DNA from: Pratylenchus scribneri
Lineage: Eukaryota; Nematoda; Chromadorea; Rhabditida; Pratylenchidae
Assembly (NCBI GenBank): GCA_030063045.1
Contig: JAQSEB010000060.1
Span: 640,696 to 704,695 of the forward strand
DNA length: 64,000 nucleotides
Reading direction: 5' to 3'
In this document: piece after piece, positions 1 to 64,000 of the stretch
How the letters are laid out: each line of letters starts with the position of its first letter
Position numbering within the stretch: the first letter of the stretch is position 1
Program-made: the position numbers and the translations under genes
The notes under the pieces: generated by a model
Seen by the model: the letters and a program-made list of their open reading frames with translations, nothing else
What the model was told of the DNA's origin: nothing
Database searches by the model: none

Positions 1-1422
1 GAAAAGAAATCCCCCCATAAAAAACAATCAGAATCAAAAGAAGAATCAACCGGCCATGGATTCATCAGTGCAGGAATCCAGGACCGAACAAGAAAATTTG
101 CTCCCTGCGCATTTTGTCAAGAAAATCACAGACACGACAAATGCCAAAAATATTCAAATCGAAAAGAGAGAATTGAATTAATAGGCAAGAAAAAACTTTG
201 TTTCAAATGCTTGAGAAAAAATCACATTGCCAATGATTGCAAAAAGCCAAGTAAATGTTTTCATTGTAAAGAAAAACATCCAACTGCATTGTGCAATATG
301 AAAAAGGAACAAAAGCATACAATGGCCCCAATATTGAATGATGGAACACAAGTTCTATTAATGACAACAGAATGCACAGTATTCAATCCAAATGAACCAG
401 CAAAAAGCAAGATAGCTAATATATTCATTGATCCAGGCGCCCAACGCTCATTTGTTACAAAAGAATTAAGTAAGCAATTAAATTTGCAAAGAATTGACAA
501 AGAAAATTGTGATTTAACAAATTTTGGTGAAACAGAAATTAAATCATACCAAACAGAAATCGTGAGACTTGGATTACTCGGTCCACAAGGAGAAAAGATA
601 ATGTTAACTTTGAACAATATTAAATTTATTGTGAATGAAATGCCAATTATTAAATTAACCGATATAGATGAACAAATAATAAACAAGGAAAAGTTGAATA
701 TACCAAATAAATTCCAAAAACCTGATGTTCTATTGGGAATGGACATTTGGCCACAATTGAAAGTTCGTGAAGAACAAACATTGCCAAGTGGATTTAATAT
801 ATCTAGTTCTAGAATCGGAAAAATATTAAGTGGCCGAGGAATGATCGATGAAAATATCAGTAATGAAAGTCAAATAACATATTTAATGAGTTCCCAAAAG
901 ATGGAAATAAAAGATTTAATCAAGGAAGAAATCCAAAAAAGAAATAAAAGTTCAATAGAGCAAATGGATCTGAAAACAAATTTATTTCAAAGAGAAAGGG
1001 AGCCAGAAGCAAAATATAATTTGATAAAAACAAAAATGAGAAAAATATACTTTAGTGAAAAGAAAAGTAAACATTCTATAAATCTGAAAGAAGAGAATCC
1101 CGAAATTTTTTACCCAGTTGAAAAGATCATGAACAAAAGAAAAAGAAATAATCAAATTGAATATTTGATAAAATGGACTGGGTATGCTGATCCCTATTAT
1201 CAGCAAGCCAAATGGCATCCGAGCTTCAGCAACTCAACAAAAGACTTGAAGCAATTTTCAAAGCTGCTAAAAATAATCAAACAGCGACTCCAAATGTACG
1301 GCCATGGCAAGAGGATGTTCAACAAAGAAAGCAACACAATTCTTCGGCCGGGAGTGTCGCGAAGCGACTCGTATTTGGGAAATCCGAGGGTATTAATGGA
1401 TATGGCAGCGAGCGAAAAATGA
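1..1422 (+). pseudogene. BEL/Pao gag-protease remnant with C-terminal chromodomain (partial)
   Basis: The frame is open from base 1, so the start lies outside the window. It begins with CCHC-type zinc knuckles (CAFCQENHRHDKC, then CFKCLRKNHIANDC and CFHCKEKHPTALC), typical of BEL/Pao gag. An A17-type aspartic protease region follows: the catalytic-like IFIDPGAQRSFV begins near base 421 and the downstream LLGMDIW near base 730. Instead of reverse transcriptase, RNase H and integrase, the frame runs into a basic linker and a chromodomain (about 1,102-1,221; YPVEKI, EYLIKWTGY) and then stops just before an LTR-like segment. I infer an internally deleted, non-autonomous element. The chromodomain is unexpected because chromodomains are best known from Gypsy-type retroelements. 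Family assignment is fairly sure; function is doubtful. Confidence 0.75.
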
Positions 1423-1439
1423 AAGTGAATTGGAGCAAA

Positions 1440-1990
1440 TGAAGGGCAAATGAATTTTTTGAGCCGAGAGTGCAAGTTTTCCAGCTAATCAAACAATTTC
1501 AAATGGGACAAAAATGGAAATTTCAAATGGCAATTTAATTTCAATTCGGGCGAATTTCCTGCTGTTCAAACAATAAAGAATGGGAAAAATGGCAATTTCA
1601 TGATGAAAATTGATGAATTGACGCAAATGGACATTTTTCCCAATAATTTTATATTTGTCCACCTATTTTTCTCCCAATTTTCACCACCAGTTTCTGTCCC
1701 TATAAATACCGGCCCCAAACTCATTGTAATCAGTTCTCATTCACATTCTCCGCTTCAATAAATTCTTTTCATCCGACCAATAAACTCTCCGAAAGTCCAC
1801 CTAAAGACTCAATAGGAAAACTCTTTAAGGCCTATCCCTAAAGCCCACTTTGAAACTTTGAGATAGGTCTGACTCTAGAGTCGGACAGAAAACTTAGTGA
1901 GAACTCCTTTCGCCCCCCTTAAACTTCCTTCGTCAAAACTTGAACATTCGCTCTGTCAAGAGCCTGTTTGCCGTGAAGCGCAACAATCCA
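1440..1990 (+). repeat. Probable LTR of the BEL/Pao remnant
   Basis: Directly after the retroelement frame there is a non-coding stretch with a TATA box (TATAAATACC at 1,701) and a polyadenylation signal AATAAA (1,757-1,762) about 55 bp downstream. A pyrimidine-rich tail ends near GAAGCGCAACA. That arrangement matches a U3-R-U5 LTR. The limits are approximate because the partner LTR is not in the window. Confidence 0.5.
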
Positions 1991-3683
1991 CATCCATCAA
2001 CTTTCACCCTTTTTTTTTTATAATCCCCTGAGGGCCTTGCTACAAAGCGGCGCCACTTCCTTGTCACTTCGGTTGTTTGCCAGCATGGGGCCTATGTGGA
2101 AAACCCCCCGGTGCGCACAGGCCAGAAATCCTTCCAAATAAGCACGGGGATGGTGGGGGAATGGGATACTGTAGTATTGAAATCGCGATATGATGGGAAT
2201 GGGAATTGGGAACAAATCAGAGTGGAAAGAATGAAATTGGTTCAATCCCAAATTTCTAATCGCAATTGTCCTTCTTATTCATATTTTTTCTGAATTTTGT
2301 TCAATTAATTTGCTTTAATATGGTCTTTTCTCTTTTCCTCTCATCCAATCTCATTTTTCATCACTTCTTCCCTCAAATTTTGCAGAATCTTCCTTCATTC
2401 CTTACAATTCAATCATAATTTTGGACATTGTTAATTAATTTGCCATTTTCCTTGTCCATCATTCACTTCGCCAATCTTCATGACACTTCCAATCATCGCA
2501 TTGAATTTGGAGAAAGGGTCATCATCATCAAATTTTTCTTTCGAAAATTTGGAACTTATTTATGGAACCTCATTAATCAAATCATTGTCATCAACATTCA
2601 CTTTGGATTTGGATTATTCAATGGAAAATGGGTAAAAATGTTCACAAAACTGGGACTAGGAGATGAAAATTGAAAAAGGAGGGATGCCATAATTGTTAAT
2701 TTTCCTAAGAGGCATTTTTCGGTCATCCATTCTTTTGTCAATTTTAGAAGGGAAAAATTTGGGAAAAAGGTTGCCGGGAGGGTCATCAATTTTCGCTTCA
2801 AAAATTTGATAAATGTTGCGCTGACCATTGATGAAACAGTAGTGGGGTCATCGGTTCTTCATCGCCATCTTTGTCATCATCATCATCACATTTATGTCAT
2901 CACATCATCATCTCATCCTGATTCATCAATGTTCGGCAGCATTTGCCAAATTTTTGGGAAAAAGGAAATATTTTTCGCTCGCTGAGTAATTCGATGAAGT
3001 TCTTCAATCCTCACAATCAATCCTCATTCATCTTCCTCACTTGTGATCTTCGCAATTATTCCTCCCCTGACCCTGACGCTAGATACAACTCCCAATCCAT
3101 GCCCAAAATTTCATTATCACGGTAATATATTACAAAATTTAATTATTCTTAAAATTATGTTAGAATATTGTAAATTATGAAAATATCACAAAGTTTAAAT
3201 TATGAAAATTATTCTAAGATATGAAGCCAAAAATATAGGCAGAATTTGTCATTATGAAAATATATCGCAAAATATGCGAATTGTAAACATATGACTGAAA
3301 TTAGACTATTCTGAAAATAATAGGGAAATCTAGTAAATTTTTAAAATAATTCTGAAAATTTTTAAATTCTCAACATATCTTATCTTTTATATTTTAAAAT
3401 TATTCTTAAAATATGATTCATTTTAATGTTGAAAATAAATATATTCTGAGCATATATTTGAAATTCTAGAAATTCCCACAATTATTTTTGAAATAGATAT
3501 TTTTGTCAATGCTAGTATTGTGTACTATTTCTCTTAGACGATCAGAGATGGGCTCCGTTTATTTCCTCCTATTGTGTGCTTCTCATAAAATTTTTTTACC
3601 CTTCAGCCCATATAGTACCCAGATTTATAAGGTGAAGTCATGGCTGCTGCCCCTTTGGGGCATGCTTCCGGCGTATTAGCCGT
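1991..3683. other. No gene seen
   Basis: AT-rich sequence with short TCATCATC runs (2,870-2,920). No convincing exon, TIR or RNA gene was found. From about 3,130 it becomes a monotonous GAAAAT/ATTCTGA-rich low-complexity stretch. Confidence 0.5.
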
Positions 3684-3893
3684 TTGGGATTGGACTCGCG
3701 CGAGGTCCTAAGACTCCCGAGTGCGCGGGATCTTGGGATTCTCGAGATCCTGGGACTCCCGAGTGCACGGGATCCTGGGATTCTCGAGTTCCCGGTGTGC
3801 GCGAGATCCTGGGACTCCCGAGTGCGCGAGATCCTGGGACTCCCGAGTGCGCGGGATCCTGGGATTCTCGAGGTCCCGGGGTGCGCGAGAACT
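3684..3893. repeat. GC-rich minisatellite
   Basis: An island of about 200 bp of GC-rich tandem units built on ACTCCCGAGTGCGCG and GATCCTGGGATTCTCGAG, sitting in very AT-rich DNA. Short open frames on both strands follow from the repeat and are not genes. Confidence 0.8.
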
Positions 3894-5551
3894 TATTTTG
3901 ACTAACAATGAATAAAAATTTTGCTCAAAAATAATTTTTCATAATAGTCAGATTCTGAGCATATGCTGAAAATATGGATATTTTGAAAATTGTTTTTTCG
4001 TCCTTATCTTGACACATATACTGAAAATAATGCTTAAAAATAATTTTCAGAACCTCTACATCTTAACATAATTCTGAGAATTTGAATATTCTAAAAATAT
4101 ATTTTCTGGCTGTATTTTCATCATATTGTCAAAATATGATCAATTTAATAATTTTTGAAAATTTCCGTATTCTAAAATAATTTAAGAATATGTTAAATTC
4201 TCAAAATTATGCTCAAAATAAGGGTGTATCTGGATTTGGATTTACGATTTGCGATACGCATATTTTCGGCATATTTTCAGAATCCGCACCTATTTCCTTA
4301 GTCAGGGTCACTCATCGCTCCTCACTCGGACGATCCTCATTCGTTGATCCTCACCTCACACTTTGATCCTCACTCGGGGCACCATTTTATCCCTTTGGTT
4401 TTAAAGAACCCCATTCCCAAAATAAAGTTGAAGCATAAAATTTATTTAGCAATTAAAAGCAGCATTTAAATAATATTACGGGAATGGGGAAGGGACAAGC
4501 CTAGACCCTTCGGTCCCGGCCGAAGCCGTAACCGTTGGGGCAGTCAAAAAGCTGGGACTAAAACTAGGACATAAGAATGAATGAAAGCCATCCAAGTCTG
4601 GCCGGGAATGGCCGTTCCCGACTTGGGAGGCGGGGCCAAAATATTGAAATGGGGAATTGAAAGGGGGAGTCGGCCAAGGAAAATGGCCTGGGACAATCCA
4701 AAAGGGAATGGGGAAAAATCGAGGGTTTGATCCATAACACAAAAAAATAATTTGTACGAATAAAAAGGAATTTTTTGTATGATAAAAAGTGAAAAGGATG
4801 TATTAAAAATGGAATTTGATAGCATATATTGGAAATGAAGCGTTGAAATTTAGCTGTATGATAATTGATAACGACGATTGACTTGCCAGAGGTGTGCCCA
4901 TTACTGCCTATTGTTCAACATCCAACAATGCTTTTTTAATCCACACCCACACCTTTTGAGAAGAGGAATCCCCATAAAATGGTAAGAATGAATTATACTT
5001 AAAAAATGGAAATTCCTAATGAAATTTTATAATCTTCTAATAAAGATAATGAAAACGGAAGGATGGAAGATATTAGCCGTCTTTACGGCAAAATGAAATT
5101 GAAACAAAAGTGAATATTTGTGGATTATAATAATTAAATCTATTTAATTTTTGCCTTAAATAAATTCTAGATCAATTTCAATTTTGTATTTTTGCATAAA
5201 TTATATTTAATGGAAAATTTTATTAAATTTATTTCACCCAAAAATCAAATAAATATTTAAAAAATTAACCAATTAAGCAAAGTGACAGTTTGCAATCTTC
5301 ATCTATTAGAGACCCCGCTAAATTGCTTCCATTCAAATATTAAATTATGTGTAAATTTATAATGATTATCTCCGATGGTCACAGAAATTGAATTTTGGGA
5401 TTTCAAAAAATTAATTATTCAATTTTCATTTTTACTCATCAATCAAGCCATCTTTTATCATCCATCTGGGAACGGAAAAATATATAAAAATTCATTTTAA
5501 TTCAAAAAATATTTATTTGCTCACAAAAGTGAAAAATGTCAATTATTATAT
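3894..5551. other. No gene seen
   Basis: AT-rich, with a GC-richer patch at 4,480-4,730 (GGGACTA, CCGGGAATGG motifs) that may be old repeat DNA. Its reading frames show no recognisable domain. Confidence 0.4.
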
Positions 5552-5559
5552 CTTTATGC

Positions 5560-6391
5560 TAGGGTTGCTCAAAGTCGGTTTTAAACCGAGGTTTCCGGTT
5601 TTCGGTTTTCCCGGTTTTCCAATGTCGGTTTTTTCGGTTTCGGTTTGAAAAAATTCTCGGTTTTCGGTTCGGTTTTCCGGTTTTTCGGTTTTTTGAAAAA
5701 TGGTCAAAAAATTTTTGAAAAAATTTAATTTTTCATAAAATTTCGCAAAAAATCAAAGAAAATTTATTCAAATATCACATATCCAATATTTTACTTCAAT
5801 TTTTAGTTATTCTTCTAGGTTTGCTTCAACAAAAAAGACCCAAAAGAGAAAATATTTCAAAAAAGCCCAACAGAGAAAAATTTTAGCCTAAATAATTCAC
5901 AAAAAGAAGAATTTCGAATAAAAATGGCCCCGCAGGGAGAAAAATTAGAAAAGAAAGGACCATAAATGAAATAATTTATATTAAAAATGCCCGTTTAAGA
6001 AAAAAATTTCAGTTGAAAATGGTTTTGAATAAAAAAATAGACCAAAAATTTCTTGGAGGGTAAAATTAAAGGCAAAGATGGCCATAGAGTAAAAAATCAG
6101 ACAAAAATAGACCCGAAAGGAAAAATATTAAGCTAAAAATGATCCAAAAGATAATATTTTAAGCCTAAAAATAGCCCGTTAGGGAAAATTTTTAATTAAA
6201 AATGGTCGAATAAGGTAAAATTTTAACAAAAAATTGTCCCTCAAGGTGAAAAATAAAAACCGAAAAACCGTCGGTTTGGACCCTCGGTTTTCGGTTTTCG
6301 CGGTTTTCGAACCTCGGTTTCGGTTTTTGGGCCAAAAAACCCGGTTTTCGGTTTCGGTTTCGGTTCGGTTAACCGACTTTGAGCAACCCTA
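5560..6391. mobile_element. Non-autonomous hAT-type DNA transposon (hAT-1)
   Basis: A 21-bp perfect terminal inverted repeat starts TAGGGTTGCTCAAAGTCGG at 5,560 and is mirrored at 6,371-6,391. It is flanked by an exact 8-bp target duplication, CTTTATGC (5,552-5,559 and 6,392-6,399), the size typical of hAT elements. Both subterminal regions are packed with CGGTTTTCGG-like motifs. The 830-bp interior has no transposase, so the element must be mobilised in trans. It sits about 45 bp beyond the 3' end of the gene at 6,436-7,774. Confidence 0.92.
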
Positions 6392-6435
6392 CTTTATGCC
6401 AAAAATATAGATCGAAAAATCATCAACTTTTTCCT

Positions 6436-7774
6436 TCACTTCTCTTCATTCTTCGATTGTTTGATAATGCGCATGCCTTTGGGCGGTTCCCTGCCAAATT
6501 TCTTGTATGCCTCACTGATTATGCCCTCCAGCTGTTCCTTGGTCAAAGTGGGCCGGTCCTCACCGGGTTTTGTGTGTTCGGCAAATTTTTGCTCCAAATG
6601 TTTTTGCATTTCCGCTGCAATTTTCTCACCGCCATTATCACCTTGGACCATCAATTTCGATTTCGACTGTTCCACTTTCGGCCCAATGGTGCCCTGCACT
6701 CCAACGGTCACGTTGTAGATTTTGCCAGACTGAAGCACAGAAATGTTGTTTATAAGGAAATTTTATGGATTTATATTGTTTTCAATATTTTATTTGTGAA
6801 TTTAAAATAGCTTGGAACCAACAAAAAACTTGTTTTCAAAAAATTTTTTTTGTTGATATTGATGAATTTTTATGTAAAAATTAGTCAATTTTTTACCGTC
6901 AATATTTCGAAGATTTTTGAAAAATTTTTATAAATTTTTTTAATATTTTTTGGCAATTTTTAGATAAAAATTTTGAAAAATTGATTTTTTGGAAACGAAT
7001 TTTAAAATTTATTTTTCGTAATGTTTAATTAATTTGAAATTTTTGTATTAAAATATTGGAAAGCAAACTAACGTGTGGGCGTGTCACCATGTATGTGTAC
7101 GGTTTGGTCAAATTCTGTTGCCGATAAACCTCGTCCAGCAAATTGGCCACTGTTTCGACTGAGTTGTACTGGCTGTGTTCAAATTTGAATGATAATTATT
7201 GATTTTTAAATTAAATGAAGATTTGGTAATGAAAATTTAAGAAATTGTCAAGATTTTTTAATAAGTTTAAAAAATTTTAATTTCAAAAATTGAAAGTTAA
7301 AAAATATTTTAAGAATAATTTTATTCATCTCAATAAATTTTCTCTCAGTAGAGTTAAAATACAAATAACCTAAATAATATAAAATTTTTTGTTTGTTACT
7401 TCGATAAAATAATGGATAATTTATTTTGTGTTCTTCCAATTAATTAAAATTGTTGTGAATTAAGTATTATCATATCATTTCAATGGGGTTTCTAATTTTT
7501 CCTTGTTTGTATTTTAGTATTTTTAGCCCATTCTTACTAATTTAGAATGGAAATGTCTTACCTCATTTGTGCCGAGTTCATTTGTCCAACAGCCATCACG
7601 AATTGGTTGAACACACATTCGGGGCCCTGAAAGCCGATGAAAAATTGATTGTCGCCGCCATCCTTCACCGGATTGAATTCGAACAGTACAGACTTTTGCA
7701 TTACTGAATGAAATAGAAATCCAATTAAAGTGGGTAATTATTAGAAGGCAAAACTTACACTTTGTTTCGGCCAT
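6436..7774 (-). CDS. Four-exon gene, 183-aa protein of unknown function
   Basis: Exons on the minus strand: 7,774-7,759, 7,703-7,562, 7,172-7,073 and 6,729-6,436. All junctions are GT-AG and the phases are consistent, giving 552 nt. The protein starts MAETKLMQKSVLFEFN, contains a glycine-rich segment (GGDNQFFIGFQGPE) and ends in a charged, probably helical region with several Lys/Glu. I see no signal peptide or membrane segment and recognise no family, although clean splicing and coding-like composition argue for a real cytosolic protein. Introns are 55, 389 and 343 bp. The hAT-1 element lies just downstream, so the 3' UTR may be affected. Confidence 0.7.
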
Positions 7775-8567
7775 TGTAAAATCTCGGATGTAGGTAGCAA
7801 AATTTAAAGGAATAAATATAAAAAAGTAAAGCCAAAAATATAAATCTCTAAAAGTTTAAAATCGAGGAAAATTTTATAAAAATCCAAAGGAAAAGCTATT
7901 AATTCTTATCAAATAATTAAGGCGCAAAAATGTAAAATAAATCAGTTGATAGACACACCATGAGATTAATAAATGAATATTTCTTTTGAAATTTGCCATT
8001 CGGTTGCAATTGATGTGGACTGTGGAATATGAGAAAATGAGAATGGGAATTATTATTATTTACAAATATTCTGTCGAAGATGAGAAGAAATTTGTGGTGT
8101 GTCGGGCGAAAGAAAAATGTGGAACGAATTTGAAGGGATGAATCAATTTGCTTTTAGCCCGTGGAAAAATGCCATTTTATTATTTGTCCCATTTCATCAT
8201 TTTCTTTATTCTCCATTGTTTACTAGTCGTGTTGGAAATTTTTGCGGCCAAATGGACGGCTTTGTTCCATTGTTAATAAAAAAAATATTCAAATGCTTCT
8301 GTTTTTGCGCATTTTCTTGTGAAAAAATGGAAAACGTATTTTAACTTAATAATCATCATTATCATTTCCTATTAAATTATTTTATGGTAAATTTATCATT
8401 AATATTATTTATAATTAAATATTAAACCGTTTTAAAGAATAAAAAATGTCGAATCAAATGTTATAGCATTTTTTATCAAGTATTATAAAAACAAATATAA
8501 ATTTAATTTGAAAAATTGTACTTTCTAAATATTTTCAATGATAAAAAACAAAGGCAGTTGGACTTAC

Positions 8568-9446
8568 TTGAAAAATTTTAAAAAATTTGATTTCATGTTT
8601 TCTTAAAGCCTCGATATTTGTCTTTCTGGTTTGGACTTTGGATGCAGCTGAGACAGGGCTGCCAGAATACCCACCCACGGGGGGCATTTGCCCCCTTTTT
8701 TGGATTTTGCCCCCTTTTTTGCCCCCCGAGCCGAGTTGCCCCCCAAATGCCCCCTTTTGATTTTTTGTTAAAATTTTCCCCAAATGGGTCATTTTTCTTC
8801 AAAATTTTTCGCTGCGCGTTAATTTTTTGGTCAATTTTTCGCTGCGCGGCCATTTTTTGGTCTAATTTTTCGCTGCGCGGCCATTTTTTGGTCTAATTTT
8901 TCGCTGCGCGGCCATTTTTTGGTCTAATTTTTCGCTGCGCGGCCATTTTTTGGTCTAATTTTTCGCTGCGCGGCCATTTTTTGGTCTAATTTTTCGCTGC
9001 GCGGCCATTATTGGCAAAATTTTTCGCATTTTTGGCACTTTTTAAAAACTGCCCCCAAAAATGCCCCCTTTTTAGCGGAAATGCCCCCCAAATGCCCCCT
9101 TTTTTATACCAAAATGCCCCCCAAAGTGAAAAACCATCTGGCAGCCCTGAGCTGAGAGCTGCTGGGCTCTGGACTTGATGACGACAGTGACGGACAACGA
9201 GGGCCATTTCGCCACGTTTACCGCCAATACAGTAGCCACATCCAGATAGATCCATTTAAGTCTCGAGATGTGTTCCATCGCCGCCAGCAGGCTGGGTTGA
9301 AAGGGGCGGAGAAATGATTGGGGATTGGTGGTTGATTGGAAAATGGATGTGATAAATAGCTCGGGGATTTGAATAGGAATTGCACGGATAGAAAGTAAAT
9401 GATAAATGAGAAAAATGAAGATAATAGAGAGGACTCTTGGAGGCAT
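8568..9446 (-). pseudogene. Signal-peptide ORF interrupted by a hAT element
   Basis: From 9,446 the minus strand reads MPPRVLSIIFIFLIYHLL, a good secretory signal, and stays open until the hAT-2 element at 9,149. Beyond the element (below 8,654) the same frame continues open once one copy of the 8-bp duplication is discounted, and reaches a good splice donor (CAA/GTAAGT) at 8,568. The insertion therefore lies inside what looks like a former coding exon. No domain is recognised. An upstream in-frame ATG at 9,524 is less likely because it precedes the signal peptide. Confidence 0.45.
8654..9149. mobile_element. Non-autonomous hAT-type transposon (hAT-2)
   Basis: Termini CAGGGCTGCCAGA (8,654) and its inverse (ending 9,149) are flanked by the exact 8-bp duplication AGCTGAGA (8,646-8,653 and 9,150-9,157). 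The ends carry GGGGGCATTTGCCCCC-like GC runs. The middle (about 8,810-9,010) is a tandem array of a roughly 31-bp unit containing TTTTTCGCTGCGCGGCCAT. No transposase frame. Confidence 0.92.
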
Positions 9447-9529
9447 TGAAAACGTAAAAATGCTGGAACTGGAGAATTCGTGGAGGGGAAAAAGTTGATG
9501 TTGGATGGACATTGATCTGAACAAAGGTC

Positions 9530-10470
9530 TACAAAATTGGTATATGGTTTGTAGGGTCTAAAACAGGTCCCTGATTTATTAGACGTCGATGAAACATTTG
9601 ATCCATTATGAAGATTTTCCGCACCATGGTTCTGATTCTGATCAAATTTAATTATTCATTAACTAGCAAAAATCGGCCATTATTAACTTGTCAAATTCTA
9701 TTGTTTTGAAAATTGTATAAATTTCAATTTACTCTCAATTCCATATTATCAATAATATTATTTTATGTCTATTTTTATTAAAAATTTATGAAAGTACAAT
9801 TCAAATTAAAAGTAAATCCATCACAATGATCTCATCATCATCATTGTCAATCATGATGATTAAATATAAAATTTGAATTTTCATTCATTTATTGGGGGCA
9901 AAATTCCGTGGAGGATTTGAGAATTGCCCCATCAAAAATTTCCTCCATTGTTGATTTCATTCTCTTCCCCCTATTTTCCTTCCATCAAATGCAAATTGAA
10001 TTCGTTTTTCCCCATGGCATAAATATGAAAGGCTTTATATTTTTTTTTTTGATTTATGAATACAAAATACATTCCCATATTAAATTCTTTTTATTTAACG
10101 AATTCGCCCTTTCAGTTTGGTCTACTACCTCATCCTTTAGCCTATTTAAGTAATGACCTAATTTCTGTAATTATTATTTTTTGTTTCCATTCCCACAATT
10201 TTAATTTTCGAATTTTTAGCAAAAAAATTTGTTAATTAAATTCGTTATTATTTATATCTAAATAAAAATCCTTTAAAATAATCACTTTTGATTGAATTTT
10301 TTATACTCACCAAAATTAAGAAGGATTAATTTTCTCTAAAACCAACAAAAAAAAAATTCAAAAATAAATTCAAATAATGTAAACAAAATTTTTCCATATT
10401 AAATTTAAAGATAATAAAAAATTGTCAGTTAAAAGAGTTTTTTTATTAAAATTGACTTCAAAAAATTCTG
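9530..10470. other. No gene seen
   Basis: AT-rich intergenic DNA ahead of the gene starting at 10,477. No domain-bearing frame. Confidence 0.4.
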
Positions 10471-10476
10471 CTGAAA

Positions 10477-11353
10477 ATGGATCAAAATGAAATTGGAATA
10501 ATGGTCGAGGATGCACTGGATGAAACCAATTTCACTTTGATTTCATCCAAAGAAATGGGCTTGGAGGAAATGGCCGAAAAAATCCAAAAATTTGAGGTAA
10601 ATTTCGAAAAAGATTTACAATTGAAATTTTTTAGGATAAGATGAATGGTGAACAAAATTCTTCTACAATGCAAATTGCCTTTCAAATGGGTGAAAAAGTT
10701 GGCAAATTGGAGAATAAATTGGATGGAATATGGAAAGAAAATTTGGAATTGAAGGATGGAATGGCAAAAATGATGAAGGCATTGGATGAAATGAAGACGG
10801 CAAACGATGGATTAAAGGAACAAATTGGCAAATTAGGTGAAGAAAATGCCGAAAAAAGCCGGGAAATTGAGAAAATAAAGAAGGAATTTGCTGAATTGAA
10901 AGCAGTGAAGGATGAAGAGAATGTCCAATCTGAGGATCAGAAATTGGGTTACATTTTTTTAAATAATTTTTTACAAATTTTAAAAAATATTTTACAGTTC
11001 AAGTTTGGGCCAATGGCAGTGATGGAAATGGAAACAAATGGAATGTCCAAGATTCTGGCCAAAAATTGGCATTCCGCGAAAATGCTCGCGTTGTGATTAA
11101 TGTGGGCTCTTCTGAAAGTAATTTTATAAATAATTAAATTTATAATATAATATTGCATTCCATTCAAGTTTGGAATACAATTCGCGGGGAATGGCCAGTT
11201 CCAAAAATGAATTTGAATGGTAAAAGTCGATGCATTACTGGGGGTAAGGATGAAGATGGTGCTGAAGAAGAAGAGAAATTGAGGATGATTTTCTTCATCA
11301 TCGTGTTCGATCCATTGGATTTAGATTGTAACTACGACAAAAGTCGATTTTGA
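10477..11353 (+). CDS. Four-exon coiled-coil protein, 245 aa, unknown function
   Basis: Exons 10,477-10,596, 10,635-10,947, 10,998-11,117 and 11,169-11,353 join in phase (738 nt) across GT-AG introns of 38, 50 and 51 bp. The protein starts MDQNEIGIMVEDALDE. Residues about 45-140 form a long heptad-rich coiled coil (KVGKLENKLDGIWKENLEL, then many Lys/Glu). A tryptophan-rich globular part follows (VQVWANGSDGNGNKWNV; WNTIRGEWPVP), then an acidic run (DEDGAEEEEK) and a hydrophobic end. I do not recognise the family. The final coding segment and 3' UTR are copied downstream as a 197-bp tandem repeat. Confidence 0.65.
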
Positions 11354-12003
11354 GAGATTAAATAAGCAAATTTTGAGAATGTAACTGCGACAAAAGTAGT
11401 ATAGATTTCTAGAATAAATATTAATTGAGTTCATATTAGGGTAAGGATGAAGATGATGCAGAAGAAGAAGAGAAATTGAGGATGATTTTCTTCATCATCG
11501 TGTTCGATCCATTGGATTTAGATTGTAACTACGACAAAAGTCGATTTTGAGAGATTAAATAAGCAAATTTTGAGAATGTAACTGCGACAAAAGTAGTATA
11601 GATTTCTAGAATAAATATTAATTGAGTTCATATTAGGGTAAGGATGAAGATGATGCAGAAGAAGAAGAGAAATTGAGGATGATTTTCTTCATCATCGTGT
11701 TCGATCCATTGGATTTAGATTGTAACTACGACAAAAGTCGATTTTGAGAGATTAAATAAGCAAATTTTGAGAATGTAACTGCGACAAAAGTAGTATAGAT
11801 TTCTAGAATAAATATTAATTGAGTTCATATTAGGGTAAGGATGAAGATGATGCAGAAGAAGAAGAGAAATTGAGGATGATTTTCTTCATCATCGTGTTCG
11901 ATCCATTGGATTTAGATTGTAACTACGACAAAAGTCGATTTTGAGAGATTAAATAAGCAAATTTTGAGAATGTAACTGCGACAAAAGTAGTATAGATTTC
12001 TAG
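11244..12003 (+). repeat. 197-bp tandem repeat copying the last exon tail
   Basis: Units begin at 11,244, 11,441, 11,638 and 11,835 (each exactly 197 bp); the fourth is cut at about 12,003. Each unit carries the acidic tail of the upstream gene, its stop codon and about 80 bp of 3' sequence. Copies 2-4 are nearly identical. Copy 1, the one in the gene, differs slightly (GATGGTGCTG for GATGATGCAG). Confidence 0.92.
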
Positions 12004-12390
12004 ATAGATCTCATACCGCCCCTAACCATAACCCTAATCCCTAGCCCCTAACTAAGCTTAATCTCCCTTAATCCACGTATATCTCCCTATATCCGTCTTA
12101 ATCCCGCGCAGTCTCCGTGCCTCTGTTACACTTCACTGACCTTCCAATGGCCTTCCAGGCCATTTCGCATCCATTTTGCGGGTTAATCCCCCTATATCCG
12201 GTATATCCCGTGCACTCTCAGACAATTCCTAGACCTTCAAATGGCCCTCCGGATCATTCCTAATCTATTTCAGACATTAATCCCCCTTAATCCGACCATA
12301 TCCACCTTAATCCCCATATATCCGGCTTAATCCCTGGCACCCCTATTTGGCCCATTTTTACCTTTATTAATCCCATTTTATCCAAATTTC
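12004..12390. repeat. Dispersed repeat, CCTTAATCC family
   Basis: Rich in CCCTAATCCC, CCTTAATCC and CTATATCCG phrases, with CTTCCAATGGCCTTCC and CATTTCGCATCCATTT blocks. The same order of blocks recurs at 63,360-63,640, so this is a second copy of the palindromic element at the right end of the window. Confidence 0.75.
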
Positions 12391-12944
12391 AATATTACAA
12401 ACCATTTCCTAATATTTACAATGGGAAAGACAAAAAATCCCGCTTAGTTGCAAAAAAAAAATAATTTTAGTTGCAAAATAAAAATATTTATTTGTTAGTT
12501 GCAAAAAAAATAAAATAAGTTGCAAAAAGAATATTATTTCATAATAAAATTGGGCGTCAAAACGCCATAATTATTTTAAATTATCATCATTCATCAAATA
12601 TCCCAGATTTGCATTTTATTAATTGATTTTTTGCATTTGTTAGAAATAGGATGGCTGATCTCAAAATTTGCCTTTTTCATAAAAACAGATGGAAAAATAA
12701 TATTTAGTCAAAAATAACTGCTGATATGGCCAAAGCAATTTTGAAAAAGTAAAAATTGATATTTTCAGAAGTCGATATTTCCATTTTTGGTACAAAAATG
12801 TTCGTCCACGCTAATTTTATCATATTTTAATATTTTGATTTCAACTTTTCTGATTATTTAGCATTCCATATGAGTTGTCAATTGTCATAAAAATATTTAA
12901 AAGTTTTTAATTCATTTTGTTCATGAAAAAATACTTTGGGAATG
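12391..12944. other. No gene seen
   Basis: AT-rich spacer with A-runs and a TTAGTTGCAAAA motif repeated at 12,446-12,530. Nothing else. Confidence 0.4.
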
Positions 12945-13135
12945 AGATTCTACGAGGAAATTTACGGAAGATTCTACGAAGGAATTTACGGGAGATTCTA
13001 CGAGGGAACTTACGGGGATTCTACGAGGGAACTTACGGGAGATTCTACGAGGGAACTTACGGGAGATTCTACGAGGGAACTTACGGGGATTCTACGAGGG
13101 AACTTACGGGAGATTCTACGAGGGAATTTACTAGG
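12945..13135. repeat. Short outlying block of the 24-bp satellite
   Basis: About eight units of the same GATTCTACGAGGGAA repeat found at 13,331-17,490, but more divergent and with 1-bp deletions (ACGGGGATTC for ACGGGAGATTC). It is separated from the main array by 195 bp of unique sequence. Confidence 0.9.
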
Positions 13136-13330
13136 GAACTTATGGGGACTGCAAGTAACAAATGCATTTTTCGAATGCAATGTCCAATTGGACAAATGTA
13201 TTTTTAGAATCAATGGAACGTGGACATGTTTGGTAACAAATGAATTTTCCCAAATATGTCCAATTGGACAAATACATTTATCGATGCCTTGGAACTTAGA
13301 CATATTGGGGAGCAGATGGAATTTACTAGT

Positions 13331-16300
13331 GAACTTACGGGAGATTCTACGAGGGAACTTACGGGAGATTCTACGAGGGAACTTACAGGAGATTCTACGA
13401 GGGAACTTACGGGAGATTCTACGAGGGAATTTACGGGAGATTCTACGAGGGAACTTACAGGAGATTCTACGAGGGAATTTACGGGAGATTCTACGAGGGA
13501 ACTTACAGGAGATTCTACGAGGGAATTTACGGGAGATTCTACGAGGGAACTTACAGGAGATTCTACGAGGGAACTTACAGGAGATTCTACGAGGGAATTT
13601 ACGGGAGATTCTACGAGGGAACTTACAGGAGATTCTACGAGGGAACTTACAGGAGATTCTACGAGGGAACTTACAGGAGATTCTACGAGGGAATTTATGG
13701 GAGATTCTACGAGGAAACTTACGGGAGATTCTACGAGGGAACTTACGGGAGATTCTACGAGGGAACTTACAGGAGATTCTACGAGGGAACTTACGGGAGA
13801 TTCTACGAGGGAATTTACGGGAGATTCTACGAGGGAACTTACAGGAGATTCTACGAGGGAACTTACGGGAGATTCTACGAGGGAACTTACAGGAGATTCT
13901 ACGAGGGAACTTACGGGAGATTCTACGAGGGAATTTACGGGAGATTCTACGAGGGAACTTACAGGAGATTCTACGAGGGAACTTACAGGAGATTCTACGA
14001 GGGAACTTACAGGAGATTCTACGAGGGAATTTACGGGAGATTCTACGAGGGAACTTACGGGAGATTCTACGAGGAAACTTACGGGAGATTCTACGAGGGA
14101 ACTTACGGGAGATTCTACGAGGGAACTTACGGGAGATTCTACGAGGGAATTTACGGGAGATTCTACGAGGGAACTTACAGGAGATTCTACGAGGGAACTT
14201 ACGGGAGATTCTACGAGGGAACTTACAGGAGATTCTACGAGGGAACTTACGGGAGATTCTACGAGGGAATTTACGGGAGATTCTAAGAGGGAACTTACAG
14301 GAGATTCTACGAGGGAACTTACAGGAGATTCTACGAGGGAACTTACAGGAGATTCTACGAGGGAATTTACGGGAGATTCTACGAGGGAACTTACGGGAGA
14401 TTCTACGAGGAAACTTACGGGAGATTCTACGAGGAAACTTACGGGAGATTCTACGAGGGAACTTACGGGAGATTCTACGAGGGAACTTACAGGAGATTCT
14501 ACGAGGGAACTTACAGGAGATTCTACGAGGGAACTTACAGGAGATTCTACGAGGGAACTTACGGGAGATTCTACGAGGGAATTTACGGGAGATTCTACGA
14601 GGGAACTTACGGGAGATTCTACGAGGGAACTTACAGGAGATTCTACGAGGGAACTTACGGGAGATTCTACGAGGGAATTTACGGGAGATTCTACGAGGGA
14701 ACTTACAGGAGATTCTACGAGGGAATTTACGGGAGATTCTACGAGGGAACTTACAGGAGATTCTACGAGGGAACTTACAGGAGATTCTACGAGGGAACTT
14801 ACAGGAGATTCTACGAGGGAATTTACGGGAGATTATACGAGGGAACTTACGGGAGATTCTACGAGGAAACTTACGGGAGATTCTACGAGGGAACTTACGG
14901 GAGATTCTACGAGGGAACTTACAGGAGATTCTACGAGGGAACTTACGGGAGATTCTACGAGGGAATTTACGGGAGATTCTACGAGGGAACTTACAGGAGA
15001 TTCTACGAGGGAACTTACGGGAGATTCTACGAGGGAACTTACAGGAGATTCTACGAGGGAACTTACGGGAGATTCTACGAGGGAATTTACGGGAGATTCT
15101 ACGAGGGAACTTACGGGAGATTCTACGAGGGAACTTACAGGAGATTCTACGAGGGAACTTACGGGAGATTCTACGAGGGAATTTACGGGAGATTCTACGA
15201 GGGAACTTACAGGAGATTCTACGAGGGAACTTACAGGAGATTCTACGAGGGAACTTACAGGAGATTCTACGAGGGAACTTACAGGAGATTCTACGAGGGA
15301 ATTTACGGGAGATTCTACGAGGGAACTTACAGGAGATTCTACGAGGGAACTTACGGGAGATTCTACGAGGGAATTTACGGGAGATTCTACGAGGGAACTT
15401 ACGGGAGATTCTACGAGGGAACTTACAGGAGATTCTACGAGGGAACTTACGGGAGATTCTACGAGGGAATTTACGGGAGATTCTACGAGGGAACTTACAG
15501 GAGATTCTACGAGGGAACTTACAGGAGATTCTACGAGGGAACTTACAGGAGATTCTACGAGGGAATTTACGGGAGATTCTACGAGGGAACTTACGGGAGA
15601 TTCTACGAGGAAACTTACGGGAGATTCTACGAGGGAACTTACGGGAGATTCTACGAGGGAACTTACGGGAGATTCTACGAGGGAACTTACAGGAGATTCT
15701 ACGAGGGAACTTACAGTAGATTCTACGAGGGAACTTACAGGAGATTCTACGAGGGAACTTACGGGAGATTCTACGAGGGAATTTACGGGAGATTCTACGA
15801 GGGAACTTACGGGAGATTCTACGAGGGAACTTACAGGAGATTCTACGAGGGAACTTACGGGAGATTCTACGAGGGAACTTACAGGAGATTCTACGAGGGA
15901 ACTTACGGGAGATTCTACGAGGGAATTTATGGGAGATTCTACGAGGGAACTTACATGAGATTCTACGAGGGAATTTACGGGAGATTCTACGAGGGAACTT
16001 ACAGGAGATTCTACGAGGGAATTTACGGGAGATTCTACGAGGGAACTTACAGGAGATTCTACGAGGGAACTTACAGGAGATTCTACGAGGGAATTTACGG
16101 GAGATTCTACGAGGGAACTTACAGGAGATTCTACGAGGGAACTTACAGGAGATTCTACGAGGGAATTTACGGGAGATTCTACGAGGGAACTTACAGGAGA
16201 TTCTACGAGGGAACTTACAGGAGATTCTACGAGGGAATTTACGGGAGATTCTACGAGGGAACTTACAGGAGATTCTACGAGGGAACTTACAGGAGATTCT

Positions 16301-17490
16301 ACGAGGGAACTTACAGGAGATTCTACGAGGGAATTTACGGGAGATTATACGAGGGAACTTACGGGAGATTCTACGAGGAAACTTACGGGAGATTCTACGA
16401 GGGAACTTACGGGAGATTCTACGAGGGAACTTACAGGAGATTCTACGAGGGAACTTACGGGAGATTCTACGAGGGAATTTACGGGAGATTCTACGAGGGA
16501 ACTTACAGGAGATTCTACGAGGGAACTTACGGGAGATTCTACGAGGGAACTTACAGGAGATTCTACGAGGGAACTTACGGGAGATTCTACGAGGGAATTT
16601 ACGGGAGATTCTACGAGGGAACTTACAGGAGATTCTACGAGGGAACTTACAGGAGATTCTACGAGGGAACTTACAGGAGATTCTACGAGGGAATTTACGG
16701 GAGATTCTACGAGGGAACTTACGGGAGATTCTACGAGGAAACTTACGGGAGATTCTACGAGGGAACTTACGGGAGATTCTACGAGGGAACTTACGGGAGA
16801 TTCTACGAGGGAATTTACGGGAGATTCTACGAGGGAACTTACAGGAGATTCTACGAGGGAACTTACGGGAGATTCTACGAGGGAACTTACAGGAGATTCT
16901 ACGAGGGAACTTACGGGAGATTCTACGAGGGAATTTACGGGAGATTCTACGAGGGAACTTACAGGAGATTCTACGAGGGAACTTACAGGAGATTCTACGA
17001 GGGAACTTACAGGAGATTCTACGAGGGAATTTACGGGAGATTCTACGAGGGAACTTACGGGAGATTCTACGAGGAAACTTACGGGAGATTCTACGAGGGA
17101 ACTTACGGGAGATTCTACGAGGGAACTTACGGGAGATTCTACGAGGGAACTTACAGGAGATTCTACGAGGGAACTTACAGGAGATTCTACGAGGGAACTT
17201 ACAGGAGATTCTACGAGGGAACTTACGGGAGATTCTACGAGGGAATTTACGGGAGATTCTACGAGGGAACTTACAGGAGATTCTACGAGGGAACTTACGG
17301 GAGATTCTACGAGGGAATTTACGGGAGATTCTACGAGGGAACTTACAGGAGATTCTACGAGGGAATTTACGGGAGATTCTACGAGGGAACTTACGGGAGA
17401 TTCTACGAGGGAATTTACGGGAGATTCTACGAGGGAACTTACAGGAGATTCTACGAGGGAACTTACAGGAGATTCTACGAGGGAACTTAC
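13331..17490. repeat. 24-bp satellite array, about 173 units
   Basis: Perfectly phased 24-bp units, GGGAGATTCTACGAGGGAAC plus TTAC, with three frequent variants: G/A at the first base, C/T in AACTTAC versus AATTTAC, and AGGAAAC for AGGGAAC. The rare AGGAAAC variant recurs at about 336-360-bp steps (for example 13,711, 14,071, 14,431; 16,375, 16,735, 17,071), showing a higher-order period of 14-15 units. Frames of up to 927 codons are open in all three forward frames and one reverse frame, simply because the unit has no stop. Confidence 0.95.
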
Positions 17491-17493
17491 GTG

Positions 17494-17602
17494 ATGTATA
17501 CTTCTAAACTGCATTTTTAATCAGATTCTCTGCAAGTATGTATATTTCTAAACTGCATTTTTAGTCAGATTCTCTGCAAGTATGTATACTTCTAAACTCT
17601 GC
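17494..17602. repeat. 44-bp tandem repeat, about 2.5 copies
   Basis: Units starting ATGTATACTTCTAAACTGCA at 17,494, 17,538 and 17,582, abutting the end of the 24-bp satellite. Confidence 0.85.
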
Positions 17603-17617
17603 TTTGGCGACGGCCAG

Positions 17618-18640
17618 TCGTTAAATTCGGTTCCGTATTCTTTGGTTATTTGCTTTCGTTGTCCACTGCACATTTTGATTAATCTTGTTTATTGCAGAAT
17701 CTATTCAACTTTTTTCCATCCAATGTATTTATAGGATTAGTACTCTTGACCAAAATGACCTGGGGGGTGAATCGTCAAAGACGATTACTAATTCATTTGG
17801 GATGGGTTTTCTTGGAATGCCATTTTGGTTGAATTTGGATGATTTTTCTCGGAGGGAAAGAACATAATCGGAGGCTCAATATTTAATTTTTGTGGAATGG
17901 ATAATTGTTCCCAAAGATTTAATAATGATTGTGTGGAGGTAGCGGATGGCATAAATTCAGAATCATCTGCATTTTCTATGTTTGTATTCGGGTGTGGGAA
18001 GTTTTCGCGTGGGCCAAGAAAGCGAAGAAAATGCATTGGAGTTAGTGGTCTCGGATTAAGTGGGTCAGCCGAATCAAATGTTATTGGACGCAAATTTACT
18101 ATATTTTCGATTTCGGTAACCAAAGTGTGGAGATAGTCAAATGAGTGAATTGAGGGAAAGTAGAGGGAAGAAAGCGATCTTTTCAAATGAAGTTTAATCA
18201 AGGCAATTAGCCTTTCATAGTGTCCACCCGCCAAAGGCGTGTGGCTCACTATGCCAGGAAATGGATTTGGAAAGGGAAAAAGATGAAAGTTTCGGGTCAA
18301 AAGGAATTCTTTGAGGGTTTTGGAAAAATTTAATTCAATCGTTTTATTAGTTAAAGTGAGGGTGGGCGCATTGTCTGAATAGACAATTTTTGAGTTTCCG
18401 CGCCGGGCTATAAAGCGCCGGAAAGTGGCGATGAAGGAGGAGGAGGTTAAATCGGGCACAATTTCTAGATGATAGCCCTCTGGTAATTTTTTTCCATCCA
18501 ATGTATTTATAGTGGTATCAATCGATAAATTCGGCTCCGTATTCTTTGGTTATTTGCTTTCGTTGTCCACTGCACATTTTGATTAATATTATCTGTTGCA
18601 GAATCTATTCAACTTTTTCCATCTGTTATTTTTTAGCTGG
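17618..18640. repeat. Direct repeats flanking the BEL/Pao integrase fragment
   Basis: A roughly 115-bp block (TTCGGTTCCGTATTCTTTGG through TTGCAGAATCTATTC) at about 17,630-17,732 recurs at about 18,525-18,625, and a weaker partial copy begins near 18,640. The phrase TTTTTCCATCCAATGTATTT borders the integrase fragment on both sides. This looks like an old tandem duplication or unequal insertion around the retroelement piece. Confidence 0.6.
17788..18501 (-). pseudogene. BEL/Pao integrase fragment
   Basis: A 237-codon minus-strand frame matches the second half of a BEL/Pao integrase. It has GYHLEIVPDLTSSSF followed by FRRFIARRG and YSDNAPT (second catalytic Asp), then GGHYERLIALIKLHLKRSL (catalytic Glu) and the family-typical TEIENIVNLRPITF and LTPMHFL. 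The first catalytic Asp region and everything upstream (protease, RT) are absent, so it is a fragment of pol. The frame itself is undisrupted, suggesting fairly recent decay. Confidence 0.8.
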
Positions 18641-18689
18641 TGTCAGTCGATATATTCGACTCCATATTCATTGGTTATTTGCTTCTGCC

Positions 18690-19930
18690 TTTTGGGCCAT
18701 CAATTCATTGTATTCTACAATTAAATTGCGCACTTTTTCCAGCTCTTTTATCCGTTTTTGCACTTTTTTTCGCTTTAACCTCGTCCAATTTGCCGAAAAT
18801 TCTTTTATGTGCTTCAGTCGGCGTCAGAATTGCTCGTTTGACTGTATTTGTGGCGGTTCCGACTACAACGCCCAATCAGGGGTGCCATCTCCAAAAGTCA
18901 AAACCCCGGCATTCGGGTCTAAAAACCCGGCAAAACTCCGGCAAAAATTTTCAAAACCCCGGTAAAAACCCGGCATCTTTTAAAACGTGTTAAAATGCAA
19001 TTTAGTAAAAGCTTGTAAAAATTTTCTACTTCAGATTTATATTTTTAATTGACTTTTTGAGCATATTTTTAATTGACTTTTTGAGCATGTGCGTTATGAA
19101 ATAAAGATATCATAAGCTTTAAAAATCGGTCTGCCGTCAAAAAGTTTAGCCAGAAAAAGCCGCGAAGGAAGGAAAAAAATTAGCTAAAAATGGCCCTGAT
19201 AGGTAGAAAAAGTAGCTAAAAAAGCCCTGATAGGGAGAAAAAATAGCTAAAAATGGGCCCTGATTGGAAGAAAAATTAGCTAAAAATGGCCGCGCAGCGA
19301 AAAATTAGACCCAAAAATGGCCGCGCAGCGAAAAATTAGACCCAAAGATGGCCGCGCAGCGAAAAATTAGACCCAAAGATGGCCGCGCAGCGAAAAATTA
19401 GACCCAAAATTTGCCGCGCAGCGAAAAATTAGACCCAAAAATGGCCGCGCAGCGAAAAATTAGACCCAAAGATGGCCGCGCAGCGAAAAATTAGACCCAA
19501 AGATGGCCGCGCAGCGAAAAATTAGACCCAAAGATGGCCGCGCAGCGAAAAATTAGACCCAAAAATGGCCGCGCAGCGAAAAATTAGACCCAAAAATGGC
19601 CGCGCAGCGAAAAATTTAGCTAAAAATTTAAAAACATGGCAAAACCCGGCAAAATATGAAAAACCCGGCAAAAAACCCGGCACTTTCAAAACCCCGGCAA
19701 AACCCCGGCCGGGACATCAAAAACCCGGGAAATGCCGGGTTTCCCCGGTATTATGGCAGCCCTGCGCCCAATAATTCTTGGCCATTTGAGGGAAGCACCG
19801 AAATGGCAGAATCCACTTGAATGGTTTTGGCTTGAAGCCAGGCGGTGCCGAAGGTGGTTGGGCGGAAAATTTTTTGAAGGAAAATGAACAAAATGACCGA
19901 AAAAGCCAACGAAATTGGTGCAATTTTCAT
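18690..19930 (-). pseudogene. Signal-peptide ORF split by hAT-3
   Basis: From ATG 19,930 the minus strand reads MKIAPISLAFSVILFIFLQK, a strong signal peptide, and is open up to the hAT-3 insertion at 19,764. With the element and one duplication copy set aside, the same frame continues below 18,869 for roughly 50 more codons rich in Lys before a stop. A second frame beyond it is coiled-coil-like (KELEKVRNLIVEYNEL). No family is recognised. This may be an inactivated secreted-protein gene. Confidence 0.4.
18877..19764. mobile_element. Non-autonomous hAT-type transposon (hAT-3)
   Basis: Ends CAGGGGTGCCAT (18,877) and, inverted, CAGGGCTGCCAT (ending 19,764) are flanked by the exact 8-bp duplication CGCCCAAT (18,869-18,876 and 19,765-19,772). 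Subterminal regions are rich in AAACCCCGGC. About 19,285-19,610 is a tandem array of a roughly 30-bp unit containing ATGGCCGCGCAGCGAAAAAT, the same unit as in hAT-2 but in the opposite orientation. No transposase. Confidence 0.92.
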
Positions 19931-20317
19931 TTTGAAATTAATTGGTTAATTGAAATTTGAAGGTTTTTTGGATTTAATTGGATTCGGGGCCATTTATTAG
20001 GATTTTTATATTGCCCAAAATTGTTTTTAATTTTCGAAAATTGTCGATGCACTTTTTGAGTAATCATTAATCAACCGGAAAGTCTGGTTTCAAAATGTAA
20101 ATAAAAAATTTTTGGATCAGACAGACCAAATGGCAAATAAATTTAAAATAATATTTCTTTTTTATTTGCTCAAATGCCAGAATTGTCAATTTTTTCTTAC
20201 TTATTTATCAATTTTTAAATAATATTTACGAATTAAGTTCATTTAATTCATCAATCACTAATCATCGATGTCTTAACAGTCAATTCAATTTAATCAATTG
20301 AATATTACTTTACAATG

Positions 20318-20440
20318 CAGACAATAAAAATCGACGCAGACACTAAAATTCGACGCAGACACTAAAATTCGACGCAGACACTAAAATTCGACGCAGACAC
20401 TAAAATTCGACGCAGACACTAAAATTCGGCGCAGACGCCA
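20318..20440. repeat. 19-bp tandem repeat, about six copies
   Basis: Contiguous ACTAAAATTCGACGCAGAC units. No spacers, so not a CRISPR-type array. Confidence 0.9.
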
Positions 20441-21875
20441 AATTATTAATTGCAATCAACAAAAATTACAGAATTAAATTATAGAGATACATCCATCTGT
20501 TTAATCTATATACCAAATCAAATTAAGCTAGATTTCACGAGAAAGAATAAATTTAATTGGTTAATATATAAATTTTAAATAAATTGTAAAAAAAATAAAT
20601 TATTCTATAATTTCATCCTAGTAGAAACAATTTTTTTGGAATTTGTTACGTAGCTATGTGTCTAGGACCGAAGTTTTCATGAACAAATCGGCAAAATGTG
20701 CGCAGATTATATTTGTTGCAATTGTTTCAAATTTCAACATCAACATTGAAATGACAAAATTACAGAATCATGGGAAGAAAGAAGGCGTATCTTATTGGAC
20801 TTTTACAACAAAATAATATAATAAACCAAATTAAAACTAAAATATTGAATTTTCACAAGAAAATTGATAAAATTGAGTGAAAAAAATTAAATTTTTAAAT
20901 AATTTGTCAAATAAATTAATTCACTAATTAATTTGTCAAATATTTTAAATTTGTATAATTATAAAAGTAAATCCTTAAATTTGAAAAAAATCCATTTGAA
21001 TTGCCACTTTTTAGTGGCCAATATTTCTTTGGTTTTTGTTTTGTTAAAAAAAGCACCGATCTTTGAGGTCTACCTCCACCCAATTTCAACATTTTTAAAA
21101 GGAAAATTTCCTCTAATTGTTCCAGGGAATTTTGGCCAGAGGGAAGAATCCATCCATAGTTACGGAAAAGTTAAAAATGAATAATTTATTATTCCCTTTA
21201 AAGGTGTGTGCCGCTTCCAAACTCCAAATAGCAAAGAAAAATTCCTTCCTTGAATAATTATTGACTAAATGTGGTTTCAAATTTAAAACCGATAGTTTCT
21301 AAATATTAATAAATTAATTTTTTAATTTTTAAACCAAAATTTTTTATTTTTTATAAATTTAATATTTGACAATAAACTAGCTTTAAGTCCTTAATAAAAT
21401 AAATCAGAATTCTGATTGAATATTAAAATAAAAGAATCAGAATTTCTTTAAAAAAATACAAAAAATTAGAAACACAAAATTACAATTGATGAAAAATTTA
21501 AAAAAAATGAATTTAAAAGATAGAAAAAATTAAAATTTAGAAACTCAGATAAATCAGTACAAATCAGATATCCTGGAACAAATTCGAAATTTTTTGTAAT
21601 TCATATACTATTACTAATATTTGATTGTAAAGGATGAATAAAAAAACATGATTTTACGTGATTTTAGGGTAGGCCAATATTGGGGGGAGGGGTGGTAACT
21701 TAAGGTAATTTTGGGGAAAAAATCTAGCCCACCGATAAGTAAGGACATAATATTAATGAACACAAAAATAGTAAAAAAAAATCAGAATTAATGACAACGC
21801 AAAAATGTTAATTAATGAAAAAATAATACAAAATTAATTATAATAAAATTTTTTACAGATTAATTATAATCAATT
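20441..21875. other. No gene seen
   Basis: Very AT-rich. A frame at 20,933-21,184 has no recognisable domain. The next supported feature is the gene starting at 21,876. Confidence 0.4.
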
Positions 21876-23286
21876 ATGCTATTAAAATTTTTAATCTGCA
21901 TTTCGATACCAATAATTTGGCAAATTTCAGGTTAAAAAAATTTGTTAATAAATTATTTTTTCCTTCATTTAGGAGCCGAAGAGCTAACTTGTTTTCAAAT
22001 TGAGGATGCAGAGGAATCAAGTGAGGAAATTGGCTATGGCACTTTGTTGAAATGCCCGGAAAATATAAATTCTTGCTATAAATATATTTGCAATGCCGAA
22101 GGTGAGAAATTATTGAATGTAGGATAATCTTAATCTTGATCTTGACGAATAAAAGTAAATTAAAAAGAATTAAAAAGTAAATTTATTTTTATCATTGCAC
22201 ATTGCATGTAAGCTTCGAAATCAAAACCAAGCCAAAATATTAAACTACATTTTACAATTTTTAAAAAGAAAATTCTGATTTTAAGAATAAAATTAAGAAG
22301 AAAAAATGACTAAAAAGTACATATTTTCATTTAACGAGCAAAAATACATCAAAAATTGCTTAAATTTGATGATTCTGATTTTACTTAATTATATACTGAT
22401 TTTTAGCAATATTAAAAATTAGAAAATATGACCTGATTTAATATATGAAAATTGGATAAAATCTAACACTGAGGCCGTAAATAAATTATAAAAAAGTAGC
22501 AAATTTGGGAACTTATTTAGTTTTCATCCATAATTTGCAAAATTAAAGGGAGACATTTCACTTAACATTTTATGAAACTTTTTTGGTAAAATCTTTATAT
22601 GGACTCTAGCCAGCCCTAAACCTAGTCCTAATCCAAGCCTTAATCCTAAGAGCTAATATAAGCTGCAAAGCTGGGAGTAAGTTAAGTACACCCTTATTTT
22701 TTGGAAATGTGGATGTAACAACTAAATATATTCCTTGAATTTGATTAAAATGATCATAAAAATTTCTATTTCTCTAGAAGGAACCATTTCCCTGCCCTCA
22801 AACTAATCATAATTTAATCTAAGACTTAAATTAAGAACTAGCTTTTAAAACTAAGAATATCCCTTTATTTATTACAAATTGTGGATTTAAAAATAAATTC
22901 CAAGAATTTGATTAAAATTACCTAAAATGTATATTTTTCAAGAAAAACTTTGTGGAAAAAAGAAAGAAAATATTAAAACTAAAAGTCATTCCAGCAAATG
23001 AACATCTTAAAGTAATTTTGACCTAAAAATGGAGGAAATTATGCCAAAAATTAATCTAAAATTTTTCCCAGATGATTATGTGCTGAAGGGATGTTTCAAT
23101 CCACAATTGCCCGAATTGAATTGTCAAATGGCGGAACAACATTGTCGGCAAAAGGGCGGCCTGGGGACATGTTACATTTGCCGGGATGAGGATTATTGCA
23201 ATGGAGTGCTGGATTGGAGGAGGAAGAACTCTTTTGTGGCCATAATTCCCGTCATATTCATCATTGTTGCCCTATTCTGCTGGTGA
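21876..23286 (+). CDS. Small secreted or GPI-anchored Ly6-like cysteine-rich protein, 132 aa
   Basis: Three exons, 21,876-21,930, 21,973-22,101 and 23,072-23,286, join in phase (399 nt) across GT-AG introns of 42 and 970 bp. Exon 1 encodes a signal peptide (MLLKFLICISIPIIWQISG). The mature part has ten cysteines (LTCFQ, LLKCPE, NSCYKYIC, KGC, LNC, QHC, GTCYICRDEDYCN). Its CN near the end, then WRRKN and a hydrophobic tail (FVAIIPVIFIIVALFCW), resemble Ly-6/uPAR three-finger proteins with a GPI-attachment signal or one membrane helix. Such proteins act at the cell surface; the partner here is unknown. The 970-bp intron holds no other gene that I can see. Confidence 0.7.
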
Positions 23287-23654
23287 ATATGTTGCAGCTA
23301 ATATTGGAAATTAGTTAATTCTAGAATTAGCTAGGCACCTTGGTTAGCTAATTTTGGGAATCTCGGCTTTGAGGTGTCGTGCAAATTCAGAATAGGCTCA
23401 TTCGATGAGACATAGTGGATTTACTATACGAAATTTCAATTTCGGACCAGTATGTGCTCGTTTAGTAACTCCAGTAGATTCCTGTCCCGTCTCCAACGCC
23501 TTACCCCTAGCACTAACCCTAACCTTATTCCCGGTCTAAAATTGAAATCTCATAGACTATATCGAACCTGCCGAATCGAAAGAGCTTATTCTTGTGTCTG
23601 TACAACACCTAGCAGCAGAGATTTCCAAAATTAGCTAGCTCAATGTCTAATAAG

Positions 23655-24861
23655 TAGGGCTGGCAAAAATAGTTGCCAAAAATCGCAAAATAGTTAACTA
23701 GAATAGTTGCCAAAAATCGCAAAATAGTTACATAAATAGTTGCAAAAACCCAAAATAGTGACAAAAATTTCAAAAAAAGTTACAATTTTTTATCGAAATA
23801 AAAGGTTAAAAATAGAAAAGAGATTTAAAAAATTCATTGATCAGATCGTTCTTGGTTATAATTGCAAATCAGATACATTTCGAGATTATTAATGTTGAAA
23901 CTCATTCGATTATCAGCCAAAATAGACTTATACATAGAGAAAGAACGCTCAACATCACAAGATGTGAGTGGTGAATATTTGTAAAATGGAATTAGATTTG
24001 GCGAAACATCACAATTATTGTTTTGGCCAGAAAGAATATTGCAGATTTGGGACATGATTTCGATTCCGGGATTATTGGAAACAATAAACTTGAATTTCTC
24101 TTGAATTTGTTCTGCACTTTCTCCGATTGCCATTTCCATTTCATCTTGTACTTCGCCAAAGATTTGCAATTGTTCATAAATGGATAGGCCTTGTTTTTCC
24201 AATTTTGTGATCGATTCGGCCAATTTGGCAAAATTAGATTGGATATAGGCGAGGTCCTGCCAAACAGCAGATGAGGCCAAATCGAATGTGAATTGGTCGG
24301 GAATATTTGAGGTTGTTGCGTCCAAAAATTGTTGTTTTTGTCGTTTTTCCTTTTCTGAAACTCGAAGAAGGGCACGTCTATGCTTCAATGTTTCATTGTG
24401 TTGTTTTAAATGACCAAATAGTATTGTAGAACAATTTTGTTGAATAACCTTTTGTTGAACAAATTCCCGTTGTCTATTGGTCGTTGTAAATTTTATATAA
24501 ACCTGTTGTTGACACGCTTCACAATAAATCCCTTTACCCTCTTTGGTAGTATTGATTGTATAAACTGAATTTCCATTTAATCGATCAATCCACTGGCGAA
24601 ACAATGCATATTTTGTATTATTTGGTGGCATTTTTAAGAAATTTCCAAAAAAAGTTATATAAAATAGTTGTTTTGGGCTGAAATAGTGATCAAATAGTTA
24701 AATAGTTGCAAAGGTAGCAAAATAGTTAAAAATAGTGAAAAAAGTTGAAAAAAAGTTCAATATTTTGGGCTCAAACCAAGTTAGATATGTTTTTTATTGC
24801 GTTTTTATGCATAAATAATGCTCCGCATAAAATAGTTAAATAACTATATTTGCCAGCCCTA
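23655..24861. mobile_element. hAT transposon with deleted transposase (hAT-4)
   Basis: TIR TAGGGCTGGCAAAAATAGTT at 23,655 and its mirror ending at 24,861 match at 19 of 20 positions. They are flanked by the exact 8-bp duplication CTAATAAG (23,647-23,654 and 24,862-24,869). Subterminal regions repeat AAAATAGTTA. It contains one minus-strand transposase-derived frame. Confidence 0.93.
23834..24631 (-). CDS. Truncated hAT transposase (BED-like finger plus hATC dimerisation domain)
   Basis: 265 aa. The N-terminus has a BED-type zinc-finger arrangement (YCEACQQQVYI, then FGHLKQHNETLKHRRAL), the DNA-binding part of hAT transposases. The C-terminus has the hAT dimerisation signature (SPLTSCDVERSFSMYKSIL, then NLEMYLICNYN). 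Full-length hAT transposases are usually 500-700 aa with an RNase-H-like catalytic core between these parts. Here the core is almost wholly missing although the frame is intact. It could still bind the TIRs and dimerise, so it may act as a repressor; catalysis is unlikely. Confidence 0.85.
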   Translation of the reverse strand: MPPNNTKYALFRQWIDRLNGNSVYTINTTKEGKGIYCEACQQQVYIKFTTTNRQREFVQQKVIQQNCSTILFGHLKQHNETLKHRRALLRVSEKEKRQKQQFLDATTSNIPDQFTFDLASSAVWQDLAYIQSNFAKLAESITKLEKQGLSIYEQLQIFGEVQDEMEMAIGESAEQIQEKFKFIVSNNPGIEIMSQICNILSGQNNNCDVSPNLIPFYKYSPLTSCDVERSFSMYKSILADNRMSFNINNLEMYLICNYNQERSDQ

Positions 24862-25215
24862 CTAATAAGTAATTCTAGAATTAGCCAATTTCTAATATTA
24901 TTTGTGACAAATATAATATTCACTCTTAGAAAAATATTTCTATGTAATTGCTATTTAAAATTTAAAATTTTACTTTTTACTTAATTTTATTTTAATTCGA
25001 TTATATCGCCTAGATAATTGTAAAATTTAATTTAAATAAATAGTCCGTCCATTTTATAAAGCTTCCATTTGATAAGAATTTTAATTTTTCAATGTTATTT
25101 CAATTTTTAAATGTAGAAAAGATCAGTGATGGATTTTTAATTTAAAAAAAAAATAAATAAAAAAAAATACAATCAAAAATTTGATAAAGAATTCGCTTTT
25201 TCGTACACAACAAAA

Positions 25216-25404
25216 CTATGGGCCTATGAAAAAGATGGAAGGGCGATGATAGCTGTTGGCAGAAGAAGATGAACCAATTTCCTCTTTAATTTTCCCTTTG
25301 TCACTTTTATTTTTGGCAGCCAGCTTTGAATGATGTCGAATTAAATATTTCAATCTTTGAATAATTTCCCCAACTCGCTTAGGTTGTGCTTCTTCAATAT
25401 CCAT
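25216..25404 (-). pseudogene. Short coiled-coil ORF, possibly frameshifted gene end
   Basis: A 62-codon frame (MDIEEAQPKRVGEIIQRLKY, then Lys-rich) reads like a real helical protein end. Immediately upstream, another frame reads RRRFLRYCKDIENELKKKK and the two are separated only by an eight-A run near 25,430. A one-base slip there would unite them. I recognise no family. It may be a genuine gene with a sequencing or mutational frameshift, or chance. Confidence 0.3.
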
Positions 25405-25599
25405 GAGTGCACGGTGAAGGCTTCTTTTTTTTCAATTCATTTTCAATATCTTTGCAATATCTCAAGAATCGTCTTCGGCTAGCTAAAATTTTTATGTTTA
25501 AATTATGAATAAAAAAATTTTTAATTTTTTTTACAAATAATTTCTTTTAGAAACAATTTACCTAATTTTATTTCTGGCAATCAATGGAATAATTTATAT

Positions 25600-25725
25600 A
25601 TGTTAGCGCGAAAATTGGAAAATTCCGGAATTATCCAAAGTATTATGAGTAGTAATAGATTCAGTATTATTTCACGGCTCCAGGATTCTTGGCATTTTTA
25701 ATGAATCTCGACATTTATTGACAAT
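25600..25725 (-). repeat. Left copy of an inverted pair bracketing 25 kb
   Basis: About 75 bp (ATGAATCTCGACATTTATT back through GTAGTAATAGATTCAGTATT) recur inverted at 50,378-50,452 with few differences. Similarity continues (GGAATTATCC, ATATATAAA) to 50,755 across a nested MITE. It may be a terminal inverted repeat of the element containing the Polinton genes, or two copies of an unrelated dispersed repeat. Confidence 0.6.
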
Positions 25726-25987
25726 AAAAATAAATTAAAATTTAAAAATAATTTTTTGGCATAAAATAAAATAAATTAAAAATTATTTTTGACACGAAAA
25801 GATATTATGAAGAAAAAGAAAAAAAGAGAATTATAAGAATAAAACGGCAGCCATTAATTAAAAAAGAGATTTTCCAATAAATTAATATAATTTTTAATCA
25901 AATTAAAATTAATTCTTTTTTAGATATTGACTCGCAATTTGTGCAATTTTAAAATTTGGCTATTTTATTCGATTCCAACAACAAAAA

Positions 25988-26400
25988 ATGAATTTTAATC
26001 AGCAAATCAACAACATTTGGGAGGAGGAAGTGGAGGTTAATTTTCATTAAATAGTATTAAATAAAAAAATATAATTAAAGGAGGTCGATTTTCGTCCAAA
26101 TCAACTCAATCCATTTTTGGTTCAACCACAACTCCAATTGGCCGTCCGAAACGATGAAGAAGGGTATGACTGTACCGCCCGCGACAACAAAAAAACTCGC
26201 ATCAACCCACGCCATCTCGAGGAAGTATTTAATAATTTAAATTAAAAAATAACTTGTAAACTTAGGTTGAGCCAGCCAACAATGGCAATGCCACCCGCCG
26301 CAACAAACGCTTCAAATTGGAATATGCCACCCCCATTTTGCTTTTGCTGATTCTGTTCACTGTTCTTGGCCAATTAATTTTTTGGCTCTGCGTCTGGTGA
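25988..26400 (+). CDS. Small tail-anchored membrane protein, 108 aa
   Basis: Three exons, 25,988-26,035, 26,081-26,224 and 26,266-26,400, join in phase (327 nt) with GT-AG introns of 45 and 41 bp. The N-terminal 75 residues are polar (MNFNQQINNIWEEEVE; many Asn and Arg). The C-terminus is one strong membrane helix (ATPILLLLILFTVLGQLIFW) ending LCVW. That is the architecture of a tail-anchored protein. No family is recognised. Confidence 0.65.
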
Positions 26401-27565
26401 TTGGAGAAAGGCTTTCTAATTTGTTTTTGCGCGGAATGGACGATGGCGGATGAATATAATCTCACTCAACAAAAATTCCGCATCCAATATTTATTTAAAA
26501 TATTTTGTATTCCCAATCAATGATTTTATAAATCCCGGACATTTTGTTGTTTTGCCATCAAACTCAAATCTTTCCCTAATGTTTGCTCATTTATTTGGTT
26601 CATTCTTTGCATTTTTTGTATGCCTTCTTCGATTATTTATTTTCCTTTTACAATTTACCAGCAAGCATTTTATTAAATAAAAGGAATAAACTCATTTTTT
26701 GTTTTTACTATTGTTTTGTTTACAAATATATTTTTTAATATTTTTAACAAATTACAGGCACATTGGACTACAAAAATTGATGATGACCATTAAATAGAAA
26801 TATAAAAAATGAATATAAACTTTGCGCAAATGGCCGAGAATTCATTAAAATTATGAAGGTTTATTATTTGAAGTGTTTTAAACCAAAATATTTTTCAATA
26901 TATGATTAAAATTGCAATAAAGAATAATAATGCAATAAATATTAATTATTTATTTTGCAAATATTCCAAATCAAGATGCCACTCATTTGCTGAATGCCTT
27001 GCAAATAATATTCAATGATTTACAAAACAATGTCTATTTCAATTGATATTGATCTTATGAATTAAATGATTAAATAAAAACGATAATGGCAATAAATATG
27101 AATATTTCGACCGAATAAAAATTATATGAATTAACTTTTACAAATATTTTTCATGTTAATATTAATTTGATAAAGAATGATAATGACGAATACCTATACT
27201 TTTGATCTTTAATTCATGTTTTATTTTTATCATGACGAATTTTTATGACTCATTTTTACATTCTATTTTTATTTTACAAATTGGAATTGAGCAATTTTAT
27301 TTATGTTCAAAAGCATTTGATCCTCCCACATATTTCCGGTCAATCGTTAATTGTTCCAATAAAAAAAGTTGCAAATTTTCCAAGTATTGGTTCCACCCCC
27401 ATATTCCAATCTTTCGTCAAGTGTTCCAAAAAGTTTCTATTTTAATAGGTATGAAGTTCATCAATTCATTGGTATTATTCTCTATACTCCCAATTGGAAT
27501 TAAAATGTTTCCCAATATTTCTTGGATTAATGAGAAGCAGAAGTCTGTCCCCAAGATTAATTACC
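26401..27565. other. No gene seen
   Basis: Very AT-rich. A 126-codon frame at 27,202-27,582 is hydrophobic and low in complexity, and I do not call it. Confidence 0.4.
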
Positions 27566-27570
27566 TTCCC

Positions 27571-27747
27571 CCGGCACCCTGATCAAGGGAATTGACGGCC
27601 GGGGGAGTTAATCTCTCTTCACATGCTACCCACCTTTATCCTACTTTTTTTTAGATTTTACCCTTCCGGCACCCCTCTGAGGGGAATTGGCGGCCGGATG
27701 GAGTTAGCCCCTCCCCCGGCACCCCTCAGAGGGGAATTGGCGGCCGG
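27571..27747. repeat. Three palindromic GC-rich repeats upstream of a gene
   Basis: Copies near 27,571, 27,666 and 27,716 of CCGGCACCCCTCTGAGGGG followed by AATTGGCGGCCGG. Each can fold (CCCCTCTGAGGGG; CCGG ends). They lie 60-240 bp upstream of the start at 27,810, with TATTTAAG at about 27,754, so they may be promoter elements. Confidence 0.7.
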
Positions 27748-27809
27748 TTGGAAATATTTAAGAGGGTTTTGAACGAGTTTTCCTCACTCATTTGAGGGAA
27801 AAATCAAAA

Positions 27810-28607
27810 ATGGCCTCTTCCATCCCAGCTTTCCTTTTACCTTCCCCAGCAAGCCCATCCATCGTATCAATCCATGACAACGATAATGACATCGATGACA
27901 ACGATAATGCCGAGATTAATTCGAATGATGAGACTGCATTTATCCTCAAAAAGCTTACCAACGCGTTCAAAATGAATTCCGAATTAATTTCTTCAAATAA
28001 TAACGTCATGGACATTTTAAATACTGAAATGGAACAAAATTTGGAACTCCGCAAAATAAATTCGGAATTACGTCAATCCAATAACAATATCGTGGATTTA
28101 CTTCACATTCAAATGGAGGAAATGCGCAATTTTAGAACGGTGAATTTTTCTTTAACAGATAAAATTAACTTATTATCACAGGATTTGAGTCGTCTTGTGG
28201 CCAAAGTTTCGGAATTAAAAAATGAATTGGCAAAGCATGAGGATCAAATCAACATCAATCATTACGACATCCATGAGATCGCTACGGTAACTGACATACA
28301 AACATTTGAAATCCAAACTTTCTTACAGCGCTTAGAAAAGGCCGAAGATCGTCAGCGAACATTTGAGGACACTCAAACCCAAGATGGATTTCTTCTGAAA
28401 GAATTCAAAGATTTCAGCGAGACAGTAGAGAAACAACTTCGTCTGGACTATGGGGACATAAGAGATATCCGCGACCGAATGCATGAGACGTATCATCAGT
28501 TTGAAAATGACAGCCAGCGGATCAGTGATTTGGAAACCCAGGTGAATGAATTGCAAATGTACGCACAGGACGACTTTTACTACCTCGTGCGCCGCAGAGG
28601 TCAATGA
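27810..28607 (+). CDS. Single-exon coiled-coil protein, 265 aa
   Basis: The ATG at 27,810 is the first true ATG of the frame. The N-terminus is Pro/Ser-rich (MASSIPAFLLPSPASPSI), followed by an Asp/Asn run (DNDNDIDDNDN). Residues about 45-260 then form nearly continuous amphipathic helix with repeated SSNNNVMDILNTEME / QSNNNIVDLLHIQMEE modules, an internal duplication. It is intronless, unlike the host genes in the window. I recognise no family; the size and helical nature are compatible with a structural or fibre-like protein. It lies inside the 25,600-50,755 inverted pair, so it could be transposon cargo, but this is inference. Confidence 0.6.
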   Translation: MASSIPAFLLPSPASPSIVSIHDNDNDIDDNDNAEINSNDETAFILKKLTNAFKMNSELISSNNNVMDILNTEMEQNLELRKINSELRQSNNNIVDLLHIQMEEMRNFRTVNFSLTDKINLLSQDLSRLVAKVSELKNELAKHEDQININHYDIHEIATVTDIQTFEIQTFLQRLEKAEDRQRTFEDTQTQDGFLLKEFKDFSETVEKQLRLDYGDIRDIRDRMHETYHQFENDSQRISDLETQVNELQMYAQDDFYYLVRRRGQ

Positions 28608-29098
28608 AAAATTCGATGAACAATTCGATGAATTTGATAGAATTTATACCCAACCCGTCAAAAAATTGTTTTTTTGATGATTTTTCCCATTCAAAATTCG
28701 TTCTTTACTGTTGATTAAAAAATTTAAAAAATTGTTCTAAAAATTCAGATTTGGCTAACAGTGCTAGAACAACCTACGTTCACTTATGATTTTTTTGAGT
28801 GGGCCAAGGTATTTAATTTCGATTAAAAATATTTATTTTATTATTTTGTTTGAAAATTGATTCCTAAAATTCTTAAAAATCCGTCTCTTAAAGTATTATT
28901 TAGGAATTTGGTTTAGGATTTTTGAGAATTTCGCCCGCAATCATATTTCTCACTAAATAGATCAAAAATAATCCCTAAATTAATAATCACAATAAAATTT
29001 TGATTATTAAATTTATTTTTCCACAATTTTCAGGCCACATCCAATCCAGGGCCGTTTCGCCATGAATTTTTCACTTGAGGTCAATGCATGCTAATAAG
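28608..29098. other. No complete gene; possible exon debris
   Basis: AT-rich. One short open stretch (about 28,750-28,809, reading IWLTVLEQPTFTYDFFEWAK) is bounded by AG and GT and may be an exon fragment of an unrecognised gene. Confidence 0.3.
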
Positions 29099-29666
29099 TG
29101 ACACCAGTACTTTATTTGGAACATGTCCAAGTGATTACAACAATTCGATTTGGCAAGAGAGGTGATCTGAAGTTGACTTTGTTCTCACCAATGGGCACTC
29201 GCTCTGTTCTTTTGCCGCCGAGACCACAAGTTTGAATTTAAACCCTTCCTGAATTATTTATGAATTTTTCAGGATTACAATCAAAATGGATTTCATAAAA
29301 GGCCTTTTCTCACAGTCCAGGTTCGCATACATAATTCTCTTTTGTAAAATTAATTTTATTGTTCAGACTTGGGGTGAAGATCCGCCTGGCATTTGGACAT
29401 TGATGGTTGAATCGACATCGACGAATCCAAGATTTGGAGGTTAATAAATATTATTTCCATAATTAAAAAACAAAAGAAAGAAATATTAGGTTTAAAAAAT
29501 AAAAAAATCATCAATTTCCTTTTCAGTAATGATAAATTTTTGCAAATATTTTAGACCTTTTAATTGAATTATTACACGTATAAATTAAATTTTCGTCAAT
29601 ATCCATTTATAGGTATATTCAGCGATCGGACTTTGCTTCTTTATGGGACAGAAGAACCGGCTCAAC

Positions 29667-29678
<12 letters not shown>
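29099..29678 (+). pseudogene. Proprotein convertase P-domain fragment
   Basis: Four exon-like segments with AG/GT borders (29,099-29,229, 29,273-29,320, 29,367-29,439, 29,613-29,678) read as a kexin/furin P domain. Motifs are LEHVQVITTIRFGKRGDLKL, TLFSPMGTRSVLLPPRPQDY, GFHKRPFLTVQTWGEDPPG, IWTLMVESTS and LLLYGTEEPAQ. In the family this domain stabilises the subtilisin-like catalytic domain in the secretory pathway. The catalytic domain and prodomain are not found upstream, where stop codons occur. I take this as a captured or duplicated 3' gene fragment. Confidence 0.75.
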
Positions 29679-30194
<516 letters not shown>

Positions 30195-30281
30195 AGGTGG
30201 TCAGCAAAGAAAGGATGCTTCAAAAATGGAACGTTATGTAGGTTTAAAAATGCCATAAATAAAAAGTGAAATTTTATTTAG

Positions 30282-30540
30282 TTCGCGGAGGAATGATTAA
30301 AATCAGCATTAGAAGAACACAATGCGGATTACAACATTTTCAAAAACATGTTGAACAAATGTCACATTTTACTTGATAAGAAAATGTTGGCAAATTTGGC
30401 ATTATTTGAACCGAGGACTTTCAAGGTTGCCAATTGAATTATTGAATAATTTATATTGAATAAATTTAGTCATTTGTGAATTTAACCAAAAAAATGGCTT
30501 TGGTTGATGGTGAGGAAATATTCACAAAAGCGGAGTGAAC
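30282..30540 (+). pseudogene. Mitochondrial ribosomal protein bL20 fragment with nonsense codon
   Basis: Segments 30,282-30,427 and 30,472-30,540 (44-bp GT-AG intron) read as the C-terminal half of bL20m: LEEHNADYNIF, then LLDKKMLANLALFEPRTFK and a final FVNLTKKMALVDGEEIFT. bL20 binds 23S/16S-type large-subunit rRNA. TGA at 30,294-30,296 stands where the family has a conserved Trp before the KSALEEH-type helix. The N-terminal half is absent. A further open stretch follows at 30,552-30,657 (ending PRKLKVDEY) that I cannot name. Confidence 0.75.
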
Positions 30541-30714
30541 ATGTGCAAATCGATTCGAGCCTATTTGGCCAACCATTCCCTTATGCAAGAATATTCCCAA
30601 GCGCTGCTAAAGAAAACCACATTAATGTGCCGAGGAAATTGAAAGTTGATGAATATTAAAAAACGAATTTATTTATAACAAAATTTTCAATATATGATGA
30701 TAAAAAATTGGTTT

Positions 30715-31937
30715 TCAAAAGTATCGTGTTGGTGGGGGGAATCTGTTCATGTTTTGTTGTGAATTGAGGCTTTGCTGCTGTGGATAAAATACACCGGCGC
30801 CTCTATTAAAAATTCCATCCATCGGTGGATTGTGGCGGTAATCCATTCCCATTCCTCCTCCTTCATCCGGGCCTGGACCGTAATCCTCAAATGAATTTGT
30901 CCCACCGCCAGGCCGTGCAACTGAATTTTTAATTATATTTAATCCATATTTTATTAATTTCTTACCCATCCACATTCTTTCAAATTGCCTTTGATTCCGT
31001 TTCGGTTGTTGCCGACCATCGTGGATTTGTCGTCTTCCCTGCTGACCTTGTTCATTTAAATTATTCGTTGGGCCAAGCCCCGGAAGTGATGACAATAATG
31101 AGGGAATTATGGCCAAATCTCGGTTCATTTCTTTTCTCATCGATTCATCAATTCCCATTCCTTGAAAAAGTCCAATAAATGAATTATTGGAAAATATACA
31201 ACAAAACCTGGTATAATTGGAACAAATGATTCCTCCGCAATTGTTTCCCGGTCCTCTTCCACCGCGATTGAAAGGGATGTGGATGTTAGAACACCGCCAA
31301 TTGATGTCATCCCAAAAACATCCTCTTGTGTATCACCGGGCCTGTTCCTTGACCAAAATTTTGTATTATTGTCGTTGGACCCTTTAAACGTATTTTTTAA
31401 CATTTATTTTTATTTGAGTTAAATAAATAACCTGTGGCTAAAATATATCCAAGTGGATGCCATTCCAATATCCATATTGCCATATCGTGTGTTTGCTCAA
31501 GAAGGGCCAATTCCTTGTCATTATGCACCAGCCAATAGCCCAATGATCCATCGCCGCCGCCACTCACAAAAAGACCCTCATGAATTGGATACCAAGCCAA
31601 TGCTTAAAAGAATGAAAATAGTTTCAACATTTTCAATTAAAAATACTCACCGGTGACTTTTTTGTGGCCTCGGAATGATTGCATTTCTCTCATCATTCGA
31701 ACATCGTATAATTTTATGACATGATCTCTGGAACCGGTCATAAGCCAATTTCCGTTTTTGTTCCATTGAACTACCATAACCGAATTTTTGTGATCATGGC
31801 TAAATAAATTTAACATTTTTATTGATTAAATGTAAAAAACTCACAGTGTTGCCAAACAACGGCCAGTCCTTGCATCCCATAATTTCACTGATTGTTGTGA
31901 ATCCCTCGAACCGGTGGCAAGGAGCCAGTTCAGTCTT
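30715..31937 (-). CDS. WDR33/Pfs2-like polyadenylation factor, C-terminal part
   Basis: Six minus-strand exons with GT-AG borders: about 31,937-31,845, 31,799-31,651, 31,602-31,432, 31,381-31,208, 31,160-30,966 and 30,920-30,715. They read as WD repeats highly similar to WDR33/Pfs2: [77 protein letters not shown] and [11 protein letters not shown] Gly/Pro/Gln-rich tail follows. WDR33 is the subunit of the cleavage and polyadenylation complex that reads AAUAAA. The N-terminal WD repeats are missing; upstream lie a fold-back repeat and an unrelated PHAX-like exon. No stop is seen in the exons, so this is a truncated copy or part of a rearranged gene. Confidence 0.8.
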
Positions 31938-32039
31938 CTGTTAAAATTATTTTTTAAATATTATTATTGGATATATTAAAATTATATATTTAAAAAAGAA
32001 TATTTTAAATGTTGGAAAAATATTAAAAGTATCGAAATG

Positions 32040-32310
32040 GTTTTAATGGTTTAACGGTTTGTCCTAGACCACCAAACCTTATACCTAATTGATAAATCTC
32101 GATGAAAAGCATCATTTGAATGATTTGGCTAAGGTTTGGTCAATTTTAAACTAGTTTCCGTCAAAAATCGAAAGATGGTTCAAACGGTTTAAAACCATTT
32201 CATTTTGACCAAACCATGACAAATAATATATCAATGGACACCCTTTGATAAGATCTATCGATTGGGTACTTTAGGGCTAGGGTGTTTAGGTCAAAACTGT
32301 TAACATAACA
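32040..32310. repeat. Degenerate fold-back repeat
   Basis: The left half (GGTTTGTCCTAGACCACCAA, GATAAATCTCGATG, GGTTTGGTCAA) is roughly mirrored by the right half (TTGACCAAACC, GATAAGATCTATCGATTG, CTAGGGTGTTTAGGTC). It resembles the fold-back element at 57,229-57,594. It separates the WDR33-like exons from the PHAX-like exons. Confidence 0.55.
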
Positions 32311-32364
32311 AGTCTAATCTTTTCGTCATTTTTTCAGATAAATTGCCCTAAATATATTTTAAAC

Positions 32365-32561
32365 CTTTCGTTCTTCGGTAATTTCCTCTCGTTTATTGAA
32401 AAGTTCCAAGAAAACACCGCCGGTGCCTTGCGCCGATCTCCCTAAAAATCTAAAATATTCTTATTATTTTTATTTCCGACCTTTTTGGTGAGCATTCCTC
32501 CACTTTTTTCCACTTCCATGCAATAGCTGCCGTCTTTTTGTAGTACAAAATTGTCTACCAT
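32365..32561 (-). pseudogene. PHAX-like fragment with frameshift
   Basis: Exon 32,561-32,481 starts MVDNFVLQKDGSYCMEVEK and reads SGGMLTKK. After a 39-bp GT-AG intron, exon 32,441-32,365 starts GDRRKAP in phase, but the continuation GGVFLELFNKREEITEERK lies in another frame. GDRR(R/K)(T/A)PGGVFL is the signature of PHAX, the phosphorylated adaptor for snRNA export, so a one-base indel near 32,420 breaks the motif. Only this short piece is present. Identification rests on one motif and is moderate. Confidence 0.5.
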
Positions 32562-32691
32562 ATTTGTGGATAATCTATGATATTTTGAGAGAACTTTTTA
32601 ATAAATTTATTGGAATAATTGGTAGTGAAAAAAGTTGTGAAGAGACTAAAATAAAAATTCAAATTATCATTTTTATCGATTATATATTTTT

Positions 32692-33135
32692 CTATTGTAT
32701 TCCTCTTATTTGTTGGGAGCAGGAACCGCAATATCGATAGTAAAAAACGAGTCGTTGATCTTCAATCTCAAAAAAAGGGTATTCATGAAAGCATTCAATA
32801 TAGCAATCGTCGCACCAAAACACATCATCAGGAAGGGGGAAAACATCCATAACTAATAATGGTTTACCATATTTACCTTCCTCCCAACTGAATTGAAAGA
32901 AAATGAATTCGAGTAGATTAATTTGGTTGATATTCAAATCTAGTTCCAAATAACGTTTGGCTGTTTGAAGACGGGCATTGGTCATACATGTGTCGCAAAA
33001 AATGCGCTGTCTACGAATTCCTGTAATAACAGGTTCACCTGTAACGGCGAGGCTTTCCAAAGTGCCTCCAAGGGACAATAATTCACAATCGACACAAATT
33101 GGTCTAGTTGGAAATGTATAAGGAGGGGAAACCAT
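32692..33135 (-). CDS. Polinton accessory protein with two Cys-pair zinc-ribbon-like modules, 147 aa
   Basis: Start chosen at ATG 33,135 (MVSPPYTFPTRP); the longer frame to 33,234 runs into the promoter region. Four CxxC-type pairs (ICVDC; FCDTC; WCDDC; YCGSC) suggest two zinc-binding units flanking an acidic, aromatic middle. No homologue is recognised. Upstream on this strand are two GGGCGTGGCCTAAT boxes shared with the element's other accessory genes, which ties it to the Polinton. A regulatory or nucleic-acid-binding role is possible but unproven. Confidence 0.65.
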   Translation of the reverse strand: MVSPPYTFPTRPICVDCELLSLGGTLESLAVTGEPVITGIRRQRIFCDTCMTNARLQTAKRYLELDLNINQINLLEFIFFQFSWEEGKYGKPLLVMDVFPLPDDVFWCDDCYIECFHEYPFFEIEDQRLVFYYRYCGSCSQQIRGIQ

Positions 33136-33179
33136 TTTAGAAAAAGGAAATAAAATGAAAGAGGTGTGCCTTATTGGAA

Positions 33180-33520
33180 GAATTAAAAACTCTAAAGGGG
33201 CGTGGCCTAATCTAAAAATATGTGGATAAGTCATACTAGTTTATTACGAAATAGAGGGCGTGGCCTAATCAAAAATAGTAAATGATGAGTCATACTTGTT
33301 GATTTCGTAATATTTTAAAAATAACAAGTCTATTGATGAGTCATACTTGTTGATTTCGTAAAAATGATTAAAAATAGTAAAGAATTTCAATGACTCATCA
33401 CTAATGAATTTGAAATATGTGAAGGGGCGTGGCTTAATGGACTTGGAAATGGGCCAATGCATTCTTTCAAGTAAAATTCGACTAAGTGGGCGGGGTTTTG
33501 AGGCTTTATAAGCCAGCGCT
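33180..33520. promoter_or_regulatory. Divergent accessory-gene promoter region
   Basis: Between the genes at 33,135 (minus) and 33,558 (plus) are GGGCGTGGCCTAAT at about 33,198 and 33,255, GGGCGTGGCTTAAT at about 33,425, and GGGCGGGG at about 33,489 followed 10 bp later by TTTATAAG (33,505-33,512). It also holds ATGAGTCATACTTGTTGATT repeats ending TTCGTAA, related to the right-end array at 49,895-50,365. Confidence 0.65.
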
Positions 33521-33557
33521 AATCAGACCGAGTTCCTCATTCCAATCTAAACCCAAA

Positions 33558-34076
33558 ATGAATCCAATGAACCCAGACCATCTTGAAGAGAGCATCAAAA
33601 GCGTCATCAACAAAGGATTACCGGAGGTGGATTTCTTCGTATCAGCAGGGGGAGTTACAGTAAGCTCTGTTCGCCTGAATACTGCCCGTTTTGTCCCCTT
33701 CGATGTACCCGGAAAGTGCGTCCACTGCAAATGTGATGGAATTGAGATCGATTTTGCTATTACATCACAAGGTGTAACCTTTTTTTGTGCACGCATGAAA
33801 GGCATGAAATTTGTACAATTTGATAAGAAAGGGGAACTTAGCAAGAACTGCATATTTCGCGTCAAATGCAAAGGAAAGGTTTTCAACATCCCAATGGATG
33901 GCGGATTAATTGACCGCGATGGATCCTTATCACCAATAAAAGAAGAAGAGGAGCGAGCCGTGGATGCAATCAAGAGAAAGGTAAGTTTTTCAACTTTAAT
34001 CCCCGAAATCAAGAAGGAAAAAGTGGAAGAAAAAGCAGAAGAAGAAGAACCGAAGAAAAATGTCTTCTTTCCGTAA
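33558..34076 (+). CDS. Polinton accessory protein with internal duplication, 172 aa
   Basis: Start ATG 33,558 (MNPMNPDHLEESIKSV), about 45 bp after the TATA box; the 33,486 frame start would precede it. Two tandem modules of about 45 residues align: VDFFVSAGGVTVSSVR.. FVPFD..CVHCKCDG, and IDFAITSQGVTFFCAR.. FVQFD..CIFRVKCKG. A Lys/Glu-rich tail follows. The modules look like beta-rich domains. I do not recognise them. Being first behind an accessory-type promoter, it may be an early protein acting on the host, but that is inference. Confidence 0.7.
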   Translation: MNPMNPDHLEESIKSVINKGLPEVDFFVSAGGVTVSSVRLNTARFVPFDVPGKCVHCKCDGIEIDFAITSQGVTFFCARMKGMKFVQFDKKGELSKNCIFRVKCKGKVFNIPMDGGLIDRDGSLSPIKEEEERAVDAIKRKVSFSTLIPEIKKEKVEEKAEEEEPKKNVFFP

Positions 34077-34105
34077 GAAAGATAATATAACCAATTAATC
34101 AAAGA

Positions 34106-34113
34106 TATATAAA
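34106..34113 (+). promoter_or_regulatory. TATA box of the capsid/packaging gene block
   Basis: TATATAAA 40 bp upstream of the ATPase start. Similar TATATAA(A/G) boxes occur at 36,937, 37,290 and 41,422, each in an intergenic gap of this plus-strand block and without the GGGCG box of the accessory genes. Confidence 0.5.
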
Positions 34114-34152
34114 CTCAATATATTGTTATTTAATAATCATATTATTTTTATA

Positions 34153-34812
34153 ATGAATAATCAAATATTTGAAAATAAAGAATTAAAATTACATCTTCCA
34201 TTTTCTATGATAATCAATGGTCCATCTTCTAGTGGAAAATCGACCTTCTTATTGAAATTCGTCAATCAATCTCAGTATCTAGTGGAACCTCCCCCAAAAT
34301 CTATATTATATTGCTACGGAGAATATAGTTCCGCAGTTCCTACTCTCCAAAAAATTGGTGTCACAGTCTATTCTGGTGTGCCTTCTGAAGAATTAATAAA
34401 AAAACAATCAAAGCCTGCCTTAATCATCCTAGATGATTTACTTTATTCAATCAATGAGAAATATCTATCAGAACTTACGACGAAAAAGTCGCATCATCAG
34501 AATTTTGGTTTTATTTTTGTCACACAAAATCTCTTCGAGAAAAAACTTAAGGTCGCAAGACAAAACACAATGTACTTCACTCTTATGAGAGCACCAAATA
34601 GCGCCTTAGCTATCAGAAATCTTGGACAGCAATTATTCCCTCGACAATTGGATTTCTTCCTAGAATCTTATAGATATGCCACCCGTGAGCCATATTCGTA
34701 TTTATTTATCGATCTTCATCCGTCCTCAGACCCAACCTTGAGGCTTAGGACCAACATATTTAAAGACGACCAAAATCCTTATACTATCTTCATTCCTAAT
34801 AATAATGTCTAA
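34153..34812 (+). CDS. Genome-packaging ATPase (FtsK/HerA, A32-like), 219 aa
   Basis: Start ATG 34,153 (MNNQIFENKEL). Walker A is GPSSSGKST (residues 23-31) and Walker B is ALIILDDLL (DD at 94-95), followed by FIFVTQNLFEKK, which fits the sensor strand of A32-like packaging ATPases. Length matches Polinton ATPases. It is expected to pump element DNA into capsids. The stop overlaps the next gene by 8 bp, consistent with a compact late block. Confidence 0.92.
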   Translation: MNNQIFENKELKLHLPFSMIINGPSSSGKSTFLLKFVNQSQYLVEPPPKSILYCYGEYSSAVPTLQKIGVTVYSGVPSEELIKKQSKPALIILDDLLYSINEKYLSELTTKKSHHQNFGFIFVTQNLFEKKLKVARQNTMYFTLMRAPNSALAIRNLGQQLFPRQLDFFLESYRYATREPYSYLFIDLHPSSDPTLRLRTNIFKDDQNPYTIFIPNNNV

Positions 34813-35182
34813 TAACAATGCCCAAATTAGTCCACTTATTTATGAAAATATTGACTTTTTAAAATCAGTTGCTAAGACAAAATCTATAAATAAAAGAAAG
34901 AAAATATTGCGTAAAGCTACAACTTCACAATTATTGTCATTGGTGGAAATTAGTTTAAATATTCTCAAATCAAGATTTAAACTAACTGCGAGACAGAAGA
35001 ATAGAATACTCCCATATACAGATTTTGTAAGGAAATTAAGTAGAGTGAGATCAGAGAAGGGAGCAAGAAATCTAGTACAAAAAGGAGGCGGACTCGGACT
35101 TAAAGCTCTACCGGCAATTTTAACTCCAATTATTTTGGAAGTATTAAGAAATATTATTACAAAGGATAATGGCGGCCAATAG
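34805..35182 (+). CDS. Small basic Polinton protein, 125 aa
   Basis: Basic protein with pattern LVEISLNILKSRFKLTARQK, then LPYTDFVRKLSRVRSE and LVQKGGGLGLKALPAILTPI with a hydrophobic end. This layout (NIL..F.LT..QK..L..Y, then QKGGG and a hydrophobic tail) is common among Polinton and adintovirus small proteins and may be a core or virion protein. Overlaps both neighbours by 8-14 bp. Confidence 0.75.
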   Translation: MSNNNAQISPLIYENIDFLKSVAKTKSINKRKKILRKATTSQLLSLVEISLNILKSRFKLTARQKNRILPYTDFVRKLSRVRSEKGARNLVQKGGGLGLKALPAILTPIILEVLRNIITKDNGGQ

Positions 35183-35834
35183 ATTTGTTTTAGTGCCAGA
35201 AGATATTTACAAAGGCTTAACTTCAAGTGATACAGGAAATATTAACCTTGATTACTCTAAAAGAATGCTAGAAAATGTGAAAGAAGAGAAGACAAATCCT
35301 ACAATTAAAAACGCTCGATACAATCAAGAATTAAGAAGGTACTTACATCTGAGGAAGGAACATGAAGATAAGCCTGTTAAAGTTGAAATAACAGGCGCGC
35401 CAGAATCACAGACCATTGAGACAACACCTAGAGTATCACAAAAACAAAAAATATCCAGTAGAAACCCCTTTATCCATGTCTCACCTATGATGGAACTTTC
35501 GAATGAATTTATAATGAGAATGTCTGCTAATCCTGACAAATATAGTGTGACCTCAGAAGGAAGGATTAAAAATGAACATGGAAAAATTATCGAGGGAAGT
35601 GATATTAAAAAATCTATTAATTGGATAGTATCGAATGAAAAAGGTCTTCGTACAGGGCCAAGACCGAAAGGAACAATAATTTTAGAGAATGTAATTAGAA
35701 AGGACGATGCATTACTACAAATACTTCAAAATTTAAAGGCAAAGGATGAATCCTTATCATTCCATTCTCCAGTCGGAACTTCTACTCCAAAAAGTAAATA
35801 TAAGACACCTTTTACTCCGGCTAAATGGAGTTAG
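35169..35834 (+). CDS. Conserved Maverick protein of unknown function, 221 aa
   Basis: Begins MAANRFVLVPEDIYKGLTSS and contains NARYNQELRRYLHLRKEHED followed by KPVKVEI, a pattern I associate with a conserved Maverick gene next to the integrase. The middle is low in complexity; the C-terminus has a globular stretch (SVTSEGRIKNEHGKIIEGSD). No catalytic motif. Overlaps the integrase start by 10 bp. Confidence 0.75.
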   Translation: MAANRFVLVPEDIYKGLTSSDTGNINLDYSKRMLENVKEEKTNPTIKNARYNQELRRYLHLRKEHEDKPVKVEITGAPESQTIETTPRVSQKQKISSRNPFIHVSPMMELSNEFIMRMSANPDKYSVTSEGRIKNEHGKIIEGSDIKKSINWIVSNEKGLRTGPRPKGTIILENVIRKDDALLQILQNLKAKDESLSFHSPVGTSTPKSKYKTPFTPAKWS

Positions 35835-36928
35835 AAGAAAAAGAAAAAATTTTAAAACGTTTATACAATAATCCTAATTATCCTTCTTCCTTTGCTGGTG
35901 TGGATCAGTTATGGATCGAAGCTAAAAAAGAAATACCGAATATTAAGAAGAAAGAAATAAAAGAATGGTTGGAAGGAAGTCGAACGTATACAATTCATCG
36001 TCCAAGACGGGTGAACTTCCCCCGACAGAAAACTATTCCCTCTGGGTATATGACAGATGTCCAAGTTGACATAGCCGATTTGCAGAAGTTATCGAAAGAG
36101 AATAATGGAATAAATTATGCTTTAATAGCCATAGATGTTTTAAGTAAGCAAGTTTTCGGTGTTCCAGTGAAAAATAAAAATGCAAAGGATATGCTTGTGG
36201 CTTTCAAAAATTTATTTGAACTCATGCCTATGAAGCCACACAGATTATTTTCTGATAAAGGAAAAGAATTTACAAATTCTGATCTGAAAACTTTTTTTAA
36301 AGAAAACGATATTCAAAAATTCACTCCAAATTCTTCAACGGTCAAAGCATCATTAGCCGAAAGAGCCATACGAAATGTAAAACAGAGACTTTACCGTTAC
36401 ATGTCCCAAAAACAAACAGTTGAATGGGTACCGGCCTTGTCAAAAATAATTAATGCGATCAATAATTCTAAAAGTCGAACACATGGAATTAAACCGTCTG
36501 AGGTTAATTTCAACAATGCTAAAGAAGTATGGGAAAAACTATATGGACCAAGAGAAGATTTAATTGAACCGGAAATAAAAAAACCGCCTAAATTTAAAAA
36601 AGATGATTTTGTGAGAATGAGTAAAAATAAAGGAGTATTCCATAAGGGATATTTTCCTTCATGGAGTGATGAAATTTTACAAATTGAGCAAGTAAAGAAT
36701 CAGAACCCGCCTCGATACAAAGTACGCGACCAACAGGGAGAATTGTTCAAAGGATACTTTTATGAGCCAGACCTCCAAAAGGTGCGAAAGGATGAATCTA
36801 CGACCTATAGAATAGAGGAAGTAATTAGAACGAAGAAAGTGAATGGAAGAAAGAAATATTTTGTTAAATTTTATGATTACCCTAACCCTGAATGGATTGA
36901 CGAATCCGATATTGCCCCTACCGATTAG
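35825..36928 (+). CDS. Retroviral-type integrase with C-terminal chromodomain, 367 aa
   Basis: The RNase-H-fold core carries the DDE triad: D82 in VQVDIADL, D144 in RLFSDKGKEF and E179 in KASLAERAIRN, with 34 residues between the last two, close to the D,D(35)E rule. The C-terminus has a chromodomain (YRIEEVIRTKKVNGRKKYFV, then KFYDYPNPEWIDESDI). It would insert the Polinton into chromosomes, with the chromodomain steering it to modified chromatin. A zinc-binding HHCC-type N-terminus is not evident; a helical segment replaces it. Confidence 0.94.
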   Translation: MELEEKEKILKRLYNNPNYPSSFAGVDQLWIEAKKEIPNIKKKEIKEWLEGSRTYTIHRPRRVNFPRQKTIPSGYMTDVQVDIADLQKLSKENNGINYALIAIDVLSKQVFGVPVKNKNAKDMLVAFKNLFELMPMKPHRLFSDKGKEFTNSDLKTFFKENDIQKFTPNSSTVKASLAERAIRNVKQRLYRYMSQKQTVEWVPALSKIINAINNSKSRTHGIKPSEVNFNNAKEVWEKLYGPREDLIEPEIKKPPKFKKDDFVRMSKNKGVFHKGYFPSWSDEILQIEQVKNQNPPRYKVRDQQGELFKGYFYEPDLQKVRKDESTTYRIEEVIRTKKVNGRKKYFVKFYDYPNPEWIDESDIAPTD

Positions 36929-36979
36929 TAGATTAGTATATAAGTATTCAAAATTGTTCATTTTTAAAAAAATATAAAT

Positions 36980-37279
36980 ATGATAAAAATGTTTTCAAAA
37001 AACGATGTAAATCGAATTAAATTTTATAAAAATAAAATTTATCTCCATAAAGGCTATAAATTTAATTACTACTGTTTGATTCATAATCCAAGAAATGCCC
37101 CCATAACCAATCAATATGAAAAGTGGCCGTGTGAAAAAGTAGATGAACTTAATTGTCAGGCTTACCTAATAATTGACAGATGGAATGAAAATAGAATTAA
37201 ATTAATGAATACACATAACCATGCTCCTATAGAAGAGCTAAAAGAATATAATGGAGAAATTTGTAAAGATGGAGAGTAA
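36980..37279 (+). CDS. FLYWCH-like zinc-finger protein, 99 aa
   Basis: The pattern GYKFNYYCLIH, then W-PCEKVDELNCQAYLII and NRIKLMNTHNHAPIEEL fits a FLYWCH/WRKY-GCM-type C2H2 zinc finger: C-x(7)-C, a hydrophobic strand, then HNH. Preceded by TATATAAG (36,937-36,944) in its own intergenic gap. Single-finger FLYWCH proteins bind DNA or proteins. Its job in the element is unknown; regulation of element or host genes is plausible. Confidence 0.7.
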   Translation: MIKMFSKNDVNRIKFYKNKIYLHKGYKFNYYCLIHNPRNAPITNQYEKWPCEKVDELNCQAYLIIDRWNENRIKLMNTHNHAPIEELKEYNGEICKDGE

Positions 37280-37289
37280 TCCTAATGTG

Positions 37290-37298
37290 TATATAAAG
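37290..37298 (+). promoter_or_regulatory. TATA box before the minor capsid gene
   Basis: TATATAAAG, 43 bp before the minor capsid start. Confidence 0.45.
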
Positions 37299-37332
37299 TC
37301 TCAATATTAGTTTTTTCATTACTTTAAACATA

Positions 37333-37905
37333 ATGACTTCCACAAGCAATTATTATTTTGTTGTTTTGCCAAGCGATGTCCCAGATTACCCTGATAATAA
37401 ACCAAATAAATATCGAGTACACCTCCCCAGACCGATTGAATTTCAAGGAGGAAATTGGGTATGTGGTCTCTACAGTATTCAATACCCTCAATCATGGGCT
37501 GCCACCATAGGGACTAATGAACAACAATGGATACAAATATATTACAAAAATGGGACTTTTCGTAGCGTGAATATTCCTAAAACATCCCAACAAACCGCTG
37601 AAGGTTTAAGTGAATACTTGAAATATGTTCTTTTGAACCAGTCATTGCTATCCCATAAAAATTTACAAAATCGAAAACGAAGATTTATACATTTAAAAGA
37701 CGAAGAGGAAAAGAGAGCCCGAAGGGAAGCTACATCTGGAAATGAGAATGACTGGATCAATACTTTTTTATCGAGCATCGCGAAGATTATTGGACACATA
37801 TTCGAGAAGAAAGAAAAGTTTTCGAAACCTTGGAAAATACAATTAAAAATAAAATACAGGAGAGTAATAATGAAGCCGATAGGAATAAGCATAAAAAAAT
37901 ATTAG
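37333..37905 (+). CDS. Minor capsid (penton-like) protein, N-terminal frame
   Basis: 190 codons. It begins with the Polinton minor-capsid N-terminal signature: NYYFVVLPSDVPDYPDN, then NKYRVHLPRPIEFQGGNWV and CGLYSIQYPQSW. After about residue 140 it loses family character and becomes out-of-frame sequence. The rest of the protein lies in the -1 frame (37,752-39,518). The two frames overlap, and at 37,764-37,770 there is a T TTT TTA heptamer in exactly the phase needed for -1 slippage. Either the protein is made by programmed frameshifting or a 1-bp indel has broken it; I favour the former modestly. Confidence 0.85.
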   Translation: MTSTSNYYFVVLPSDVPDYPDNKPNKYRVHLPRPIEFQGGNWVCGLYSIQYPQSWAATIGTNEQQWIQIYYKNGTFRSVNIPKTSQQTAEGLSEYLKYVLLNQSLLSHKNLQNRKRRFIHLKDEEEKRARREATSGNENDWINTFLSSIAKIIGHIFEKKEKFSKPWKIQLKIKYRRVIMKPIGISIKKY

Positions 37906-39518
37906 ACGAAATTGAAACTCTCAACGCTACATCAGATTCAATGCTACAGAGAATAAATTTGTTAGAGAAGGCTGCAAAAGATAAAGATGAAGAGAATAAA
38001 AGAATTGAAAATCAAATTGCTGAAGAATTTTTCCGTGTCTACCCCGAGCCCGAAAGATATAATGAAAAAATTACAGAGGAACGACTCAGATACATATCCA
38101 TGGTTGAAGAGCTTCAACAAAAAGTTCAACTTTATAAGGATGCAAAAAGTTTGGAAAGAATAAAGGAATTGGATAATGAGACAAAAATTATCAGACAACG
38201 AATTAAGCTTCTTGAGAAAAATTTGAGAATAATTTCGAAAGCTATAATCCAAAAGGATTTGAATAAGCCATATGACGATTATCAAAAGCAAAATAATGAA
38301 AAGAATTCAGAATTCGTAAATGATTTTTTCCAGAAAAATCCTGATTATTGGCCGGCGATAGGAAAACAATTTAAAATTTTGCAAGATACATATAAAGAAA
38401 TCCGGGTAAAGAGAGAAACATTATTGGCTGCTGTAATACCGGAAGAAAAGGATACTTTGAAAAAACAAATTGAAGATTTAAGAAAAATCGCCGAGTACAG
38501 AAGACACAGGTTTAACGCATTAGAATATGAAGCTAAAATTAGAGATGAACGATCACTACCTGAATCTCAAGCATTGACAGGGGGTTTATTACAGCAAGTC
38601 CGCGATAAATTAAAGAAGAATGAAGAAGTAAGTGAGCAAAGCTCTCAAGAAACGGGTGGCCTAATTCAACAAGTAAAAGAAAGGCTTGCTGAGGATACGG
38701 AAGAAGAGAAAATTCCTAAAGAGACAGGCGGAATTCAACAAGTAAAAGAAAGGCTTGCTGAGGATACGGAAGAAGAGAAAATTCCTAAAGAAACGGGTGG
38801 CCTAATTCAACAAGTAAAAGAAAGGCTTGATGAGGATACGGAAGAAGAGAAAATTCCTAAAGAAACGGGTGGCCTAATTCAACAAGTAAAAGAGAGGCTC
38901 GCAGGGGATACGGAAGAAGAGAAAATCCCTAAAGAGACAGGCGGCCTAATTCAACAAGTAAAAGAGAAGCTTGCAGGGGATACGGAAGAAAAGAATACCC
39001 AAGAAACAGAACCAAAAGGACTACTCGAAATTGTACGGCAGAGACTTATTCCTTTAGATGGGATTCCTGAAATTGAGTTTGAATATATTAAGAATATTGA
39101 TCGTTATCAAATTAAATTTAATAATCCTGAAATTAGCCACATAACTCTTTCAGAACAAATTGCTTATGTTGCTGGGTTTAAAGATGAAACACGTTATTAT
39201 ATAGAAAATGGAGAAATAGGAAAATATACTGTCGATTTACAAAGTGGCTACTCAAGCTTTGCTGTTTACGCTAATGGTCTGACGAGGAGCGTAATTCTAG
39301 GAAATTCCCTAAGCTCACTACTCAGGATAGTAGCTGTTGAAAATCAAGTCGGAGGCTATGTTGAACGAGTGTATGACCAGCCTATGTTTATTCCTGTCCT
39401 GCCGCGTCAAATAAATGAAATAGAGATAGAATTGAAGTGGTTGAATGGAAGATATATACCCTTTGATTATGGGACTGTGCTAGTGACTTTAGTATTTAAG
39501 AAAGTTATAAATTTGTAA
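37752..39518 (+). CDS. Minor capsid (penton-like) protein, C-terminal frame
   Basis: Open from 37,752 (after a TGA); no ATG is found at a sensible place, so it probably depends on entry from the upstream frame. It has a long coiled-coil middle, then five near-identical tandem copies of about 24 residues (GGLIQQVKERLAEDTEEEKI). The jelly-roll-like C-terminus carries family motifs (YTVDLQSGYSSFAVYANGL, SVILGNSLSSLLRIV, and PVLPRQINEIEIELK before the end). The penton-like protein occupies capsid vertices; the coil and repeats are lineage-specific additions to the usual fold. Confidence 0.85.
   Translation: MDQYFFIEHREDYWTHIREERKVFETLENTIKNKIQESNNEADRNKHKKILDEIETLNATSDSMLQRINLLEKAAKDKDEENKRIENQIAEEFFRVYPEPERYNEKITEERLRYISMVEELQQKVQLYKDAKSLERIKELDNETKIIRQRIKLLEKNLRIISKAIIQKDLNKPYDDYQKQNNEKNSEFVNDFFQKNPDYWPAIGKQFKILQDTYKEIRVKRETLLAAVIPEEKDTLKKQIEDLRKIAEYRRHRFNALEYEAKIRDERSLPESQALTGGLLQQVRDKLKKNEEVSEQSSQETGGLIQQVKERLAEDTEEEKIPKETGGIQQVKERLAEDTEEEKIPKETGGLIQQVKERLDEDTEEEKIPKETGGLIQQVKERLAGDTEEEKIPKETGGLIQQVKEKLAGDTEEKNTQETEPKGLLEIVRQRLIPLDGIPEIEFEYIKNIDRYQIKFNNPEISHITLSEQIAYVAGFKDETRYYIENGEIGKYTVDLQSGYSSFAVYANGLTRSVILGNSLSSLLRIVAVENQVGGYVERVYDQPMFIPVLPRQINEIEIELKWLNGRYIPFDYGTVLVTLVFKKVINL
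37764..37770 (+). promoter_or_regulatory. Candidate -1 ribosomal frameshift site
   Basis: TTTTTTA read as (AC)T TTT TTA in the upstream frame, matching the X XXY YYZ slippery rule. Ten bases downstream, CGAAGAT (37,781-37,787) can pair imperfectly with ATATTCG (37,798-37,804). Shifting back by one base enters the open -1 frame and continues to 39,518. Confidence 0.5.
38650..39000 (+). repeat. In-frame tandem repeat inside the minor capsid gene
   Basis: Five copies of a unit of about 72-75 bp (GGCCTAATTCAACAAGTAAA onward), one lacking a Leu codon. Near-identity of the DNA suggests recent expansion. Confidence 0.9.
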
Positions 39519-39584
39519 TTCATTTTAATTTGATATTATCATAATATTGTTAAAAATTTTTCCTGTTTGATAAAAATTTCAAAA

Positions 39585-40097
39585 ATGCATATTCCATTCG
39601 ACACAAGAACTGTATCATATGATGATCATGTATTTCAAATAGGGGGAGGATTAAATGACGAAGATGATATTCTAAAAGAACCATATACATACTATCGGGG
39701 AATGAACCCTTACCAAAGAGGCTATGGCTTTACCAGACAAAATGGTGCCGGAATTGGAGATATTCTTCGCGGAATTTGGCGTTATATATTGCCTGTAATC
39801 AGGAGAGCAGGAACTTCCGTTGGAAAAGAAGCACTCTCGACTGGAGAGAGAATACTGGATAAAATAGCAGAAGGAGGGAATGTCAAAGAAGCCATTATAG
39901 AAGAGGGAAAAAAAGGAATTGATACTATCCTTGAAAAGGGTCGAAAACAGATTGGATCGGGGACTATAAAAAGGCGAAGAAAACATATAGAAATACCCAT
40001 TCATCAAACCATTATTGGAAGAAAGGTTGTTAAACCCCTTCCTAATTTAAAAATAACAAAAAAGAGAAAAAGGATAGATAATTTCGGTCTTTATTAA
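39585..40097 (+). CDS. Adenovirus pVI-like Polinton virion protein, 170 aa
   Basis: Start ATG 39,585 (MHIPFDTRTVSYDDHVFQIG). The centre reads YQRGYGFTRQNGAGIGDILR, then WRYILPVIRRAGTSVGKEAL, an amphipathic helix region, and ERILDKIAEGGNVKEAI. The tail is Lys/Arg-rich (GTIKRRRKHIEI; KKRKR). Glycine-rich motif plus amphipathic helix plus basic tail is the layout of Polinton/adintovirus proteins likened to adenovirus pVI or pX, which may disrupt membranes or bind DNA. It sits between the two capsid genes, as expected. Confidence 0.75.
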   Translation: MHIPFDTRTVSYDDHVFQIGGGLNDEDDILKEPYTYYRGMNPYQRGYGFTRQNGAGIGDILRGIWRYILPVIRRAGTSVGKEALSTGERILDKIAEGGNVKEAIIEEGKKGIDTILEKGRKQIGSGTIKRRRKHIEIPIHQTIIGRKVVKPLPNLKITKKRKRIDNFGLY

Positions 40098-40106
40098 TTA
40101 AATAAA

Positions 40107-41414
40107 ATGACGACCTTTCATAAAATTGACAAGGATTCCCCAAATGCCATCACCAATGCTCTATCGATTTTTGATATCCCTAGTACAAATGTAACTGTTA
40201 GTTCTTCCTCGTTCCGAGAATATTTAACACTTAACCCTCTCACCGATATTCCATATCATTTTAAAATTCATGCAAGCACAAATTACATCGATCTATCCAA
40301 ATGTTACTTACTTATGGAATGTAGAATAAAGAAAAGGAATGCCGAAGGACTTCTGATTAATGTACCTGCTAATGAAGACGTTTCTATATGCCAACTAATT
40401 GGGCATTCAATATGGAAAAATTGTAGAATTTCTATTAACGGAACACAGGTGTTTGAAGGGAATTCTCTGATGGCCTACAAAAGTATTTTTGACTATGAAT
40501 TAACCTATCCAACAACAACAAAAACTTCCTATCTTAATGTCGCAGGCTATTATAAAGATGGAGATTCACAGACAGAAGGACCAGGATATGAAAATCGAAA
40601 ACAGCTATTTGCTCAAAGTAAAACAGTACAATTTATGTCAAAATTAGATGTTGATCTTGCTAATCAACCCAAATATTTGGTTAATCAGTGCGAAATTGAC
40701 GTGGAATTGCTTCCTAACGACAGTAATTTTGTCATAATTACTGGTACCGAAAACACTTATCATTTTGAAATCACTGGCTTGAAATTATATGTAAAAATGT
40801 TGGAATTAGTGGACTCATTGGCCTATGATATCAATAAAAAACTTGAGCTCAAACCGGCAAGGTATCCTATGAGAAAAACGGCCATAAAATCAATGTTCAT
40901 AGGAGAGGGACATAGAGAATATAATGCTTGTCTTTGGACCGATCAAATCCCGAGAAGAGTGACTTTAGCATTGCTGAGCAACAAAGATTATGTAGGAGAC
41001 CAGAAAACAAGTCCATTCAATTTTCAACCTTTCCACCTAAGGAGCATATCGGTAATTGCAAACGGTGTAAACCATCCAGAAGCGCCATATACTCTGGATT
41101 TTCCAAATAAAAAATATGCACGCGCATTCCACGACACTATGGATGCTATTGGATATGCAGGATCATTAGAAAGCAATGGAATAGATTATAAGTCATATGG
41201 TAATGGTTGGTGTATCTTTGTATTTAATCTAACTACATCAAAAGAAGACAGCGGTGATACTTTCGACTTGATTAAACCGGGTTCATGCCTAGTAAAATTA
41301 TCTTTTAACCAAGAGGTGCCCGAGGGTGGCGTTGTGCTCGTTGCTATGGCAGAAGTAGACGCTTTATTGATGCTAGACCGAAACAGGACTATTTCCACGG
41401 ATATAACAGTATAA
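40107..41414 (+). CDS. Major capsid protein (double jelly-roll, hexon-like), 435 aa
   Basis: Features of Polinton major capsid proteins are evident: SIFDIPSTNVTVSSSSFREY, the conserved HASTNYIDLSKCYLLMECRI strand, KNCRISINGTQVFEGN, YKSIFDYELTYP, then LPNDSNFVI in the second jelly roll, and a C-terminal FDLIKPGSCLVKLSF. Length is typical. Trimers would build the icosahedral shell. The frame is intact. It begins 9 bp after the pVI-like gene, implying co-transcription. Confidence 0.92.
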   Translation: MTTFHKIDKDSPNAITNALSIFDIPSTNVTVSSSSFREYLTLNPLTDIPYHFKIHASTNYIDLSKCYLLMECRIKKRNAEGLLINVPANEDVSICQLIGHSIWKNCRISINGTQVFEGNSLMAYKSIFDYELTYPTTTKTSYLNVAGYYKDGDSQTEGPGYENRKQLFAQSKTVQFMSKLDVDLANQPKYLVNQCEIDVELLPNDSNFVIITGTENTYHFEITGLKLYVKMLELVDSLAYDINKKLELKPARYPMRKTAIKSMFIGEGHREYNACLWTDQIPRRVTLALLSNKDYVGDQKTSPFNFQPFHLRSISVIANGVNHPEAPYTLDFPNKKYARAFHDTMDAIGYAGSLESNGIDYKSYGNGWCIFVFNLTTSKEDSGDTFDLIKPGSCLVKLSFNQEVPEGGVVLVAMAEVDALLMLDRNRTISTDITV

Positions 41415-41421
41415 AATCCCA

Positions 41422-41430
41422 TATATAAAT
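41422..41430 (+). promoter_or_regulatory. TATA box before the membrane protein gene
   Basis: TATATAAAT, 133 bp upstream of the next start, in the gap after the major capsid gene. Confidence 0.4.
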
Positions 41431-41554
41431 ACCCGTTTACTCATCATATTTATTTATGTTAAAAATTAAATTCCACTATATATTATTTACAATTTATTTT
41501 ATTTTAATATTTACAAAATTTTGTTATTCACTATTTTAATTTTTATAAAATAAA

Positions 41555-41884
41555 ATGGATATAAATAAGACCAATCAATCAGCAGAAATGCTACAAGAAC
41601 CACCACAATTTATTCAATTCCCTACAATTCCGTTGTGTAAAGATATTTCCGACAAATCGATATATAGTACAATATATTGCTATATCCTATTGGTACTATA
41701 TTTTTCAGTAATAGTTACTTTCCTAATTTGGCAAATTCGTTGGGTATATCTGTGGTGGAAACGACAAAAAGAGAATGGCTTCTCTGGACTCGGATCAAAT
41801 CACGAAAATATTGAACTTCAACAGAGTAACAAGAAGATATTTTCAGGGCTGTTATCCAAGCGATCAAGCCCCGTCGAAAAATGA
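41555..41884 (+). CDS. Small single-pass membrane protein, 109 aa
   Basis: The N-terminal half is polar with a Cys (TIPLCKDISDKS). One hydrophobic segment follows (YCYILLVLYFSVIVTFLIWQ), then WVYLWWKRQK and a polar Ser-rich tail. It overlaps the protease start by 110 bp in another frame. Small membrane proteins at this place are common in Polintons. Function unknown; a virion membrane or exit role is possible. Confidence 0.65.
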   Translation: MDINKTNQSAEMLQEPPQFIQFPTIPLCKDISDKSIYSTIYCYILLVLYFSVIVTFLIWQIRWVYLWWKRQKENGFSGLGSNHENIELQQSNKKIFSGLLSKRSSPVEK

Positions 41885-42233
41885 TCTAAATTACCCCGCT
41901 GCTATCATCTTTAATCTAGACAAATCAAATGAAGATGGCTCTCATTGGACTGCGGTTTTCGTCAGTGGAAAAAATAAAGAAGTGAACTATTTCGATAGTT
42001 ATTCGATCGAGCCAACAGGAGAAATCAAGCAATTTTTAAACCAATATAATAATTTAAGAATGAATAGATACCCTTATCAGTCACTAAATACAAATGTTTG
42101 TGGTCATTATTGTATTACTTTTATTTATTTTATGTCCTTAGGTTATCCCTTTGAAAGATTTTTACAATTGTTAAATTCATCTGAAAATTCAGATTTATTC
42201 GTAAAAAATATTGTTACAAAAATGTTGAAATAA
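41775..42233 (+). CDS. Adenain-like cysteine protease (C5 type), 152 aa
   Basis: The catalytic set of adenovirus-type proteases is visible: H57 in GSHWTAVF, D74 in YFDSYS, Q102 in YQSLNTN and nucleophile C109 in NVCGHYC. Length is short, as for Polinton proteases. It would process capsid precursors during maturation. The start overlaps the membrane protein gene by 110 bp. Confidence 0.9.
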   Translation: MASLDSDQITKILNFNRVTRRYFQGCYPSDQAPSKNDLNYPAAIIFNLDKSNEDGSHWTAVFVSGKNKEVNYFDSYSIEPTGEIKQFLNQYNNLRMNRYPYQSLNTNVCGHYCITFIYFMSLGYPFERFLQLLNSSENSDLFVKNIVTKMLK

Positions 42234-43050
42234 AATTTTAAAAAAATACAAATTATCGATAATTGTGTTCTCGCGATTAAGGGAATGGTCCCATAACATA
42301 ATCATTTAGACTGTAACGTCACGGCGATTTACCGTTCCTTATGAAATAGCTTAACATTCTAAAAAGCGGAAGGGCCATAGCTCACGTCCTGTGACGGCCA
42401 TTAGCTCGCAATCCGGATCGTTAGGGTGATCAACCTCTCTTACTAAGTTTAACATATATGAAATTAAGACCGAATTCTCAAATACAGAAAAGTAACCAAA
42501 ATTCCTCGGCCCCCTCTAGCCCACCCGCCGATTCTTTTTTGGCCTACCAGTTCCGGATCATTTTGGCCAAGCCAAGGCGATCTACCCTCACTACGATAAC
42601 AAAAACTTTCTATGAAATGTATGAACTAAATATAGTAAATGTAAGCAGAAACTCTACTTCTCGGAAGACCGATCCATAGAGCAATGCATCCATTTCCGGA
42701 TCATTTAGGCTATTAGCCAAGGCGATCTACCCTTACTCACTAATTTATTCTCACTATGATAGTCCCTACCCCCCATTATATATATTTCGTAATAATTAAA
42801 AATTTTAAACTAATTTTCTAAAAATTTTTCTGATTAAAATTAACTAAGAATTGGGGGACGTTACGCGACCGATCTTTTTAGTCAGCGATACTCGCGAACC
42901 CCAAACACGAGGACCTTAGCCGATGGTTTGGTAGGTCTTCACTTTAATTCTTGGAAAATTTTAATTATTTTTCCTTCATTCACTACCATATAAGATTTAA
43001 AATAATTCAAATTAAAATTTATTATATGGAGATATCGAAAATAACAATAA
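42234..43050. other. No gene; region between transcription blocks with a direct repeat
   Basis: A phrase of about 45 bp (GGATCATTTTGGCCAAGCCA then AGGCGATCTACCC) at about 42,554 recurs at about 42,698. A 73-codon frame across the first copy has no protein character. Convergent gene ends meet here, so terminators may be present. Confidence 0.5.
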
Positions 43051-43064
43051 TTGAATAAAATGAA

Positions 43065-43442
43065 TTATTTATTTTTTGGACTTATTAAGTCTGTCACTCC
43101 TGCATTGATTCTGATACATTCATCGCAAAATCCTATCCCTAATTGGAGGCGATCGTTGACTCGTGAAAATTTCTTCTTATTATTGAATAAGTGGTCGCTG
43201 CATTCTTTGCAGAGTTTAAAAATTAATAAATATTTTTGCTTACATAGCTTCCAGATTTGGGGCTCAGCTGGCTTCTCAGATGTTTCAGTCGTGACTTCTT
43301 CTTCTCCGCTTTCTTCAGTGCTAGACTTTACGTCATCCATTACTTGATCCTTCGCTTCCTGGGCACATGTTTTCTTCTTCTTCTTCTTTTTCAATTCTCG
43401 GTTATAGGGAGTTTTTTGATTCTTATTAATTGATTTACACAT
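43065..43442 (-). CDS. Polinton accessory zinc-ribbon-like protein, 125 aa
   Basis: The N-terminus is very basic (ELKKKKKKKTCAQEAKDQ), the middle acidic and Ser/Thr-rich (SSTEESGEEEVTTETS), and the C-terminus has Cys pairs (WKLCKQKY; FKLCKECSDHLF; IGFCDECIRIN) compatible with a zinc ribbon. Transcribed divergently from the PAZ gene through a GGGCG-box promoter. Basic tail plus acidic stretch plus ribbon suggests a nuclear regulator, by analogy only. Confidence 0.6.
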   Translation of the reverse strand: MCKSINKNQKTPYNRELKKKKKKKTCAQEAKDQVMDDVKSSTEESGEEEVTTETSEKPAEPQIWKLCKQKYLLIFKLCKECSDHLFNNKKKFSRVNDRLQLGIGFCDECIRINAGVTDLISPKNK

Positions 43443-43489
43443 TTTGGATTAAAATGAGGAATTAGTAGAAAAATGAAGAACTTATATAA

Positions 43490-43660
43490 AACCTAAAAGA
43501 GGGCGTGGTCAAAGGCGGAGCTTGGATATTTGGCAATTTTCCAAAAAAGGGCGTGGTCAAAAATTTGGCAAATTTCCAAAAAGGGCGGAGTCTAAATATT
43601 TGGCAAGATGCCAAAAAAACGTGAAATAGGCGTGGCTTAGACTACTATAAATATTCTCAA
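43490..43660. promoter_or_regulatory. Divergent promoter with repeated GGGCGTGG boxes
   Basis: Boxes GGGCGTGGTC (about 43,501 and 43,550), GGCGGAGC/GGGCGGAGTC (about 43,515 and 43,580) and GGCGTGGCTT (43,629), followed 9 bp later by TATAAATA (43,646-43,653). Repeated ATTTGGCAA lies between the boxes. Confidence 0.7.
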
Positions 43661-43696
43661 TATTTGTACCTAAATTTTATAATCCAATTAATAAAA

Positions 43697-44242
43697 ATGA
43701 CAGTTCTATTAGTCAACGAAATCGCTAAGCTACTTAAGTGTAATGTCTCAACAATTCGATTTCATCTCGACCATCCAGAAGATCGAAACAAAGTTATCCG
43801 ACATTTTTCCGGTGCCCTTCTTCAGACAACTTACCTAAATCGTAAAAAGGAAAAAACAAGAATACGTTTCGCTGGCATTACTGAAAACGGTGCATATAAT
43901 ATCAAAGCATATGGAAAATTGAAAATGCTATATAACTGTTCTATTGTACAACATTACTTTGCACGCCATAGAATCCGTCTGAGAGACCCTTATCTACAAT
44001 GCGTAGTGGCCCACACTCATCATAATACAGAGTTTTACCCAATTGAGTTACTTGAAATTGTTAGCAATCCATGGAATGAATTGCCAGGTTTAAAGATCGC
44101 TAATGATACTGAACCAAAATGTAATGTTCTTTTGCGCGTTTGCCCTCATTGCAAGGATTTATGTGAGATGCATTGCCCTGACGAATCGGACTCGGATAAA
44201 TTTAAAGAAATGGGGAAAAATATGTTTCTTGAACGTTGGTAA
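43697..44242 (+). CDS. Stand-alone Argonaute-type PAZ-domain protein, 181 aa
   Basis: Start ATG 43,697, 44 bp after a TATA box. Residues about 30-124 follow an Argonaute/Piwi PAZ domain: KVIRHFSGALLQTTYLNRKK, RIRFAGITENGAY, then SIVQHYFARHRIRLRDPYLQ and the hallmark TEFYPIELLEI (compare the xxYLPxELCxI end of Argonaute PAZ). PAZ binds the 3' end of guide RNAs. The usual N, MID and PIWI domains are absent: there is no room, and the tail (142-160) is a Cys cluster (CNVLLRVCPHCKDLCEMHC) that may bind zinc. Intronless, with an accessory-type promoter. I infer a small-RNA-binding decoy or silencing antagonist; a role in guarding element RNA is an alternative. Confidence 0.8.
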   Translation: MTVLLVNEIAKLLKCNVSTIRFHLDHPEDRNKVIRHFSGALLQTTYLNRKKEKTRIRFAGITENGAYNIKAYGKLKMLYNCSIVQHYFARHRIRLRDPYLQCVVAHTHHNTEFYPIELLEIVSNPWNELPGLKIANDTEPKCNVLLRVCPHCKDLCEMHCPDESDSDKFKEMGKNMFLERW

Positions 44243-44449
44243 ATTGTTAATTTTGATTAATAGTTATCTTCTTATCCTTAATTCTATTAAATTACCCCTA
44301 AAAATGGAAACTTCTCTAGCCTAATTTTATAATAATTGTAACTTCTCTATTATCTATTTTATCATCTGATGATTAGTTAATATAAAATCGAAAAAATATG
44401 CGTTCATTATTATCAAATTTTTATTTTTTAAACTTTAATATGATAAAAA
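44243..44449. other. Convergent gap
   Basis: AT-rich 207 bp between the ends of the PAZ and innexin genes. No gene. Confidence 0.4.
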
Positions 44450-45535
44450 TTAAACATTTAATTGATGTAAAACAAATAATTGATTAATGAATTGATGAGT
44501 TAAAGGTATTCCAAAATTATTGAGAATAAAATATGTTATGAGTCGGTAATCAGAATTATATACTTTTTTGAATTGTTCAATTTCTAAAGGATTTTGACCC
44601 TCTAATGATAGATTAATTTGTCGATTAATTAGGAGATAAGAAATTACAACTTTAAAAATATAAAACATATTAAAGAATAAGAGAAATATTAAATAAAAGT
44701 AAATACACATGAAAATTTTTTCGTTTAAAATATTTATTGTAAGCAAGCATTGGAAGGTATGGTTGTGAGGATTTCCAAGGGAAGTAATTTTCATGTCGCA
44801 AAATGTAATTCTAGGAAAAATTGAACCGTTATTCTCATCATACAATAAAGATATGAGTACATCATAGCCCCAGAATAAATTCATTTTTCCTACCAATAGA
44901 GTTAAAAATAATAGTTGCATTATTACGTTGAACAAGCATATTGATTTCACAATTATGAAAATGAAGCCGTTTTTCAGCAATGCTGTAAAATTCAGAAATG
45001 CCACGATTCTGGAGAACGAGTTAAATTCATTTTCCAATTCGATTTCCTCCTTCAGTTTACTGACAATTTTTGCAATTTCCTTTTTCCTTTTTCCACTTGA
45101 AAGGCTTCGGATTGAATCGAATTTTTCTATAATGTCACAAACATCAACCGTTCGCGAATAAAAGTATTTAATGATTAAACATGGAAAGTAGAAACAGATG
45201 GCTTGCTTAAATAAAATTAGTGGTAGCCATGGGTAATAATGAATCTTGTCGTACGGTCTTATTCCATATATTATGTCGTCCATATTCGTTTGAGGAGAAT
45301 AGGTTTTTTGAGTAAAACAGTATTCCTTACTATAATCGTTCCATGTAGGGTTAAAATTTGCGGGTAAAAGGCATTGTATGGGTGAACCAAGATACTGCTT
45401 TGCTGAGATGATTAGAGCACAAATGGCAAATAATATTGGTGTAAAAATATAATTTAAGAAGTCTGCGAAATCATCGGTCGGATTTCGTTTAAATTTGCCG
45501 ATAAAAGATTCCGAAAGAAAGGGAATTTTAAACAT
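44450..45535 (-). CDS. Innexin (gap-junction protein) carried by the Polinton, 361 aa
   Basis: Start ATG 45,535 (MFKIPFLSESF), as innexins begin, and downstream of a TATA box; the longer frame runs into the promoter. Hallmarks: DDFADFLNY, SAKQYLGSPIQCLLPANF, YSKEYCFTQKTY and the innexin-defining YYPWLPLIL (usually YYQWVP). The second loop has FPRITFCDMKI and HTFQCLLTINILNEKIF. All four extracellular Cys are present with normal spacing: C-x17-C (C55, C73) in loop 1 and C-x16-C in loop 2. Four membrane helices are visible. Length is near normal. Host innexins build gap junctions and hemichannels. The gene is intronless and shares the element's promoter type. I infer captured host cargo still under selection. 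Confidence 0.93.
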   Translation of the reverse strand: MFKIPFLSESFIGKFKRNPTDDFADFLNYIFTPILFAICALIISAKQYLGSPIQCLLPANFNPTWNDYSKEYCFTQKTYSPQTNMDDIIYGIRPYDKIHYYPWLPLILFKQAICFYFPCLIIKYFYSRTVDVCDIIEKFDSIRSLSSGKRKKEIAKIVSKLKEEIELENEFNSFSRIVAFLNFTALLKNGFIFIIVKSICLFNVIMQLLFLTLLVGKMNLFWGYDVLISLLYDENNGSIFPRITFCDMKITSLGNPHNHTFQCLLTINILNEKIFMCIYFYLIFLLFFNMFYIFKVVISYLLINRQINLSLEGQNPLEIEQFKKVYNSDYRLITYFILNNFGIPLTHQFINQLFVLHQLNV

Positions 45536-45559
45536 TTTTATAATAGACTGACAAATTTT

Positions 45560-45660
45560 CAGCTTACTTATAAACAAGCAAGCCACGCCCTTTCTGGGCG
45601 GAGTCTAAATATTAGGCAAGATGCTAAAAGGGCGGGGCTTAATTCGTTGTATAAAAATGA
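45560..45660. promoter_or_regulatory. Divergent promoter of innexin and PolB genes
   Basis: Minus strand: GGGCGTGGCTT then TTATAA (45,568-45,573) serves the innexin gene. Plus strand: GGGCGGAGTCTAAATATT (about 45,598), then GGGCGGGGCTT (45,630-45,640) and TATAAAAA (45,650-45,657) serves PolB. Box-to-TATA spacing is 8-11 bp on both sides. Confidence 0.75.
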
Positions 45661-45698
45661 TACATTTTTCATTTAATTTTCATATTTTATCCACCGCA

Positions 45699-48600
45699 AT
45701 GGATGATCAACCACCTACAAAAAAACGACGTATTGATTATACCGATGAGGAATTAGAGATTGTAAAAGAAATTGACAACCATGTAAAGTTATTGGAGGGT
45801 GAAATAAGTTTTAATGAGAAATATAAATGTCTGCAATGCAAAACTAAATATTCAATCGAATCAATTCCGGATGATCCAGAATCCCTCCTGTCTGAAGTGT
45901 TCCAGACTTGTGTTGATGATGCAATTAAAGTTAGCAAAAGTAAAAAAATTAAACCCGATCAGTTAGGAGCAATGATTAGCTCTTCTTTGTTAGATCCAGA
46001 TATATGGATTCCTATTCGTGAGATTACAGAAAATACAACTGATGCAATATTAAACCGGTTCCTACTCGTAGCTCAATCAAAAAGAAAGGAAGGAGAGGGA
46101 TCTCTTTGGGGGGATCCCTTCACAGTAACTATCACAGTTTTGGATAAAAATTCATTGGAAAAAAAGCGTACTATTAAAGGAAAAGGCAAAAATAAAAATG
46201 TAGTCAAACATAACTTTAATCAAAAGAACTTAATTAAAATTGAGAATTCGGACAATTATTGTCTATTCTATGCCCTACAACTGACATTGATTTACCAATT
46301 AAAATGTATGAACCAAGTAAAATTTTATAGATATCAAAAAGAAGAATCGAGCAATTTAAAATATGATGTGCACTCCTTGATGAAAAACTGCTATATTCCA
46401 TTCAACAATGAAATATATGATGCAACTTATTATGGTCCCATAATCATAAATTACTGGAATCAAATCTACAAATCTCATAAATTTAAATTGTTCATTTTTG
46501 GTGAATTTGGCAACTATAAACCTATTTTTAAATACGGCGACGACGCTTTTGATATTGCTATTATAATTTATCATCACGATAATCATTTTGAAGGAGTCCG
46601 GAATATTGCTTCCATATTTGGTAGAAATAAATATTGCTTAAGCTGTGAATCACCTTTTACAAATAATAAATCACACCGAAAAACTTGTAAAAGCAGATGC
46701 ATTAATTGTACAAGACATGGACTATCTTACCCATGTCCTGAAAAACCGGATTATAAAGCGTATTGTAAAGATTGTAAGAAAAGTTTTATAAATCCTGATT
46801 GTTTTAAATATCATTTGGAAAATAATATATGTGAAATATCAAAGAAATGTGAGGCTTGTGGAAAAATTTATGACGTTTCTCAAAATACAATAAATGGAAG
46901 AAATGGGCATACCTGCAACGAGAAATGGTGCTATAGATGTAAAATATTTCATGAAAAAGAAAGAGGCTGCTATATACAAAAATTAACATTAAAATTCCCC
47001 AAGGACTACAGAATCCTTGTCTACGACGTTGAAACTATGCAACATAAAAGTATCGACCCTATAAAATTTCCGGAAAGATTTCAACATAACGTGAATTTTA
47101 TCGCACTAAAAGTAATATGCACAAGTTGCATACGGTTCAATCGAATTAATGACAGTTTATTACATGAAGATTGTGAAATTTGCGGCTCATATCGAACTAT
47201 AACGTTTTCTCATAGAAATTTTAATGATACCTTTGTTGACCATAAGATCATTACCGATGACCCTTTGAACGATTTTGTTGAATGGATTCTCTCTAAATTT
47301 TCAACAAAATATAAAAGTATTTGTTTCGCCCACTATGGAGGAAGATTTGATCACATTCTGACTTTTAAAGAATTATTCAGACTCGGTTTTAAACCCGGAT
47401 TGATCAAAAAAGGCAATAAAATATATCAGATGAAAATTCCCAGAGGCAAAATAAATTCTGAAATTATATTTAGAGATTCTTATAATCTGACACCAATTTC
47501 ACTCGAATCTTTGGTCCCAGCGTTTGATTTAAAAATCGAGGAAAAATTGTTTTTTCCACATTTAGCAAATAACCCTTCAAATTATGATAAAATTCTACCT
47601 AATTTACCTCCTAGAGAGGATTACATGGAAGGCGGAATGTTACCAACTAAAAAAGCAAAATTCTGTAAATACTATGAAAAACATAAAAATGAATCCTTCA
47701 ATTTATCCGAAAAACTAGCTGAATACTGCTTAAACGACGTCGAAATTCTCTGTGCCGCCCTTGTAGCATTTAGGGCTGAATTTTATGAATTGAGTAGAAA
47801 AAAGAAAAGAAAACAAATCATGTACAATTCTACTAATAATCTATGGAGAAATTGGAAGCCTGAAGACAGAGGGATTGATATATTAAATGCTGCAATCACT
47901 ATTGCAAGCGGATGCATGCAACATTTTAGGCTAAATCATTTGCCGGAAAATCATGTTGGAATAACCCCTGAGAGAGGATATGACACTGCTGAAAATCAGA
48001 GCTTCCTAGCTTTAAAGTTTATAAAATGGTTCTCCTACAAAAACGGCATTTCCTTTCGGACATCTCTCTCTAAGGAAGGTGAATATAAATGTGGACCATA
48101 TAAAATAGATGGATATGCGGAAAAGGAGAAATTAGGATTAGAAATAAACGGTTGCGTCTGGCATGCTTGTCCTATACATTATCCTGATGATCAATTCATT
48201 CTACCATCGGGAAAGACCGCAGGGAAGGTTCGAGAAATGGATGAAATAAGAATGGATTTTATAAAAAGAGAAATACCTAATATAAAGATTTATTGGGAAT
48301 GCCAAGTTATGGATATGCTAAGGAAGGATAATGAAATGAAGACCTTTTTTGATAATTGTCTCGATGAAGGCCCGCTAAATGTAAAGGATTGTTATTTTGG
48401 AGGAAGAACACAACCTTTTAAAGTCTATCATGAAGCTAAGGAAGGAGAGAAGTTGGCATATTATGATTTTACTTCACTTTACCCGTACACAAATTTTGTG
48501 ACCGAATACCCTGTTGGCCATCCTGAAGTACATATTTTAAACGAGAATGTTTTGTGGCAAAAACCAGAAGATAATCCATACAAAATCGCCCTTCTCAAAG

Positions 48601-49787
48601 TATTTGTAATACCTCCAAGAAAGATTGATATACCCGTGCTGCCTATGAAGTTTGACGATAGACTCTTATTCCCTCTCTGTCGATTATGCTGTCTAAAATA
48701 TCCTACAGGTGCAGTAATCAAAAACTATAGTTGTGAACATACCGATCAAGAGAGAGGTTGGATTTCGTCTTGTACATCGATAGAATTAAATTTCGCTCTG
48801 AAAGAGGGTTATAAAGTGGATAAACTATACAGAGTTTTAGAATTTAAACAAACAGATTCCAAACTTTTTCGTGGCTATGTTTCTGAATTTTTAGCCATGA
48901 AAATTCATGCATCTGGCTTTCCTAATGACATTAAAACAGAGGAAGATGAAGAAAAATATATTAAAGAATGTGATGAGAAATTTGGAATAAAAATTGAAAA
49001 GAAAAAGATGATCAAAAATAATGGAAAAAGATTCATCGCAAAATTGTGTGCTAATAACCTTTGGGGTCGATTTTCTCTAAAAAATCATTTTGTAAAAACT
49101 CATATTGTCATTTCTCCGGCAGAATTGAGAGAATTCTTGGAAGATAAAAAGATAGAAGTAAATGCGATAGATTTTTTAACGGAGGATTCAATTTTGTTAA
49201 GTTATGAAGTTAAAAATGAATTTATCGAAGAACATGATTGCTCAAATGTCATTATAAGCCTATGGACTACATCTCAAGCCAGATTGTTTCTCCTTGAGGC
49301 AATGCTGAAGGTTTCAAGAACAGAGGGATGCGAATTATGCTATTGCGACACTGATTCAATAATTTATTCATACAAAATAAACAACAATCCTTTAAAAACA
49401 GGGCCTCATCTAGGGGATTTAACGGATGAATACCCTAATAAGGAAATATTGGAGTTCATTTCAGGAGGTGCCAAGCAATATGGACTGAAGCTCAAGGATA
49501 ATTCGACTGGAGAGATCACATACAGCTTAAAGTTAAGGGGAATAACACTCAACAACGAAATACTTAAAACCACTTTGTGTTATGAGAATTTTAAAGAAAG
49601 TGTACTAAATTATGCCAAATATGGAAAAATCGAAACTATCCCAGTTACTTACGACAGATTTATACGGCCTTCGATAAAGAAAGGAGAAATTATATCAAGA
49701 AAGATGATAAAAGTTTATAAACCTTATGTTTCTAAAGGCATATTAGATGGCTATTATATAAGAGATTTTGGTTTTATTAATTTGTAA
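45699..49787 (+). CDS. polB: Protein-primed family B DNA polymerase, 1,362 aa
   Basis: Start taken as ATG 45,699 (MDDQPPTKKRR); in-frame ATGs at 45,621 and 45,657 are closer to the TATA. The N-terminal third has Cys/His clusters (CLSCESPF, CINCTRHG, YCKDCKKSF, CEACGKIY) typical of Maverick PolB. Exonuclease motifs: YDVETM (about 441), HYGGRFDHIL (about 542) and EYCLNDVEIL. Polymerase motifs: A YYDFTSLYPY (about 920), B KLCANNLWGRF (about 1,114) and C YCDTDSIIY (about 1,214). An inserted module (EINGCVWHACPIHY) before motif A resembles the nuclease-like insert of many Polinton polymerases. It would replicate the element by protein priming at the termini. Confidence 0.95.
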   Translation: MDDQPPTKKRRIDYTDEELEIVKEIDNHVKLLEGEISFNEKYKCLQCKTKYSIESIPDDPESLLSEVFQTCVDDAIKVSKSKKIKPDQLGAMISSSLLDPDIWIPIREITENTTDAILNRFLLVAQSKRKEGEGSLWGDPFTVTITVLDKNSLEKKRTIKGKGKNKNVVKHNFNQKNLIKIENSDNYCLFYALQLTLIYQLKCMNQVKFYRYQKEESSNLKYDVHSLMKNCYIPFNNEIYDATYYGPIIINYWNQIYKSHKFKLFIFGEFGNYKPIFKYGDDAFDIAIIIYHHDNHFEGVRNIASIFGRNKYCLSCESPFTNNKSHRKTCKSRCINCTRHGLSYPCPEKPDYKAYCKDCKKSFINPDCFKYHLENNICEISKKCEACGKIYDVSQNTINGRNGHTCNEKWCYRCKIFHEKERGCYIQKLTLKFPKDYRILVYDVETMQHKSIDPIKFPERFQHNVNFIALKVICTSCIRFNRINDSLLHEDCEICGSYRTITFSHRNFNDTFVDHKIITDDPLNDFVEWILSKFSTKYKSICFAHYGGRFDHILTFKELFRLGFKPGLIKKGNKIYQMKIPRGKINSEIIFRDSYNLTPISLESLVPAFDLKIEEKLFFPHLANNPSNYDKILPNLPPREDYMEGGMLPTKKAKFCKYYEKHKNESFNLSEKLAEYCLNDVEILCAALVAFRAEFYELSRKKKRKQIMYNSTNNLWRNWKPEDRGIDILNAAITIASGCMQHFRLNHLPENHVGITPERGYDTAENQSFLALKFIKWFSYKNGISFRTSLSKEGEYKCGPYKIDGYAEKEKLGLEINGCVWHACPIHYPDDQFILPSGKTAGKVREMDEIRMDFIKREIPNIKIYWECQVMDMLRKDNEMKTFFDNCLDEGPLNVKDCYFGGRTQPFKVYHEAKEGEKLAYYDFTSLYPYTNFVTEYPVGHPEVHILNENVLWQKPEDNPYKIALLKVFVIPPRKIDIPVLPMKFDDRLLFPLCRLCCLKYPTGAVIKNYSCEHTDQERGWISSCTSIELNFALKEGYKVDKLYRVLEFKQTDSKLFRGYVSEFLAMKIHASGFPNDIKTEEDEEKYIKECDEKFGIKIEKKKMIKNNGKRFIAKLCANNLWGRFSLKNHFVKTHIVISPAELREFLEDKKIEVNAIDFLTEDSILLSYEVKNEFIEEHDCSNVIISLWTTSQARLFLLEAMLKVSRTEGCELCYCDTDSIIYSYKINNNPLKTGPHLGDLTDEYPNKEILEFISGGAKQYGLKLKDNSTGEITYSLKLRGITLNNEILKTTLCYENFKESVLNYAKYGKIETIPVTYDRFIRPSIKKGEIISRKMIKVYKPYVSKGILDGYYIRDFGFINL

Positions 49788-49894
49788 TTATTATTATATT
49801 GTTAATTGTATTTTGAAAATAAATTTTTATTTGTATCAGAACATTTAATTTTTATTTTTATTAGATTAATTTACATTTAAAATAATAATAAAAT

Positions 49895-50365
49895 TTCTGA
49901 GGAATTTCGTAACATGATGACTCATCACATTCCTTACTATTTCGTAAGATGATGACTCATCACATTCCTTACTATTTCGTAACCTGATGACTCACCACAT
50001 TCCTTACTATTTCGTAACATGATGACTCATCACTATTTCGTAATATGACTCACATCACATTCCTTACTATTTCGTAATCTATGATTCATCACTATTTCGT
50101 AATCTATGACTCATCACTATTTCGTAATCTATGACTCATCATATTCCTTACTATTTCGTAATCTATGACTCATCACATTCCTTACTATTTCGTAATCTAT
50201 GACTCATCACTATTTCGTAATCTATGACTCACATCACATTCCTTACTATTTCGTAATCTATGACTCATCACTATTTCGTAATCTATGATTCATCATATTC
50301 CTTACTATTTCGTAATCTATGACTCATCAAATTCCCAACTTTTTCGTAATCTAATGATTCATAAA
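49895..50365. repeat. Right-end tandem array of the Polinton
   Basis: About fifteen irregular copies of TATTTCGTAATCTATGACTC followed by ATCAC(ATTCCTTAC). Two unit lengths alternate, with and without ATTCCTTAC. Related phrases lie in the left promoter region (33,290-33,400) in inverse orientation. May be a subterminal replication or packaging region. Confidence 0.85.
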
Positions 50366-50377
50366 TTTCTTAATAAA

Positions 50378-50755
50378 TATGTCGAGATTCATTAAAAATG
50401 CCGAGAATCCTGGGGCCGTGAAATAATACTGAATCTATTACTACTATTATGCTTAGTTAATTTTGGAATTCTCAGCTTATATATGAATTACAGTCACGAG
50501 AATAGGCTCATGGAATTCGGGGTAGATTTATTATATCACATTTAAATTCAGAACGGTATGGGTTTGTTTAATTAGAAACATTTTCCGTCAGATTCCTATC
50601 CCGTCTTCAGCGCCCTACCCCTAGCCATAACCTTATTCCGCATATAGTAAATTGACCAGCAGGAAGAGTCTCAATTGATCCCATAAAACCTATAAAAGCC
50701 GAGATTCCAGAATTAACCAACTAAACACTTGGATAATTCCGGTAACCGTGATATA
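50378..50755 (+). repeat. Right copy of the inverted pair bracketing 25 kb
   Basis: Bases 50,378-50,452 match, inverted, 25,640-25,725. After a nested MITE (50,453-50,725) the match resumes as ACTTGGATAATTCCGG and ATATATAAA. Continuity on both sides of the MITE shows that the repeat predates the MITE insertion. Confidence 0.6.
50453..50725. mobile_element. MITE nested in the right terminal-type repeat
   Basis: Inverted ends: TTAGTTAATTTTGGAATTCT at 50,453, and rc TTAGTTGGTTAATTCTGGAA near 50,725. The interior (AGAATAGGCTCAT, CCTATCCCGTCTTCAGCGCC, AACCTTATTCC) is shared with 23,302-23,600. Confidence 0.65.
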
Positions 50756-50769
50756 TAAACAATTGTAAT

Positions 50770-51400
50770 TCGGGGATTAGGTATTAGGAAGAATAGCCTA
50801 AATGAAAGGAGACAAATCTATGTAAAGAGGGTAAAATGGTACTGCTGAAAATGGAAAAAATGATCTTCCCAAAAGGAATATTCGTTTGAAAAATATTGTC
50901 TCTGGGCATAATTAAGTAAATAATAATCAAATAATTGAAATAGATGGTTTATAAATAAAACAATTTGAAGAAACATATATACCCTGTGCCTCATCGTCAT
51001 CATCGATATGAAAATCGTCCATTTTTCTTGTCAATTCCTCTATATTTTTGCTACCAAATTTGTGTCTTTCTTCAATTTTTATGCCAGGTTCTTCAGTTTT
51101 TAATTTTTATCTTTTTCCATATTTCCGTTTCTCCCTTTTCTGAATTTTTGAAATTAATTTTTTGAATTATTTTAATAATTAACCATTGCTTTTCCTTTTA
51201 TTATTATGATATGATCCATGATCCATTGCATAAAGAAAAACATTGTGAAACAAAAAGAGAATTGAATAAATTTGATATAATTTATTCATTTTTGGATAAA
51301 TCCTAAATATGCAGATGAATGGGATAATTTTATTAAAGAATAAAAAATATATGGAATATAAATATACCTTTAATAATAGTAAAAGAATCTTTTGGTAATT
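50770..51400. other. No gene seen
   Basis: AT-rich; short frames only. Confidence 0.4.
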
Positions 51401-51600
51401 ATCGTTTATCACGGGGCAGATGTCTTAGAAATGAAGGGTCCCCCATGGTTGAATAGGAAAAAATTTATGGATATTTGAAATGATAACCTATCCCTGAATG
51501 ACCCTAATAACCCTATGCCGGATGACACAGGGGGTTGGTTACCTTTATCTCTTCCTCAGTTGACTCAAAAAATCTGCTCGGCGATAATCGATAAGTACCG
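51400..51600. mobile_element. Divergent MITE, GGTACTTAT family
   Basis: The left end GGTAATTATCGTTTATCACG and right end (rc) GGTACTTATCGATTATCGCC form a weak TIR. The interior has the family phrase CCCTGAATGACCCTAA, also at 53,430 and (inverted) 61,700. Confidence 0.5.
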
Positions 51601-53280
51601 AAAAAATGCTTTTAATAATTGCGAAAGAAAGCTATGAAACTTTAAAAATTATTTTAATATAAATTGAACTCCGCAGCTCTCATTCTCATAATCGAATATT
51701 TGCTAAAATTTTTGCCCTTTTTGAGATTATATTTACATTTTGTGCCTCAATTGCCCAAAAAAAACCAATAATTATGGAAACGGCTTTCCCCTATTCGGAT
51801 TTCATTTGTAATTTTCTCTATATATTTCCTTAGGCTATGATTATTTTATTAGATTATTTAACTAAAGGGGAAAAGGATGCTGGATATTATTTTGAGAAAT
51901 ATTATTGCGTTGGATAAACAAGGCCAAAATGAATAAGGAAAATATTTAAGGGAAGGTTTGTCGTTTGCCGATGCCACCGATGTCCTTCGATACTATCAAA
52001 TTTGCGATCACATTTTCCAATAATCAATAAATACCTATTATTGAATGAAAAATGGAATTTTGAAGGTTTTTTAAAAATAATCAGTGGATCCGAATTCAAA
52101 ATTAAAAAGGGATTTTTTTGAAATTTGGATTAATTATAATTTTACATTAAAAAATTGTAAATTTAATTAATAAAATTCAATAAAACTATCTAGCCCTCCA
52201 CCATCTGAAATAATTCAGACAAAAAAGGAAACCGTCGAAAATATCTGTAAAATTCATATTTAGCAATGAAAAATATTCTAGAAAATGAGTTTTAATCAGG
52301 GGTTATGCATAACCGAAAATATCACTTATTTGTATTCATAATTTCATTGTCGAAATTCTATTTTTTAACAATATTTCCATAGTTTTATTAAAACAGAAAA
52401 AATTTCATTTATATCATTTGAAGTTTACTAAAAGCAAAATGCTGAAAATGTCTTTCATTCCAATATTCTCTTGTTTTTTTTTCCAATTTCTCTTCAATTC
52501 CTGTGAAAAAAATTAACATTAAAAATTTAAATTACAGTAAATTCTCTATTAGAAGCCCGGGGCTTATAAGTTTAGAAGGCCAAAAATAGATAAAATGTGG
52601 AGTCTACTTTTATCTGTCGACATTTTTAAACAATTTATAGCTTTTTTTTTGTAGAATCCAATGGCACTAAGAAATGCATAAAAATTATAAGATAATATTA
52701 ATTTGTCGAAAAAATAATTAATTTGCTGAAATTCTTTCGTGCCGAAAAATATCATATTTGAGGCCATATATAACTTGGCCATAATTAGATATTAGGATTG
52801 GGATTAGGGGATAGGGCTTTAGAAAACTTAAAGAAATCTTAAAAATTATGTGCCTCAATAATATATATTTCGACACAAAAGAATTTTGGTAATTTAATAG
52901 ACTCCCAAAAATTCATTTCAAAAGTACAGTGCCTCAAAGTTAAGGTGGGCTTCTAATGGAGAATTTACGGGTATGCACCAAAATCTTACCGCTTAATATG
53001 GGCACCAGCCAACTCTGGGCCCTGTGTAGTATCGATGAATTGGCACACGCGGGTATGGCACATTATAATAGGTGTCATGGATTGGATAGCAACGAAAGCC
53101 GGGAACATTATGGATTTCGGTATTCCATGGTTTGGGCACGCTTGACTGGTGGCACACAAAAATAGGGGAAATATGGTGCGGACATTTTTATATTCAATCC
53201 AAAAATATTGGGGACAAATTTCGAGAGGATTAAAATTATAGTTAGAAAAATTTCCCTTCTTATTCAAATTAAAAATATTT
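51601..53280. other. No supported gene
   Basis: AT-rich. At 52,993-53,159 (minus) a stop-free, Pro/Tyr/His-rich stretch could be an exon but shows no known motif. Confidence 0.4.
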
Positions 53281-53519
53281 GGTACTTATTTGATTTGGGT
53301 CCGTCCGCTTTTTTCCTCAACAAGGAAAAAGTAAGGGAAAAGTGAATGGTCCCCCTCTATGAGTGCTAGGGATTGGAATTAAGCTTACTTGAGATGATTT
53401 TACCCCATCATTTCTGAAATCCATCCCTGAATGACCCTAACACTAATGATGACCCAAAGGGAGGCCCTTCACTTTATCCTAGATGAGGAAAAAAAGCGGA
53501 CCCAAACCAAATAAGTACC
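53281..53519. mobile_element. MITE, GGTACTTAT family
   Basis: TIR GGTACTTATTTGATTTGGGT at 53,281 and its mirror ending at 53,519, flanked by near-identical 8-bp duplications (AAATATTT and GAATATTT). The interior shares CCCTGAATGACCCTAACACT with the other copies. Confidence 0.8.
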
Positions 53520-53898
53520 GAATATTTTGCTTATTAAATTTGAAGTAGAAAATAATTTAGAAATTGTAATAAAGCATTATTAGGATTATTATTTGTGAGG
53601 AAAATGTCATAGCTCAATTAAATTAAGATTAAAGGAAGTGTAGAATTTTTTGTTCTAAAATAGAAAACAAATTTTTCGTGAGAAAAGCTAGGAGAATAAA
53701 ATGATATAATATTGATTGAGTAAAAGCTGCATTGAATTGTGTGAACAACTGTTTTTTTTTTCTCGCCTTCAAAATATTTTGTTCCTTGAAAAAAAGATTT
53801 AATTTGGAATACACAAAAAGGTGAAAAATAATTTGGTAGTTCCCGGAACGATGTATTTTTTTTGCATTTATTTACCACAGGACATTATTGCATCTTCC

Positions 53899-54467
53899 AA
53901 TTTTCATGCACCTCTCTCCCAATTTTTATGCACCTCTCTCCCAATTTTCATGCACCTCTCTCCCAATTTTCATGCACCTCTCTCCCAATTTTTATGCACC
54001 TCTCTCCCAATTTTCATGCACCTCTCTCCCAATTTTCATGCACCTCTCTCCCAATTTTTATGCACCTCTCTCCCAATTTTCATGCACCTCTCTCCCAATT
54101 TTCATGCATTTCTCTCCCAATTTTCATGCACCTCTCTCCCAATTTTCATGCATTTCTCTTCCAATTTTCATGCACCTCTCTCCCAATTTTCATGCATTTC
54201 TCTCCCAATTTTCATGCATTTCTCTCCCAATTTTCATGCATCTCTCTCCCAATTTTCATGCATCTCTCTCCCAATTTTCATGCACCTCTCTCCCAATTTT
54301 CATGCATCTCTCTCCCAATTTTCATGCACCTCTCTCCCAATTTTCATGCATCTCTCTCCCAATTTTCATGCATCTCTCTCCCAATTTTCATGCACCTCTC
54401 TCCCAATTTTCATGCATCTCTCTCCCAATTTTCATGCATCTCTCTCCCAATTTTCATGCACTTCAAT
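53899..54467. repeat. 22-bp minisatellite, about 26 copies
   Basis: Units CTCTCTCCCAATTTTCATGC plus AC, with C/T variants. Open in all three forward frames because the unit lacks stops; not coding. Confidence 0.93.
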
Positions 54468-54469
54468 TA

Positions 54470-55200
54470 ATTCAGATTTGATGCTGGATTATTTTTTATG
54501 GAAATATTCTAAAATACTAACCAGACCAAATGCAATAAGCCTTGACTTTTATTTTTGGATTTGCTCAGGGGACTGTCTCCTGAACAAATGCAATTAGCCT
54601 GGACTTTTATTTTTTGATTTGGTCAATGAGCCTGTGGCTAATTTTAATTGAATTCTGATTGCATATACATTTTAAGATGTAGGAATTTCTATTGCTGGAG
54701 AAAAATTGTATTAGATGTTTCTTCGTCGCTTTTTTCTTTAAAAATTTGTAAAAAATATTCATGTGAATGGAAATAATGCCTAAGAGCCTTTTATAATATT
54801 CATCTTACTGCCACTTTTTGCCTAATCACCTGTCACCCTATCAATCAAATATTGCCCCAATCTGCCTTTAAAACCAGCTCATTTTCCAATAAAATATTCG
54901 TTTGTCGGTGCATTTTAATGGATTTGGTCAGTTTACTATGTGGATGCATTTTAATGGATTTGGTCACCTTATTTTGTCGCATCGGGATGCAGAAATACAA
55001 ACAAAATGGCATAAAAACCAATTTTGGTTAATTCATGGCGATTATTCTCTCATCCAATAAACTTTATTCTATGTTGAAAGAATAACAAAATCAGGTCATC
55101 GAAGCCTTTCTCCACATTAAAAATTATATAAAAATGTATTTGTTTCAAAAATCATTTATACTTCCAAAAAAATCCAATCAATTCAATAAGCGTGATTAAA
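54470..55200. other. No gene; short direct repeats
   Basis: AAATGCAATAAGCCTTGACT (about 54,529) recurs as AAATGCAATTAGCCTGGACT (about 54,586). GCATTTTAATGGATTTGGTC occurs twice near 54,910-54,960. No frame of interest. Confidence 0.5.
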
Positions 55201-55211
55201 AATGAAATACA

Positions 55212-55330
55212 ATAATTATAATCAAAAATTAATGTTTCATTTGCCGTTTGTGTATTTCCAAATCTTCTGGTTTCATAAAAATCTGGTAACACTTCGAACA
55301 TGTTAAAGCACATATTGCCTTTGCCACTGT
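55212..55330 (-). CDS. Terminal exon with a zinc-finger-like motif
   Basis: The minus strand reads CALTCSKCYQIFMKPEDLEI then HKRQMKH and stop, a C2H2-like half. A diverged copy occurs just downstream of the zinc-finger exon at 58,974 (FYAFLEDLGINEHQMRH), so it is probably an ancestral last exon of this gene family. Confidence 0.4.
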
Positions 55331-55365
55331 TGAATTCTATTTAACATAAATTAATTTAATTGTTC

Positions 55366-55955
55366 CAAACATTTCGTGTTTTTGTTTCCCAAACATTTTG
55401 TGTTTTTGTTCATCCAAACATTTTGTGTTTTTGTTTCCAAAACATTTTGTGTTTTTGTTCATCCAAACATTTTGCGTTTTTGTTTCCCGAAAATTTTATG
55501 TTTTTGTTTGCCAAACATTTTGTGTTTTTGTTTCCCAAACATTTTATGTTTTTTGTTCATCCAAACATTTTGCGTTTTTTGTTCATCCAAACATTTTGTG
55601 TTTTTGTTTCCCAAACATTTTATGTTTTTGTTTGCCAAACATTTTGTGTTTTTTTCCCAAACATTTTGTGCTTTTGTTTGCCAAACATTTTGTGTTTTTG
55701 TTTCCCAAACATTTTGTGTTTTTTGTTTCCCAAACATTTTATGTTTTTGTTTGCCAAACATTTTGTGTTTTTTTCCCAAACATTTTGTGCTTTTGTTTGC
55801 CAAACATTTTGTGTTTTTTGTTTCCCAAACATTTTGTGTTTTTGTTTCCCAAACATTTTGTGTTTTTTGTTCATCCAAACATTTTGTGTTTTTTGTTCAT
55901 CCAAACATTTTTTGTTTTTGTTTCCCAAACATTTTGTGTTTTTGTTCATTAAAAT
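55366..55955. repeat. 24-bp minisatellite, ACATTTTGTGTTTTTG core
   Basis: About 24 units of CCAAACATTTTGTGTTTTTG followed by TTTC or TTCAT. Several frames are open on both strands; not coding. Confidence 0.93.
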
Positions 55956-56088
55956 ATTGTTTTTTTTTTGCTGGCGCTAGGTCAATGAACCCCCGTATAC
56001 TGTTTCTCACTTATCCCTAAACTTAAAAACTTTAATAATTTTAATGTTATTTGGGCTATAGTGATTTTGGGTTGATCCCCTAATTTTA

Positions 56089-57012
56089 TATATTAAATAT
56101 TACCATCCGCCGGCAAGTAATTGGTCTTTCACCAGTGTGAATTTGTTTATGCTTTTTCAATCCACTGGAATGTGCAAATGCTTGTCCACATTGCTCGCAA
56201 ACATATGGCCTTTCATTGGTATGAGTCAGTTTATGGGCACTCAATCCACCGGGCTGCCTAAATAATTTGCCACATTCATCGCATTGGTATGGCTTCTCTC
56301 CAGTGTGAATTAGTGCATGTCTTTTGAAACTGGTCGTATAGGTAAATGATTGGCCACATTCCTCGCAAACATATGGCCTTTCACCGGTGTGTGTACGCCA
56401 ATGCGACTTCATGTTCTTTTTTGTCCTATATTCACATCCTGGCCAATTGCATTTTACCTGGGTAAATTTGTGTAATTTTGATCAAAGAATCATAAATTCA
56501 TTACAAAGTTTCCAATTTTTATAGGCGCATATTTGATTTGTCCTTCAATGTCGTCTTCCTTTCTAAATTCCAAAGGTTATTATATTATTACAATTGAAAA
56601 CATTTTTGAAAAATTTTTAAAAATTTTGGACCCTGATTGTCCAGAGAAGATATTTTTGAAAATTTCTAAAAATTTTAGATTTCAAAAAATTTTGAACCCT
56701 GATTGTGGAAATTTCATCATTTTGTCCTTCAATGAAATTTGGCCCTCTCCCTCGCCATCATCCAAATCCATTTCAACAACAGAAGGTGAACCGCTTTCCT
56801 CCTCCTCATCATCCCATTCAATTTTTTCTAGTCCCTCAACTCCATTTTGATTTTGTTCGTCGCAATTTTCTACATCATTCAAATTCAAAGCTGATGATGT
56901 TGTTGGAATTTGAAATTGAAATGAAGAATTTGTTCCCATTTCGGCATTTTCCAATTCTCGTTTGATAATGGTGGAGGAATTTTCAGCCGAATCAAAAATG
57001 TAGACTGAATTC
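56089..57012 (-). CDS. C2H2 zinc-finger protein (paralogue A)
   Basis: Minus-strand exons: an acidic exon from 57,012 (NSVYIFDSAENSSTIIKREL, later KIEWDDEEEES and MDLDDGEGEG), a short exon at about 56,520-56,570 (EDDIEGQIKYAPIKIGNF, donor GTAATG), and the finger exon 56,457-56,089. The last has one C-x4-C finger (CNWPGCEY) and three classical fingers (YVCEECGQSFTYTTSFKRHA, YQCDECGKLFRQPGGLSAHK, YVCEQCGQAFAHSSGLKKHK) joined by TGE(R/K)P-type linkers. A DNA-binding transcription factor is likely. It is clearly paralogous to the gene at 61,013-62,305 in all three exons. The 5' end is uncertain; the coiled-coil exons at 57,762-58,401 may belong to it or to a neighbour. Confidence 0.75.
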
Positions 57013-57228
57013 TGCAAGTTGCTTTATGTGTATTTGTATCTCCGAACATTTATATTTTAATTCTTGTGAACATTTTGTATTATCCCTACCAAGCATTTTA
57101 TGTTTTTGTTACCAAAGATTTTATTGTCGATGGTGATAATAACAAAGCTGGCTGAACCAATTTTATAGCATTTTGTTGTACTTGATTATTATTTGATTTT
57201 AGCCATGATTTAGCTGTGGGGTACCAAT

Positions 57229-57594
57229 TTTTTGCCGAAAGATTTACATTCTTTTGCCGAAAAATCAGTTTGATTATAACTTTTTTGTGCTTAATCCTAG
57301 ACTCCAAAACTTATACCCATTTTATAAAGCTCATCGAGAAGCGTCGATTGTTATGTAGTTTGTTGTGGTTTGGTTCAAAATCAAAAGAGTTACAAACCAA
57401 AAATCAAAATATGGTTTAGACGGTTTAATACCTTTAACTGTGGCCAAACCTCGACAATCTATACATCAATCGATGCGTCTCGATGAGGTATATAAAATGG
57501 TTATATAGTTTAGGGGTCTAATAAGATTAAGCACAAAAAATTAGAATCAAAAAACTGATTCTTCGGCAAAAGAATGTAAATCTTTCTGCAAATA
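57229..57594. mobile_element. Fold-back (palindromic) MITE
   Basis: The two halves are inverted copies of about 150 bp: TTTGCCGAAAGATTTACATT.. TTTTGTGCTTAATC.. CATCGAGAAGCGTCGATTG on the left is mirrored on the right. There is no coding content; the transcript would form a long hairpin. Confidence 0.8.
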
Positions 57595-57761
57595 AATGTT
57601 TTCTCTTTAGCAAATAGCTATGTAAATATTAAACACTGTCTAATACTTTTGTTGACATTTGGAAATTTTATTTCCAATAAAATGCTAAATAAATTGATCC
57701 AATCCAGCTTCAACATTATCATCATTATTAGCCGTAGCCTTAATAACCAATGTTTAATAAA

Positions 57762-58401
57762 TTAATTGTGGACCTGTGATAGTTGTTGATGATCCATTTG
57801 ATCATCTAACATCATTCTTTCAGAAGTAAATTCATCATTTTGTGTCTCCTCTTCCTCTGTTGGTAAACCATCAGTGCTATTTTGCTATAAAATTCAATTA
57901 GAACCAATAAGTGAAAAATGTCAAAACCGAATTCTCCACCATCGATTTTTGACTTTGTTGCTTTTCCAATTCCAACTCCCGGTTATGTCTTTTCATTTTG
58001 CTCAACTCTTGGTTCAACGTGGCAATTTGCTGCTTGAATATTACATCTTTTATAGCCATTTCCTCTTTCAATTTAACATTTTCTTTTTGAACAATTGACA
58101 AATCATTAGATTTGTGTTTTTGCTGCTAAAAATCGATTAAATAATTTATTTTCACCAAAAAAATCAAAACCGAATTCTCCAGCCTTTCCATTTTTCGATT
58201 TACTTTTAATTTGGTCAACTCTTTGTTCAAAATGGCAATTTGCTCTTTTGATATCACATTTTTTATAATCATTTCATTTTTCAGTTCAGCATTTTCTTTT
58301 CTCAATTCGACCATTTCCTTCTCCAATCTGGCATAATTCTGTTGTAATTTTCTATATTTTTCGTTCAGTTCCAAGTCTAAAGGTTCAGTTTTGACTTCCA
58401 T
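57762..58401 (-). CDS. Coiled-coil protein with duplicated exon, 183 aa
   Basis: Exons 58,401-58,171, 58,125-57,928 and 57,884-57,762 join in phase 0 with introns of 45 and 43 bp. It begins MEVKTEPLDLELNEKYRKLQ. Exons 1 and 2 both encode a leucine-zipper-like segment of the same design: ENAELKNEMIIKNVISKEQI.. ENS, and ENVKLKEEMAIKDVIFKQQI.. ENS. This is an exon duplication, including the donor context GAATTCG/GTTTTGA. Exon 3 is acidic (LPTEEEETQNDEF) and ends QQLSQVHN. Probably a dimerising regulatory protein related to the N-termini of the adjacent zinc-finger genes. Confidence 0.7.
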
Positions 58402-58554
58402 TCTCTGAAAATTAATAAAAAAATAAATAAAAAAAATGTCAAAATGAGAGAAAAATTCTTTAGAATTTGGGTCCCAAAAACGACAATAAATAGTAACAAT
58501 GATTGTTCTTCTATTTGTTGTGTTTTGCAAATGAAGTGTGGATGGGTCAATCAA

Positions 58555-58973
58555 AAATAGCTATATCCAAAATCTCTACATCCAAAATCACTAATAAATA
58601 CAATAAGAATCAGAGAAATGAAATTTTAGGTTAGGGCATATTGCTAGCATTTTTAGTATTGGTTATTATTATTAGAGCAAAAGGAGAATGGGTAAAAAAT
58701 TTAAAATATCAATAAAAATGAAGGGTTTGATTTTTTGATTTCGTTTAAGATTTCGGCGGGTATAAGAATTTTATGGTGAATTCCAAATGAAAAGTCAAAT
58801 TTTTTAAAATATTTTTATTCAAATCAGAAAAGAATAAATTTATAAGCAAATTTTGGAATAATTTAATCAATAAAATAGTTAATACTCAAGAATTGAAAGA
58901 ATAATCAAAAATTAATGTGTCTCATTTGATGTTCGTTTATTCCCAAATCTTCCAAAAAAGCATAAAAATTTGA
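58555..58973. other. No clear gene; decayed exon
   Basis: AT-rich. Holds the degenerate FYAFLEDLGINEHQMRH exon copy near 58,920-58,975. Confidence 0.35.
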
Positions 58974-59335
58974 TCATTGCTTATTGCCATTGCTTTTCTG
59001 AAAATCTTCATGTTCTTTCAATGAATGCTTTTTAAGTGTAGTGCACGGATATGAATGTGTTTGACGATGTCTACGCAATTCCTTGGAGGTTTTGAATGAA
59101 TTACCACATCCAGTGCATAAATAAGGTTTCTCGCCAGTATGATTTCGTTTATGTTCATTTAGTGAAGAGGAATGTTTGAATGCTTGTCCACATTCCACGC
59201 AAATGAATGGCCGTTCGTCCGTGTGTGTGCGTAAATGCTCATTCAATATGCTGGGCTGTTTGAATATTTTGCCACATTCCTTGCATGGATACGGCCCCGC
59301 GTGATGATTGCGTTTACGCCGATTTAGTGTATTCC
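58974..59335 (-). CDS. C2H2 zinc-finger exon (paralogue B)
   Basis: A single exon bounded upstream by TTTTTAG at 59,336. Three fingers: YPCKECGKIFKQPSILNEHL, FICVECGQAFKHSSSLNEHK and YLCTGCGNSFKTSKELRRHR, linked by THTDERP and HTGEKP, then a polar tail. The first exons are not visible upstream because the 18-bp minisatellite begins about 125 bp away, so the gene may be truncated or have a long repeat-filled intron. Confidence 0.7.
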
Positions 59336-59461
59336 TAAAAAATTTTAAATTGGCGTATATCGTATGCAATATAATTAAAAACTATTGATATCTATTAAGT
59401 TTAATAATCCTAATTTTTGAGTATTTAAAAAATTTATTAAAAATGTTTTTCAAATATTTTT

Positions 59462-60850
59462 ATGTGTCCCAAACATTTCCTAGCATTTTTGTCTTTTCCG
59501 AACTTTTTGTGTTTTCCGAACATTTTGTGTTTTCCTAGCATTTTTGTCTTTTCCGAACTTTTTGTGTTTTCCGAACATTTTGTGTTTTCCAAACATTTTG
59601 TGTTTTCCGAACATTTTGTGTTTTCCGAACATTTTGTGTTTTCCTAGCATTTTGTGTTTTCCTAGCATTTTTGTCTTTTCCGAACTTTTTGTGTTTTCCA
59701 AACATTTTGTGTTTTCCGAACATTTTGTGTTTTCCTAGCATTTTTGTCTTTTCCGAACTTTTTGTGTTTTCCGAACATTTTGTGTTTTCCAAACATTTTG
59801 TGTTTTCCGAACATTTTGTGTTTTCCAAACATTTTGTGTTTTCCAAACATTTTGTGTTTTCCGAACATTTTGTGTTTTCCTAGCATTTTTGTCTTTTCCG
59901 AACTTTTTGTGTTTTCCGAACATTTTGTGTTTTCCAAACATTTTGTGTTTTCCGAACATTTTGTGTTTTCCAAACATTTTGTGTTTTCCAAACATTTTGT
60001 GTTTTCCGAACATTTTGCGTTTTCAGAACATTTTGCGCTTCCGAACATTTTGTATTTCCGAACATTCTGTATTTTCCAAACATTTTGTGTTTTCCGAACA
60101 TTTTGTGTTTTCCGAACATTTTGTGTTTTCCGAACATTTTGTGTTTTCCTAGCATTTTGTGTTTTCCTAGCATTTTGTGTTTTCCGAACATTTTGTGTTT
60201 TCCTAGCATTTTGTGTTTTCCGAACATTTTGTCTTTTCCGAACTTTTTGTGTTTTCCGAACATTTTGTGTTTTCCGAACATTTTGTGTTTTCCGAACATT
60301 TTGTGTTTTCCTAGCATTTTGTGTTTTCCTAGCATTTTTGTCTTTTCCAAACATTTTGTGTTTTCCGAACATTTTGTGTTTTCCTAGCATTTTTGTCTTT
60401 TCCGAACTTTTTGTGTTTTCCGAACATTTTGTGTTTTCCAAACATTTTGTGTTTTCCGAACATTTTGTGTTTTCCAAACATTTTGTGTTTTCCGAACATT
60501 TTGTGTTTTCCGAACATTTTGTATTTTCCGAACATTTTGTGTTTTCCAAACATTTTGTGTTTTCCGAACATTTTGTGTTTTCCGAACTTTTGCGTTTTCA
60601 GAACATTTTGTGTTTTCCGAACATTTTGTGTTTTCCGAACATTTTGTGTTTTCCAAACATTTTGTGTTTTCCGAACATTTTGTGTTTTCCGAACTTTTGT
60701 GTTTTCCAAACATTTTGTGTTTTCCAAACATTTTGTGTTTCCGAACATTTTGTGTTTTCCGAACATTTTGTGTTTTCCAAACATTTTGTGTTTTCCGTTT
60801 TGTGTTTTCCAAACATTTTGTGTTTTCCAATAAACATTTTGTGGTTTGCA
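59462..60850. repeat. 18-bp minisatellite, about 75 copies
   Basis: Units TTTTCCGAACATTTTGTG with variants CCAAACATT and CCTAGCATT. Long frames on both strands (up to 377 codons) follow from the stop-free 18-bp unit. Shares its core with the arrays at 55,366 and 62,330. Confidence 0.94.
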
Positions 60851-61012
60851 AATATTTTGAGTTATTTTTTTAAATAAATATTTATTTCAAATTTAAATTG
60901 CATGTAACGCACTCTGTCAATCGACCCCAGTAGTATTTGACTTTTCCCTTTATCCCTATGCTCAGATAATTTACTCTATAAGGATTTCGGGTAAAAAAAT
61001 AGGATTGATTCT

Positions 61013-62305
61013 TTATTTTATCATTTTTATCCTGTAAATATATAACCTTTCGTTGGTGTGAGTTCGTTTATGCTTTTGCAATGCACCAGTCTGTCTGAAT
61101 GATTTGCCACAAACATCGCATTGGTATGGCCTTTCTCCGGTATGGATTCGTTTATGTACGGCCAAATGAGTGGATTGCCTGAATGATTTGCCGCAAAATT
61201 CACATTGGTGGGGCTTCTCTCCGTTATGAATAAGTACATGTGATTTCAATGTTTTCGAATAGGCAAATGATTGGCCACATTCCTCGCAAACATATGGCCT
61301 TTCTCCGGTATGAATACGCCAATGCGATTTCATGTTCTTTTTTGTCCGATATTCACATCCTGGCCAATTGCATTTAAACTGTGTAAAATTGTCGAATAAT
61401 GATAAAAGAAAAAAAAACAAATTCTTTACAATGCTTCCAATTTTTATGGGTGCACAATTGATTAGTCCATTAATGTCATCATTTTCCACATTTTCACTAA
61501 ATTAAATTTTTTATTAATTTATCTCAATTTTAGATTATTACAATATTTATGTTTCTCTCGAATTTAGAGTAATTAGTAATTATTTAAATAATTATATACT
61601 TAGCTTAAATTTAAACAAATTCTGGTACTTATGGACTTGGTATCCCCTTTTTGAAAAGTGCTTGGTCCCCCCTATGTGTCATCAGGTTTAGGGTTGGGGT
61701 CATTCAGGGATATGTTAGGGATTGGATTAGGATGATGTAAAAATCATCTCAAATGTATCCTAAACCCAAACCCTAACCCTAACATCAAAGGGGGGACCCT
61801 TCACTTTTTCCTCACTTTTTCCAAGGTGACCCAAAAAGGGGATACCAAGTCCATAAGTACCCAAATTCTTTACAATTTGTAATAAAATGACTGGGATTTG
61901 ATTAGAGAAAGAATTTGTATAAATAATTATCGACAAAATGGATCAAAATAAAAGTTGCTGCGATAATGACGAACAATGCGCGAAATTTGAGTGAAATTAC
62001 ACATTTTTGGATCTATTTCTACCTTGTTCCATTCTCGTCCTCTCCATCCTCCAAATCCATCTCACCAGCAGAAGATGAACCGCTCTCTTCATCATCCCAT
62101 TCAATTTTTTCTAATCCCTCAACTTCAACAACAAATTCTTCCAATCCATTTTGACCTTGATTTTGTTCGTCGCCCTCATCTTCTTTATCATTCAAGGATG
62201 ATGATGTTGTTGGCATTTGAAATGGGCAATTTGTTCCGATTTCGGCATTTTCTAATCCTCTTTTGATGATGGTGCCATCATTATCCATTGAATCAATATT
62301 ATTGG
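61013..62305 (-). CDS. C2H2 zinc-finger protein (paralogue C)
   Basis: Exons on the minus strand: an acidic exon from 62,305 (LANNIDSMDNDGTIIKRGLE, KIEWDDEESGSSS, MDLEDGEDENG), a short exon near 61,487-61,430 (ENDDINGLINCAPIKIGSI) and a finger exon from 61,378. Fingers: CNWPGCEYRTKKNMKSHW, YVCEECGQSFAYSKTLKSHV, HQCEFCGKSFRQSTHLAVHK and YQCDVCGKSFRQTGALQKHK. Paralogous to the gene at 56,089-57,012 exon by exon. The intron between the acidic and short exons contains a MITE (61,624-61,861). Likely a sequence-specific DNA-binding protein. Confidence 0.75.
61624..61861. mobile_element. MITE, GGTACTTAT family, intronic
   Basis: TIR GGTACTTATGGACTTGGTAT at 61,624 mirrored at the end (61,861), with the exact 8-bp duplication CAAATTCT (61,616-61,623 and 61,862-61,869). 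Interior CATTCAGGGATATGTTAGGG is shared, inverted, with the 53,281 copy. Confidence 0.9.
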
Positions 62306-62329
62306 CCAAATTCTATAATAAAGGATTGT

Positions 62330-62530
62330 TCATTTTAATGTTTTTATTCCTCCGTCCAAACATTTTTATGTTTTTATTCCTCCAAACATTTTTATGTTTT
62401 TATTCCTCCAAACATTTTAATGTTTTTATTCCTTAAAACATTTTTATGTTTTTATTCCTCCAAACATTTTAATGTTTTTATTCCTCCAAACATTTTAATG
62501 TTTTTATTCCTCCAAACATTTTTAAGTTTT
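62330..62530. repeat. 26-bp minisatellite, about seven copies
   Basis: Units CATTTTAATGTTTTTATTCC plus TCCAAA, a third variant of the ACATTTT-TGTTTTT core. It lies just upstream of the first exon of paralogue C. Confidence 0.9.
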
Positions 62531-62699
62531 TTTTCCTCTTTCTCCTTATTGAGTTAATTTAGGTCTTTAGAAGAATTTGGGAATTAAATTTAAAAAAATG
62601 GCTGATGAAAAATGTAAATCCATTTTTGCCCTTTTTTCATGTTTTTCTATTTTAAATATTTTTTATTATTACTACATATATGTTACGGCCAATAGTGGA

Positions 62700-64000
62700 A
62701 ATCGGGCATAACTAGTAATGGCCGGCCAAAACTAGTAATGGCCGAAAATCGGCCAATACTAGTTATGCCCGGGCATAACTAGTAATGGCCGGCCAAAACT
62801 AGTAATGGCCGGCCAAAACTAGTAATGGCCGGCCAAAACTAGTAATGGCCGGCCAAAACTAGTAATGGCCGGCCAAAACTAGTAATGGCCGGCCAAAACT
62901 GGTTATGCCCGGGCAAAACTGGATTAAGATGAAAACAAGGTGGATATTGGTGGATTAAGGTGGATAGTGGATATTGGGGGATTAAGGTTATTGGGGGATT
63001 AAGGTGGATATAGAGGGATTAAGGTGGATATTGGGGGAATAAGCCCCGAAATGGATGGGAAATGCCACGGAAGGCCACTGGAAGGTTGGGGAAGTGCCTG
63101 AAAGTGCGTGGGATATAGCCGGATATAGGAGGATTAAGATGGATAATGGGGGATTTAGTCGAATTAAGTCCCGAAATAGTTGGGAAATTTTCCGGAGGGA
63201 CAGTGGAAGGTCGGGAAAGTGTAACAGAGGTCAGTAGATACGCGGGATTAAGCCGGATATATGGGGATTAAGGAGGATTAAGGGGGATTAAACCCCTAAA
63301 TGGAAGGTCGCGAGTCCTGGTTTAGGCTGTTTTGCTTCCGGCTTCGCGAGATTCCTATGCTCCGAACCCATAACCCTAATCCCCAGCCCCTAGCTAGGCT
63401 TAACCCGGCTTATTCTACCTAAATCCTCCTTAATCCCACTCTGTCTCCGGTCTTACATTTCCCCGATCTTCCAATGGCCTTCTGGGGCATTTAGCATCCA
63501 TTTCTGGGCTTAACCCCTCTATATCCACCATAAATCCCCCTATCCGGCTTAATCCCTCGAACTCTTCCGGCCTCTGTTGCACTTTCCCTACCTTCCAGTG
63601 GCCTTCCGGACCATTTCCCATCTATTCCAGGGCTTAATCCCCCAATATCCACCTTAATCCCCCAATACCCACCTTAATCCCCTAATACCCACCTTAATCC
63701 CCCAATATCCACCTTAATCCCCCAATATCCACCTTAATCCCCCAATATCCACCTTAATCCCCCAATATCCACCTTAATCCCCCAATATCCACCTTAATCC
63801 CCCAATACCCACCTTAATCCCCCAATATCCACCTTAATCCCCCAATACCCACCTTAATCCCCCAATATCCACCTTAATCCCCCAATATCCACCTTAATCC
63901 CCCAATATCCATCTTAATCCCCCAATATCCATCTTAATCCCCCAATATCCACCTTAATCCCCCAATATCCACCTTGTTTTCATCTTAATCCAGTTTTGGC
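62700..64000. repeat. Large palindromic repeat, cut by the window end
   Basis: Left: about eight 20-bp units GGCCGGCCAAAACTAGTAAT (62,705-62,905), then AAAACTGGATTAAGATGAAA and GGATTAAGGTGGATATTGGG phrases. From about 63,340 the complement follows (about seventeen 20-bp units CCCAATATCCACCTTAATCC, 63,638-63,985), ending TTTCATCTTAATCCAGTTTT at the last bases. The right arm continues outside. A related single arm is at 12,004-12,390. Confidence 0.85.

Follow-up and report, generated by a model that had tools for sequence, protein, structure and literature searches.

An innexin gene within a Polinton

The DNA analysed here (the window, 64,000 nucleotides of the Pratylenchus scribneri genome) contains a Polinton/Maverick element with both ends present, and an intronless innexin gene lies inside this element, between the genes for a PAZ-domain protein and a type B DNA polymerase (PolB). 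The features of the element are the following:

25648..50445, no strand assigned: Polinton/Maverick element, both ends present; 24,798 bp, with a 6-bp target duplication (ATTATG) on either side
25648..25714, + strand: left terminal inverted repeat (TIR), 67 nt, 97% complementary to 50379-50445; begins AGTAGTAATAG
34153..34812, + strand: A32-like packaging ATPase; PF04665, E 4.8e-5
35825..36928, + strand: retroviral-type integrase; PF00665, E 2.6e-7
37333..39518, + strand: presumably a minor capsid/penton-like gene, named on gene order; two ORFs here (37333-37905 and 37941-39518), homologues L036 and L037
39585..40097, + strand: conserved Polinton protein, 170 aa; 51% to L034
40107..41414, + strand: what we take to be the major capsid protein candidate, from its size and gene order; 55% to L034
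41555..41884, + strand: small protein with one hydrophobic stretch (read by eye); tblastn 31% to L034 of lineage B
41775..42233, + strand: Ulp1/adenain-like protease; PF02902, E 6.8e-6
43065..43442, - strand: small conserved Polinton protein, 125 aa; tblastn matches to L001-L011 and others, beside the innexin in lineages A1 and B
43697..44242, + strand: PAZ-domain protein; PF02170, E 9.2e-8
44450..45535, - strand: innexin, 361 aa, intronless; Pfam Innexin, 226.6 bits
45536..45698, no strand assigned: innexin-PolB intergenic region with promoter boxes facing both directions; PolB start at 45699
45578..45590, - strand: promoter-like box GGGCGTGG, which begins at -55 relative to the innexin ATG
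45596-45608 and 45630-45642, + strand: promoter-like boxes, from a box search of the window
45621..49787, + strand: PolB, 1388 aa as ORF; PF03175, E 1.4e-40
50379..50445, - strand: right TIR, pairing with the left repeat

The genes and the ends are those of a Polinton, and not of an ichnovirus genome. The element has TIRs and a 6-bp target duplication, a PolB of the viral/organellar type, an A32-like ATPase, an adenain/Ulp1-like protease and an integrase, the last with a Pfam score (31.3 bits) slightly below the curated value of 32.6. The right boundary is marked by the loss of homology to other copies, which falls at 50445/50446 in five loci and 50430 in a sixth; the PolB start was taken as the ATG at 45699, inferred from homologues. 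Note that gene order and conservation are the whole basis of the capsid-type assignments in the window. The capsid candidate matched neither Pfam nor PHROG, and its single-sequence fold model (pLDDT 32) was uninformative as to a double jelly-roll. The minor-capsid-like gene, split in the window copy, is uninterrupted in L036 and L037, where single ORFs encode 779 and 726 aa, respectively.

The innexin itself was compared with the Pfam Innexin profile, which it matched far above the cut-off of 25 bits and over positions 1-330 of 333. It carries two cysteines, conserved in their spacing, in each extracellular loop (C55/C73 and C246/C263) and the YYxW motif at TM2, and the predicted fold is a four-helix channel fold. 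Identity to C. elegans INX-6 (5h1q, 6kff series) is 22% over the aligned residues. The sequence-only reading had described a complete innexin with the family hallmarks, four helices and four loop cysteines, encoded in one intronless frame between PAZ and PolB of a Polinton; this description was borne out, and the element around the gene has TIRs and a target duplication.

Several other features were observed in the window. A small FLYWCH-like zinc-finger protein (36980-37279; E 0.0011, under the Pfam cut-off) is conserved in lineage B (L036). Unit arrays with TTTCGTAA and a TGACTCATCA-like stretch lie at 49904-50365 and at 33224-33361, the latter partly inverted. Outside the element there are tandem arrays at 53761-54596 (about 22 nt), 55328-55969 (about 24 nt) and 59414-59995 (about 18 nt), and a retroelement-like ORF with a DUF1758 peptidase and a chromodomain at 298-1422.

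The family of Polinton-linked innexins

The sequence-only reading had proposed looking for innexins inside other Polintons, and the genome holds a family of innexins beside Polinton genes. The assembly searched (227,248,964 bases in 276 contigs) agrees with the published P. scribneri HiFi draft, whose report gives 276 contigs and 227.24 Mb (PMC10138993). An innexin family search of this assembly gave 154 matches, and many of these are exons belonging to the worm's ordinary innexin genes. Among the best 30 of these places, 26 had Polinton neighbours (L001-L025 and L028, on 20 contigs), linkage being defined as at least one of PolB, PAZ and the 125-aa protein within 1.5-kb flanks; the remaining four (L026, L027, L029 and L030) are host exons. 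Twenty of the 26 linked copies are intact ORFs, 18 of them spanning 336-375 aa and two reading 416 aa from an earlier ATG, so it is not the case that all other copies carry nonsense mutations, an outcome that had been named as fatal to the proposal. The other six (L008, L011, L023, L024, L025 and L028) are broken or cut. Since L001/L002 and L014/L015 are identical over their ORFs, the intact copies amount to 18 distinct sequences, and some copies may be haplotypes.

The copies fall into three lineages. A1 is the window type; the A2 innexins are about 46% identical to it and their PolB 68% over its full length; in lineage B the corresponding values are about 30-35% and 44%. All four loop cysteines are kept in 24 of the 25 Polinton-type innexins examined, the exception being the intact ORF L010, which has lost one, and the family motifs are likewise retained in nearly all copies examined. 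To read the surroundings, 20-kb neighbourhoods were taken around four other copies (one A1, two B, one A2). In the A1 neighbourhood (L037/L038) there are genes for integrase, protease, PAZ protein and PolB, together with the minor-capsid-like gene and the capsid candidate. Of the B neighbourhoods, the first (L033/L034) has PAZ, PolB and protease genes, a capsid candidate and others, the second (L035/L036) PAZ, ATPase, integrase, minor-capsid-like gene and others; neither 20-kb stretch holds the full set, and gene order varies among the lineages. In the 20 kb around the A2 copy (L031/L032, contig C11) the innexin was accompanied by PolB and PAZ only, and a rescan of this stretch at E up to 1 added nothing except one chance-level match. 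This copy could be a reduced element or an insertion, or its other genes could lie farther out. The PAZ-domain protein adjoins the innexin in all three lineages; one guess is that a PAZ protein encoded by a mobile element could disturb silencing by small RNAs.

The ends of four elements, all of lineage A1, were inspected, and three of them have exact 6-bp target duplications: ATTATG in the window, GCGGAA in C176 (24011-45090) and AAGATC in C114. In the fourth, on C23 (L048, L049), the arms are identical over 1617 nt, the flanks are identical to each other too, and the copy sits near a contig end; it is possible that this is an assembly fold-back. In the C114 copy (L050, L051) the PolB end is present in both terminal arms, which suggests inverted repeats of roughly 2 kb, where the window copy has 67 nt.

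Relatives were also found in other public datasets, where proteins 96%, 87% and 70% identical to the window innexin occur (361-362 aa). Two further database proteins (P0008 and P0009) group with lineage B, and P0009 has no branch length from L007. Since P0009 and the PolB record P0103 come from the same metagenome source, and each lists a longest contig of 7344 bases, both are probably on one contig carrying innexin and PolB. IMG/VR viral contigs gave no relative by innexin, innexin profile or PolB, although records close to the window's genome may be excluded there.

These results bear on the possibility that a host gene was misassembled into the element, or that the innexin is a neutral passenger. 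Nothing in the window copy favours this, and the only hint of it elsewhere is the suspected fold-back on C23. Misassembly is unlikely because 26 linked copies are spread over 20 contigs and three lineages, the assembly matches the HiFi draft, the target duplications are exact in three A1 elements, and innexin and PolB are probably linked on an independent metagenome contig. As for a neutral passenger, the dN/dS ratios lie far below 1. We therefore reject both possibilities.

Selection and the promoter box

Nei-Gojobori dN/dS ratios were calculated pairwise among the intact innexins; the sequence-only reading had called for dN/dS on the branch. The ratios were 0.06-0.11 in A1, 0.12-0.27 in A2 and 0.13-0.24 for most pairs in B, and the well-diverged pairs (dS about 0.6-1.2) gave 0.09-0.15, demonstrating purifying selection on the innexin. 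Young pairs are less constrained, with ratios of 0.23-0.40 in the close B pairs. The first third of PolB was analysed in parallel in 10 of the 11 intact A1/A2 copies, and gave 0.07-0.16 for most A1/A2 pairs and 0.09-0.13 for the well-diverged ones (dS about 0.6-1.2). The outliers were 0.51 for L017/L019, of which L019 is interrupted, and 0.27 for L012/L013, with one change of each kind. PAZ, for which ratios come from five A1 copies only, gave 0.07-0.21. Note that pairs with no silent changes have no ratio; these were four innexin pairs, and L020/L022 in PolB and PAZ, while the L020/L022 innexins differ by three replacement and no silent changes. Innexin constraint thus parallels PolB constraint. 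The sequence-only reading had called the gene Polinton cargo. Its residence in a Polinton holds, but the word cargo is too weak for a gene that three lineages share and that is under PolB-like constraint.

The constraint is unevenly distributed along the protein. In the five pairs analysed by region, the N-terminus and TM1, which in innexins line the pore, had in every case a ratio at or close to the minimum (0.00-0.14), while the cytoplasmic loop and the tail were mostly the least constrained (0.17-0.44). Exceptions were TM3 in three B pairs (0.32-0.89) and TM2 in one (0.65). This regional pattern would be expected for a working channel subunit. As a separate observation, dS varies with the gene when the window copy is compared with L020: it is 0.40 for the first third of PolB, 0.105 for the innexin and 0.043 for PAZ, and these unequal values suggest recombination between A1 elements.

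Of the 11 GGGCGKRG boxes in the window, 10 lie within the element. Upstream of the innexin it is found at -51/-55 in all five intact A1 copies and at -60/-61 in five of the six intact A2 copies (L016 has no exact box). This position, from -51 to -61 in 10 of 11 copies, supports transcription of the innexin by the element's own program in A1 and A2. In contrast, none of the nine intact B copies has an exact box within 130 nt upstream, which rules out a promoter box common to every lineage, and no shared B motif was found by eye in 14 upstream stretches. The earlier claim that the innexin has the element's own promoter box is therefore upheld for the window and for nearly all A1/A2 copies, but does not extend to B.

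One could propose that the copies chiefly enlarge the innexin repertoire of the worm, with the elements as the vehicle. The presence of 20 intact copies in one genome would fit this, as would the A2 copy flanked over 20 kb by PolB and PAZ only. We regard it as very improbable, because the examined A1 copies keep their TIRs and target duplications, the A1 and B copies retain capsid-, protease- or integrase-type genes, the promoter box of the element stands upstream in A1 and A2, and the innexin is constrained in parallel with PolB.

Origin and proposed function

The phylogeny that the sequence-only reading had asked for placed the Polinton innexins with nematode innexins that we take to be of the INX-3 type, namely P0012 (a Panagrolaimus protein), P0014 (a Halicephalobus protein) and the host genes L026, L027 and L045. 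These belong to the same family, share its N-terminus and motifs, and are among the nearest rows in the trees. In a 53-row tree, 21 Polinton-type innexins formed one clade (97/93) next to P0012 and P0014, whereas two Polinton clades came out of a 75-row tree that includes long arthropod rows. Both trees contain 16 of the 20 intact copies (15 and the window copy) and five database proteins assigned to the Polinton type on similarity (P0002, P0003, P0004, P0008 and P0009), and exclude proteins shorter than 320 aa; a named set of 22 database proteins, long-branch or partial, is also absent from the 53-row tree. Two smaller trees were built from 32 and 28, respectively, of 61 proteins including the window copy, with 11 copies and two host genes. 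In the 45-row tree, with two spliced host genes added, the Polinton clades were unjoined and a single clade was not rejected (AU p 0.44); in the 41-row tree the Polinton innexins were joined weakly (80/83).

PolB relatives of the window's element were found in Meloidogyne, Globodera and Heterodera, and in a PolB tree made with a quick method (SH-aLRT only) lineages A and B lie separately among the Polintons of these genera. A single ancient capture therefore requires losses or exchange; the innexins may stem from one capture with later loss, from two separate captures, or from exchange between Polintons. A word-dependent protein search listed no Meloidogyne innexin and one from Globodera, a result that cannot prove absence from their Polintons. 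The host INX-3-type genes of the same genome contain introns, whereas the Polinton copies have none, and this difference suggests capture through RNA. P0012 also differs in its longer tail.

Innexins carried by viruses have been described in other systems. The ichnovirus vinnexins (Campoletis sonorensis ichnovirus and others) are presented as intronless innexin homologues, viewed as acquired host genes (PMC7016691, PMC8402728), that form gap junctions and alter encapsulation (PMC8402728). The window innexin resembles them in being virus-borne and without introns. Vinnexins, however, belong to polydnaviruses of wasps that are delivered into caterpillars, while the carrier here is a Polinton, integrated in a nematode genome and equipped with PolB, integrase, ATPase and protease genes. 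A second case, the innexin g155 of the shrimp nimavirus Nimav-1_LVa, again places such a gene in a large DNA virus that is endogenous to an invertebrate, but is described with four exons in a virus of about 280 kb (PMC7016691), compared with an intronless gene in an element of 21-25 kb here. Finally, the nematode Mavericks studied by Widen have also taken up gene families as cargo; a meeting report names wosp proteases, krma kinases and a putative fusogen (PMC10680173), whereas the cargo here is an innexin. In the open-access collection searched, no paper mentions an innexin together with a Polinton or adintovirus, and the co-mentions with Maverick were unrelated by title and abstract. Innexin capture by invertebrate DNA viruses thus appears recurrent, having occurred in ichnoviruses, a nimavirus and now Polintons, and among these captors the Polintons carry replication and integration genes of their own.

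We propose that a nematode INX-3-type innexin was captured by a Polinton of tylenchid nematodes, probably via an mRNA copy since the introns are absent, and has since been kept as a working gene in three element lineages. In A1 and A2 at least, transcription would start from a promoter of the element, and the protein would most likely fold as a normal innexin subunit. Such subunits would most likely form channels, by themselves or mixed with those of the host, in the membrane of a cell with an active element. Their most plausible role would be to alter electrical and small-molecule coupling to the neighbouring cells or to the outside, as the ichnovirus vinnexins do. This reading, drawn mainly from the window's own element and lineage A1, we consider probable. 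The points counted against it are the separate positions of A and B in the PolB tree, the two clades of the 75-row tree, the A2 copy with PolB and PAZ only, the boxless B copies, the cysteine lost in L010 and the weaker constraint in young pairs.

Another possibility could be that the protein acts like a viroporin, as an undocked hemichannel (innexon) that permeabilises the infected cell, with ATP or ion release, egress or death, and forms no gap junction. In pannexins, glycosylation of extracellular loop 2 hinders docking, and a loop-2 N-glycosylation sequon is present in 16 of the 25 Polinton-type innexins, compared with two of 20 other innexins. Moreover, the C-terminal tail after the NEK motif is short, 75-103 aa against 112-156 aa in 16 of 18 parsed others (two fused records are longer). 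However, nine of the 25 lack the sequon, including all six intact A2 copies, which rules out the idea that every copy bears a loop-2 glycosylation site marking it as a hemichannel. In addition, the two other innexins that have it are P0012 and P0014, the closest host-type relatives, so the sequon is probably ancestral. It leans weakly toward a hemichannel, a reading that we hold to be possible but rather doubtful.

The innexin could also act as a poison subunit, joining host innexin hexamers and blocking or retuning them so that the coupling of the infected cell falls. INX-3-type innexins of the same genome are among its nearest relatives, and the N-terminal/TM1 region is under constraint. We nevertheless think this unlikely: the family motifs and loop cysteines are intact in nearly all copies examined, and the sequence bears no inhibitory mark.

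The probable reading, a captured innexin that alters coupling, has a bolder extension. The innexin could be a core ancestral gene of a tylenchid Polinton clade that spreads through cell contacts, opening or remodelling the junctions between infected soma and germ line and replacing the fusogen role of other nematode Mavericks. A search for a fusogen candidate found no leftover ORF of at least 300 aa in 25648-50445. We rate this extension as quite improbable.

The family of intact copies with matched PolB sequences lends itself to tests of selection, timing and exchange, and raises a testable question, whether virus-like elements of the germ line change cell coupling to spread or to be tolerated. 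In addition, innexin gene counts in nematode genomes may include Polinton genes. Finally, a search of viral structures with the innexin model found similar predicted folds among the BFVD entries: two unnamed matches with E below 0.001 (A0A067ZV72 and A0A067ZU31) and one entomopoxvirus protein (W6JKV6) with E 1.7e-3.
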